In this document: in pieces, positions 1-64,000 of the stretch
Layout of the letters: the number at the start of each line of letters is the position of its first letter
Numbering within the stretch: position 1 is the stretch's first letter
Origin: Polytrichum commune
Taxonomy: Eukaryota; Streptophyta; Polytrichopsida; Polytrichales; Polytrichaceae
NCBI GenBank assembly: GCA_950295325.1
Contig: OX485808.1
Location: forward strand, 35,239,180-35,303,179
Reading direction: 5' to 3'
DNA length: 64,000 nt
Notes under the pieces: generated by a model
What the model saw: the letters and a program-made list of their open reading frames with translations, nothing else
The model's database searches: none
Told to the model about the DNA's origin: nothing
Program-made: the position numbers and the translations under genes

Positions 1-1528
1 AGGAGTAATGCCCCTTAGCACATATTGGAGGTCCTTTTTGAGAAGAGAATATTTTTTTGGGTGGATTGTGCAAGGTTTACTTCATAATGATGTTCCGAAA
101 AGTAAATTTGGGTTCCCCATATTATTTATGGTTCTCCGTTGAGCTCATTGCTAACCTCCCAACCAATGAACGTTTTTTTCCCAACGGAATCGCTAGTATC
201 ATGAAAACTATTGACTTCCATTACTCAAATAATGTTAATCTCTAAAGATGTGTTCCTTGACTTTGTATCAACAATTTTGCTTCATGAATGTTTCATAAAG
301 AAACCTTGCACATCTCACTTCATTAGTGATCTTGTTGATCCACAAAACCTTAGGGACATTAAGAGTTAATTCATATGCATGGGCCCAAACTAGACAATTC
401 TCTACTAAACATTAAAAAATGGGCAGTGGTTGGATCCATGGGCATTGACACAATTCACTTGCGATGATAGGTAAATTGCAAGGGTTAAAGGTGCTTTGTT
501 AAGCAGATGGTGGTAGTGACCTAGAACATTGGTTCCTATCCACAAGTGCAACAAACCAAGATAGCATGGGCCCCAAACTGGTTTATGTTCCAAGGTGGGC
601 CTTGTATGTAAGTTACCACGCGAAGAACACCCAAAACCACGAATGGGTCCTTCAACCCCTTGGCTTCACTATAATGAGCAATGTCAACAAATATGTGAGC
701 TTGGTGTACTAGTATTGAAATCGTCCTTATTGATCCTCACAAGATAATGCAAGGCTCTTCTTCAAGCCTTCACTATGATAGACATGCTCAAAAATATTCA
801 TCTTAAAACTTCAAAAAAAAATCTTATACATTGCAACTTGAGAGAAAGAGCGAAGCACCATCCGTAGGACCAGGTTTTCATCAGGATACATCTGTGCTTT
901 AGTAGCACAAAGGTTGACTGACTTGTAGCAATATTAACCTCATGAATGTGAAATCTGCAAAGTTGGTGACAAAAAATTTCCTACTAGAGATTCTCTTACA
1001 CCAACAATTTTTAGTCTATTCATGTTTCTATCATTAACTTTATAGGCGGTCAGATCTTTCCACACCAATATGCAAGAACCAACTTGCTGTTTTGATCAAC
1101 TGTAATCAAGAAAAAATTATCTACACAATACCTAATGCCAGGGAATTCAAATATGTCCAACTCAAGGTAATGTGTCCCTTCAATTTGGCCTATTTATGGG
1201 CTGCATAAAGTTAGTATCTGGTTACACTTTTGTATGACGATCATCGTTTTTAAGGATCTGTTTTAGTGCTGTACCTTTGGCAGTAGACTATTATTCATCT
1301 AATCTCACTTTCCAGTGGTTTAAACTGATCATCATCCGTGTCTAGGTATTAGTATTTGCAGATTAGACTGAAGTGAAAGCAGGTGTGCCAACAACCCTGC
1401 AATCTCTGTAGAATACACCAGCCCTTTGCATTCTACCCTGTCAATAGAATTGGTTTGAGAGTTCAATGAATCTATTTTCTATTTGCTTTACATTGATTGT
1501 GTATTTAGCATAGCATACATTTTCTTCT
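1..1528. other. Flank without recognisable gene
   Basis: This is AT-rich sequence beyond the 3' end of the importin gene. The open stretches are short (about 60 codons) and show no family motif. I see no clear transposon end or RNA gene. A decayed transposon is possible but not supported. Confidence 0.5.
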
Positions 1529-4500
1529 CTATAAATAAGCTCTTGCCTCTGGGTACTTTTCCCTGAATCTTGCGAGAAGGTCTTTGGGCACAAGTTGCTT
1601 GCTGGTGAGCTTTTTCACATGTAATTTGAGGCATGCCAACACTTCTTTCTCATAATCAACCAATCCTAGGATTCCTGTTACCCCAAATGCACAGCAACAA
1701 CAATTTGCATCAGTAAGGATCATATGGTGGAATCTAGTGGGTTACAACTTTAGAAAAATGACTTGTTGATTACACCTTTGAAACAACTTTTCAGTTTGTC
1801 ACTTCAGAATCGCATTGTTAGTGAAGGTTTAACCCGGGCAAGAAGTATTGAAGACACCTATCATGAATGAGGCAAGAATGCAATGCAACCACAATTTCTA
1901 CAGAAATCTTAACAAATCCTATAGCAGATGAACAGAATGAAGAGACCGATGTTCCCTATATTCAGGAAGACTAATGATATGTAATGAAGCAGGATCACTC
2001 AGGCTGAAAACTGAGTACAGCTTGGAGTAAAAAGAAAACCATTGCTTCATATACCTAATTCAATTTCATGACCATCCTCATCCTGTCCATTCTCTGCTTC
2101 TTCAATGGCTTCCTCTTGGAGCTCACGGGCTGTCTCTGCATATCTCTCCAAAAATTCCTCTTCAGTTTCCTCATGCTCCTCATCTGATTCATCCGTTTCA
2201 GACTCCTGCCAGATGATACCAGAATTATGTCAACACTGTTTTTCAGAAAACCTATGCTTCTACATGAACCAGATGTTAGGACATGGCAAGAAGGGATTAT
2301 CGCATACAAGAATACCTTTCATCATCCAACATAAAAAACTCCTCCTTATAGGTTTGTGGGCAGTTGATTTCAAACAACTTCCACTAGACTAATTCGGGGC
2401 CTTTGAAACTAATTCTGGTGTCAAATAAACTAACAATGGATACATCTCAACTGCATGCTAATTCAGGGCTTTTATGTTGGATGAATAAGAGGTACGCTCG
2501 TATGTGAAAATTCCCCCTCGCCGTTGGCCACACACATGCTAAACATACAAGGATTCAATAAACACTCCAAGGGCATACTTACCACCCTTTAATTATGAGC
2601 TAGGTAATACATGCAAGAAGCTCTGACATGAGTCATGGTAGGGGTGAGGTCAACACTGGGTGCCTACTACAGCTGATGGCAAGGCAATGCACATCCATTA
2701 CTGGACGTAGTGGACAGGTCATGACATGGTCATCAATTACAGGTGTTAATGCGTCTCGCATCCAATCAGGAATAGTCCTGTCAGCTAAATCGCTTAACCT
2801 GACCACTATGACCTGGATTCAAAAAATAAGCCGTCAGGTCTGGATCTCACATCAATGCTGTCGTCATCATCGTCTTCCTCATTGCCTGAACGTGAGTCAC
2901 TGCCTGATTCAGATGAGGAATCACTGTCATCAGTTTCTGAGGATTCTAGAAGTTCCTTGAGATCAACCATGGACTCCAGTAGGGACCCGAGGCAGTGATG
3001 TGCCACCTTGAATCCCTTTCGATTATTCAAGAGGTCTTTGTTGATTATGTGCAGCATCAGCCTTTGCAATCCAATCACTGAAAAACCAACAAATCTTGTA
3101 AGAACTCCAGTGCATTGTCTACTTTGTTGCAAAAAGTCCTTGTGACCTTAAACCAATATTATTCTTACAAACGCCAAGAAAGAGACCAATCTCTGCTATT
3201 CAACAGAAGTCGAGATTTCCCAACCCACTATATCTATATACGCTATTTATGTATGCATCAATTGCCTCAAGGCTTGTAGTATGTTAAGAGCCAATTTACA
3301 CGAAGGCCACAAGGGCTGTGATCATAAATTGTTAGGGCCCTTGAATCTCAACAGAAGGCCATACCATTTAAAATCATTTAAAATGAGTTTGTTCATCCAT
3401 TCAGACTTCCTTGATCACTCAGACCCTCAAGCTCTGGTGTAAACTGAAGTGGGAGAATCTCAGCATTTTCTATGAGATTTTAAATATCAATGATCATGGG
3501 CCCTCAAGGTCTAGGGTGAAGTGCCCCTAACAAGCTTTAGAAACATCACTCTTTGTTTACCATGTTTCAAGAGTATGATATTTATTGAACAAGATATATC
3601 TCTAAGCAGACATGGCGTTCTTAAGGATGTGTAAGGACGTTCTCGTTCTGATGTAGCTTCAAGAATAAATTTTCAAGAATCAAGGCCCCTGAGTACATGC
3701 ATGCTGAGAATATTGAAGTGGCAACCTCATTGTTGCCTATCTTTGGACACAAAGCCTTCTTCCATCTACCAAGATTTTATTGAAGATGTGCATCCCAAAC
3801 GAAATCATTCTTAGGTTATCCAGGTTACCTAAGAATTATTCCATTTGCCATAATAGCTAAATAGGTTACTTAAGGATGATATTAATGATATCTTAGTCCA
3901 GGTCAGCATTTATATATTCTTATGTACGGGGGTGATACTGTAAGCTGACCAGAAAGTTTCATTTCTGATTCCAACGAGAGGCCGGGATCAGCCTCACTTT
4001 CAGCTAAGCCTGCCAGTGCCTCAGCATACATGAGCAAGCCTTGACTCGCACCATCCTCTGTTACATCAATGCTAGCATCCTCCGAGGACAGGGTTTTTTC
4101 AACCTGCTCAGGTTGAATTACGAAACACATAGTTATAACAAGGATAAGAGGTTTTGCCAAAGGAACATTTACACATGTCAGCTGCTGCAGCCGTCGTGTC
4201 GCAACCTCACAGAACCTAGGCATCAGAAGATTGGAGATGGCTTCTCCTTCAAATGAGAGCTGTGATGCATGCAATAGTGCGTGCGTGCAACGACACGCAC
4301 GCCAACAGGCAGCCGGGTATGCGGACTCGATGGCTGTTGTAATGAACGTCACTAAGCACTCAAGAATCGACCGTCGCTGAACTTGCAGTGCGGGTGGGGT
4401 TAGCATCTCGGCCACAGTGAAATGCAACATTGGACATCTCCCCTGCAAACAAAGTGCAGAAAACTGTAGTTAAGTACCCTATGTGCAGGTTAGATTAGGT

Positions 4501-7500
4501 GTAGATTAATTATATTCTACCAAAAAAGCGCCACATGTTTGTCATATGATCAATGGTTGGAATCTCTTTAAAGATGATGTGGAAATTGAACATAGGTGGA
4601 GACGTGCCCAATCAGACCTCTTAAAAAAACGTGATAGTCTATGATAGTGTGTACCAAGGAAAGAAACCATGCAACAATCCCCATAAAACCAAACAATACT
4701 GTAATTCTTAAAATGGATTAGAATCATCTGCAAAGTTCCTCAAAGAGGCACCAAACTTCTAGTACGGTGTCTCTTTAAGAACTTTTCTGGTAAGATCTCG
4801 TTAAGGCTTCTTACATTGGAGCCTAATTTTGACACATAGGTGAAACTCCTTGAACCTCCTCTTCATTATGGAAGAGTTTAAGAGAACTTCAGGTTCAGTT
4901 ACAGGGTTTAAACCATGGGACCTGCCACTTTAAATCCTGGCTCATTTGGCCCACCAATCTGGTATGAAAAGCTAGAAAGCATGTATTCTACAAAAGAGGA
5001 TTTTGCACCATGGTGCCCACATTGGCCCCACCAATATCAACGGCCACCATTATTGGAATGGCACTTATGTGACCACCCATGCAATTACCGTTCAACCATT
5101 CCACAATGTATAGTAGATAACCCAGACCCATTCTTTTAGCATGTTGATGTAAGCCTTTATAAAACATGGGTGGCTTTTTATATAAGTTCTCAAATTCATC
5201 AGAGACTTTACAATGAACCCCAATGTAACATTGAAAGCACTGTGGCAGGTGTAGTCAGGTGATTCATTGTGTCGCCTCATTCACAAAGTGGGACTGAGAA
5301 ACTTAATCTGAAAATCAATGAACTTCTTAACAGGATCAACAGCAGTGAGGAGAAATTTAAAACTGACCTGCAAAGCAACTGCTTCCTCAATGGAGTCGAA
5401 TACTGACTCGTCTTCCTCCTCCTCCCAAGCGTTCCAATCCGCCACAAGATTAGCCCAGACTTGCAACAATGGCTCCACTTTCATGCTCACGGCTGCTGTT
5501 GAGTCTTGGGTATACCTCAAAATTGCGGCCAGAAGCACTGAGGCATCACTTAGACATGATGGTGGAGGTGTTGCTGGTGGTGGACCTCCCTCCTGGATAT
5601 AAAAAGATGAAATGAGGGAGACATTTATTTAAGGAACACCTCTTTCACTATACTCATGCATTTGAAGGAGCGTTTACACACAACCACCACAGTGGCTGAC
5701 TTGGGGCCCACTTTCAACCACAACTATTATTCTTTTTCTCGTTTACACACAACTACTTTAGTCTCTTGTAGTTGAAGAGTGGATTTGAACTCAACGATCG
5801 TCCCGCCTACTGGTGCAATCTGTGGAGTGGATACAAATGATTTATAGAATCTACTGGAAATTTGTCTAAGATTAGTTGCCTCCTACAAATCCTCTCCCAT
5901 GTTTTGGCCTTGAAGTTCTCTCCTGGTGCTACATAGTAACTACAAACAAAATTGGGCCAAAGAAAGTATGCTACACCATTGCAATTACTCCCAACCACAC
6001 CTTGTATCATAGTTGGGCAAGTAAGAGTAGTTGTGGTTGTGGCTGTCTGCAATGCAGATTTTCCCTCCTTGTCCCTTAGAAATAGTACCAAGGAAAGTAA
6101 ACTACAACCATCAACCACCAAAACGATGGTCGTGTGTAAACGCACCTTCAATCTCTCACCAACCAAATTTGGTGAACTATGTATGAAAATGGCTGTAAAT
6201 TTAGTTTGAAAAAGCATAAGGCAGACCTGTACCGGCACCAACCATGCTCTCTGCAATAGCTCAGCAAATGTGTACGCAACGCTTGCGCAGCCTATCTTCC
6301 AGCTTGCTAATGCTTTCCCACCATCCTCATCTTCATCAGGCTCGGCACTGTCCCAAGTCTGAGCTAGCGAGGCAACTGCCGAGAATCCAAGCTCAACCAT
6401 CTGCACCACATGTAAAGCCACATTCCTCAGAACAAAATGGTTTAATGTAAGCAAACCTATTCCCAACACTTTTGCAAGTTTGGTTGCTTAGAGTGATCCG
6501 GTTTATATGTCAATTATCGCGTTGGATTGGCCTTTCAAAGTGGATTCAGAGGCCATGCAACTCACAATATTTGAATCATATCTCAATCTCTTACGGCATT
6601 TGTAAGTCAAAAACACTCCAAAACCCAATGTGTTCACATAAGGGCGTCTATTTCTACTACCATCTTGGTCATGCCCCACCTTTTGCATGGGTAAAGTGCT
6701 TCTTCAATAACCTGTTATGATGTTCCCTAACATCTCATGATTGTGAGAGTGTGGGACCACAAATGACATGCCACACTTGCTTCCAATGCCTAATATATAG
6801 GTCAATGAAGTATAAAATTGGCAAATCCATGACCTTACCTATGTTGGAGCCTCCATTTCACTCACTTGTTTATGTCAAGGTGTGCTCCACGTGGACTTGC
6901 CATATGTGCACATAGGTCATGCTATGCCTCCACTTTGTTTCTAATTTTGGAGATACATGTAACATAAATCGAATCCACTATACCCTTAATTTTAGGTGTC
7001 CATAATATGTCACAAACCGAAATAGGTGCACCTACCTTAGACCTACCATTGAATTGATACCATTTATAAACCCCTAAAACCTAAAACTGCAAAAACTGCA
7101 AAAACTGTGTTCCTTACTTGGGGCCAGGGCTCAGGATGAGGAGGAATGTGCTTAGATATCTCCCCTTGTACTGCTGCAGTGATAGCAGGAACATGCGGAG
7201 CCACAAAATCTTCTCCAGCCTCTGCAGCTGTTGCTAAAAGCTGCAATGAGATTGTTGCCTCCCCCTCTTCTTGCAATCGTGCTCCTGCAACAGTTGCTTG
7301 AAGTAGAGGCAACCATTGTGTGGGCTTATACTCATCCTGCCATTTTCCAACAGAATGTTCTATAGTACTCACAAAAACATCTGACTCTGGGGATATGCTT
7401 CAGGTCACAGACAGCTACACTAAACATCTGATTTAGTGTAGCCCGCACTATTCATCATCAACCCACACTGCTTACCTTGCAAGCACAAGGTGGCAATTAG

Positions 7501-10500
7501 AGAGGGTGTCATGTGACACTTGGTGCTACATGACAAGTCATGAAGTCCACTCAAATTTACATGGTCCACCAATTGTGATGCCACACTAAATCAGATGTTT
7601 AGTGTACTGGAAAGGGATCTTACAACAGAAGGCGTCAACAATAGAAACATAACTCTTTATATGCTGAACGATGGAATCAGTACATACTACATACAGAAAG
7701 TTCACCAAAATTCCTAACTAAGGAACAGTAGGTGTGAGGTAACATCAAGGTGTAAGACTGGTTTAAAAGAGACCTTGTTTCATGTGATGCATTTTTATCA
7801 ATTTGAGGGTCATCTTCAACATGATGCTCAATGAAATGGTGTGGTTCCCATGAATTTGCAGAAAGCAAATGGCCTAAAGAGTAAGGGAAGAACCAGGGGA
7901 ACCTGAAGGAGGGATGAGAGGGCTCCTGCAGCGGATGCTCTGACAGGTCGCCATGACACACCACCAGCATTGGGGGCTAGCAGGGCCTTTAACAGAGAAT
8001 TGTACACTTCTTCACACATGTCCTGTTTCAATTTGTCAACAAATGATTTATTTCATTTCAGTACTACCCATTTAGCTTGTTGCTTTCACAACTGTATTTC
8101 ATCTCCCAAAACTGTACCTCCTTTTGGACAGTTACAAGCATACCCTTGCTCTGGTGCTTATAAAATTCTTGTAATTTGGATTCAAATTATGTTGCACAGT
8201 CAAGTAATCTCTACACTCTACAACTTCTTAGTCTGGCAGAGATTTGTGTGTGACATCAACTAGATTATAAGCGATGGAGAAAGGATTACATGGCATAGAT
8301 TAGCGTACCTCAGGCAAGCAAGTGGCGAGCTCCCCAAGCAACCAGTTTGCGTTGGCGAGAACATATGGGGTGGGTGCTAGCATTGAGTACAGAGGAAATA
8401 CTCTTGTTTGCAGCAACAGGGTGACTTTTTCAGTAGATTGTGTTTTAAGATACTGCAAAATCCATACAGCTAGAGCTCATCAATGAGCAGACTTTGCTGT
8501 CACAATTGAAGCCACAGAACTCCAGAAAACAATAAATTACAGACCCCATAATTGGTCAGCATGCTTAGCATCACAATTGCCTGCAATGTGGAGATTAACT
8601 GCTCCTCTGCACAATTTAGAAGCAGAAAGAGTAGTCTCACTTTAGTGCATGTGTATACTGTGTTGAAATGATTATATAGGCTGAGCCACTATCCTAATCA
8701 CTTCTTCACAAAACATGGAGCGGCAAAATGAGTCTTTACATGTTAATGTGGAAGGTATGACTACAATGAACTATACCTGTTGAAGACCACCATAGGCCAT
8801 CATAACACCGTAGTAGCTGCAATAAGCCAATGAGAGATCAACTTCCTTTAGTCAGGAGAATAAATGGATGTGAAATAAACTAGTTCCTACACACATCCAG
8901 TTGGAATCTAGACTATACAAAATGAGTAAAGGATAGATTATTGGGTCACAAAGAGATATATACAATGTTGGACCGGCATACAGACAAATATATGGGTATC
9001 AATACACAATATCAATAGTGGTATCAAAGACCCTACCTCATCAGTATCAAAATCGGAATACTAGTCATATACTGATAATTGGTAGGCATCACAAGATGAC
9101 TGAATCTTTGTATATCCGAGACATTATTTGAGTCAATATCATCCTAGTACCATATTGGTATGTGGGTAATTTAACATAGGTATGAGGGTTTTTGGATGGT
9201 ACATAAACCCAAAAGGTATTAGAAACAAGAAAATATCCTTAAATACCTGTACCCTACTCATGATGGACAAAGGCAAAATCCTCATTATGATGAGATTATA
9301 ACCAAGTGTTATCAAAAAAGGGTGAAACCAGTCCAACACTGGTGTTGACATTGGTGATATCAAATAAAGAGAGGTACTTGCCATGAATGTCCAGCATGTG
9401 CATCAACACGGATGAGATGCCTAAAGCTGAATTTAGTGAACAAATCATGTTCATGTAATAGTAATTGCGATCGTGCTTTCTTTGCTTTGGACATGGAGAT
9501 GAAGGACGTACTTAATGACATCCTCTGATAGTGGGTCAGCCCCATCAGCTGGGAGAGGGAACTGGGACATGAAAGGCATCACCAAAAGCTCCCCCGCAGT
9601 GCCTGCACCATCCTTCCCTTTTCCCTTGCCACCCTTCTTACGCTTCATTGCTGCAGGTTTTTTTGTCCCACCAGCAGTTGGAGGTCCCTGTGAGATCCAA
9701 TTTCATAATATGGTGAAGCAACTGATAAGGTAAGCGGGCCTAATTTGGTTACTCATCTGAAACGGACACTCATATTTGAGTGGTGCATTGTTGAGTTGGA
9801 TCTAAGAATGGACACCAAAAGACATAATGTTTCAAAGAGATTAAACTATGTGCTCAAAATTTGTTGAACATGCTAAGCTCAATAATCAACATAATTGGCA
9901 GGACCAATATGATCATTGAAAGAGGAGAATTCTTGCAGTATCCTAAGCTGTTGATTGCTGAGAAATTTAGGGTTTAGGATTAGGGTTCGTGCAGGATCTC
10001 CTTCTTGATCCTGCATGAGAGCTTGGACAAAAGGTTTGAACTTCCAAGATCTACCCAAGTATGTCGAAACATAAGTTTCTCAGAGAGTACTCAGAAGATG
10101 AACTGCAGAGTGTGAGGGAGTATCTTATCTTTAGGATGAAGTTACCATACCTTAGCTGTAGCAATGAGGCTCAGCAAGTTCAATGCACTTTGTCGTGGTG
10201 TAAGCAGGTCTTCTTTCCAGCCACTCGCTTCATCCTGATTGCAGTAACATGATCAATAACTCTTCACCAAAAAGGGTATCATGCACATGACTAGAACCTT
10301 TGTTTTCTTATTACTTGTTCCAATTCAAAACTTGCGTCTGCTTGACTTGTGCAGCATTTCATTTCATTGCACAAAACATAAATTGGGGAGAGAATCATGA
10401 CATACCATGTCTGAAGGAAGGTTCTTCCTTAGATATTCATCTTCATCCTCAGCCCATTCCACCAAATCCTGCACCACCAGTCCTAGGCACACTGTTGAAC

Positions 10501-13500
10501 AGTCTCATCTAGTACATGCCCATCGTCTTAAGCATTGAAGGGACAGTTAACACCAGTTTGACATAGTCGCGAAAGTCTAATGCCAAAGAACTATCAGTAT
10601 ATTCTGCAGATATGTTGTGATGTGGAAACAAATTTGCGCTTGAATCCCACAAAAGAATTTACCTTATCTTTCATTTTCAGTGCAGGGAAAATTGAGGTTT
10701 CCAATAAATTCGAAAAATGAGGAGCCATCAGCCTCCATCCCTGCATCACCAGCAGCAAATGTACTTCACATTTAAGCTGGCTTCCCTCAAAATTAATTAC
10801 TATATTTAAAATTTATATTATAACCTTAACAGCCTGCAAAGACACCTTTGTGGTTTATATTTGATAGAGTAAATCCATAATTGCCAACAGAGTTCCAGGT
10901 TAAATCAAATCCTTAGTATTACTTTGTTTTGCATTGACAATACAAATATCTAACAGATTGGCATACTGGGTCAGAAACAGGGCTGAAAACTTACTGGTCC
11001 AGTCTCAAGAATATTAGACACCAGGTCAAAGGCTAGTGATATAACACGGTGCTGCATTGGATGAAGATCCTGCATTATCAACGTCAACAAAGTCACACTA
11101 CGACAGGATAGAATGGTTGACAACATAATTGTCACCATGTGTGATACAAGATATAAGTATATCATATTATTGTTTTCCACTTCTATTTTTCAAGCAGTTA
11201 GTAGCAGGAGTGTATTCTTATAGACACAAGTTGCTCAGTTTATGATTTTATCAGATGTGTTTACCTTAGTATTTGCACTCCTTCCAACAATTTTTAGCGC
11301 TGAATTTGACATTGGAGGTAGATACCTACAGCAAATTAAACTCTACTTATCAGATTATTGAGGAGGCTAAGCTGTTATGGACGGATGCTTATGAGGATTT
11401 ATAAGGAGGCTCATTCAGCATATTGAGTTCCCAATATATTACAGAAGTTTTTGATTGGTCACACTTCTGTGAGTTTCAAAGTCTTTCTCAAGCTTTCTAT
11501 GACACAAGTTTTTATATTAAAAGATATGCAATCCACATTTTAGTTAGTTATGATGCACGGGCAAAGTCAAGGATTTACAAGGAACAGACAGTTTGACTAT
11601 CGTGAAAAGCCAGAAGCCCTTACTTGTCAACATGCTTTCTGTGTCGAGAGACAAGGTTACAGCATATTTGAAGAACTCTTTTCCAGGTCTTAAGCCTAGG
11701 TTGTTGCTCTGGAGTGTCCATCCTTTTCTCCAGCACCACCATATCCAGCAGAAGCACAAAGTCATTGAACCACTGTCCTAAAGACGCATGCAAGGCTGAT
11801 GGCATGTGTGATTTCAACTGCAAGGATTTCAAAACCATAAAGAGTTAGGTATATCAGAGTGTCAAGAAACGGCAGCTCTGAATCCAAATCACCAACTTCA
11901 TTAACAATTGTGACAGGCTTTTCTATTATGAGCTCATTAGAGCATCTTGTGTCAGACCCTATTTCTGAAAAGTTCCGCCCCCTTCTATTAGCATGTTAAC
12001 AAAACTTGGAAAAAAATTGGGTGACTTTACAAATACTCTCACTTTTTAGCCAACTCACTGAGAGTTTGATCTGGAGACTGTACAAATAACTCTACTGTCT
12101 CAAGGTTATTGATTCATAAGGTTCTAACCAAGGAGTCAGAACTTACAGCAAGATGAAAAGCCCTGCACAGGACAAGGAGGATGTTGTCATACTGTGCACA
12201 ACCTTCCTCTTTTGATGCTCCAGCCTGCCAAAAAAAGGTGCTAGTTCATGTTATGACAAACAAGATTCATCCACAAGTAAACTGTTGGAGATGAACAAGG
12301 AAACTCCCATTATGGAATTAATTCCCTTGATAATGTCTTGTTTACAAATATAAAATATATGGAGTAGTACCTGCTGCACAAGGTGGTGAAAGATCCCATG
12401 CACAGGTGCAAGCAGCTCTTTGGCAATCAGTTCCAACTGTTCCGGAACAGGCTCATGTGCCACTGTGGGATTCAAGAAATACTGCACAACAGCAGCACTT
12501 TCAGGTTCAGGACCTTTGCACACATTAACTTACTACTTCTGCAATTTGTGGGAATTGGCTGCACCATAATCTAGTTCGGACCAGCATTGGGCAAGAAAAT
12601 AAAATTCTACACAATCAATGCCTAGTTCATTTAACAATTACATTTGAGAAGGTAATTCTTTAGACATTTGAGTTGATGTCATACACATTTTTACTAGAGG
12701 AAACATAACAACCAGCGCACTAGCAGGACAATGGACAGATGATATAAGCAGGTCTAGCAGAAAATTGGAAGCCCCTCGCTGTATGCACCACTCACAACAG
12801 TGTCAGGAATAATTAAACAATCTCCAGCAGACCATAGCTACACTAAACATCCAATTTACTGCGGCATTAAGATTGGTGTGCCATATTAATTAGAGTGGTC
12901 TTCATGACTTGTCATGTAGCACCAAGTGTCATTTGACACCCTCTCTAGTTGCCACCCAGTGATTGCAAGACAAGTGATATGGGTTGATGATGATTTGTGT
13001 AGACCACACTATATCAGATGTTTAGTATAGTGCGAGCACATGCAATTCCACAAATGACATCTTCAACAAAAACTCAGCACCTCTGGACCCAATAAGGTAG
13101 ACGTGCCTAAATTTAACACAAACAATTATATAAATCCCTATATTTAAGTGGTATGTGGTTAGGCATGGATCTAAGAACTGGCACCAAAAGACATGTATTT
13201 AAAAAAGATCGGACTACATGCTCAAAATATGCTAACCATTCTAAGTTCAATAGTCAACATGATTACGGGGACCTGTATGATCACTTAATGAGCGCGACAC
13301 TCTTCACTTTGATATTGAATAAGATATTCATATGAGCTCCAAAATTGTGAGGCAAATGGCTACAGGCACAATTTGGAGTTGCTCATCATTTTGCACTAAT
13401 TGCATGTTTGATATCCTATGAGAAGTGGGTGCAGAGAGATCATCCAAGGCACGTCTACCTTAATTGCTAAGATGACAGAGAGCTCAGTGAGCCATTCATA

Positions 13501-15511
13501 CATATAACAAGAGAATATGAAATCCGAACCTGGAACGGTTTGGTAATTGTTTGTACAACAGTGAGGACATTGAAGGTCTTCAGTTCAGAGGCTCCCGTTC
13601 CGTTCACCAGGTCACTGTTCTGTATTGCAGTCTTTAGAGCTGGAACAAGCTCTGGCCATGTCATTTGCTTGGCAAAGTCATGGACTGCTACCAACCGAAA
13701 CTGCAGTGACAATCAAGTGATGCTTCCCATTCAGAGGTGATTAACCAGTGTATCTCAAGCAAAAATAAGATCCTCCATAAGTATCAAACTTTGCAGGTCA
13801 AGTTGGGTGTTGTAGAAAACCCTCACAAATTAGCCAAGAGAGGAGAACATGCCTAGGTTATTCTTGAGCTGTCAAGAGGGCTGTCAGTGCATTCTAAGCT
13901 ATAATATAAAGAAAGCATTACTGCTGCTGTACATGAAAAGGATGACTCAATATAACAAAAATGGTGAACTACTTATCAAAATGCCATCATGGTTTAATAA
14001 TCTTTGCAGTGCCAATTCAACATTTAGCTAATGATTCATTCAACATCAATCCTACTCACACTTCGTCCTTTTAGATCTTGCAACTACAAACTGCAAAATT
14101 AAAACATCAAAATTGCAACCCTACATGTGGTAAGCATTGATACAATATTGAGGGTTAACGTAATTGATATGTGGATCTACAAGTTTTGTGATATACTCAC
14201 AGCTTCTGCCAGGAGCTTAACAACAAGTCCATCCACACGCAAGAGCACCTCCAAGAGCTGGTTACGAAACTCCAGCCTTTCTTCCGGCAACATTGCATTT
14301 TCTTCACTCCAGTGAGCTCTCAAGAAATTCTTTAGGTACGACGCTGCGGCTACTCGTTGCCCTTTCTCCTGCCCCCCTGCTAGACATAGCCAGACATAAT
14401 TTTTTTGGGTTTGCAAGGAGTTTTGAAGCCATGTTACCTCCCCTAGGACAGGAATTCTAAACCCTCAGGGATGAAGTTCCAGAATGGAAGGGATTGTTAA
14501 TTGTTCCATAATGCAGTGAGTTGGTAGAACCTTGACCGGAAGGATCATCAAGCTCTACACCTAAAGCTCAAATTGAAGACCGAATTAGTCATAAAGTCTC
14601 ACATTCAAGCACCATGTAACCTTTCGCACTATGCTGTTGGCAAGAAGTTTTGAAGCAATGTTGTTTCCTCTTCAATCACAAGAATTCTAAACCCTCAAGG
14701 ATAAAGTTCCAGAAAAGGAGTTTGTACACTGTTCCCAGTAATTCTTGACCATTAGGAAACTCAAGCTCTAAACCTATAAAGCTCAGATTGAAGACCAAAT
14801 TGCTCATAAAGGTTGATATCCAAGCACCACATAAACTTTCACATTATTTCGATCTGAAGGAGTTTCTAAGCCATGTCTCCTTCCTAATGACAAGAATTCT
14901 AAACCTCGGAGACAAAATTCCAGAGAAGGGTTTTTTAACTGTTCCATAATGCAACGAGTTGATGAAACAGTAAGTCTTGACCATAAAGATCATCAAGCTC
15001 TACACCCAAAGCTCAAATTGAAAAATGAATTGCTCATAGAGTCTGACGTTCAACCACCATGTCGGCTTTTGGACTATTTTGTACGCAAGGAGTTTCAAAG
15101 CCCCCGACGGCAAAAATTCTTAAATCCTCGGGGATGAAGTCCGAGAATAGGATTTGTTCACTGTTCCATAATACAACGAGTTGGAAAACCAGTAAAAATC
15201 AAGCTCTACACCTAACTTTCAGATTGAAGACCACATGGCTCATAAGGTCTGACATTCAAGCACCATGTAATTCACTTTCGCACTATTTTGTTGTGATGCA
15301 TGCATGTATATAGGATTCAGAGGAAATCGTGGCTATGGCCGTTACCAGCAGCGAGCATGAGCAAGCAGAGAGCAAACTTAGGCACATTCTGCGCGGCTTC
15401 CAAGTGCGAGGTGGCTGTCCTCACGGCCGCCTCCTGCGACCCCGCAGTCTCACTCAGCCAATGAGCAATTTGCTCCCTCCCAATCGTTGGCAATTCCACC
15501 ATAGCCTCCAT
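1529..15511 (-). CDS. Importin-beta family nuclear transport receptor (karyopherin), 22 exons
   Basis: An ARM/HEAT-repeat importin that should carry cargo through nuclear pores with Ran. The exons I can join in frame are 15511-15346, 14376-14201, 13700-13530, 12481-12371, 12224-12147, 11817-11624, 11325-11265, 11069-10995, 10740-10663, 10468-10406, 10234-10151, 9687-9512, 8817-8778, 8452-8309, 8022-7903, 7336-7118, 6400-6227, 5592-5368, 4442-3950, 3077-2851, 2205-2055 and 1665-1529. They total 3,363 nt (about 1,120 aa), the usual importin length, and every junction has GT-AG ends and keeps frame. The N-terminus has an importin-N-like helix pair (AAASYLKNFLRAHW, then TWPELVPALKTAI). Later exons carry WLLGELATCLPE, RPVRASAAGAL and PWPQMVELGF. 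Exons 20-21 encode an acidic Ser/Asp/Glu loop, as in some importins. It resembles the plant At3g17340-like group from memory; the exact orthologue is unsure. The reading frame looks intact. Confidence 0.88.
7418..7604 (+). mobile_element. 187-bp MITE, copy 1, in importin intron 15
   Basis: A short non-coding element with terminal inverted repeats (CACTAAACATCTGATTTAGTG at the left, its complement at the right). It is flanked by TA on both sides, which fits a Tc1/mariner-type target duplication. A second copy of equal length lies inverted at 12841-13027. Confidence 0.75.
9765..9960 (+). repeat. Dispersed repeat, copy 1 (importin intron 11)
   Basis: Similar to 13130-13290. Shared pieces are TGGATCTAAGAA, CACCAAAAGACAT, TGCTCAAAAT and TCAATAATCAACAT / TCAATAGTCAACAT, in the same order. 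No coding sense is seen. It is probably an old non-autonomous element. Confidence 0.45.
12841..13027 (-). mobile_element. 187-bp MITE, copy 2, in importin intron 3
   Basis: The same element as at 7418-7604, in the opposite orientation. Shared inner sequence includes TGACTTGTCATGTAGCACCA. Again TA flanks both ends. It is more diverged at its left end. Confidence 0.72.
13130..13290 (+). repeat. Dispersed repeat, copy 2 (importin intron 3)
   Basis: The partner of 9765-9960, lying just beyond MITE copy 2 and not overlapping it. The boundaries are approximate. Confidence 0.42.
14412..15290 (+). repeat. Tandem repeat of about 215 bp, four copies, in importin intron 1
   Basis: Four head-to-tail copies are marked by AAGGAGTTT..GAAGCC, then a CAAGAATTCTAAACC-like motif at 14449, 14688, 14891 and 15111 (spacing 203-239 bp), then ATCAAGCTCTACACCTAAAG. 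The copies have diverged. The repeat fills most of the first intron and shows no open frame. Confidence 0.75.
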
Positions 15512-15764
15512 TTTGGCCCCTCTTTTTCTTCTTGAGCTCCGTCAATCTTAGGCAACCAACGGGGGGAAACAGAGAACTACTTTGAATGTCAACCGATGTC
15601 CCAAATGGCGCCGAAACCAAGCACAATGAAGACACAACGAAACAAACTATGTAACTACTCTAGGACAAGAAAGACTCCTTTGAGAGAGCTTGGAATTTGG
15701 AAGACCAAACGTTTGAGAAGAAGAAGTGGAGGATCGGAACGACAAGGCAACTATAACACCACGG

Positions 15765-15801
15765 TTCTCTTCTCTTCTCTTCTCGTCTCTTCTCTTCTCT
15801 T
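15765..15801 (-). promoter_or_regulatory. CT/GA-rich tract upstream of importin gene
   Basis: An almost pure CTCTT repeat lies about 250-290 bp upstream of the importin start codon. On the gene strand it reads as a GA-rich tract. Pyrimidine/GA tracts are common in plant core promoters and 5' UTRs. No TATA box is obvious between it and the ATG. The promoter role is inferred from position only. Confidence 0.4.
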
Positions 15802-16129
15802 GGAGAAATGTTGTGCTGCAGGCCACGGCGGAAGAGCGCCCTGAAGCAGCGAAGCAACAAAACTTTGGACCTAGTTTGGACCGCTTCAGAAGCGTCACTT
15901 GTGCTGCTGACATGCTCCCTCCTCCTCCGTGGCTCCCCGGAGCTCGGGGCTCCAGATCGCAACGGTGGGATCCGAAACATCCTTGCTGTTGACACACACT
16001 TCAGCTCAGCCTCAGCTTAGCAAGCATCTCTTCCCATAACCCTTTCTTTTCGGCACATCCATCAGTCTTTCCAACACTCACAGCAACGACAGCCAGAATC
16101 CAAACCCTAGTTGGAGAGCTGCGTCCAAA

Positions 16130-17960
16130 TTGTAGAATCTTGTTTGAGAGACAATTTCTTCACCGCATCACTTGAGCTGATGGTGCATGCATCGAGCTCA
16201 ACAGCTATTTGGAAAAGACAGTTGCTTCTGATTTGGTCCCATTGACAATCTCTCCATCAAGCTTCCGGCAAGCTTACACCGACTCCATCCCTTTAACCCT
16301 AATAATTGGGAGCTCCATACGAATATGTCCATCACAACATTTGTGCATCCATGAGGATGTCAGCTAAATCATTACTCGTACCTTTACAGCCTTCCACCGA
16401 TCTGCCTTCCCAACACTCTATCAGCATCCACAGCCAGAATTTAAACCTTAGTTGGAGATCTGTGTGCAAATTGCATACTATTGTGTGGCAATTTCTTCAC
16501 TGCATCATTCGAGGTGGTGGTGCATCTGTATAGCTCAACATCTATTCGAAAGGGCATTGCTTCCAGTTTGGTCCCATCGACCTTCCGGCCCAAGCTTACA
16601 CCGAGTGTATTCCCTAACCCGAGCTTGGAACTTCTTTACGAATCTGTCCATCCCAACATTTATGCATCCATGAGCACGTCAGCTCAATGAGACCTCATAA
16701 CTTTTTTTGAGCTGCTGGTGCATCAACCACCACTCCAAAGAGCTCATCAGCCATTAAAAGAGAATGAACGACCAAACTTGCTCCGAACATAGCCACATCG
16801 ACAATCTGTCCACTGACTGAGCTTCCGAGCTGACACCGAATGCATCACTTCACGCTAATGTTCATGAGCTCCTCTGTTAGGCTTTTCTGTGCAAACTTGC
16901 CCATCACAATATTTATGCATCCATGAGCATGTCAACTCAATCAGAACACATTCCTTTTTATGAGCTGCTGGTGCGTCGACCACCACTCCAAAAAGCTCGT
17001 GATCAGCCATTACAGAAGAATGAAAGGCCATAATTGGCTCCGAATATAGCCACATCAACAATCTGTCCACAGACTGAGTTTCCGAGCTGACACCGAATGC
17101 ATCCCTTAACCCTAATGCTTATGAGCTCCATTATTAAGCGTCCAATGCAAATCTGCCCATCGCAACATTCTTACAGATTCCGTGAGCAAGTCAACTCAGC
17201 TTAAGTCATGCCTCTTTTGAGCTGACGGTGCATCCCACACTTCACACAGCTCATCAGCCATTTACCAAAAAATGAAAGACCATAATCTACTCCGAATTTG
17301 GCCCCATCGACAATCTGTCCCCAGACTGAGTTTCCGAGCTGAGTCCACCGAATGTATCTCCTAACCCTAATGCTTACGAGCTCCAATTTTTAAACGTCCA
17401 GTACAAATTTGTCCATCACAACATTCTTACAGATTTCATGAGCATGTCAGCTCAATCGTAACTCATACCTTTCCTCAGCTAACGGGCATCCACCACCCCA
17501 CAGAGCTCATCAGCCATTACCAAAAAATAAAAGACCGTAATTTGGTCCGACTTTAGCCCCATCGACAATCTGTCCACCGAATGCATCCCTTAACACCCAT
17601 GCTTATGAGCTTCATTTTTAAGCTTCCTGTACAAATCCTGCCCATCACAACATTCTTATAAATTCCATGAGCATGTCAGCTCAATCAGAGCTCTTACCAT
17701 TTTTTAAGCTGCTGGTGCATCCACCACTCCACAGAGCTCATGATCAGCCATTACAAAAGAATGAAAGACCAGAATTTGGTCCGAATTAGGCCACATCCAC
17801 AATCTGCCCACCGACTGAGTTCCCGAGCTGACACCAAATGCATTCCAACATGCATGTGAGCTTTCAAGTTCGTTGTAAGCTTAAAGAATTCACACAAATC
17901 TGCCTGCCCATCATCACAGTTACATTTGTCCTTGCATCAGGAATTTAGCGCATACCGCCT
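16130..17960 (+). repeat. Satellite-like array, about 250-bp unit, seven or so copies
   Basis: Units are marked by GAGCTCATCAGCCATTA..AAAATGAAAGACC at 16748, 17006, 17255, 17510 and 17746 (spacing 236-258 bp), with older copies near 16200 and 16540. Each unit also has CCACATCGACAATCTGTCCAC and GAGCTGACACCGAATGCATC. The array lies 0.6-2.4 kb upstream of the importin start. There is no gene inside it. Confidence 0.75.
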
Positions 17961-19838
17961 GAGCTGATGGTGAATTCGGTTATCAATCACAATCAATCCG
18001 CAGAGCACATCAACGAATACAAAAGTGGAAGATTACACTAAATATTGTATCTAGTGCCACTTACTACTTGGAGTTTCACAATGCTATATCCTTTTACTAT
18101 TGACGTAATTTTTTTACCAAGTAAAGATGTTAGTGTTTTATAATGTCCAAACAACCAATTTGACTTTTGTTGGCAAAAAATGAGATATACAATAAATATT
18201 GTAACATTGTGTAATTTCATCTCGTAAGTGTCAACGTAATCAACTGCTCATCCAAGTGGAGAGCACTTCCAGCAATGCCATTTTATTTATTTGTCCACTC
18301 AAAGAACATTCCATCCATCGACCTCCCATCAAAACTATTATTCATTTCAGAGAGGTTGAACATGGGTTGCGCGAGTAATTGTTGTTCAACCTACTTTCAA
18401 AATTGCGTGGCCCTCAGACATCCTCATAAATGCTCAATTATTTAGAAGGCTTAATAACTTAAAGGCTCAAAGCACTAAATCCCCAGTACCCACCGGCGTG
18501 GTCCACCATAATCACCAAATGGATAGTCTTGATTGGAAGATTGCTTGGAGGTTAAATGAAAAGGTGATGAGTCTTCCCGCACTTGAATGTGAAAAATGAG
18601 GAGAGAGTGTCCACACTACACAAACACCCACCCTCGTATCAAGTAGTTGGTTGAGGCAGTATGGGGAGGGTGTGCACATAGGCTCTCCCTTAATCAATCG
18701 TTTGTGAACAAATAGCCTGATGATGCCCTCATCATAGGCAGAAGTGATGCGTTGCTTGCCTTAGAGCGAGCCCAAGAAAGCCTACGTATTGCCACTACCA
18801 TAGCCTACTATCAATAGGTTGTATTGGGGCATGCCTAAATCATCAATGTTGGGTATATGGTATGTAGCAATCCAATAAGGAGGTTTGACTCGTCCATGTG
18901 AGTAGTTTGTGCCTGTTTTCTCGGCTATTTTAGACATCCCATACCTATGTTTGACTTATCTCAACAATATCTAATTGTCAGCATTCCATCTTCATTTGGT
19001 GGACATATGTTTTTTATTAGACAATATTTTATCTAGCTCACCCGTTTTCCATCTTAATTCAACTTTTCAAGAGTTTGTTTATCCCATGGATCAATGTTTT
19101 ATTCGACTTTTAATCAAACTATGAAAGATTGATACAATTCTAAGATATTGTACTTCCATATCAAAGTTAAACCAATTTCAACAAAAAGCAACACTAAATA
19201 TTAAACTTTCAAAATCAAAGTGGAAACATTTGATGTAAGAAATATGCATTGATACGATTCCAAGGACCTCCACAACATTTCATTCAGCTTTTGGCTAAAT
19301 CCAAATCACATGTAATAATGCATTACTGGAACTCGTCCAAGCACTTCATGATTGCGATCAAGGCAGATGTGGATCACCGACCACGTTATTTTTTGAATAT
19401 TCAGGTCACAATATTTTAAATACATCATTTGTGTGACACATTTTTTAGTTGCATTGGTGAATCTTCATTTATCTACTGTAACTCAGTCATTGACCTTTCC
19501 ATGTGTAGTAATGAAATGGAGTAATTCAAAAGTAAGATGTAAGATGGTATAAACAAATGTTCAACATTATCACTTCATTGCATTATTGTCTTGCAATTAC
19601 TCTTTTTCCTTTGTTGTTCGGAAGATCTCAAAATGTCCAAGGGGTGGAGATTGAAAATTTTAAGCAATTTTTAAAGAGGAATGGTAGGAGATCTAGCAGA
19701 TTTATATTTTTCTTTTTTATTTAAGAAATTGTTTCTAGAAGTTGATTGTTGGGAGCAGTCAACCAACAAAGTAATTTTAAGAGATAAAATTGTTGTAGTA
19801 AAAAAAAAATTACCATGTTAGTGGGCAACACAAAATTC
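17961..19838. other. AT-rich intergenic stretch, no gene seen
   Basis: No open frame above about 60 codons, no recognised transposon end and no RNA gene. It ends at the left terminus of transposon copy PMU-1. Confidence 0.5.
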
Positions 19839-19880
19839 GGGGGGTGCTATCATGTGAGCGGTGAGCAATGAGCGGCAAGT
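19839..19880 (+). repeat. Left terminal repeat of PMU-1
   Basis: It has the family layout: a G-run, GCTAT, then three spaced GAGCGG-like motifs. The later motif CCTATAACCGTGGT (near 19931) is also shared with the left ends at 44667 and 60393. It is more diverged than the other ends, which fits an older copy. Confidence 0.7.
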
Positions 19881-20496
19881 TTTGAGAAGGGAGGGTGGAA
19901 AAAATATTTGGAATTACACCCAATATTATCCTATAACCGTGGTATTTTGGCATAATTGATTGTGTATTTCTCTATAATATTAGAAGTGGGTAGTGCAAAC
20001 AAAATGCAACGAACCTAATGAATTTATTACGATTCTACTTTCAAAATCAATAACCACAAGATTGGCATGAGAGTTTCATGATGAATCTCAACATTGTTGC
20101 TAGATTCAACACAACAAATGCAAACACATTTCAAGTATTGAGAAATGAATTGATGAAGGCGTTTGAGAGGGGGGGTGGACTAAATTATTTGTGCATATCG
20201 TTTATGAATAAGAGGAATTTGCTCACATAGAATCAGTCTCCACTAGAATGCCAAATTCAATGTCATTTCACATTTCAAACCAACCATATCCAATCCAATC
20301 CAATCCAACATATGGTGGATGGTATTTTCAACTATCTAAATGCCTCCATTGTCCTCTGATGCCTCTAAATGAAAGAACATCTCCACATCGGAATTAAACT
20401 TGCGAGAGTTTGGCTGACGTGGCTTATATTAGTAACTTTGACGATATACAAGTTCACAAATAATCATAAATTCCAATAGGTTGGGCAAAACTCACG

Positions 20497-21558
20497 TATT
20501 CAAACGTGATTTCCTTGCTATTTTGCGAGGAGGTTCGTCCTCCTCCTCCAATGAAGGTGGTTGTGATGATTGACCAACTACGGGGTTTTGAGATGAAAGC
20601 TCGCGAAGCGGTTGAAGTATCTTATTGAAGATTAGATCATCTGCCTCATAAGCAACAAGATGGCGTCCACTTTTACGACATGCGTGGACAGAGGCACCTG
20701 AAATGAAAATTAAAAAAAAATCAGTATATGTTTTATAAGCATTACAATGCATTGGATGAAAGAAAGTTTATTGAATCATTAAGGTAGAAAAATTGAATGT
20801 TGATGGTAGGTATTAAGATTGTAAACCCACCGGTAGAAGCTGTGACATCAATGACTACCGCTCCAGGCTTACATAAAGCTTCAATAAACATCTACATTAA
20901 GATAGGAAGTTTTTCACGAGCTCCTCACCAAGGCACAGAACCATTCATTAGTTGAGTTTTTTCAGTTGTGTAATTAAAATAAACATCGTCTTCGCCAACA
21001 CATACACCTTGCTTTTCGAACTCAAGATTTTTGTTGAATGATACTTTCACATGTGCATTCTTCTCACAGCAATATAACAATATTCGGAACTTGCGTGACT
21101 GCCACAAACAAACAGCTTACACATATTAGTTTTTTTTAAAATTTATTTTGTATAAATTCAAAATCCATTAAAAATGTTGAGAAGAAAAATTGTACTTACT
21201 GTGATAGAAACATCGATACCAGAGCATAATTTCATGTCATTTACACCCCACCAATCTTTCAATAAAGTGAAGCCGTAAGTAGCCGAATATGTACGAACAT
21301 CTTGACGTACATGTTTACATTCCGAAATGAACAACAAAATGAATGCATTGCCATGAAGGAACAAAAATGCAAATTCAAATATTGCTTCAATTTCGGTGGT
21401 GTTATGCTTATTCCATTCTGGAACAACTGAAGGAGGAAAAGAAATATGCGGCACAGGGAGACCTTCAGGTAAGTCTGCAATTAACAGATCAAAACCTCGA
21501 TGCGGGCATGTGTCATTGGACACATTTGTAGTTCTCAAATCATCAAACTGTTGCAAAC
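20497..21558 (-). pseudogene. ParB-methylase gene of PMU-1, methyltransferase part
   Basis: Three exons are visible. Exon 21558-21190 holds the candidate motif IV FDLLIADLPEG and a helix-strand stretch to DWWGVNDMKL. Exon 21100-20831 holds the motif I region KPGAVVIDVTASTG. Exon 20698-20497 continues with ASVHACRKSGRHLVAYEADD and a basic tail. Motif IV before motif I is the order of beta-class N6/N4 amino-methyltransferases (PF01555 type). Two in-frame stops near 20906 and 20933 stand where copy 3 has Arg (CGA to TGA) and Gln (CAG to TAG), so this copy looks dead. The C-terminal exon of copies 2 and 3 is missing or unrecognised. Function is inferred from motifs only. Confidence 0.72.
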
Positions 21559-21632
21559 AACAGAAAATTATCAATATCGCTTATAATCAAACTTAATTTT
21601 TTTTTTTCAAAATTGACAATGTGAAAAAATAT

Positions 21633-21653
21633 AAATGATGCAGGGTTGTCTAT
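21633..21653 (+). repeat. hAT left target duplication and terminal inverted repeat
   Basis: The duplication AAATGATG (21633-21640) is followed by the 13-bp inverted repeat CAGGGTTGTCTAT (21641-21653). Confidence 0.95.
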
Positions 21654-21654
21654 T

Positions 21655-21735
21655 GTGTCGTGACGGAGGGTAATCCCGGCATAATGTCGTGCCGTCACGA
21701 CACGTATCCGTCACGACATTATGCCGGATGCTGTC
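21655..21735. repeat. hAT left subterminal palindromic motifs
   Basis: Repeated TCGTGACGG / CCGTCACGA motifs in both orientations, including ATAATGTCGTGCCGTCACGA and its inverted partner. Subterminal repeats in hAT elements are usually transposase binding sites. The right end has the same motif at 34860-34925. Confidence 0.7.
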
Positions 21736-21870
21736 TTTATCCTGACGGACTTGAATTTTACCGATTTTTTTGTGTAATTACATTAACCCAATTCGGACAC
21801 GTAGAATTTACAATGTCCACATGTGATGACATGTCAGCAAAGTAAAGGTAAAGTGGGGAAAAATTTACTA

Positions 21871-22345
21871 AAGCCCGTCCGCCCCCCCCGTCCGCCCCCG
21901 TTCCCAACCCCCGTTCGCCCCCGCTCCCCGCCCCGTCCGCTCCCGCTCCCCGCCCCGTCCGCTCCCGCTCCCCGCCCCGTCCCCGCCCCGTCCGCTCCCC
22001 ACCCTCCCCCGTCCGCCCCCCCGTCCGCTCCCCACCCTCCCCTGTCCGCCCCCCCCCCCCCCCCCCCCCGTCCGATCCCCACCCTCCCCCGTCCGCTCCC
22101 CACCCTCTCCCGTCCGCTCCCCCGTCCGCTCCCCCCCGTTCGTCCGCTCCCTTGTCCGCTCCCCCCCATCCGTCTGCTCCCTTGTCCGCTCCCCCCCCCC
22201 TCCCCCCCCCCCCTCCGTCCCCCCCCTCCGTCCGCTCCCCGTCCGCTCCCCGTCCGCTCCCCGTCCGCTCCCCCCCGTCCGTCCGCTCCCTTGTCCGCTC
22301 CCCCCCCCCCCCCTCCGTCCGCTCCCCCGTCCGCCCCCCCGTCCG
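21871..22345 (+). repeat. C-rich minisatellite block 1 (CCGTCCGCTCCC)
   Basis: Variable repeats of about 12 bases built on CCGTCCGCTCCCC, with long C-runs, between the left subterminal motifs and the hAT transposase. Apparent proline- or glycine-rich proteins on either strand here are repeat artefacts. Confidence 0.85.
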
Positions 22346-22592
22346 ATTCGAATACTATAAATTGAGGGTTCAAGGTGCCATTTTTGCCTCCACTGACATA
22401 GTGTGTCTCAAGTCTTTTGATTCTCCTTTGAGGAGTGAGGATTGAATGCGTGAGACCCGAATGCAGAGGATACTTTGTCCAATCTAGTGACTGTGAATTA
22501 GGGTTGCCCTTGTGGCACTCTTGAACATGACCTAGTATGCGATCAAAGTTACTTGCTCTAACTTGTTTGTATTTGCAGGTTTTGTTGAAGTC

Positions 22593-25500
22593 ATGCCACG
22601 CCGAAATGATGCATGGGATCATTGGTACGAGGATAAGGGGATGGTTCCCGGTAAATCACAAAGGTAGGTTAAATGTAGGTTTTGCCCGTTCGTCATATCT
22701 TACCGAGGAAATAGAATGTTGGCCCACCTTGGTTATAGACCTCCTGTAGGGGGTGCTTGTGATGTTTCCACATGTAGGATGGTTCCCCCGCATATTAGGG
22801 TCTTGTTTGAACATTGCGGAGGCATTGTGCCCTTACATGTAAGCATTGTAAATGAGGACTCTCCGGTGCCAAATATTGTACCTCTGGAGCCTATTATAGC
22901 GGACTCCGTAATTAGTGAAACAGAGCCTTTGCTTATGTCCCAATCCACTCAACATTCTGATGTTGTGATATATGGCACACCTCCTCGTGAACTACGTCAA
23001 CTCAACATAACGGAGGGGTTCAATGTGTCAACAAAACAACTCCTTGACAAAGCATGGGCAACGGCTTTTAATGAAGCTAACATTCCTTTCAACATTGTGA
23101 GACATTCTGCATTTGTTAATGCTGTGCGTGAAACTGCCCGTCATCGAATGCCAGCCTACACACCACCATCGTACAATGCCATCCGTACGAAGTTGTTAAC
23201 TGATAAAAATGTTGACCTAGATAGGCAAGTGAAGGAGAAGCTGGGGAATTCCGTTGACAAATATGGCGTTACACTATGTTGCGATGGATGGGACAACGTG
23301 CAAAACCGACCTCTCCTAAACGTTCTTCAATGTGGCACAAAGGGAGACGTTTTCTTGGGTACCATTGACACCACGGGAAATCACAAGGATCATGTCTACG
23401 TTGCTGCTCAAATTCAACCATTTGTGGAAAAGGTTGGTCGACATAATGTGGTCCAAGTTTGCACCGACAATGCCCCAGTTATGGCCTCCGCTGCTCGCGA
23501 CTTGATTCGAGCAAATCCCGATCTATATTTTCAAGGATGTGCTGCACATTGCCTAGATCTCCTCTTAGAAGATTGGGGGAAGGAGGAATGGGTGAAAAAG
23601 TTGGTAAAAAAATCGCGCCATATTTGTGTATTTGTTAAAAATCATCATGCTTCTCAAGCTATATTCCGGAGGTTGTCACCAAATCTCTCACTCCGCCTAC
23701 CTGTAGAGACCCGTTTTGCAACGAACTTCATCATGATAGAACGTCTTCTCCAAGTACGCAATGCTTTGGAAAGAATGGTGGTTGATGAGGATTGGCCTAC
23801 TCTAATGCGTGATATGAGGAGGAGATCTCGCACCTCTTACATGAAGGGCTCTGCTGTGCGAAGCTTTATACGTTCTGATGGATTCTGGAACACGTGCGAA
23901 AATTTCTTGTATATGGTGATCCCGGTTGTTAAAGCTCTTCGTGTATTTGATGGCAAGGCGCCTGCAATGGGAATGGCTTGGAGGGTCATGCATGATTTAC
24001 AAACCCATATTCGTGGATTCAGTAAACCTCCATTTCGCTTAAGCCCTGAGCTTGCTGCAAATGCTATGCTAACGTTTCAAAATAGATGGAGGTTGATGTT
24101 GAATGATCTACATTGGGCTGGAGCGATGTTAAATCCGCTTCTACGTGGTTGGGCCCCACTCCATGAGGATGAGAATTCGAGGACAATCCTAAATCGAGTT
24201 CTTCGCAGGCTTGCTCAAGATGAGGACATTTATGTCCAAATCCTCCACCAGTACCAAGATTTCCTTGAAAATCGAGGGCCTTTTGCTGATTCTACTGACC
24301 CGAGCGTGCATGCCGCACCTCTCCATGAATGGTGGGATGCAATGGGAGGTGGAGCTAAAGCCCTCCAAACAATAGCACGACGTATCCTTGCACAAGTATG
24401 TTCCGCATCCGCATGTGAACGCAATTGGAGCATGTACTCATATGTTCACAACAAGAGTCGCAATCGCTTGAAGCATAGTCGTGCTGAGGACCTCATCTAC
24501 ATATATACCAATAGTAGGCTCATTCGACATCGGAGGGGCCCAAGACCTGCGCAATGGTACGAATTGAATGAGGTCCATTCTGACGATGACCTTGACGAAG
24601 AAGATGACAACGAAGATGACGTGGATCCAAATGATAGGGCCGGAAATGATGATGACAACAATGTTGATGACATCGACTTTGATTTGGATGACCTCGATTC
24701 CGAGAATCATGATTCAGAAGATGAGGATGGCAATGGTGGTGATGGAAACCTTGGGGTGTTTGATTTTGATGAACCGGATGTCCCCCAACATAACGACGGA
24801 ATGCATGATGATCATGAGGGGTCTATTGGAGGACCGCCTTTTGAAACTCTCCACACTGGACAAGGGTTTCGCCCTGACCATAATGTTGCTATGGGGGCAA
24901 GTGAGAATGTAGGAATTGAAGTAGATTCCTTACAACCTCGGAGTGATTCTCTTTCTTTTGGTGAAGGTGACAATGTACTACCCGCAAATGAGCCAACGCA
25001 CGTTCAACATGATCCACTTCCAGCCCGAGTACATTCTGAATCCATAGACGCCTCCCTCATATCCAACCATCGTGTAGAAGATCAAACGCCCAATGTTCCT
25101 GAAATACCTACAACTCGATTCCGTGCTCTTCAAAGAACTGCATCCACCTCTACGGTGCAAGTGCATGCACAAGGTCAACGTCGTCCTCTCACTCAAAGTA
25201 TTGCCAATACTTCTAGATTGGGTGTTTCACGTGCAACTACGGTGGGTGCTACTTTGGTTGCTATACACAATGTTTCAAGAAATGTTACTACTGAGGCGCC
25301 ACGTCGTCAATCTGTTCGTCGACATGTTGTTGAGAACATACCAATTGCAATTCCGTCCGCATCAGTTTCACTTCCACATAGTCAATCCAATGGAACAGGT
25401 GGCCTTGGAGTTGGAAGCGGAAGTACAACGGGGGATGTTTTTATAGATGGAAGTAGAGATGAAATGCACTCAAGTCGTGGTACGGGTGGAGGGCGTCAGA

Positions 25501-25619
25501 GAACTACGAGAGATGTCAAACGTACTAGGAAGAGGTATCAGGGAAGATCGTTTCCGTTTACTGCTGAAGACTACAATGAAGATGAGGGTAGACCACATCT
25601 AGATGAAAATGGCATATAG
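22593..25619 (+). pseudogene. hAT transposase (BED finger, DUF659-like core, hAT dimerisation domain)
   Basis: Cut-and-paste transposase of the 13.3-kb element. From the ATG at 22593 the frame runs 1,008 codons with one TAG (22665-22667) inside the N-terminal BED finger (KCRFC then HLGY). Without that finger, a start at 22716 gives 967 aa. Core motifs are CCDGWDN (first Asp), VCTDNAP (second Asp), GCAAHCLDLLLEDWG (C/H insertion motif) and ACERNWSMYSYVHNKSRNRL (dimerisation region with the conserved Glu and Trp). A long Asp/Glu-rich stretch and a basic C-terminus follow; both are unusual for the family. The start lies 15 bp after a good splice acceptor (TTTGCAG at 22577), so a 5' UTR intron is likely. 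Apart from the TAG the gene looks intact. Confidence 0.85.
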
Positions 25620-26489
25620 GATGCAGAGGGCTCCCGGCCGACCAAGAAGATAATTTTCTCACAACGTGACCGAGAGTTGCATCTTCGGAGCGCGACTCCC
25701 CAAACGGATGATGATTGCAGCACAGACGAGTTTGAAGAGGACCCAAGATGTGTCGAAGCAAATGATCCCACAGTACGGATTTGAACGTAATGGTTTTGCA
25801 CAAATGCGGTATTTTGGTGCTCCCACGTACTCCCATAATTTATTACTTACGTCAAAATTGATACAAGTTACAACCTTAGGGCCTTCGGTAAGACATTTAG
25901 ACCACAAAGCGAACGTTATCTTCGAAGTTGTATCATTTTATTATAGTAATAAAATTAGTTATTGCATATTTTTTTAAAATTTTAAAATACAATATGGTTG
26001 TCAACTTAGCATTGCAATTAATCTCCAACAACATGTTATGCCTTTATTAATTATTATTTTGTATTATTCTTACTGTGAATGGAGTTTTATGTTTATTTAT
26101 TGAGCTTCTTAAAGAAAATTCTTTTATAAATAATGCAATCCCCTATTGCTCGATTGTACATGCTTTGTTGGTGACATCCTCTTTTTGAGGACCTTTCTAT
26201 CCGTTTTATATAATTATATCTTTATGTGGTATTCAATATTGACTATGTAGTCAATAGTACTTTTGGTTAGACTATCATATGAATTACTAATATTCAAGTA
26301 AGTTTTTAAAAGTTTCGAATGACATTAAAACATGTGGCATCCATATGCTATCTTTTACACGATCTTAGAAATGACAACTTGTCGGTAAATCCTCTTTATA
26401 TTACATATTCTTTGAACATGAAATATGTTCATTGTGTCCAAAGTCTTCTTCCGTTCCTATACAACTTTCTAAACATGGTACAAAAATGC
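25620..26489. other. hAT interior, AT-rich gap between convergent genes
   Basis: 3' sides of the transposase and the RING gene meet here. No open frame of note is seen and no clear poly(A) signal can be assigned. Confidence 0.5.
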
Positions 26490-28823
26490 CTAATCCGAAT
26501 CTGAATCGAGGTCTATTCTAGCTGAAGTAGATCCTCGTCGTGCTCGAGATGATTCCCCCGCTTCCATGCTTCGCGTTGTTCCACGGGTGAGGTATGGACG
26601 ACTACCAGGAGACAATGGAACGGCATTACGTGGTCTAGGCCCACCATTTAGCCATCTCAATACCACATCATCCGCAACTCTATGCAAGAGTGCATCAATT
26701 GCAGCCAACTGCAGCCTGTTCTTATGGTACCCCACCTCTAACTGCAATTCATATCTCGGATCCCGTTCCGTAGGCATGTCATCTGCATCTTCTTCCAAAT
26801 CATGCTCCGATACTGATTCGAGACCTGCTGCATTGTACCAAGAAGGCTGAATGCCTCTCTTTAATTGTCTGCTGGTTGTATTCCAATGCCATTCAAGAGT
26901 TTGGTACAAATTTTTTTTCAAGCCATGATCGGGGGGCTTGTTGGGATACAACTCGTCTGCAACATACAAAATTTGACGTGCATTCCGTGTCCAGTCGCCA
27001 TCTCTGTTCTCGTGCCATAGCTCAACTTTGGCACAATTGTATAACCAACTCCACTCAACATTCTCTCCATCAAACTCTTGAAGATCGAAGGGAAAGTCCC
27101 ATGGCTTTAATACCCAGTCGTTAGGCATGTAATCCCGAAGGCCAAATTGGAGGTACAAACGAGGGTGGAAGGGTGATCTGCAATGAGGATATTGGCGTTT
27201 CTTGATCATATTCCCTATTAGACATTGCGGATGGAATTGGGCCCCACATGATCCAACTTGATAGCATCCTTCCGGGCCAAATGGAGATTGGCAAATCACA
27301 CACGCGGTTCCAGCGAAGACCATTGTATTTGGATTTGGCCATAACAACTCACCCCTCATGCGGAATGGATATTCATGCATTTGGGTCACATCCCAATGGT
27401 GATCTGGGTCGGTCACTTGACGCAAATCGATGCTTCCATTTGGTAATGTCCATTCATTAGTTATATCCTACCTACTAGGGTACATATGCTCGTCTTCTGG
27501 CCATGACGTGAGCATCATGTTCCGCATTCTCTGATTGCGGTTCCATTCCTTCTGGATGCTCTCAAACTCAGCTTCAAATTGACGAGCCTTGGCCATAGCA
27601 AGCAATGTGCTTGTCCTCATATTCTTGCGCTCCACAATCGCATCCAACAGGAATTTCTTCAACCTTGCATTCTGCTCCTCCAGTCCGCCAATCTTGGCTT
27701 CGTGATCAACAACCACTTCATTGACCACTTGAAGTTGTTGTTGGATGTCCACCACCTCCTTTTGCAAAGCCTCTATCTTTCCTCGCATTACTTCAATCCT
27801 CATACATACTTCCAGAGCTTGTGACTTTGCAATCTTGGCCTCCTGTAAAGCTGCGTCCCTCTCTGCTTCCAAAGACTGAAGGTTAAGTGGTGTACTACTT
27901 GAACTGCTAGCCTCCCCCATCGTAAGTGTTGCAACTCGATTTTCCAACTCGAAAATCATCGTTTTATACTCACGAATTTCCAACGCATGTTGCTTACGCA
28001 AATCCTCCATTCTGCTCTCCATCGGGTCCGCTCCAAGTTCACCAAGGTTTACCTCGTCTAGGACCTCGTTAACCACGTCGTTGATCAGGTTGTTGACCTC
28101 GACATTTGCCTCCATGCCCTCATCCATATGCTCAAACGCCTCCTCGATGGCCATCTCCACGTCATTGGCTGGTCGTTTACGATTACGTGGTTTTTTTGGT
28201 TCCCGACCCTCTGGAATTGGGGCCCCAAGCTCATCCACTAGTCGAGGATTCCTCCTGAACCACTCCGGAACGGGAGTGTATGGAATATCTGGAACTGTGC
28301 ATTTAGTGAATGCAATTCCAATATCCCCAAATTTTTGATTATGCAGAGCAGCCAAACTTGACCAATCCACCCTAACTCACAACACGTGCTCCACATACAT
28401 CATACACGCCACCGACTTTGGTATTGCACTCTTGGGCCATCTATTCAAATTGGAGATACTTCTAAGTATCGTTAGGAATCTTCATTTTGCCTCCACGTCA
28501 TCAAGCTGCATATAACTCGCACTGATGGCCTTGCAATGTCGCTCGTGACAAGGTCTTGGCCACAACCGATCAAAGTGAGGGAAACCCACATACTGCATTG
28601 CAGTCTTCGCTGACCACGGTTGTGGTACATTCTCCCAACCTGCCCTGGCTTTTTGGGTGTTGTCATCATAAACATCCCACTCCAACCCAGCGGCCTTGCG
28701 TACATGTGATCTGTGACAACATGATCCTCCACTTGCCATGTCCCCAGATCCTCCACTTGCACTTGCCATGTCTCCAGATCCTCCACTTGCCATGTTTGGA
28801 AATCCTTCACTTACCGTATCCAC
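26490..28823 (-). pseudogene. hAT cargo gene: coiled-coil protein with degenerate RING finger
   Basis: One reading frame runs from 28823 to 26490 (about 778 codons), interrupted by three stops near 28482 (TGA), 28380 (TGA) and 27468 (TAG). It resumes in the same frame each time, so it reads as one decayed gene. The N-terminal part has MASGGSGD repeats and WENVPQPWSAKTAMQYVGFP. The middle holds a basic KKPRNRKRP segment and a long predicted coiled coil (about 27560-27990). The C-terminal part has a RING-like finger: CVIC, CGAQFHPQC, then YPHCRSPF, where a RING would have CPxC (one Cys replaced by Tyr). The tail is Ser/Arg/Asp-rich. It lies tail-to-tail with the transposase. A role as ubiquitin ligase is only a guess. 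Confidence 0.65.
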
Positions 28824-29276
28824 CCAAATTGTAGTTACTAATTCTAATCTAGAACTCTAATTTTTAAATTACTAATTGCACTTCATAATAGTCCTACAAA
28901 ACATCCAAGCATACACTTCAAAATAGTGTTGCTATGGAATTAGTTCAAAAATGTCGTTAAAAATTAAAGTTCAAAAATTCAGCACACCCTTCGAGCACCC
29001 CGCTACCAGCGCTCACGCAAAGGCCAGTTGATTGGGCGCGTCACAAGGAATATGCCAAAAAGGCAATATGCGACGTCACAAGGGAACGGGTCCACATGGA
29101 TCACACCCACAAACAGGTCAGTAAAAAGAGTATAAAAGGATCCCAAAAAAGGGATCCTAAACTCCTCCGAGCACCCCGCTACCCCGCACTCTGTAGTAGA
29201 GGAGGGTCGTCTGGGCGCCCACAAGGACTGGAGTGGGGTATGTAAGTGGTCCCCTCCACTTATATACCCCTCCATC
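28824..29276. other. hAT interior, no gene seen
   Basis: AT-rich, then moderately GC-rich upstream sequence of the RING gene, running into minisatellite block 2. It is a likely promoter region for the minus-strand gene, but no TATA box is clear. Confidence 0.4.
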
Positions 29277-30112
29277 CGCTCCCCGTTCCCACCCTGTTCG
29301 CACCCGTTCCCCACCCAGTCCGCACACGTTACCTACCGTCCGCGCCCGTTCCCCTCCCAGTCCGCACACGTTACCTACCGTCCGCGCCCGTTCCCCTCCC
29401 AGTCCGCACCCGTTCCCTCCCGTCCGCTCCCGTTCCCCTCCCGTCCGCTCCCGTTCCCCTCCCCGTCCGCCCGCGTTCCCCTCCCAGTCCGCACCCGTTC
29501 CCCTCCCCGTCCGCCCGCGTTCCCCTCCCAATCCGCACCCGTTCCCCTCCCAGTCCGCGCTCGTTCCCCTTCCAGTCCGCACCCGTTCCCCTCCCCGTCC
29601 GCCCGCGTTCCCCTCCCAGTCCGCACCCGTTCCCCTCCCAGTCCGCGCTCGTTCCCCTTCCAGTCCGCACCCGTTCCCAACCGTCCGCACCCGTTCCCCC
29701 CCCAGTCCGCACCCGTTCCCCCCCCCCCCCCCGTCCGAGTCCGCACCCGTTCCCGCCCCCGTCCGCACCCGTTCCCTTACGTCCGCCCCCTCGTTCCCGT
29801 ACGTCCGCCCCCTCGTTCCCGTACTTCCGCCCCCTCGTTCCCTCCGTCCGCCCCCTCGTTCCCTCCGTCCGCCCCCTCGTTCCCTCCGTCCGCCCCCTCG
29901 TTCCCTCCGTCCGCCCCCTCGTTCCCTCCGTCCGCCCCCTCGTTCCCCTCCGTCTGCCCCATGTTCCCCTCCGTCTGCCCCATGTTCCCCTCCGTCCGCT
30001 CCCTCCGTACGCTCCCATGTTCCCCTCCGTCCGCCCTATGTTTCCTTACGTCCGCTCCATGTTCCCCTACGTCCGCTTTAGAGTTCCCATCCGTCCGCTC
30101 CCGCGTTCCCCT
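29277..30112 (+). repeat. C-rich minisatellite block 2
   Basis: Units such as CAGTCCGCACCCGTTCCCCT and CCGTCCGCCCCCTCGTTCCC in long runs. The CCGTCCGC core is shared with blocks 1, 3 and 4. Long open frames on both strands here are artefacts of the repeat. Confidence 0.87.
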
Positions 30113-30130
30113 TGAATCTGCACTTTTTAA

Positions 30131-30266
30131 CTTTTTTTGGAAGTTTGGACATAGTCTCGGTTTTTTGGCTCTCAAAAATTCATATGAAGTCCAAAAAATG
30201 AGTTCTTGGTATCCATGGATAGGTAATGAAGTCCTCTACATGAATATGCAATAATATTTCTACTGC
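30131..30266 (+). repeat. 136-bp direct repeat, left copy
   Basis: Starts CTTTTTTTGGAAGTTTGGAC and ends TTTCTACTGC. Nearly identical to 34019-34154, with a handful of differences. The two copies bracket the kinase gene and the 30626-31135 frame. Confidence 0.9.
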
Positions 30267-30625
30267 ACATTCCCGCGTCCCCCCATCCGCACCCCATCTA
30301 ACTTAGGCCCTTCGCAAATAATATATGTGACACTAAATATCATAACCGGTGTACTTATTCACACAAAACTAATGAAGGATCCCTCAAGCAACAAAGTAAT
30401 CAATGTAGTATGATGACCAACAAATTATCACCCCATAGAAGTATGCAATAATAAGCGGTTGGTTGAAATTTTATAAAAAATATATATCATAGAAGTGGTA
30501 CAACATATTGTACAAGTAATAAATTTATTATTGCGACGACATTACAAATGCCCTTTATAAATCACATACATGAACAAACCATGCACGATTTAATATTCCA
30601 CTTCATTCCGTCAATTTGACTTCCG

Positions 30626-31135
30626 TCATGGCAACCTCGTAGATGCTTGTGGCTTCCGTCGAGGGTCCATTTTTGGGAGAGGATTCGGTCGAAGTAAATC
30701 AACATAGCTAATCGTTCGGTCTTTCATCTGTTCCTTCAATGGTAGCCGATGAGGCGATAATCCTCTCCTCTTCTTACGAAAAAGTAAAGTCCTTGAAGAT
30801 TCTCCTGCTACCTTGACATCTTCAATGTCGATTGAATTGTCATCCACATCCCCGGGCTTCATCCAAATATCCACGCTCAAATCAACCACATCATTTGGAT
30901 CTCCACCCACGCTTTTTGTTAGGTCCTTCTCCACTGCATTGATCTCGAATTTCGCCGCATATCGTCGTTGGTCCTCCTCCGCCCCGCGTTCCCCACCCGT
31001 CCGCCCCGCGTTCTCCACCCGTCCGCCCCGCGTTCTCCACCCGTCCGCCCACTCGTTCCCTCCGTCCGCCTCCGCGTTCCCACGCTCCCCATACGTCCTT
31101 TTCGTGCCCCATGTCAAATCCGACCGGGATCCCAT
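30626..31135 (-). CDS. Hypothetical 169-aa protein, divergent from the kinase
   Basis: The N-terminal third is a translated minisatellite (Gly/Arg/Glu-rich). The rest is ordinary sequence, with an Asp-rich middle (DIWMKPGDVDDNSIDIED) and a basic C-terminal end (FRKKRRG, MDPRRKPQ). It is head-to-head with the kinase gene, with 235 bp between start codons. I do not recognise a domain. It could be an exon of a larger gene or a chance frame. Confidence 0.35.
   Translation of the reverse strand: MGSRSDLTWGTKRTYGERGNAEADGGNEWADGWRTRGGRVENAGRTGGERGAEEDQRRYAAKFEINAVEKDLTKSVGGDPNDVVDLSVDIWMKPGDVDDNSIDIEDVKVAGESSRTLLFRKKRRGLSPHRLPLKEQMKDRTISYVDLLRPNPLPKMDPRRKPQASTRLP
30980..31092 (+). repeat. C-rich minisatellite block 3, inside an open frame
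   Basis: Three or more units of CCCGTCCGCCCCGCGTTC. It lies within the coding frame of 30626-31135. Confidence 0.75.
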
Positions 31136-31370
31136 AATGATTGTGCACCGCTTTGCCTATATAAAGCCGTGGGGTTTTAGTTCCCCTCACTTTCCTCTCC
31201 TCCCACCACAAAGGGACCCGAGACCTTGTTGCCGTCCCAAGGATAGCGGCACCGCGCGGGTCTCAGGGGGTTTGGGAGGGCAGGGCAAATTGTGGGGGAA
31301 CCCTCGCAATTTTTTTTCCAGATTCACTTGCTGATTTCTACATTCACTCACTCACGCGGTTTTTTTCACG

Positions 31371-33289
31371 ATGGAGAGGGAGGACATTGCTCCTTACCAA
31401 GACGAGGATACGAGGGTGCACCGTGCTTGGCTCCAACGCACTCCATCTGCGTATACTGGAGAGGGTACGGGAAGCGATGCCGGAAGTGGAAGTACTGCAG
31501 CCCGTCCCCCACGTCCAGATCCTTTTCGGTTTGGCGAAGAGTTCTTTGTTGTTGGTCATTCAGGAGGCAACCAAACACGTGGAAGCTGTGGAACACGTGG
31601 GAGTCGGGGAAACAGTGGCCTTAGAGGGAGAACAGGAAGGGGACCAAGCTCAGGCAGTTCCACATATATAAATGCAGCCACTCGTGGTGAGTCCGTGCCA
31701 CCACGATCTCTGATACGGCGGACATCAAGACCGGAGAGCCCTGCACGTGATGTACCTCAGGGTTCGGAGCATGGTGAAAGACGGGGACAAAAACGCCCAG
31801 CAATTTCGGAAGGGACGGAGGAGGGGTCCGGGGTATCAGGTTCGCAATCGAGGAAAAAGAAAAATAGAGGCAAACGCGACCCGCGGATCGATGAGGCTCG
31901 AAACCATTGTAGGGTCGTGCTGTTGGAGTGGTTTAGAAATAACAACATGGTTTATTTGGAAAAAAAATACCTCAATGATGGTACAAAGGGTTTAGAGTTG
32001 GTGAGGAACGAATTGATGCTTATTCTCAAGGAAGCCACAGCTGGACCGGAGTTTGAAGAAGCTAGGGGCATGAACGATTGGGACACCTGGATTGAACAAC
32101 AAGCCAGGGAAGCAATCTACAATCCAACAATGGCATATGATGCTCTGCATCCTGGCGAGGGAAATAGTAGTGGCAGGAAGTCCGAGCTATACATGAAGCT
32201 AGAGAATTGGAAAAGAGGCGTAATAGCAGCAAAAGGAACATCCGCCCACAACCTTCCCATTTTTATTGACAGGCAGATGGCAGACAACATTGCCACTCAG
32301 GGCCGGCAGGGTGTCATATGGTTGCCTAGGAATGCGGAGATCAAAGCCTTGGATAAGGAAATCTTCCAAGGGACCTTCGGAGTGGTGCGGAGAGTCACAA
32401 TTCATGGAGCATCATTCATCCCTAGCTGGATAGAGTGGGCTGGGAAGACCATGAAGGCCACGAATAGTCTGGAGAACCGAAAGGAGCGTTCAATTGAAGC
32501 ATTGGCGTGTCCAGTAGATCATCCTGGGGTAATCAAGCTACAATACCTCAATATGAAAACATACGAATCCTATTCGATGTGGTGGAATGGAGGCTCCTTG
32601 AAGAACATGAGGGTCTATGACTTCAGCGTTCCGGAAACCCACGAGCGCACAATCCTTCAAATGCCTGGGGCAGACTTTGAAGCACGGAAACGGTTGGTTG
32701 TATATCGAAGGCATCGAGCTTATTTGGCATGGGCTCTAATGTGCATTGTGGATGTAGTGCACAAGCATGACGTGTTGCACAATGACCTTAATCCCAACAA
32801 TGTCATGCTGCATTTCCCACAAGACCGTGATAACACGGTTTACATTGGTGTGTGTGTGATTGGGGCATGGCATCCTGGGGAGGTGAAGACGCACCCTCCA
32901 ACTATGGAAGAAATTCAGTGGATGAGATGAACAAGCACAAAGCAAAATACAACTGTGCTGGTCCAGAATTATTCCATGTACGAGGGTAGCGTGGAACATC
33001 CACCTCTCCGGTGAGGATGGCTCGGAAACATAGGCACAAGTTTCTCTCGGAGTCCTTCTCAGTGGGTGCTTTGGCAAAGAAGATTTATGCCAAGGATGCG
33101 ACTTCCTCCTTGTTTCAGCTAAACAGTGATCCAAATGGCTTGAATATGCGGTTTGAGTTAGCATTGGATTCATTGACGAAGACCAATCCAGCGGAAAGGT
33201 CAACCATCACACACGTAGTGAACATTTTGAAGTCCCCTCCATACAACATGGTTAACCCGACAATGTGCTTCCGTGACACCGCAAAATAG
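31371..33289 (+). pseudogene. hAT cargo gene: protein kinase, broken by a GT-repeat frameshift
   Basis: The N-terminal 190 residues are disordered (Gly/Ser/Arg-rich) with a basic SRKKKNRGKRDPR segment. The kinase domain then follows: glycine loop QGTFGVVRRV, a lysine in WAGKTMKA, and the catalytic loop HNDLNPNNVML. At 32848-32858 a GTGTGTGTGTG run shifts the frame by two bases. In the other frame the text continues as YIGVCDWG, so the metal-binding motif is DWG rather than DFG. Next come NCAGPELF (APE-like motif) and a C-lobe to 33289, with one TAG at 32987. The frameshift plus stop mark this copy as dead. It resembles eukaryotic protein kinases of no subfamily I can name. Confidence 0.75.
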
Positions 33290-34018
33290 ATTTTTAAAAT
33301 TTTTTTTGCAGCAATTTTGAATCATACCAATTTTGTAACCGTTGGAGATGTAAATAAAGCCATCATTTTTTCATACAAAACTTGTATATTGTATGAGGTT
33401 TATGGATCTTAGTGCAATGTTCATACTCCATGAGGCTTTTGCTCCATAATCGAGAAGAAGTCTATGGGAGGCTAACCAAGGTTCTCGCCTCTCGTGAGGC
33501 CACATCGTTCTTTCACATCGTTGTTATCACATCCATGTGCTAAGTTCAAGTTACCTATAGTTGTTTGTGATATGTCTTGCCAAAATGCAGTTACCTATAT
33601 TTATTCTAATTTTGGTATGCCACAAAATGTAGTCAACTATAGTTATATTTAGTTAACTAAAGTTGAGCACAATATTGCAATAGTTATATCGGTTGTACAC
33701 GTGATCCTCAACATCTCTAAATGTTAAATTTCTTCTACTCCCCACATATTGCACACTATAAATGTTAAACGTGTTAAATGTTAACAAAATGGTACTCCCT
33801 TCTTTGTAAATCTGACTCTATAAACGTTAACGGATGAAATACAACCATAATATGGATGATAAAAACTACACATCCAGTTACATTGATTCATATTCACTCG
33901 TGATTTGTAAACTTGATATTGAATAAAGTTTTGATTGGGTGTGCAATTTTATGAATGGTATTCTCTCACAAGGACTCTTCACAATTGCTTATATTTATAT
34001 TTATATAATTCAGAAACA
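33290..34018. other. hAT interior downstream of kinase, no gene seen
   Basis: AT-rich sequence with a few GTTAACTATAGTT-like words. No coding frame is supported. Confidence 0.45.
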
Positions 34019-34154
34019 CTTTTTTTGGAAGTTTGGACATAGTCTCGGTTTTTTGGCTGTCAAAAATTCATATGAAGTTCAAAAAACGAGTTCTTGGTAT
34101 CCATGGATAGGTAATGAAGTCCTCTACATGAATATGCAATATTATTTCTACTGC
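34019..34154 (+). repeat. 136-bp direct repeat, right copy
   Basis: The partner of 30131-30266 in the same orientation. A C-rich block (34186-34668) follows it, while block 2 precedes the left copy. Confidence 0.9.
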
Positions 34155-34185
34155 CAGAAAATATATGGCCGCAATTGCACGCTGT

Positions 34186-34668
34186 TCCCCTCCCCCCCGC
34201 TTCCCTCCGCGTTCCCCCGTCCGCTCCAGCGTTCCCCCCGTTCCCAACCCCCCTCCCCCCCCCGTCCGCTCCACCATCCTCCCCCGTCCGCTCCACCATC
34301 CTCCCCCGTCCGCTCCACCCCCCTCCGTCCGCCCCACGCCCCACCCCCGTCTGCTCCACCCCCCACCCCCGTCCGCTCCACCCCCCTTCCCCTCCCCCTC
34401 CGTCCGCTCCCCCCCCCTCCCCGTCCGTCCGCTCCCCCCCCTCCCCCTCCGTCCGCTCCCCCCCCCCCTCCCCCTCCGTCCGCTCCACCCCCCCGTCCGT
34501 CCGCTCCACCCCCTCCCGTCCGTCCGCTCCACCCCCCCGTCCGTCCGCTCCACCCCCTCCCCTCCGTCCGCTCCACCCCCCGTCCGTCCGCTCCACCCCC
34601 CTCCCCCATCTGCCCCCGTCCGCCCCACCCGTCCGCCCCCGTCCGCCCCCGTCCGCCCCACACCCTCC
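34186..34668 (+). repeat. C-rich minisatellite block 4
   Basis: CCGTCCGCTCCACCCCC-like units. The strand bias (C on plus) is the same as in the other three blocks. It lies about 190 bp inside the right subterminal motifs. Confidence 0.85.
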
Positions 34669-34856
34669 TTAGTCATATTTTTCTACTTTGATTTTAACAG
34701 AATGATAAACACAATGGCAAAATGGTTTACTTGGCAAGGGAAATATGCACATCCACGTCGGCGTTTTCTGCCACATAGGACGCCACCTTGGCAAGAAGGT
34801 AAGTATTTTACCCACCCTAGTCCATTCACCCTATATTGACCCTACGTGGACCCTAT

Positions 34857-34925
34857 TGTGTCGTGACGGAGGGGTCCGTCACGACACGACACGACATGAC
34901 GGCATGACACCGTCATGACGTCGCG
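34857..34925. repeat. hAT right subterminal palindromic motifs
   Basis: TGTCGTGACGGAGG, TCCGTCACGACACGACACGA and further CATGACGG / CCGTCATGA motifs. They mirror the left end, which supports a pair of transposase-binding regions. Confidence 0.7.
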
Positions 34926-34946
34926 ATAGACAACCCTGAAATGATG
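34926..34946 (-). repeat. hAT right terminal inverted repeat and target duplication
   Basis: ATAGACAACCCTG (34926-34938) is the perfect complement of the left end. It is followed by AAATGATG (34939-34946). Confidence 0.95.
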
Positions 34947-37900
34947 GCAAAATGCTTACTTGTTTGACAAATTCGTTTGTCTTTAACAACACACCGGAAG
35001 ATTCTCCAGTGACAACCTTAAGAACGGAAGTGTTTTCCAACATAAATTGAGCAGAGGTTCGAGGCAATACTTCCAATGTTGATATCCCGGTCATCTGCAC
35101 ACAATTATCATACTGCGAAAGGTCCACATGATCCTCACTTGCACATGTTCTTGACACCATAGGTGTTTTTGTTCTTGATGATCTTAGAACCACATTTTCT
35201 TGAGAAGAAGTGTCAATTACTTTCAAACCGCGTTTGCGGTTTTCACGAACCTCTGGAACAACAATATGAACAACTTCTGAAGGAATTAAGGTTGGAAGAG
35301 AAACATCATCGCCAATAGAGTTCCTTTATTGTTCTTCTTCTGTAGTACAAAATGTGAGCGCACATTCTAAAAACCATGGACACGACTGCAAAATTCTTAG
35401 AGGCCATGTTTCCATATGTGATGCTTCGAAAATACAAAGATCACTGGATCTATCAACCCACACTGCCAAATATTGAGGCAAACTTTATTCAAGAATAGCT
35501 CCCTTTGCCACCAATTCTCGTCGTAAATACCTACAACAAATTTCAATAAGAAGAAGTTAAAACTACTTTCAAACAAATAACCATAAACAAAGTAAAAGGA
35601 CTTTCATAATTAAATTATATCAAGAATAAAGCGTTGTGATAAGCATAATAATAATCAAATTTCAACACAATTTTAACATGTAAAGAACACGCTTAATGAT
35701 TGAATCTGTTTCACAAATTTTCGTGAGCTGCGTAGATTTTGTAAATGGAGGATTTCCTTTCATTATTGTCAAAAATGTTTTTTTCCTATAGCAAAATTCT
35801 CCATTTTTCAATGTAATCTAGAAGCGATAGCACGCTTGTGTTAAATTCGATATTTCCAATTTCAGCTTTCATATATTCAAATTCATTAACAACAGCTGCT
35901 TTCACCTATATCAAAAAACACATCAACATATCAATACATTATCCATCCCAATACAAAATCATACATTTATCAAAATAACTAATTATTACCAATAAAAATA
36001 GAGGTACCTGAGCCCAGAATGATGCTTTTGACAACCATGCATCTAGTTCGGAGTCTTTGGTATCATTTGAAGTCAAATGTAGGGAAACCCGAGACATAAA
36101 ACTATAATTCCACCATTTGAGCCATCTGGCTTTAAATCGGCCAGGTACACGAGTAGTGGCTATTTTCTGAAGCTTCTCCAACGTGAGTTCTGGTTTAGAG
36201 TTGGATGTCCAGTGTTTATTTATCTGCATACAAAAATATTCATAAATCAAAAAAAAAAATTGAAACACATTACAATAATTTTAGAAAATTTTGTATAAGA
36301 ACATACTTCCACCATGAAATCATCTCCATTTGTAGGATCCGCTACTACGAGCATCTTATCAAATTCTTTTTTCCTAAACAATATGATAACTATAGCTGTA
36401 GCTTTGGCCATTTCCTCCCATTCTCCTTTCGCAGATTGTTTTTTGATTGAAGTCTTTTCTTTGTACAATCTGGATGCCTCATTAGCAGCAACCACCACCT
36501 CTCTCTGTAGATAAGAGTCATAAACCAATAGCAATTACACACTTAACATTTTTAAAAGCAAATATAAAAAACGAACAAAATTTAAATTTGTACCTTATAA
36601 ACCAAAGTTGCAAACACATCGATCGTCAAAGGATACCACGTAGTCCTTGATTTTTTTTTCACACAATTTGCGTAGTCTTCAGAAGAAATAAGATCTTTAA
36701 ATTCATCAAGCTTTAAAATGCCTATATTTCGTATGCGATGAAGCTTGTGGGGTAAACTGGTTTTCACATGATCGTTCTCAGTGGATCAAATATGCATACA
36801 ACAAATAAATCATTAAAAATGAACTTGAAACAAAAAAGAAATATCAAATGAAATGTTGGGATATGATGATTGTTACTGACCGGTTGACATCATTCATAGC
36901 ATCGAGGAGTATTCCGACCGAGCCTTTTGGATCCAAAAAATGCAATCCACTGAATAATGCTATCGTTCTTCATCAACGTTCAATGTGGCGTAACCACGCC
37001 GTCACTCGATGGTTACCCTCCCAAACATAAAACATTTTACCTTTAAATTTATGCAAATCTTTGTCCTTATCCAATTCTTTCTCAAAATGATGATTTGCAC
37101 GTTGCCAATATTGGTCCCAAGAGCTAATTGTCTCATTCGTAACGTCAAGAGAAAAACCACCATTTTTGACAATCGACACATACAAAACACGATCTCCTTC
37201 CCTGTATCCATTGGAAAATTCAGTCTCTAGTAATTGAACATCACCCTCAAGGATTGGTCTAACCAATGGTAAAACCACAAGACGACACAATGGGATACAA
37301 AATCGCGATTTCTCATATGGGGTCGCCCGCAGTTGGTTAATGATAGAAATAAACTCTATTTTTTTCAGCCTACGGGCATCATAATCCTTATCTTCCAAAC
37401 CCTAAACATTAACATCCATATAACAAAGAAAAATAATTAGAAACCCACTGAACTAACTTTGTTGAACTCACCAAAACAAAATTGGACAACATGTTCATAA
37501 TATGCTATGAATTCTAACAATGTACCTCTACTAAACAAAGCAAATCTAGCACATATCACGTGACCAATTGAGCTTGGAAACACTATGATCAAGTGTGACT
37601 ATCTCCAAAAACCTCCCTAGTTGAGTTTGAAAAAACAACAGATTGGAGGTCAAGACTTTAGAGAATACTAACATATCCACTTTAGATAAATCTAGAAAAT
37701 ATACCTGCAACGAATGAAGCAAAACCTAAGATATCAACATGTAATTTGTAAGTCATAGAATTGCAAGGAAGTGAAGTGTGCATCACTGCATTGTGCTATA
37801 TAATGGCTCCTTCGCTAGTTGATGAGAAACTAACATTTATGAGTATGAACATAGCTGTGTGAGCTACTTTCAAGTTTTAGGTTGATAAGTATTTTGACAA

Positions 37901-38196
37901 CTTGCATTCTTCATGGATCTAGATGCAGACAAAAACATTGGCAACATCAATAGCGATTCAAGACACAACATTGTCAGACTGTATTTCCTTCCTGACCCTA
38001 ACGGTTTCAAAGAGAATTACATACAAAGACCTAGAATATCATTGTGGGTTTGTAACAATTGATTCAGGAAATGGGACAAATGGTTCACGCAAAAATTAGT
38101 AATTTAACCCATTCAAGAAAATCGCCTGAAGTTAAATAAGGACTAACTTTATATATTATCATAATGCCTTGAATATACATAACCATTATTGTACAG

Positions 38197-38329
38197 GTGG
38201 TGTGTTGAAGCTTTGATTAAAGACCTCATCAAGGACTTCACAGAAAGCTCCTTTCCACAGCTCATTGAATTATTTCCAACAAATTTCTTGAGTGTCACGC
38301 ATCCTACCCAGCAATTCGAGGCTCCCCCA
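38197..38329 (+). pseudogene. Possible captured host exon inside PMU-1
   Basis: An open stretch on the strand opposite to the ParB gene, with a good acceptor (TTGTACAG) and donor (CCCCA then GTAAGC). It encodes WCVEALIKDLIKDFTESSFP, then QLIELFPTNFLSVTHPTQQF, which looks like real protein. I do not recognise the family. Mutator-like elements often carry pieces of host genes, which would explain it. Confidence 0.4.
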
Positions 38330-38392
38330 GTAAGCATGGACAATGACAAAGTTATTCATAAGCAGTTAATATAAATGCGACACCAGGAACTA

Positions 38393-38520
38393 ATTCATGG
38401 GGGTGAGGGAACCCCCCACGACACTGCCAATTTGAAGAGGCCACCAGTTTCTGGTTATGATTATGGAATATAGACTGTACAAGAGTACATTGATCATGCT
38501 CCAGCTCATAAATCGTGAGA
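38393..38520 (+). pseudogene. Possible second captured exon inside PMU-1
   Basis: One frame reads RHQELIHGGEGTPHDTANL, then KRPPVSGYDYGI, TAG, TVQEYIDHAPAHKS, TGA. Both stops could come from C-to-T changes (CAG, CGA). It lies 63 bp after the exon at 38197-38329, on the same strand, so both may come from one source gene. Not identified. Confidence 0.33.
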
Positions 38521-38588
38521 GACAAGGTACGGAAAAATCATTTCCCAACTCAGCTATTCATCAGCTTTACTTCATCGAGTAAAGCCTT

Positions 38589-38667
38589 ATCAGACCATAT
38601 CTTCAATGCAAATCACCTTATTTTCACGGGTTATGGTATTTCTAGCTTACTGATTTTCTAGAAATTC

Positions 38668-38704
<37 letters not shown>

Positions 38705-38862
38705 AAAAAAACAACGTCGCTATGAATGTTTGGCTGCCACAAGCCAGTTTTCCTGTGGTAGCTTTTCTGAAACCTCTAGCTTCAAATTCTGAAAGACTAA
38801 TGGATCTGCTCCATAACTCTAAATGCACAAACTTGGCAGAATTTTGCACTTGCAGAATTCTG
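38589..38862 (+). repeat. Direct repeat of about 275 bp, left copy
   Basis: Starts ATCAGACCATATCTTCAATG. Its partner is at 38963-39239, with small differences. It ends in a 27-bp inverted repeat (38817-38882). Confidence 0.85.
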
Positions 38863-38882
38863 CCAAGTTTGTGCATTTAGAG
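38817..38882. repeat. Perfect 27-bp inverted repeat (hairpin, 12-base loop)
   Basis: The left arm (38817-38843) begins CTCTAAATGCACAAACTTGG. The right arm (38856-38882) is its exact complement and ends GTTTGTGCATTTAGAG. The second direct-repeat copy has the left arm only. It may mark a foldback or an aberrant duplication. Confidence 0.9.
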
Positions 38883-38962
38883 TTTGTGCTTAAAATGTTT
38901 AGGTTGGTTCTTGCATTCTTCATGAATCCTTCTCGTCTATCTTTGAAAATTATCTCATGATT

Positions 38963-39239
38963 ATCAGACCATATGTTCAATGCAAATCACCTTATTTTCA
39001 CGGGTTATGGTATTTCTAGCTTATTGATTTTCTAGAAAATCCTGCTTCACAATGATAGGAAGAGCCGACATTGAAGGATCAAAAAGCAACGTCGCTATGA
39101 AGGCTTGGCTGCCACAAGCCAGGTTTCCCTGTGGTAGTTTTTCTGAAACCTCTAGCTTCAAATTCCGAAAGACTAATGGATCTGCTCCATAACTCTAAAT
39201 GCACAAACTTGGCAGAATTATGCAAGTGCAGAATTCTGT
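38963..39239 (+). repeat. Direct repeat of about 275 bp, right copy
   Basis: The same sequence as 38589-38862, 374 bp downstream, in the large first intron of the PMU-1 ParB gene. Confidence 0.85.
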
Positions 39240-40231
39240 CAGGTGTACCTTCGGCAACAAACCCGCCCTCTCCTTCCCAACACCCCATTCCAAACCCTAA
39301 ACTCAATAACCAATGAGATTTGACTTCCACTCTAGGCAATGACTAGGAAATTAACAATAAGAAGATATTAGGTCAAATAATTACTTCTAGTGTGGGTTGG
39401 GACTCCACTTCTTCTTCAATGACTTGGATATCAAGCCTTGTTTCACTAATAATTTGCACATCCTCATGTGCATAGATGTCGGGTTGTTCCGTATCAATCC
39501 CATCTTTGAGGAGGTCCGCGTCTTCAAATGTTAGAGTTCGTGTGGTCGCACATATGCCGTGTTTTGTAATTCTAGTCAAATTCTTCCCCATCCTCGACCG
39601 CTCTAATGCTTTCCGCGTCGAATACTTGGAGGATCCTTTCCGTCTGCGTTTCTTCAAGGGAGTTGAGAACTGTGAATGTGCGGACACATCTTCATTGAAC
39701 ATTTGCACAAATCAAATTGGAAATTAATTTGCAAAACAAATAGAAATTGAACATCTCATGTTTGATTGTTGTTTTGCTTCAAGAATGATTGTCCCTCCTC
39801 CACATCCATGTATATTTAATGTCATCATATATTAGCATAACAACAACCACAACAACAACATGCCGTAACTATTGGAATCTTAGGGTTTCACATTTTCATA
39901 CGTCATAGCTTATTTTTGGCCGTCACACATTTTCAATTTGTGTATAAATACATTGTATGTAGTGGCATTCTTATTTAAGATATATAAGAGCCTTGCATTA
40001 TTTCAAATCCTACTTGAGTTGTCATTGCAATATTTCTAAGTTTTTAAAAATGTATGCCACGTGAATTCTAATAATGGAATCACTAGTACTATTCAAATTG
40101 TGTTATGAATATACAAAGGTTGCAAATATGTATTGTTATTTTTGTTTGTGTCTATATTATTTAATGTCTATGTCATGCATCATTTCCATTCTTCGTTCTT
40201 ATGAGTTTGCATTGAATTTATTTATCTTCCG

Positions 40232-42406
40232 ATGGCCTCTCTTCGAGCGGGAGATTGTTCTGTTCCTTTCACTCTTCCTTTGGGTGCAGATGGTTTTGTA
40301 GTGGTCCAAGAGAATTTGCTTAGTCTAAAGTTTAGCTTCCGTCTTGGTACCATGTATGTGGAACAAGAATTATTCCAAGAAACTGGTCAGTTGTGCGAAA
40401 CAATTTTGATGCAAAAATCAATAGTGGATAGTGGTTCTTTTTGGTCATTGGGCGCGGGCTCGTACAAAGTCATAGGATTGTCCGAATTGGAGATGGATGC
40501 ATCCACAGTGTTGTTGACAAATGAATCCATCACGGCCACACCGCAAATTCATTCTTTTTGCAAGGTTAAATTGGAGGTAGATGATGTGGTGGTCCTTAGT
40601 GATTCAGATGAAGATAACATCCAAGGAGTAGACATTGCAGGGACTTCATCTTATCCATTTCAAGCTCCATGTTCTTTTGCTTCTCCATCTTCTGTACAAA
40701 CTCCGGATGACAATGTATCCTCCCCTTACAAGCCACCGAGCTTGAGTGTTTTTGAACAGCACATACGCTCCAAAAAACCTCATGTTTATCCTATGTCATC
40801 CATAGCTAATATCCACATATTGGAAGCCCTCAAAATCACTAAGTGTCGTAAAATATCAAAATCAGATCTCACAAATATTGACTTTGATAACATTGTTATA
40901 GAGGATGTGAAGTATTTGCCATCTTCTTTCAATGAGGATGTCATTTTCATTTTGCCGCCGGTCAAGACTGGAATTCCAGATGCTTATGGCAAGGCAATGG
41001 ATGGCATAGACAAGATTTACGATGGGCATGCCTGGTGCAGAACCAAAACAATAAACATTCAGAATGAATTTGGTTTGACTTTTCGGAGGTCTTCATGCGT
41101 TGGTCATCTCCAATGCCCTAACGACTCGTGTGAGTATCTTTCACGAAATGGTGGAGTTCGCAACTCTACCGAATGGATCGGTACAACACCCATTCCTTTC
41201 ATGGTTGGTACTGTACCGCCAGAGAAATCTAAGGTTCAATGCAAGATTTGTCATGCCGCTCCTATATGTCTTGATGTTTGCTATGCAAAAATTATATACG
41301 TCCATTCACAATCGTCAAGCATGTCGCGTGTTTGTATCCACTTGGGTGTTCAAAACCACCCTGTGTCTATTGGAGTGTGTCGTGAATCACTAGACATGGC
41401 TTATCAGTGTGTGGCAAATGAGGTGGCTAAAACTCCAACCGCAAAGAACTCAGCTATTGTTATGGCTGCCAATAAACAATTTTTGGCAGATTACCTCCTC
41501 AAATCCCCTCTCCTAGGAGAAAAAAACCATCTTCATGGAGCATCCTTGGAAGTGGTAATGGATAAATTCTCCACTTTGGCTTCCCCTAACTCTAGGAACT
41601 TCGTGGTGGGTTCCAAACGTTTCATTCGCAGTGGGATGGGTTCCTTGGATAGCATCATGGCATTGAAAAACCACTATGGGTTCAAATATGTACATGATAG
41701 TCGGTTTCCAGGGCAATCCAAAGATAAGGTCTTTGTGTTCAAGATGTCTGTGGATCTTGCTGGAAGCGGAGTCGATTTGGTGAAGCGCATGCAGTATGGA
41801 GGAGACATGGAAAATTCGTGGATCATATTTGACCATGTGAAGCGTTTGCGAGACTGGACTACAATGGCATGTCATGTCTACGATAGCAAACATTGCAAGG
41901 TTCTCACAATAGCATGTTGTGATATGCAATCGGAAGATGCTTGGGCCCAGATCATTTTTTGGGAAAATTTAAACGCTGTCATGTTGGAGAATGGTGTTCT
42001 CAATGTCAATTTCAAAGGATTCATAGCAGACAGTGCCCAAGCAAATTGGATTGCTGTGAGGAAGATTTACGGGGATGGTGACCCATCTGTTTCCCTCGAG
42101 GATCGTGAGCGTACATGTTTTTTTCATTGGTCTGCCAATTTGGATAAAATAACACAAAAACACATCCGACCTTCATTGCAGCATGAACACAAACAACTTT
42201 GTAAAGATTACAAGGATGCCAAGAGTTTGGAGGATGCCGATATCAAATACCATGTAATACGGGCATGGTGGTTGTCATCAGGGGCAACCACCGAGGAGGG
42301 CATGTACAGTGTAACGTTCTCAAATATTATGAGATTCAAGAGGCATGTTCCACCCAACCTTAGAGCTTATATACAAGTACCACTGGCAGTTGAGGCCACC
42401 TCCAAC
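40232..42406 (+). pseudogene. PMU-1 transposase (Mutator-like), 3' part lost to a chromovirus
   Basis: Starts MASLRAGDCSVPF, matching the copy-3 transposase start MALLHAEPHSVPV. Domains in order are: an N-terminal region shared with copy 3; a zinc-ligand region (GHLQCPNDSCEYL, QCKICHAAPICLDVC, then RVCIHLGVQNHPV); and a DDE-type core with DHVKRLRDWTTMACHVYDS, FKGFIADSAQANW and the C-x2-H motif ERTCFFHW. The last match with copy 3 is AWWLSSGATTEEG near 42300. After that the sequence differs, and the chromovirus LTR begins at 42407. The SWIM finger is therefore missing. Homology is clear, but the name Mutator-like rests on the 9-bp duplication, the G-rich ends and the SWIM finger of copy 3. Confidence 0.78.
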
Positions 42407-42670
42407 TGGTAGTTAAGTGGTAGTTAAATATATATTAACGAGCTCTTCCCCATGCCTTTAGGATATCTCTAAGTGCAGTTAAATAGTGGTCTCTACTTAC
42501 GTGGGAGAACTACGTGTAGAACCACAGTCATCAACTAGTAGTTAACTCCCTTTACCTTTAGGACTGCTAGAGCACTCAGGGTAGCACCTCTAGTTTTATA
42601 GTAAAGGAGTCCCAGTTGAATGAGAGGTTGTAAATAAATATAAAACAATAAATATGTAATACACGTTACA
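42407..42670 (-). repeat. Chromovirus 3' LTR, 264 bp
   Basis: On the minus strand it starts TGTAACGTGTATTACATATT and ends TTAACTACCA, with TG..CA ends. A polypurine tract (TGGGGAGGTG, 42671-42680) directly precedes it. The target flank at 42402-42406 is CCAAC; the partner copy is outside the window. Confidence 0.78.
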
Positions 42671-42880
42671 CACCTCCCCACTTAGGAATGAACGTCCGCG
42701 TTCATGAATGATCCCAAATCGTAGTGCATCAAGACAAATATAGTCAAGACCACCATTAATTTAAGCGAGCCATGGGATCTGTATCTGCACCATGCTCCAT
42801 GCCAATTGGCAGGGTGAAACAAGTTAATAATAACACCCCGTTTACCGGATCTTGTGCGGGCCGGAGAGAACAGAAGGCGC

Positions 42881-44650
42881 CTACCCCGAAGATACCTTCC
42901 GCCTCAAACGTTTTTGCGCAGCTGGGGTTTCGCGGTCACGCTTAACACCATGGCGTATAAGTCTATCCTCAGACTTTGCTACCGCATCCCAATACTCCTT
43001 GAGGACTTCTACACTCAAGTTGCATTCGGGCTCCCATGAATTATGCTCAAGTGCATATCCGAGCCATTTGATAAGATAGAATTTCTTGGGGCGAGAACGA
43101 GACCCTCTATCTTCGTGTGAAAGCACGCGTTCTACTTCATAAGATGCATCTTCCTCAAAGGCTGGCGGAGGGGGAGGTTGTACCCTACCATCGGCTACAT
43201 AAGGCCTAAGAAGTGACACATGAAAGACATCGTGGATCTTAAATGTATCTGGCAGTTGCACGCGGTATGCTACCACCCCTATCCTTTGCACCACCCAAAA
43301 TGGGCCAATCCACCTTGGTAAAAACTTTCGAGCCCCTGGGACCTTCAACTCAATGTTGGCAGTACTTACTAGCACTTGCTGGTCCACTTCGAACGAGACT
43401 TCTCGTCGGTTTTTGTCAGCATAGAACTTTTGTCGTTGTTGCGCAGCAATGAGATGTTTCTTGGCCTCGCCAATTACATGTGTCATATGCTCGACAAAAT
43501 TCTGCGCAGCAGGGATTTGACACCTGCTGTTCCCACTAATTGGTGTCCGGGGCTGCTGACCATAGTTCAGGACAAACGGAGTATTCCGTACAGACTCTTG
43601 CCAAGAGCTATTATATGCAAATTCAACTACTGCAAGGAATTCATTCCAATCATCTTGCACTGGGTTGACATAATGCCGCAACATATCCTCCAGGATACGG
43701 TTTATCCGTTCCGTCTGCCCATCAGTTTGAGGATGGAATGCGGTGGACATGGCCAACCTTGTCCCCAAAAGACCATGCAACGCATCCCAAAACCTACTTG
43801 TGAATCTAGCGTCCCTGTCGCTTAGGATTACCCTGGGTAGACCATGCAACTTATATACATGATCACGGAATAACCTTGCCGTACCTTCAACAGTAACGTG
43901 TGTGGTGGTTGGCATAAAGTGGGCCATCTTGGACAACTTATCCACGCACACAAAGATGGCATCATAACCATTAGCAGATGGAGTCAATCCAGAGATAAAA
44001 TCCATGCTCATTACTTCTCAATTTCTATCAGGAATCTCCAATGGTTGTAAAAGGCTTGCTGGTTTAAGAATAGGGGCCTTACTCCTTTGGCAAATCTCAC
44101 AAGATTTTATATAGCTTCTGATGGACCCTTGCATCTCAGGCCACCAAAAGTTTACTCGCACCCTTTTATACGTCTTAGTTACCCCTACATGACTGCTATA
44201 CATTGCATCATGATACTCACGGAGCAAAAATGACCTGATATTCGATCCTTGGAATGACACATCTGGAACCACAACCGCCTTTTCATACCACCAGATGTGA
44301 TTCTCATAAACAAAATGTTTCAGATTGTGCGGGTTTGAGAACCAAGGATCAAGAGCATACCCGGCAATGATAGTTTGATATAACTTCTGATCACTGATGA
44401 ACTCCGGGTACCCCTTCGGATTGTTGTCTTGCTCAACAGGATCACCTCGCCTAGCGTCTGCAGCCACCATTTGAAGGACCGAATTACTTGGAGCAGACCG
44501 CGGTGCCATCAAGGCTGGCTGGTCACCCGGGTCTAGTGGATTCCGACTCAGAGGATCTGCCATATTAATCCTTCCTGGTCTATACACCCATCTATAGACA
44601 AAATTTTACTCCAAAAACTCCAACCACCGAGCTTGACGCCTTGATAACGT
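42881..44650 (-). pseudogene. Chromovirus pol: zinc finger, integrase, chromodomain
   Basis: The N-terminal fragment is the end of RNase H (MYRPGRINMADPLSRNP). Next is the integrase HHCC finger (HDAMYSSHVGVTKTYK..CEICQRSK) and the integrase core with three acidic residues (SMDFISGL, LSDRDARFTS, TDGQTERINRILEDML). A GPF/Y-like module (GPFWVVQRIG) and FKIHDVFHVSLLRPYV follow. The C-terminal chromodomain has YEVERVLSHEDRG and FYLIKWLGYALEHNSWEPE. One TGA at 44018 replaces the usual Trp before the integrase SMDFI (TGG to TGA). The 42881-44011 part is fully open, so decay is light. A chromodomain may steer insertion to heterochromatin (family knowledge). Confidence 0.9.
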
Positions 44651-44666
44651 CTGTTGTGTTTTTAAA

Positions 44667-44840
44667 GGGAAAAACTATTTTGCGAGCGGTGAGTGGTAAG
44701 TTTTCTAGAATATTAAAATTTTGTGTGGTGAAACATGCCCTATTACCGCGGTGTAGAGCTAAATTTTGAAATATTTATTGACAAATTTATTGACAAAAAG
44801 AACCTATAACCGTGGTTGAGGAACCTATACTGTATTTGCT
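44667..44840 (+). repeat. Left terminal region of PMU-2
   Basis: Nearly the same as 60393-60570 over about 170 bp, including TTATTGACAAATTTATTGAC and CCTATAACCGTGGT. That identifies both as the methylase-side end of the family. Confidence 0.88.
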
Positions 44841-44849
44841 TGCTATACT

Positions 44850-45170
44850 GACTCCATAAATTTGAAATCGAATCATTGGTATCAATTTGGGTCTCGACAT
44901 GCCCAATGGCTTAGATTTCATGTTCGGTCTCGGCATGGCCACTTTGGACAAGGCCTAGGGGTTTTATGTTTAGGGTGAATTAAAGTTTATGGTTTCCGGT
45001 TGAATGTGGGCATGCCATGTTTGGGTTTCATGCTTAGCTACATTCAACCTGACTCCATAAATTTGACATCAAATCATTGGTTTCAGGTTGAGTCTCGGCA
45101 TGCCAAGTGGTTCAGATTTCATGTGGGAGTGGCCACTTTGGATATGGCCTCGGATTTCTTGGGGTTTGAT
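44850..45170 (+). repeat. 201-bp tandem duplication in PMU-2
   Basis: GACTCCATAAATTTGA..ATCGAATCATTGGT at 44850 repeats at 45051, each followed by TCTCGGCATGCC-like words. PMU-3 lacks this expansion, so it arose in PMU-2 only. Confidence 0.6.
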
Positions 45171-45682
45171 GTTTGATTTGAACCAAAAACATAGGATGAT
45201 GTCCATATTTATGCACAAGCCTTTTTTGGGTTATTCCATTCTTCTTCCATTCTATCTTCTGATTTTTTTATTCTTCCATTCTTCTTCCAGTCTCTCTTCT
45301 TATTTTTTGTAATTCTAAAAAACGTATTGATATTCTATACTTATCATCTTTAATTTTTTGGTTTAGTTTTTTGGTTTAGTTTTCCTTAGTCTTTGTTTCA
45401 TGTTTTGATCTATATTTTTACAACTACATTTCTTTATGTTTTTTGGGTTTTGTTTTGAATTTTGTGACATGGATGATGCTATGGTGGATAATGAGGTAGT
45501 TTAATTGTATGTCTTATTGAATAATAGAGTGCAAGGAGGGTGTAGGGTAAGAGTGTAAGAAGGCATTACAAAATATAATTCACTGTCTAAGGAAAACCAT
45601 GAAGATTACCGCACTAAACGGACAATTAACAATCAAATGCAAAAATATATTATTATACAAGCAATAAGACACAAAATTCTAC

Positions 45683-48057
45683 CTAAGACATATAATCGAA
45701 ATCACAATTATTAGATAATGCTACAGAGACTTTAGAATCTGTACTATCTGCATCTGAAGAACCTTCATCCTCAGACTCAATAGCTTCTAAATCAACATAC
45801 TCTATACCGCTTAGCATCAACTCCTTAGGTCTAAATGTACGATATGAACCTTCCGCTAATTCATTGGCAACGTCATTTGCGTATGAAGGGAGCCGCCATG
45901 ACTTTGGAGGGCTTGGATAGAACTTAGGGTCCCAAAAAAAAGGGCGGTGACTAGGGTATCTCAAATTACCGCTTCTGCAAATGCAAATGGCAACATGGTC
46001 ATAAAACCGCCTCATATGAAAGCAAATAAGAAAATATATCACTAGTAGTAGAAATAGTAGCTATACTCACTTACTAAACCTTGACTTCTTCACGATCTTT
46101 TGAACAACAATGATTTCGCTATCTGGATCCTCTGACATGACAACATCTCTTGATTTCACTTCTATGGCCAAAGCAGATCGAATTAGAGGAGCGATCAAGG
46201 CTTCAAAAATTGCCTTGTCAGCCTCTAATGCCGCAATGTGACGGTTCACATTGCGGCACGCATGAATAGAAACTCCTGCAAAATAAGAAAACAATGAAGT
46301 TCAGATCTCAAACAACATAAAAATTAATTAACATTAAATGGTCAATGGTTATTTACTTAAACATGAAGAGATGTTCAACGTACCCGTAGCTGTAGAGCAG
46401 TCTAGAACAATATCCCCGGGTGAAGAAGATGCCTGAATGAGCATTTGTATAAGGGCGAGGGATTTTTCGCGAGGACCACGCCAAGGGGTGGATCCATCCA
46501 TTAACTGATCCTCCCTTGACACCAAGTTCTAGAGAATGTCATCCCGTGCCACATCAACCCCGTGACGGTCTAGTGCAGGGATGTGTTGAAAGCAAAATCT
46601 GGAAGCACGCACCTCCGGAATGCTCCTCACAACTAAAGTTATTCCAAACCTCATGGTCTGCAGATTACAAAAACAATTAATTACTTTACTTACGAAATAA
46701 GATAAAAATCATTAAGCACATTCCAGCAAATGAAATGGAAGATTAGTTTCACAAGATTAATAACATAAGATACATCTATCAATCAAATTAGCAATAAGTC
46801 ATATCATAAAATAAACTCACAGTCAAGACTGGATTAATTGGGGACGTCAGGTGAAGCTTGTTCATCCCCCACCACTCTTTGCGAACAGCAAATCCATACG
46901 TGGAACAGTACCCAAGAATGATTGACTTTGTAGACATTCGAAAATGATGGAACAAAATTATCGCCCCATCGTCTTGGAGGTGATGGTCTGCGAAATCAAA
47001 GATTGTTTGAAACCAATCCTCAGGTTCTATGTTCCAGGTGGGAATAGACGAAGGTGGATTCGAAATTCCTGGAACATGAAGGCCCTCTGGAAGATCTGCA
47101 AGAATCAAGTCCACATAGGGTACTTCCGCAGCAGATCCTTTGTAGCGTCGGCCTTTGTCACTTGAGTGTTGCGCATGAAAATAAATTTATCAAAACTCCG
47201 ACAAGAAAATCAAAGATTGCACACATTCTAACTTGACACCGTTCTGAATTAATGTGAATCAATTAATTGACTTCGAGATCAAATACATGAGAAGGAGATG
47301 TGAATGTAATGAAATCGCATATAACATACAAAAACAGATAGAAGTCAATGACTTAAGCAAGTGCTGAAGTTTTCATACAATGAAAACTAACAAAGAAATG
47401 TGTTGAATGACATTGTAATGAGAATGATGACCTACGAATGATTGAAAGAAACTTGAGAACTCATTCATGGGACTCCGCAGCTTGAGAATTAGAATTGAAT
47501 GAAAACATAAACAAAACAAAGTTGTTGAGCAGTATGGTACCTTAGAAATGAAGCTCTTTAACTCGTCATATAATGGACTCAAGCTGCCCGTGTCGCCACC
47601 AAGGACTTGCTCTAGTGAGAAGTTTTTAATCCACTCCCCAACTTGGCCATCATTATCCTCAACCGATGTGAAAACATGGATTCCTTGGCTTAACTGCTCA
47701 TAGGAGGAATCCTCTAGACTGAATTGGAGCATGAGAACCAGAGTCATATGTAGGACTAGGCACAGGTGGGCTCTTACATTCTGGCTCTGGAGGGGGGTTC
47801 ATCTTCTTCGTCCCCCTCTTGTTAGTCTTCTCCAGAAAGTTGTGGAGTTTTGCCATCTCTTTCTGGGCCGCTTTCTCCTCAGCTTCCTTCACCTTAAGCG
47901 CTTTCTTCCTATCTTCTTCTAGACGTCGCGAGAGGGCCTTTGCCCTCTCGTGCTCGTCTTCAATGCCCTGTAAATCAACCATCTCAACACAAGACTCTCC
48001 AACTGCATCCCTCGACTTCATAAGTTCAGTTTCAAAGGAGGGAGTGAAACTAGGACC
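45683..48057 (-). pseudogene. ParB-methylase gene of PMU-2, methyltransferase half
   Basis: This continues the exon at 60215-60392: the frame reads CGPS there and PSFTPSFETELM here. Parts in order are: a charged coiled coil (EDEHERAKALSRRLEEDRKK, about 47830-47970); a linker with an apparent one-base frameshift near 47715; the motif IV exon (47165-46825, VDLILADLPEGL); the motif I exon (46660-46430, SPGDIVLDCSTATG); an exon with SIHACRNVNRHIAALEADKA (46277-46075); and a C-terminal exon (45977-45683, PSHRPFFWDPKFYPSPPKSW, acidic tail). Decay signs are TAG for Gln near 46530 and CAA where copy 3 has the splice-acceptor CAG near 47155. The layout matches beta-class amino-methyltransferases. Confidence 0.75.
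48049..48057 (-). repeat. 9-bp target duplication, PMU-3 right-end side
   Basis: ACTAGGACC, which is GGTCCTAGT on the gene strand. The matching copy is at 60384-60392 in the opposite orientation. Confidence 0.88.
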
Positions 48058-48514
48058 AGGACGAAGCTATTTTGCGAGCGGTGAGCGGTGAGCGGTAACT
48101 TCCGCGATATTTTGATTAAAATGTTATTTTAAGGGATAAATTTAGGGTATATTTGGACTAAATGTATTTTAAGTAATTTTTTTCTAAACTTAGTGAACAG
48201 TGGGACCTATGACCGTGGACAATTAAGGGCTATGATATAGGAAAAAATGTTATTGTATCAATGAAAAATATGGTTTAGGGTGTTAAATTGAACATTTGGA
48301 ACTAATATCAGTAATAAATATGGGTTTGTCTCAAGTCAAACACGTACTGTTTCAGTACAAGGAGAATTAGTGGTACTCCAAAAAGGTCACGCAACTTTGG
48401 AAAAGAGAAACACATGTGGTGCGTCAAATGTCTTGTAGTGGCCCTTTTAGTATCACTACATCATGATTATAAAAAATCTTGCATACATATGTTTCTTTAA
48501 AGAAACTAAAAACT

Positions 48515-51500
48515 CTAAGAGTCAAGGTACTTCAATAAACCAGCCTCCAAAACTCGCTTCACTTCGTTGAAGCTAAAACTAGCTGCATGAATGAACGTGT
48601 CTGAATCTGAGTCCAAACCACACACTACAATAAACAAATAGTACAAATGCTTACAGTTGGCCCATTGACCCCTTTTTCCAATTTCTTTAGTCGCCATCTC
48701 CTTGAAGTTAGGACAAGTGCATGCTGGCAGCTGCGAAATCGTCAAGTAGTATTGCTGAACCTTTGGGGGCGTGCCGGAATCCAAGGAGACGATGCATCCT
48801 AAGGCAGGGGCTGGAAGCATGCACAGTTTGTGCACTTTGGCTTTCAGTGATAGGGCTGAGGCACAATTATTGGCGTGTTTTGTTGACGGGGCCTTTTTGT
48901 TGCGCCTAATCAACTTCCTTGAACGCCGGGTGGGAAACTCATCCGGATATGCAGGAGTCGTGTAGCTTGCTAAGTCCAAAGGTAACGGGTGGTCCTGAAA
49001 AATTCTGGAAAGTGTCATCTCCTTCCGCTGGGGCAGTCTAAATCTTGCGTTTTCTAAAGAGAGGATCTCTTTGCAGGTTAAGTTGGTCCCCAACTTAACC
49101 GGCCATACCTCCGGAACGTTCGGGACTGAGACCACCCACCTCCTTTTTGTACCCTTAACGCATCTCTCAATGTCGTCATTACAGAAAAAGAAGTCTTGAG
49201 GGTCCAATCTCTTCTTCCGATAGTTATCCATGAGGCCTGAGTAGGTAGGTGCAGCGGTGCTCTTCCCGTCTTGTACAATCCGAGCGACGCATTTCTTCTT
49301 GGTGATTGCTTGTAGAGCAAAGCAAGCCTTCGCAGATGTCTTAGGCAACCGTGCGATGTGCCACTGGGCAGGGTTGCATAATGTCTCCTCAATCGCGGTG
49401 ACGTGGTGCCGATCCACCCGCTGCGGAGCGTCGTGTGTTGGAAATTGCGGTTGGTTTTCATCTGCAGTTGTGGGAGAATATGGAGTTGTGGGAGAATCTG
49501 GAGTTGTCACAGGAGGTGGAGAATCGTTCAGTCGGGCAGATCTGGTTTGGACGCGTGGTCGGGATATACTGATCTTGTCTGGCCTGTGAGATTCACGTTC
49601 GTCACCGAAAGTAGTATCCGGTTTACGCTTCAGAGAAACAAATACCTCTTCCCCTTCGAGGTGGGGAGTCCTGGTGCACCACTCGTCACCGCTTGGCATC
49701 TTCAAGATGGCCTCATGCAGCGGTTTCGAGATTCCTGTTTTTACGGCAGACCTCTGAGCACGCCTCAGCTTCAATTCCTCCTTCGACGGTCCAGTTCCAG
49801 GGTTCTCTCCCTTCAGGAATTGGGAATATGCTGAGCACTGCATGAAAGCACGCACGAAGTCATCGATTGTTGCCACATAAAGGTCGATGCCCCGATCGCC
49901 AGATTGTTGCTTCCACTTGTTGTGGATAGATTCAGCAAGGTTACAGGATGGCATTTCCGCTAGTTCAGCTTCACTTAGATCCTGCAATGCCCATACAGTC
50001 CGAATTAGAATAATGGCGGAATCAATGTAGTTGAAGCATAAAGTGGGAACTATACAGGAAATATAGAGGGAAGCATAGACTTACCAACTCCATAAATCCA
50101 CCCCATTGGCGGTAACGGAAATGCCAGAAGGCCAGCCAGAGCTCCAGTCGAGGTAGACCTTGTTCAGTTGCTGCCCCGGATGACATCCACCATGCCCGAA
50201 TTGCCAAATACTTTGTCTCGGCCTCCGCCATCGATTTTGCATTCTTGTATTGCTGGCATAGTATTCGATGCTGATGTTGCAGGTCTTGACGGATATCGGC
50301 CTTGGTATGTTTCTCCAAGGACTGCGTCCAATGGAAAAGACAAGTCCTCTCTCTATCCACCATCTTCTCAGACACATCTCCACTTCCGTAAATGATTCGA
50401 ACAGCATTCCAGTTGGCTTGGGCACTGTCGGCCATGAAACCTTTAAAATTGACTTTGTCCACTCCATGTTGAGCCATGAGAGCGTTCAGGTTCTTCCATA
50501 CGACTGACTGGGCTGCAACATCTTCAGACTGCATGTCGCATACTGCGATGGTCATGACACGGCAATATGTGGAATCGTACACATGGCAAGCCATTGTCGT
50601 CCACGACCTGACACGTTTGACATGGTCAAACATTATCCAGGAGTTCTCCAAGTCACCACCGGGTTGCATTCGTTTGACAAGGTCGACTCCGCTGCCCGGT
50701 CCAACTTCAGACATCTTGAAGACAAAGACCTTGTCCATGTCCGCTCCTTGCCCTGGAAACCTATTCTGTTGCACGAACCTCCAATTGCTAGCACCGCGTA
50801 ACTTGGTAATACTGTCCATGACTCCAAAGCGACGCATAGTCCTGAACGTGGTGACTGCGTTACGAATGTTGGGCGAGGTGAGGTGCTTACACCGATCGAA
50901 AATAACTTGCAGCTCGTCCAGCTCCAAGATCTTTTGTGGGTCACCTTCTTTAGCAAGGAGGAGTGGGCCCAGTACTTCCTTTGCAGTTTCAAGCACAATA
51001 GCGGAGCGAGTGGCTGATGGGGTGCGTTCGACTTGATCCCCAATCAAGGTGTTTGTCAAATCGATGAAGTCCCGATGATCACCTGACTTGACGGGATGGT
51101 CGTGAGATCCCAAGTGCACACAAACCCTCGTCATGTGAGGTGTCGCGGTAACATAGTAGATCTTGGCAGTGCAGACAACAACACAGGTGGGAGGGACGTT
51201 ACATGATTTGCAAACAACAGTCGAACCAGTTGGAGGCTTGGAACCCACTTCAAACAATTTCTCAGATAATCCTTCCCACTCTGTTTCATTCACTTTGGAA
51301 ATCCTATGGTCTCGCTGAAGATACTCACAGGCAGGATTGTCGCAACGGAGGTGGCCCAAACAAGAAGATGCACGAAACAAAAGCTTCAGATCATTTTGAA
51401 TATTGGATGTAATTGTGCGAGTCCAAGCATGGCCATCGTACCTTCTATCCATTCCACGAAGCAGCTTGGCCTTTGTATTATGGCCATGGTCACCTAAAGG

Positions 51501-52156
51501 TGGAAACTCGAAGATAACGTCCCCATCGTAACGAGGAGGAAGGTAATCAACCTGCTGGAGTCTAATCGCATCAAAGTTAATTCGAGATAACACACTTTTG
51601 GACCGCTTACGAGCTCCAAGGCGCATCAATGAATGAATGATACTGACAACATGACTTGTCACAACATTGCCTCACCAGGATTACGATACGGACTAACAGG
51701 AGGAGTTGTTTCCTTGCGAACTACTTGTGGAGAGAGCGAAGCTGGGACTTTCCTCTCTGATTTTAGGAATTCAACATCGCCGTCGGAATCATCACTCAAC
51801 TCATATATTGTATTTAGACCGGGCTCAATTTTGACCCTAGCCAGCACCGGTCTCTCAATGCTCACAGTGGACGACTCCTTAGGTGTTAGAAGTTCAGTCA
51901 AACACTCTAACATAGACTCTGAGACTCCATATACACGATATTTTCCAGGCTTCAGCAACCAGAACGCACCGACGTCATTCTCTACCCTAGTTTGACGAAT
52001 TGCATGTGAAACTAGACCAGTATGATCGATAAAGATAGTGACCTCACGATATTGAAACCTCAAACTCAATGTTGCACAAGTGACTATAGCATGACCGTCT
52101 TCACCTAATGGAAAGAGGACCGGAACAGAATGAGGTTCAGCATGAAGCAGGGCCAT
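48515..52156 (-). CDS. PMU-3 transposase (Mutator-like) with SWIM zinc finger
   Basis: Start MALLHAEPHSVPV at 52156; a TATA-like ATATATAA lies at 52212-52219. The N-terminal region runs to SDDSDGDVEF. A frameshift or small deletion near 51660 follows; copy 1 is open there. The zinc-ligand region (GHLRCDNPACEYL, VCKSCNVPPTCVVVC, HLGSHDHPV) leads to a DDE-type core (DHVKRVRSWTTMACHVYDS, FKGFMADSAQANW, ERTCLFHW). A 103-bp GT-AG intron (50084-49982) joins FMEL to DLSEAELAEM. After it come SCNLAESIHNKWK and a C-terminal SWIM finger (PACTCPNFKEM..WANCKHLYYL). Middle and C-terminal parts are long and open. If the frameshift is real the copy is inactive. Confidence 0.8.
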
Positions 52157-52510
52157 AGTATACCACAGAACTCTGAACAAAACAAGTACTGTGAACATTG
52201 AAATGGCATGAATATATAAGAGGGAACAAATTACTGTGCAAACTGGTAATTTATGTACCAGAAAGCGGAATTTCAGAAGTTAATAGAGAGACATGGAGAA
52301 TAAGCTGAAAGACGGCTGAAAAACCATTTTTGGATGCAAGTCCCAGATAGGTAAGAAACCGAATAGTATAATCCTATAACAAGCATACATTCTAAACATT
52401 GATGATTATATTATATATTGGCAAATAAGGTCATAAGAATGACGGCCGCCAAGAATAATGTGGAGAGCATGATAGTAGCTCGGCAATAATATTAGAATGC
52501 TACATTGTGA

Positions 52511-52939
52511 TTAACGACGAAGACGCTTATGGGGCCCTTTGCCATTTTTGTCACCGTCATGTTTATGACAATGGTCAATCCCTAAACTATGAACTGCAGT
52601 GCATCCTGCGCAACCGAGTCCCTGACCTTGGGGACGTGGGGCGTGCCTTAATAGAGATCTAGAGTAAGTGCCTGGTTTAATAACCCCTACTCTAGAATAG
52701 GCATGAGTCTGTAAAGTAGACTTGTCCTCTATCAGCGTTGCAACATCCGTCTGCAAAGATGGAGTCCGGGGATGTGGACTCTGAACTGCGACCGCCGGAG
52801 TAACTGAGCAGTAAGGTGGGTTTAGAATCTTCATGTTGTTGACGTCTGGAAAACCATCAATCGATGATGTGGTGTGGATTTGTGATGAACTAGGAGCACG
52901 TAAAGGAGCAAGGCTCGGGAGACTTGAGTCAGTACCCAT
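52511..52939 (-). CDS. Small PMU-3 protein of 142 aa, unknown
   Basis: ATG at 52939 (MGTDSSLPSLAPLRAPSSSQ) with a TATA box on the minus strand (GTATATAATA, 52991-53000) about 55 bp upstream. The protein is Ser/Pro-rich. Its C-terminal part has clustered Cys/His (GCAGCTAVHSLGIDHCHKH) that could bind zinc, and it ends in a basic tail (GKGPHKRLRR) like a nuclear signal. It is on the same strand as the transposase, 355 bp upstream. No counterpart was found in PMU-1, so it may be a variable accessory gene or lie at the recombination joint. Confidence 0.42.
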   Translation of the reverse strand: MGTDSSLPSLAPLRAPSSSQIHTTSSIDGFPDVNNMKILNPPYCSVTPAVAVQSPHPRTPSLQTDVATLIEDKSTLQTHAYSRVGVIKPGTYSRSLLRHAPRPQGQGLGCAGCTAVHSLGIDHCHKHDGDKNGKGPHKRLRR

Positions 52940-52990
52940 TGGAGAAGAATTTGATGAGATGAGATGAAGGAATGGGTACAAGTAATCGGG

Positions 52991-53000
52991 TATTATATAC
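52991..53000 (-). promoter_or_regulatory. TATA box for the small PMU-3 gene
   Basis: GTATATAATA on the minus strand, at a fitting distance from the ATG at 52939. Confidence 0.45.
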
Positions 53001-53328
53001 ACCTAGGGTAGACAGCAATGCCCGAATATTTGATAACATGATAGATCAATTAATAGTCAATAGTTAATTATGTAAATTTTGGACAACCTGTTTCATGTAT
53101 GAATAGAATGTACTACAATAGTAGTCATCCCTTTATCACCACGAATTATCTGACATGGAAGGATACGATTATGTAGAAAAGGATTTAGCGCCGCCTTTTG
53201 TAGTGTATTAATGCAGGGTGGATTAACAAAGGATCAATTTAAGTAAGTGCAGATTAACTATCTAAATACAAGAAAATGTGAACATAACGATGGCGCATAG
53301 ATGTTAATTCTGACAGACTTGAAAATGA

Positions 53329-53336
53329 TATATAAG
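53329..53336 (+). promoter_or_regulatory. TATA box for the PMU-2 ParB-methylase gene
   Basis: TATATAAG lies 29 bp before ATG 53365, so transcription should begin just ahead of that codon. This supports 53365 as the start. Confidence 0.5.
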
Positions 53337-54239
53337 ATCTGTTTGCTCCAGATGTTTGTTAGAGATGAACACTAGGTCGAGAGCAAGAGCAGAACGAGAA
53401 GTAAGGAGGAATAGTGAGAAACAGAGGCGGATTGAGAGAAGGCAAAGGTTAGAATCAAGAGTAAGCTTAGGGACGCCGTACAATTTGCGGACAACAATGG
53501 GTAGAAGAGAGGGGTTACTTCTTCTAAGGGTACAGGTAGAGGTTCCAAAGGGGAAAAGACGTTTGATGTTGAAGCGGTAGCTCCCATCGTTTTATTTCCA
53601 GTAAGGGAGGAAGACAACCCAGATGACAAAGGGGGCAGTGAGGTGTTGTTTATCAAAAATCCTCATGATATTGTTTTCTTTAAAAACGTAATGTGAACCA
53701 CTCTCACGGATAATTAGAATAGGTGAGACCCAATAGCTTTCCATTATGTTGTTTCTTATTTTTGGTGATGGAATGTAAATAGGATTTGGATTGGGCATCT
53801 GGAACAGGGAATGACACAGATACAACTTCAACCTGGGGCAGCCTCGAGTGCCTCAACATCGGATCATAGTGAGCAACAGGTTTGTGAAGATTGTTTTCAA
53901 TTGGTGACTTCTATGGTTTTGGGATTAGGGTAATGTTTCTATCCAACGAAAATAGTTTATTCACTGAACAGGGACTCGGAGATTTTGATCGGGACATAGC
54001 TGACCTTTGCGAAGGGACCATGGATAATGACGAGATGCACTTCGAGGAAGAGGTAGGCTCCTTGAATCTGTTTTCTGATGTAGGGTTCGAAGAGAGACAT
54101 TTGGAGACCCGAGCCAGATTTTTGGACACCCGAGAGAGAATTTTAGCTAGAGCGCCACTTGCCACTTGTGGCTATCGGGCCTGAAATCAGATTTCTGAAA
54201 GCCAGCATTATTCTCCAAAGTGTGTCAGGGTTCCGAGAT

Positions 54240-56820
54240 ATCCTTTGGGGGGGTCTAAAGTGGGATGAATTGAGTGTGAAGTGAGATTAGGGTACACTTT
54301 GGTAAGGTTGTGATTAGACCTGAATCTGATGTGAGTGTGAATTTAGTTTAGGTTAGAAGTCAATACGGTTGTGATAAGGCCTGAATCTGATGTGAGTGTC
54401 AATTCAGTGTTGGTTTGATGTTGCTTAGGTTATGAATAGGCCCGAAATGTGATGTGATTGTGAAGTGAGGTAAGGTTAGAAGTTGACAAGGTTGTGATTA
54501 GACTTGAATCTGAGGTGAGTGTGAATTCAATGTTGGTTAGATGATGCTTAGGCCCGAAATCTGATGTCAGCGTGTAGTGAGGTAAGGTTAGAAGTTGATA
54601 AGGTTGTGATTAGGCTTGAATCTGAGCGGAGTGTTACTTTAGTGTTGGTTAGATGTTGCTTAGGCCCGAAATCTGATGTGAGTGTGTAGTGAGGTAAGGT
54701 TAGAATTTGATAAGGTTGTGATTAGGCCTGAATCTGATTTAAGTGTGAAGTGAGTTTGGGTTATATATAGCTTAGGTTGTGATTAGGCCTGAAATCAAAT
54801 TTTTGAAAGACACATTTGTTCAAAATAGTGTATCTCGGTCCCGAGACACCCTAGTAAGTGTGAAATCAATTGGGTTATGTGTTGCTTAGGTTGTGGTTAG
54901 GCCTGAATCTGATTTAAGTGTGAAGTGAGTTTGGGTTATATGTAGCCTAGGTTGTGATTAGGCCTGAAATCTGATTTAAGTGTGAAGTTGGTAAGGCTTA
55001 TATAAGGCCTTAAATCAAATTGTTGAAAGCCACATTTGTTCAAAATAGTGTGTCTCGGTCCCGAGACACCCTAGACAAGGGTATTAAGTGGGTTGAATTC
55101 AATGTGACATCAATTGGGTTATAAGTTGAAAAGGTTGTGATTAGGCCTCATTCTGATATAAGTGTGAAGTGAGTTTGGGTTATATGTAGCCTAGGTTGTG
55201 ATTAGGCCTGAAATCTGATTTATGTGTGAAGTTGGTAAAGGTGATATAAGGCCTGAAATCAAATTGTTGAAAGCCACATTTGTTCAAAATAGTGTGTCTC
55301 GGTCCCGAGACACCCTAGACAAGGGTATTAAGTGGGCAGACTTCAGTGTGAAATGAATTGGGTTAGAAGTTGATAAGGTTGTGGTTAGGCCTAAATCTGA
55401 TTTAAATGTGAGATGAGTTTGGGTTATATGTAGCCTAGGTTGTGATTAGGCCTGAAATATGATTTAAGTGTGAAGTTTGTAAGGCTGATATAAGGCTTGA
55501 AATCCAATTTTTGAAAGTCACATTTGTTCAAAATAGTGTGTCTCGGTCCCGAGACACCCTAGACAAGGGTATTAAGTGGGCTGAATTCAATGTGACATCA
55601 ATTCGGTTAGAAGTTGAAAAGGTTGTGATTAGGCCTCAATCTGATATAAGTGTGAAGTGAGTTTGGGTTATATGTAGCTTAGGTTGTGATTAGGCCTGAA
55701 ATCTTATTTATGTGTGAAGTTGGTAAGGCTCATATAAGGCGTGAAATCAAATTTTTTAAAGTCACATTTGTTCAAAATAGTGTATCTTGGTCCCGAGACA
55801 CCCTAGACAAGGGTCTTAAGTGGGCTGAAGTAAGTGTGAAATCAATTGGGTTATATGTTGCTTAGGTTGTGGTTAGGCCTGAATCTGATTTAAGTGTGAA
55901 GTGAGTTTGGGTTATATGTAGCCTAGGTTGTGATTAGGCCTGAAATCTGATTTATGTGTGAAGTTGGTAAGGCTCATATTAGGCCTGAAATCAAATTTCT
56001 TAAAGTTAGCTTTGTTCAAAATAGTGTGTCTCGGTCCCGAGACACCCTAGACAAGGGTATTAAGTGGGCTGACTTCAGTGTGAAATCAATTGGGTTAGAA
56101 GTTGATAAGGTTGTGATTAGGCCTGAATCTGATATAAGTGTGAAGTGAGTTTGGGTTATATGTAGCTTAGGGTGTGATTAGGCCTGAAATGTGATTTAAG
56201 TGTGAAGTTGGTAAGGCTTATGTAAGGACTGAATTGTTCAAAATAGTGTGTCTCAGTCCCGAGACACCCTAGACAAGGGTGTTTAGTGGGCTGAATTAAG
56301 TGTGAAATCAATTGGGTTAGATGTTGCTATGGTTGTGATTAGGCTTAACTCTGATTTAAGTGTGAAGTGAGTTTGGGTTATATGTTTCTTAGGTTGGGAT
56401 TAGGCCTGAAATCTAAATTGTTCAAAATAGTGTGTCTTAGTCCCGAGACACCCTAGACAAGGTCTTAACTGTGCTGAACTATGTGTGAAATGAATCTTGT
56501 TAGGATGTTGGTAAGTTTTTTGTTAGGCTTGAAATCAACCTTTATTGTGAAGTGAGTTTGAATTGGATGTTGGTAATAATGTGATAAGGCCTGAAATCTG
56601 AAAGTCGGTTTTCTTATCAAAACTTGATTTGTGTGTGATTTCAGTGTTGGTGATATGATTCTTGGATTGTAATTAGGCCTGATATCTGATGTGAGTGTGA
56701 ATTTAGTTTACGTGCCAAGATGTTGATTACGCCAAAACATATTATTTGACTTTGAATTTAGTTTGGGTTAGTTGTTGGGAAGGTTGTGATTAGGCCTGAC
56801 ATCAAAATTGAAAAATTAAG
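54240..56820 (+). repeat. Intron tandem repeat, about 243-bp unit with a 20-bp palindrome
   Basis: Units contain GTGTCTCGGTCCCGAGACAC (9-base arms, 2-base loop) near 54829, 55051, 55293, 55538, 55780, 56024, 56248 and 56430. A GTTGTGATTAGGCCTGAATC module occurs twice or more per unit. The array fills the intron between the exons at 53972 and 56838. Confidence 0.9.
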
Positions 56821-58619
56821 CATTGGATTTTCCGCAGAGGTTGGGAGCTACCGATCTTGAAACTTACATTTCAAATGCTATTGAAGGCTTAATGGACCAT
56901 GATGAGCAGAATGTTGGGGAAGAGGTAAGTACTCACGTAGTTAAATAATGTGTGAATTAGTTGTACCTTATGCCATGCAGCTTTGTGTCTTAAATACATA
57001 CCTGTGTTTTGTAGGTAGAGTGCCCCACCCCCCAGGACTCACCGGCAGCGACTTAAGCTTCAAGAGAAACTGCAATTGATCTTGACAGTTCTAATGAAGG
57101 TCAGGATGAGGATGAAGAGGGGCTTGGAGATAAGGATGCGTTTGACGGGGATGAAGATGAACTTAGATCCCGTCAGAAATTTAATTCCGTGGCCATGATC
57201 TCTCAATTGAGAGTCAAACCTTTCAGTTCATCGAGGTTCAATATTCCTTTATGTACAATGTTTGCCATGCCTATGGTAAGGCCAACACTCTCAACTGATC
57301 TTGATAAATTAGAGCAAGAGTTTGTCCATGGGTATAGAGAGGGCTCCTCGGTTTTTTATGTGACATTAACAGATGAAGAAGGCAAAACACAGGAGGTGTC
57401 TGAAACTGATAAGGCATCCTGGGGTCCCATTTGGAATTCAAAAAATCAAGAATTTAATTCCTATCTTCAGTCTGTTCCGGAGTTAGCCGGTTTCAAGGAT
57501 TTGATGTTCTTTGTATGTGACGGTAACCATAGGCGTCAGGCTTGGTTAAATCATATTGAAAGACTTCACAAAACAGATGAGGCCTGGCATTATATGGTGG
57601 ATAGCATCCTACTTGACACAAAAGGCAAAATTGGAGTTGTTATGCAAGTGATGCATAACATCAACAAGTAAGTTTTGTTAATTAATTTTTATTTCTTTCT
57701 ATGTAAAATACTTCTTGTTATACCATTAATGTCATGTGCTAATTCGCCATTTTTTATTGATAATTTCAGGCATACTGAAGACTCTCACGGCAAGACCAAC
57801 TTTGTTCACACCCTTTTTAGGATTCAAAAGTATGGTCTTATGCCAATCGAACATTATCAAGACATATTGACTCCATCGGAGTTCAAGAGGTGCAAGAGAA
57901 CTCAAAATGCCAAAAAAACTTGGTACACATTGAATCTTCAAGTATTCACGAACTTCATCTTCCGGGTATGATCTCTATAATATGTATTGCATTGTTTTAA
58001 TCACTAACATATTGTCATTATCTAAAATCAAATGATCACCTAGGTTACAGTATACTTGGATGACTAATTAAGTCTACCCCTGTGCAGCATGAACTTGGAC
58101 TTGCTGCAGATGAGGGTGTTCGACAACTTGTGGAGCAATCAGATGTAGAAGTGTCCGCCGCTGAAAAAGCAACCGCTATGAAAGTTGCTGCAAAGAAAAG
58201 AGCCAAGGCACTTCATAAGAAAATGTCGAAACTAGTTGCTCTGGCAAACCCGGACTTGACGGATGGATGGCTTCGAGAGGTATAAACTCTACTTTACAAG
58301 CACATTTTTCAATCTTCATGTTCTTTAATGACCCCTGAGATTCTAATAAATAGCTATATGTTTCGCAGATTGGACGTCATTATAGTCTTAACTCAATTAC
58401 ACCCGAGCTCAATATGGAGAAATTGCAGTTGATTGTTACTACAAAAGCATTGGCTGCTTCTAAGGTTAAATGGTTGGAATATTTAAACTCCTCTGCATCT
58501 ACACGTGAGGCCCGCAAACTGCCCCCTAAGCCCACCAACGAGGAGAAACTGGGTGCATTTCTAGCTAAGGCGTGCTTTTGGGCCGGAGTGAGTTAATACT
58601 TCCCAATCAATTCGTTTAA

Positions 58620-59810
58620 TATGTTTGTCTTGAGGCCTGAAATCTGTTTGGGTTATATGTTGCTTAGGTTGTGATTAGGCCTGAAATCAAATTTATGACA
58701 TTAAGATTTGGTCAACAAGGGTCTTAAGTGGGTTGAATTAAATGTGAAATCAATTGGGATAGATGTTGCTATGGTTGTGATTAGGCTTGAATCTGATCTA
58801 AGTGTGAACTGAGTTTGGGATATATGTTGCTTAGATGGTGATGATGCCCGACAGCTGATTTCAGTGTCAAGTGAGTGATGGTTAGACTTTGGTAAGCTTG
58901 TGAATAGGCCTGAATTTGATGTGAGTGTGTAATCAGTTGGGTTAGATGTTGCTATGGTTGTGATTAGGCTTGAATCTGATTTAAGTGTCAAGTGAGTTTT
59001 GGTTATATGTTGCTTAGGTTGTCATTAGGCCTGAAATCTGATTTAAGTGTGCAGTTGTTAAGGTGTTTAGTAGGCCTGATATCAAAATTCTGAGAGTAAG
59101 ATTTGGTCAATAAGGGGTGTCTCGGTCCCGAGACACCCTAGACAAGGGTCTTAAGTGGGCTGAAGTAAGTGTGAAATCAATTGGGTTAGATGTTGCTATG
59201 GTTGTGATTAGGCTTGAATCTTATTTAAGTGTCAAGTGAGTTTGGGTTATATGTTGCTTAGGTTGTGATTAGGCCTGAAATCTGATTTAAGTGTGAAGTT
59301 GTTAAGGCTGCTATAAGGCCTGAAATCAAATTTCTGAAAGTCAGCTTTGTTCAAAAAAGTGTGTCTCGGTCCCAAGACACCCTAGACAAGGGTCTTAAGT
59401 GGGCTGAATTAAGTGTGAAGTGAGTTAAGATTAGAAGTTGATAAGGTTGTGATTAGGCCTGAATGTTGCTTAAGTGTGTCTAGGTCCCGCCAAGGGTCTT
59501 AAGTGGGATGAATTGAGTGTGCAATCAATTGGGTTAGATGTTGCTATGGTTTTGATTAGGTTGAATCTGATCTAAGTGTGAAGTCAGTTGGGTTAGATGT
59601 TCCTAAACTTATGATTATGCCCGAAATGTGATTTTAGTGTCAAGTGAGGTAAGGTTAGAAGTTGATAAGGTTGTGATTAGGCCTGAATCTGATTTAAGTG
59701 TGAATTGAGTTTGGGTTATATGTTGCTTAGGTTGTGATTAGGCCCGAAATCAGATTTGATTTTGAATTTAGTTTAGGCTAAATGTTAGTCAGTTTGTGAT
59801 TAGGCCTCAG
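58620..59810 (+). repeat. Second array of the same repeat in another intron
   Basis: The same GTTGTGATTAGGCCTGAA and TCTCGGTCCCGAGACACC modules (59121, 59362) in the intron between the exons at 58369 and 59873. The repeat has spread between introns of one gene. Confidence 0.87.
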
Positions 59811-60383
59811 CTGAATTGTACATATGCGCTTATTTGAATTCGGGGAGCTTCTATTATATTTTCTTTCCACAGATATCCGACCAGGCTTCCATTATCTATG
59901 AAGAAACAGTGCGTCAAGATAGACTGGTTATCAACTTTGAAGTGCCCAGCGAGCCCTTATCCTTGGTTGCATACATCGAGGATTGTAGAATGAAGTTATG
60001 GGACAATGCATTCCCCACCTTCTTCCGAGGGCAGGATGCTTTTAACAAAACTCACGAATTTGAGGGCTTCAAAGGAACTGACTTGATTGTGAGAAGAATA
60101 CTCTTTCGGTAAGATTTATCCTTCTCCAACTAGAACTCTTATTGATTTGGTTGTTCACATGACATGTATTTTGATTGCAAGGTATATAACGATGAGGTTT
60201 TTTTTAACCCGCAGGTATTTCAAGTACGAGCTCCTTGCAAAAGGAGCAATAACAAAAGAAGATCTCCCAATATTTCTCTCTACATGGCTTGACAGGTCGA
60301 ACTCAACGTGCATGTTCTCAGCAAATCAGCAGCGGACGTGGTCTACCTCGCATCTCACAGGAGGTGGATGGTACCTCGACTGT

Positions 60384-60392
60384 GGTCCTAGT
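60384..60392 (+). repeat. 9-bp target duplication, PMU-3 left-end side
   Basis: GGTCCTAGT just before the PMU-3 left terminus. It pairs with ACTAGGACC at 48049-48057. Confidence 0.88.
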
Positions 60393-60570
60393 GGGAAAAG
60401 CTATTTTGCGAGCGGTGAGCGGTGTGCGGTAAGTTTTCTAGAATATTGAAATTTTGTCAGGTGAAACATGCCCTATGGCCGTGGTGTAGAGCTAACTTTT
60501 GAAATATTTATTGACAAATTTATTGACAAAAGAACCTATAACCGTGGTGGAGGAACCTATATAGTATTTG
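60393..60570 (+). repeat. Left terminal region of PMU-3
   Basis: About 170 bp nearly the same as 44667-44840, including GTGAGCGGTGTGCGGTAAGT and CCTATAACCGTGGT. Confidence 0.88.
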
Positions 60571-62020
60571 CTTGCACCTTCTTGGAGGTTCAGGATATTA
60601 CCTGACCACGACAATTTCATGACAACCTCTAGCAATTTAGCAAGTAAGATTCCATCTATTGTGGTGAGGGAATCTCCAAACCCCAATGCTGCAGGCCTCA
60701 CACGTAATGCCCATGAAGACCCATCCGTTTGTATGTGTGTGTATATATATATATATATGAGGATAAACTTAAAATGTTGAAAGAAACTTAAAGAAAATAT
60801 TAAAGAAATTGAAAATGTTGGAAGTGTTTACAACATGTTCCTCTAACAACAACACCTTACTATATACCACTCAAATATAGGCGGTTATTTAAGAAGAGCA
60901 ATTGTGTTGAACATAAAACCTAGGATGATGTCCATATTTTAAGCACAAGCCTTCTTGGTTTAACACTCAACACAACTAGGAGGTCTCGAGTCATCATTTA
61001 AAAAAATTAAATTCTTCACTTTGACTTATTATAACCTTTGCATCTCAACTTCAATTTTGAAACATGAAATAAAAATTTTCTTGGTTCTCAGTCGCTAGCC
61101 AAATGGGAAAATTATGATCCAATCCAATGACCACAATTCTATGTGAACTTGGAAGTTTTTGACATTAAAATTGCATATTCTAACCTCATTTGGAGTATAT
61201 CTATGATCATGAGTCTAAAGTAAATTATGTCTTAATAATTAAAAACCTAAGCGATATTAAACAATAAACTTTTTGTCACCTTCAACTCATAGTATTGCCA
61301 TAATGTTTGATCCTTGATTGGGATTAAAGTTTCCTGACACCTACTAAAGGGGAGAGCAAAGAAACTAATTATCATGTAGAACATGTGAATGATTGGTCTA
61401 AACCCAATTAACACCTTAATCAAGATCAAAGACCTTGAATTATTCTAGTAGAATTAACTAGAGATGGATCTATATGTACTAAAAGTTTGTTAGACCGCGT
61501 TGAAGTATGCAAGGGGAAGATATTCTTGAGCATACCAATGTCAAGTGTCGTTGGTGTACACTTTAGTCAACTTGTAGACCATTGTGTAATATAGGTGTGC
61601 ACTTCATATCATTGTGGAACATACTAATGCCGAGATATTAGTCAAGACACTTGAATGCCAAATTTCATGAGGTGACATTAATGGTGAGGTTGATGGTGAA
61701 TTATTCAACCCAACATTCGCCTAAAATCGTAAGCAAGCATTGAAAAAGTATATGAAAACGATAATAGAAGATTAGTGGAAACCCTTAAATTTCAAAGAGA
61801 AGGGTATGAACTAATAGGCCGATTATGGAATTAAGTGAACAATATCAGAAAACACGAAGTCAAAAGTTAACCTAAATCTGCAATTTTATATATGCAATCC
61901 CATAAATTCCAAAAGTAATACAAATACAATGAATTTCATGTGGAATGAGTGCACAAACTGAAAAACCAACGGAAGAAAAACCGGTATATTAGATAGTACA
62001 CAGACATTCACATGAAGGTA
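60571..62020. other. PMU-3 interior without gene
   Basis: AT-rich, with a TATATATATATATATA run near 60744-60758. GGATGATGTCCATATTT near 60925 matches 45195 in PMU-2. No coding frame is supported. It is probably the 3' flank of the ParB-methylase gene. Confidence 0.5.
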
Positions 62021-63489
62021 TTACATCATATCCGAATCACTGTGATCACGTGATGATGAAGGCATTCTAGAATCACTAATATATGCATCAGAGGAGGCCT
62101 GACCATCTGATTCTAAAGCTTCTATATCCAAAAACTCTAAAACTCTTCCCGGATGATATTTAGATGTAAAAGTCTGATAAGAACCTCCAGCTAGTTGATT
62201 AGCAATAACATTTGCATATATAGGAAGTTGCCAAGACTTTGGAGGGCTGGGATAGAATTTAGGGTCACAAAAAAAAGGCCGGTGAATAGGATAGCTCAAT
62301 TTATCGCATCTGCAAATGCCAATGGTACCATGTTCATAACTCAACTTTAGAAGAAATGACAGCAAAAAACATAACACTGGTAAGAGAATTTGTGGACCAT
62401 ACTCACTTAGTAAACCGAGATCTCTTCACAATCCTCTCTACGGGGATATCTTCACCCTCAGGATCCTCTACACTGGTGACACGGTCTTCAAGAGTGACTT
62501 CAGAGGCTGCTCTAGAGATAATCAATGGAGCAAGTACGGCCTCAAAAATATCTACATCAGCCTCTAATGCCGCAATGTGACGGTGCACATTGCGGCATGC
62601 ATGAATGGAAGATCCTGCAAATAAAGAAGTTGGAAAAACTTAGTACAAAAACCACTATGAATTTTGTAGAACAAAACAATATTAACAATTAACCAACTGA
62701 AATGCAAGATTACAAAGACATACCGGTCGCTGCCGTGCAGTCTAGAATAATATCCCATGGGGAGCTACATGCTTCAATTAGCATTTGCATTAGAAGCACA
62801 GACTTTTCACGAGGCCCTCGCCATGGTGTGGATCCATTAGTTAGCTGGTCCTCACGAGAGACCAAGTTCTGGAGAATATCATCCCGTGCAACATCCACCC
62901 CATAAGGATCCAATTCAGGGACATGGCGAAATGAAAACCCCGGCACGCTCCTGACCGCCAATGAAATACCGAACCTCATGGTCTATAATGTACCAGACAT
63001 AAAGATCAATATTACTTTACAAAGTGAACAACAGAACTGCGTGAGTATAATAGTTAGGTGGGTCTACACTCAGAACTACCTCAAGGATGAAATTGAAACC
63101 GAATGCGGTGATCAGAAAGAAGACTTAAGCTTTATCTTACAGTTGATGCTGGATTTATTGGAGATGTAAGATGAAGGCGGTTCATTCCCCACCACTCTTT
63201 CCGAATTGCAAAACCATACGATTTGCAATATCCAAGAATATTGGACTTCGTACTCATGCGAAAAGGGTGAAACAAAATAATTGCCCCGTCGTCGTGCAGA
63301 TGTTCGTCGGCAAAGTCAAAGAGTGGTTGTAACCACTCTTTCGATTCTTGATTCCAAGCGGGAATGGACGACGGTGGGTTTGATATGCCAGGAACAGGAA
63401 GACCTTCCGGTATATCTGCAAGAATCAAGTCCAAACAGGGATGGTCATCCGGAGAACCCTTGTAGTGCCGGGTTTTGTCTTTTGAGTGC
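62021..63489 (-). CDS. ParB-methylase gene of PMU-3, methyltransferase part (partial)
   Basis: Best preserved copy. Exons: 63489-63150 (HSKDKTRHYKGS, LDLILADIPEGLPVPG, then WWGMNRLHLTSPI); 62982-62723 (WRGPREKSVLLMQMLIEAC, DIILDCTAATG); 62616-62410 (SIHACRNVHRHIAALEADVD, then the basic VKRSRFTK); and 62308-62021 (PFFCDPKFYPSPPKSW, acidic Ser-rich end). No stop is seen in these exons. In beta-class amino-methyltransferases the pattern is DPPY (motif IV), a gap, then KP..L...I..S..GD.VLD.F.GSG..A...GR..G.E (motif I). Here the second part matches closely, but DPPY reads DIPE and FxGxG reads TAATG. Activity is therefore uncertain. The gene starts beyond 64000. Confidence 0.75.
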
Positions 63490-63539
63490 TGCACAATCAA
63501 AGGACAACTAGGTTTGGTGTTAAAATAATCCTCCTTGCT

Positions 63540-64000
63540 TTGTACATTGCCTAGTACTAGCCCTTATATCAAACATATCTATACTCATTACTAACCTTAT
63601 ATAATACACAAATCTAACCTCTTATCTGGTTACACTTGTTACCCACATATCTAACCACAGATCAAAGTATCTTTATGACACCCATATTCAACCTCATATC
63701 AGATTGACCTTATAACATGCGAATATAACCTCACATCAGATTGTACTTATAACACACATATCTAACCTCATATCACACACATATCTAACCCGATATCAGA
63801 TAACAAATATAGCCAAGATATCTTATCTCCCATCAGAGTACAGTAATATCACCCATATTCAACCCCAGTTCAGATAGACCTTACAACACATATATCTAAC
63901 CTTAGATCAGATTACACTTCTAACAAACATTTCTAACATCATATCAGAGTACACTTATAACAAGCATATCTAGATATCAATAGCTACTATGATTGTAGGT
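63540..64000 (+). repeat. Short tandem repeats in an intron of the PMU-3 gene
   Basis: Units of about 37-40 bp such as ATATCTAACCTCATATCAGA followed by TTACACTTATAACAC. Read on the gene strand they resemble the TCTGATTTAAGTGTGAAGTG words of the PMU-2 intron array, so they may share an origin. Confidence 0.7.

Follow-up and report, generated by a model that had tools for sequence, protein, structure and literature searches.

A 64,000-nucleotide stretch of the Polytrichum commune genome (contig OX485808.1, positions 35,239,180 to 35,303,179; hereafter the window) is part of a nest of three transposons with terminal inverted repeats (TIRs), E0, E1 and X, each of which carries a SWIM-type transposase and one divergent, intron-rich gene. 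This second gene joins a putative ParB-like part to a methylase-type part, and in all three elements the two genes are enclosed by TIRs flanked by 10-bp target site duplications (TSDs). On balance we think it probable that these are Mutator-like elements (MULEs) whose second gene encodes an accessory factor, a protein that recognizes a candidate palindrome and marks or shields the DNA of the element.

Structure of the nested elements

The TIRs are about 40 bp long, of the AAGCTATTTTGCGAGCGGTGAGCGGT type in E1 and X and more diverged in E0, and each element has a perfect 10-bp TSD that occurs exactly twice in the 84 kb scanned. E0, E1 and X all combine TIRs with a TSD length inside the range of 8-11 bp given for MULEs in PMC6446971, and they are large TIR transposons of the Mutator-like type, about 16-17 kb net. 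Their ends and the insertions in E0 are as follows.

19840..19878, + strand: methylase-side TIR of E0; TSD ACAAAATTCG at 19830-19839, partner at 83904-83913, outside the window
21641..34938, - strand: hAT-like insertion (13298 bp) that sits within an E0 gene intron, with ends CAGGGTTGTC.../...GACAACCCTG and 8-bp TSD CATCATTT
42307..44666, - strand: portion of a chromodomain-bearing Ty3/gypsy-type element inside the E0 transposase
44667..44706, + strand: methylase-side TIR of E1; TSD TGTTTTTAAA at 44657-44666, partner at 77409-77418
48049..48058, no strand: TSD TGGTCCTAGT of X; partner copy at 60383-60392
48059..48098, + strand: transposase-side TIR of X
60393..60432, + strand: methylase-side TIR of X, directly 3' of the TGGTCCTAGT copy at 60383-60392

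The interval 44667-63489 of the first-pass annotation does not correspond to one element: it combines the left portion of E1 with portions of X, which inserted into E1 and was later rearranged; the TSDs rule out that X and E1 merely lie side by side. One half of X (48057-52362) is 99.8% identical to an inverted half at 77410-73112. Beyond 64 kb come the ParB-like part of X (- strand), then a transposase (+ strand) and then the transposase-side TIR, an order that we had predicted before reading that sequence. The LTRs of the Ty3/gypsy-type element (42307-42673 and 81612-81978) are 98.4% identical.

Two transposase regions can be delimited in the window:

40205..42306, + strand: first part of the E0 transposase, divergent from the E0 ParB-like half
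48518..52160, - strand: X transposase, with CxxH and CxC-x(n)-CxH

The E0 transposase is interrupted by the LTR retrotransposon; it picks up again beyond the window, near 82.1 kb, where the CxC-x(n)-CxH (SWIM) pattern is found. When aligned, the X and E0 proteins both show the CTCP...CKH pattern of the SWIM finger. In a two-row transposase alignment, D543, D609, C638xxH641 and E697 are identical, and these include the putative DDE catalytic positions. Searches of the transposase against Pfam (E<=10), NCBIfam (E<=10) and the PDB (E<=1) gave no match, the SWIM finger included in the case of Pfam. SWIM fingers are found in many MULE clades.

A single gene with ParB-like and methylase parts

The second gene is read in the order ParB-like N part, coiled-coil-like stretch and beta-class amino-methyltransferase C part. 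Its identified pieces are:

20495..21547, - strand: E0 methylase exons M0 (21547-21200, 21098-20831, 20697-20495), with two in-frame stops
34959..37401, - strand: E0 ParB-like half C0, damaged, with a G-N-H-R box near 37010
45684..47168, - strand: E1 methylase exons M1 (47168-46821, 46657-46384, 46275-46071, 45974-45684), with one stop
47540..48048, - strand: charged, coiled-coil-like segment of E1 that joins the ParB-like and methylase parts, with one frameshift
57060..60392, + strand: E1 ParB-like half C1, open across six exons (57060-57667, 57770-57965, 58088-58279, 58369-58587, 59873-60108, 60215-60392; putative earlier exons aside), with a DGNHR box at about 57519-57533
62021..63488, - strand: X methylase exons M2 (63488-63141, 62982-62724, 62614-62407, 62309-62021), 367 aa, open
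64.9-69.1 kb in extended coordinates, - strand: X ParB-like copy, just beyond the window

The two parts form one gene in E0 (spanning the hAT-like insertion), in E1 (spanning X) and in X, where it is uninterrupted, and this continuity rules out two separate genes. The first-pass annotation had proposed a Mutator-like family with an intron-bearing ParB-like plus methylase gene, and had counted three methylase-type and two ParB-like copies in the window, divergent from a SWIM-type transposase and with the 3' end near one terminus. All of this is borne out: the divergent orientation holds in E0, E1 and X, and the last identified methylase exons lie about 0.65, 1.0 and 1.6 kb from a TIR. The TIRs and TSDs also exclude, for these three elements, a fixed host gene outside the element ends. 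The DGNHR, D-L/I-P-E, ILDCTAATG and H-I-A-A-L-E-A-D text that it had read is present; the putative coiled coil, a charged stretch in E1, was judged by eye.

Every whole copy of the second gene that we have seen is damaged by stops, frameshifts, a lost acceptor or insertions; the acceptor is the first of M1, whose AG is altered when compared by eye with M2. Taken alone, the methylase exons of M2 and the ParB-like exons of C1 are open. A fourth copy, on another chromosome, is also damaged and ends about 0.7 kb from a sequence that by eye resembles the E0 TIR and that gave no score in the TIR scan (threshold 23/34). Both halves of the gene have been under purifying selection in the past [methylase half dN/dS = 0.21, dN = 0.223, dS = 1.061, 365 codons; ParB-like half dN/dS = 0.23, 514 codons]. 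For the methylase part, dS is about 1 between E1 and X and saturated for E0.

The assignment of the methylase part is solid at the level of sequence profiles, with the spliced product matching PF01555 at E = 1.5e-5 (25.5 bits, just below the curated cut-off of 26.7 bits), a PHROG 3008 methyltransferase at 2.3e-7 and DpnA in the PDB at 9e-6; single exons gave almost nothing against Pfam. Domain-length alignments with the methylases of Lactococcus phage LW81, Cronobacter phage CR3 and Enterococcus phage 9184 show 22-25% identity, and the similarity to these three proteins, preselected as top matches, reaches 52.8 bits against at most 25.8 in 500 shuffles. M2 reads D-I-P-E at motif IV and ILDCTAATG at motif I. 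Motif IV is D-[I/L]-P-E in M0, M1 and M2, which departs from the canonical [DSN]-P-P-[YFW], and it aligns with the viral D-P-P-Y in a six-way alignment, in a 49-sequence viral profile (3/3 copies) and in BLAST with CR3. BLAST with LW81 and 9184 instead places a later S-N-P-P-S, likewise non-canonical, at motif IV. None of the 49 viral relatives with a pattern-readable motif has Glu at the aromatic position. Three features expected of a SAM pocket are retained: the aspartate of motif I, the T-G, and the acidic position in H-x-x-A-x-E-x-D. It is doubtful that the elements encode an active methylase, because Glu takes the place of the catalytic aromatic residue.

A D-G-x-H/R-R box is a feature of the ParB/Srx-like N-terminal domain, and the corresponding text is DGNHRRQAW in C1 and X and EGNHRVTAW in C0. 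This G-N-H-R box and a weak match to PHROG ParB 1033 (E = 0.0062 over 28 residues of the spliced protein, 0.13 for the exon alone) tentatively suggest a ParB-like domain. The same region had no match in Pfam or NCBIfam and none of note in the PDB. AF2 models from a single sequence and from two rows were of low confidence (pLDDT 46.1 and 45.3), and a Foldseek search with the first of these returned no ParB in the best 50 of 460 matches, the top ones being Y-family polymerases at E of at least 0.02, a list unfit for assigning a fold.

A palindrome in and upstream of the second gene

A 20-bp palindrome, GTGTCTCGGTCCCGAGACAC, with the structure GTGTCTCGG-TC-CCGAGACAC, occurs in 22 copies with at most two mismatches (10 in E1, 12 in X), always in noncoding DNA inside or just upstream of the second gene. 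The E1 copies lie as follows.

54830..56451, no strand: eight copies of GTGTCTCGGTCCCGAGACAC, carried by 61/244-bp tandem repeats that lie upstream of the E1 ParB-like exon
59117..59380, no strand: two further copies, in the C1 intron 58588-59872

No copy is present in E0, none within five mismatches in the two transposase halves, and none at four mismatches or fewer on either strand of 180 kb of other sampled genome sequence. The 22 copies are not independent events, because they were partly multiplied by tandem duplication. The palindrome loosely resembles parS, a likeness from which we claim nothing; the bacterial parS consensus is not enriched in the window, being matched at five places at four mismatches or fewer, against four to eight in five shuffles.

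Relatives and possible sources

The first-pass annotation had inferred that a bacterial or phage-type gene was domesticated; no phage or bacterium could be identified as donor of the second gene. Plant proteins and profiles found no close donor in viral contigs or in contigs of GTDB species, in scans that covered the places matching one of a few short peptide patterns. A profile that included the phage methylases did bring up methylases of viruses and bacteria among the matches listed. None of the 66 viral ORFs that carry both motifs, drawn from 83 loci, matched a regular expression for a ParB-type box or had a long N part. For bacteria and archaea there were 10 loci, two of them with an ORF in which a pattern detected both motifs, and no ParB part was seen by eye in either. 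In phages, tblastn of the ParB exon hit five records, at E of at least 2, over DNA ligase. Like ours, the beta-class methylases of phages and bacteria (PF01555, DpnA, LW81, CR3, 9184) have motif IV before motif I, whereas those of LW81, CR3 and 9184 are free-standing, have no ParB part and read D-P-P-Y, unlike the intron-bearing fusion with D-x-P-E found here.

The first-pass annotation knew of no described plant transposon with such a pair, but a ParB-like plus methyltransferase protein is already published for the brown-algal transposon Sola1-1_Ec32 of Ectocarpus, in a paper that also cites comparable proteins from transposons of green and red algae (PMC12477816). As in Sola1-1_Ec32, where a protein of about 1.1 kaa combines a ParB-like domain with an N4C/N6A-type methyltransferase and lies opposite the transposase in a large DNA transposon, our elements have both domains, the ParB domain being putative, in one protein on the strand opposite the transposase. 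The likeness to the algal proteins described here is at the level of architecture. The host element differs, being a Sola1 in a brown alga rather than a SWIM-transposase TIR element with a 10-bp TSD in a green plant, and the section of PMC12477816 on the protein does not mention palindromic site arrays, which are present here. Bdelloid rotifer N4CMT is also a eukaryotic, transposon-linked protein with a prokaryote-type amino-methyltransferase fold, but it is encoded by the host, has SPPY and includes a chromodomain (PMC8885841), whereas ours is transposon-carried and has D-x-P-E. The VANDAL MULEs resemble our elements in encoding an extra gene, VANC, and in accumulating a short motif in noncoding tandem repeats (PMC5735166; PMC10398659), as the palindrome, a candidate binding site, does here. 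VANC is a different protein that causes loss of methylation (PMC5735166), in contrast to the ParB-like/methylase fusion and the long palindrome.

Function of the second gene

MULEs frequently capture gene fragments, and none of the whole genes seen is still intact, so a Pack-MULE-like capture without function in the element has to be considered. Chance capture is nevertheless very unlikely, because the same gene occupies the same place in three elements as diverged as the dS values indicate and because dN/dS is about 0.2 in both halves; the same domain pair in the Ectocarpus Sola1 (PMC12477816) also speaks against it. The gene could instead be a core transposition or copy-number factor, such as a partner of the transposase that binds the TIR or the palindrome, with the methylase fold serving as a DNA-binding module that lacks catalytic activity. 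Its presence in three diverged elements and the Glu at motif IV in all three copies, absent from the readable viral relatives, are in keeping with this, but the residues of the SAM pocket are kept and the sequence is strongly constrained, and we find this reading rather unlikely.

The palindrome, for its part, might simply be a passenger carried along by the tandem repeats, such as a slippage-promoting hairpin, and no binding site at all. Each 244-bp or 295-bp unit holds about one copy, and the E1 and X arrays may have a common origin, given short weak matches outside the palindrome (best E 0.018). Against this, the E1 and X consensus sequences are identical at 20/20 positions of the palindrome while the 60-bp flanks match at just 18/60 and 13/60, and conservation among copies is 0.965 and 0.967 in the palindrome versus 0.76-0.81 in 60-bp flanks and 0.87-0.89 in the nearest 20 bp. 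We regard passenger status as a serious possibility, somewhat short of an even chance. In the accessory-factor reading that we prefer, the ParB-like/methylase protein would recognize the palindrome arrayed in and upstream of its own gene, and the methylase domain, or binding alone if the D-x-P-E site is inactive, would mark or shield the element's own DNA. Such a factor may act against silencing or for copy control, in a manner resembling that of VANC in Arabidopsis VANDAL MULEs but with prokaryote-type domains. A more specific version, which we hold only tentatively and consider doubtful, is a plant analogue of bacterial ParB-parS in which putative loading on palindrome clusters would mark the element, either chemically or by structure, providing self-recognition independent of both the transposase and host 5mC.

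These elements extend the ParB-like plus methylase pair from algal transposons (PMC12477816) to a Mutator-like element of a green plant, one whose ends are defined, and they indicate that the pair is a conserved element component and not a chance capture. The palindrome, a new observation here, offers a concrete candidate DNA site, the piece missing from the self-marking idea in the section of PMC12477816 on the protein. Alongside VANC, MULEs may then have a prokaryote-type route for coping with host silencing.

A nest of three elements

The window covers 64 kb of contig C6 in an assembly of 407.8 Mb and 64 contigs (C1-C7 are each 42-78 Mb), and the 20 kb that follow were added for analysis of the nest, giving 84 kb. 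Three TIR elements, each nested in the next, are found in this sequence, together with two further insertions (positions past 64 kb are extended coordinates):

19840-83903: E0, TIR element, target duplication (TSD) ACAAAATTCG
21641-34938: hAT-like insertion of 13,298 bp with CAGGG-type ends and an 8-bp TSD, in an intron of the E0 gene, which it splits
42307-42673 and 81612-81978: LTR stretches (361/367 identical) of an LTR element in the E0 transposase
44667-77408: E1, TIR element within the LTR element, TSD TGTTTTTAAA
60393 and 48059: ends of X, TIR element within the ParB-methylase gene of E1, TSD TGGTCCTAGT

Counting both strands, each 10-mer TSD of E0, E1 and X has exactly two occurrences in the 84 kb, both at these ends, and the 8-mer of the hAT-like insertion occurs 12 times in the window. 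The layout past 64 kb was predicted before that sequence was read, and was found as predicted. Net lengths computed from the coordinates are ~17 kb for X and ~15.7 kb for E1. The termini of X have the same orientation, which we attribute to an inversion. Across 4306 bp (48057-52362 versus 77410-73112) the transposase half of X matches that of E1 at 99.8% identity in inverted arrangement, whereas the remaining stretches common to both show 70-89% identity, a pattern suggestive of a recent conversion or recombination event involving the inverted copies.

The ParB-like and methylase gene noticed in the first-pass annotation is real, with one in each of the three elements. Its anatomy was also largely read correctly. 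The gene is divergent from the transposase both in E0 (transposase 40205, plus; gene 37401, minus) and in E1/X as now arranged (52160, minus; 57060, plus). The span 44667-63489 is not a single element: it takes in the left portion of E1 and parts of X, which was inserted into E1 and later rearranged.

Within the hAT-like insertion there are long tandem repeats, rich in C and repeating every ~21-22 bp, and a 531-aa open stretch (31335-32927) that weakly matches a protein kinase (PF00069, E 5.5e-4, below cut-off). A duplicated segment (38587-39244, copies 94% identical, inverted match 38831-38884/39191-39244) lies in the E0 gene's 5' region. Outside the elements, repeat arrays lie at 14409-15310 and 16061-17880, and a host exon with an importin-beta N-terminal domain (IBN_N, E 8.6e-10) lies at 14180-14464 on the minus strand; an ordinary host gene may account for the left 15 kb. 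Contig C8 (146,561 bp) includes a 6-kb piece with ORFs that we take to be plastid rpoC2, rps2, atpI, atpH, atpF and atpA, and the host is accordingly regarded as a green plant.

One gene, with both halves constrained

In E1 the ParB-like half has six exons, open throughout with the chosen splice borders (543 aa), and runs in frame up to the TSD of X, with reading resumed in M1, the E1 methylase part (GPS/FTPSFETE). The entire gene is uninterrupted in X (minus strand, 69.1 to 62.0 kb), where the ParB-like part has several stops and one frameshift, and in E0 the exon phases match across the hAT-like insertion, as judged by eye. Frame continuity, the uninterrupted copy and the phase fit together show that the ParB-like and methylase parts are a single gene.

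For M1 against M2 (the X methylase part), stop codons excluded, 365 codons give dS 1.061, dN 0.223 and a ratio of 0.21 (bootstrap of pN/pS 0.28-0.42). The E1 ParB-like half against the X ParB-like exons, likewise treated, gives dS 0.665, dN 0.153 and a ratio of 0.23 over 514 codons (bootstrap 0.17-0.30), including one exon frameshifted in X, whose inclusion is expected to inflate dN. Comparisons against M0, the E0 methylase part, are saturated at synonymous sites. With ratios of about 0.2, both halves were constrained during divergence of the elements, and the damage followed afterwards.

Spliced M2 matches PF01555 (E 1.5e-5, slightly below the curated cut-off), PHROG 3008 (E 2.3e-7), a CcrM-type NCBIfam model (E 0.0016, well below its cut-off) and, in the PDB, DpnA (E 9e-6). 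With tblastn we obtained 56 plasmid records and 301 phage records with E up to 1; 25 of the 301 span 80% or more of the query, all with identities below 60%. A six-way alignment with three phage proteins places LDLILADIPEG opposite VDMVLCDPPYG and ILDCTAATG opposite VMDFTMGSG. BLAST with phage CR3 supports D-x-P-E opposite D-P-P-Y, as does a profile of 49 viral methylases (D-[I/L]-P-E in all three copies, weak for M0), whereas BLAST with phages LW81 and 9184 sets a later S-N-P-P-S (S-F-P-P-S in M0) opposite D-P-P-Y. Under both alignments the canonical catalytic motif is absent from M0, M1 and M2. Motif IV of 66 viral ORFs reads DPPY in 30 and DLPY in 19 and is unreadable by the pattern used in 17; D-x-P-E was read in none of them, although the scan pattern that collected the ORFs permitted E or Y at that position.

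The ParB-like part carries the box DGNHRRQAW/EGNHRVTAW. It has one weak match to PHROG ParB (the spliced protein scores E 0.0062, the exon by itself 0.13), no matches in Pfam or NCBIfam, nothing better than E 0.3 in the PDB, and two structure models that are both poor.

Among 18 sampled stretches (180 kb) there is one more methylase copy, damaged and of E0 type, on contig C3 (L105:3134-3486). It lies ~0.7 kb from a terminus that by eye looks like the E0 TIR and that the TIR scan did not score, and tblastn found neither ParB-like part nor transposase in the 20 kb examined. A single match within 180 kb is a hint that copies are numerous in the genome, though too little to yield a count.

Palindrome arrays within and upstream of the gene

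The palindrome GTGTCTCGGTCCCGAGACAC has 9-bp arms and a TC centre and occurs, at up to 2 mismatches, 10 times in E1 (54830-59380; one extra site with 5 mismatches excluded) and 12 times in X (64025-70883). It lies upstream of the ParB-like exon in 8/10 E1 and 7/12 X copies, the remaining seven lying between later exons; the upstream copies are intronic or 5' noncoding, depending on earlier exons. It is the sole perfect inverted repeat (8-bp arms, at most 6 bases between) to occur three or more times across the 84 kb. No site with up to 5 mismatches lies in either transposase half or in the parts belonging to E0 alone. The other 180 kb sampled (18 stretches, one adjoining the window; searched on both strands) gives as its best match a single site with 5 mismatches.

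The E1 palindromes sit in 61/244-bp repeats, and five of those in X are spaced at 295 bp. Between the E1 and X consensus the palindrome is identical at 20/20 positions, against 18/60 and 13/60 in register for the 60-bp flanks. Within the arrays its conservation is 0.965 and 0.967, against 0.76-0.81 for the flanks (60 bp) and 0.87-0.89 for the nearest 20 bp. With the palindromes masked, short weak matches between the arrays remain (best E 0.018), so the arrays may share a common origin. Similar exon-like stretches flank the E1 tandem array at 53970-54052 (GLGDFDRDIADLCEGTMDNDE...) and 56839-56923 (RLGATDLETYISNAIEGLMDHDE...); a 5' exon of this gene in E1 may have been duplicated here.

Relation to described elements

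A ParB and methyltransferase pair is named in section 5 of PMC12477816, so this kind of element is already known, and the idea that ours was the first such plant transposon was mistaken as to kind. The elements covered by its sources (Iyer 2011; Petroll 2025) may include a green-lineage Mutator-like case. The word methyltransferase is absent from the portion of a MULE survey consulted (PMC6446971), and a review of plant gene capture (PMC13317346) mentions neither ParB nor methyltransferase. The present elements add a Mutator-like host from a plant, a D-x-P-E site and an array of palindromes. According to PMC5735166, the target motif of VANC, the anti-silencing proteins of VANDAL MULEs, builds up through tandem repeats in noncoding regions, and the E1/X palindrome shows the same pattern. 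The reading that we judge the most likely, with moderate confidence, is that the ParB-like/methylase protein is an accessory factor for self-recognition or anti-silencing.
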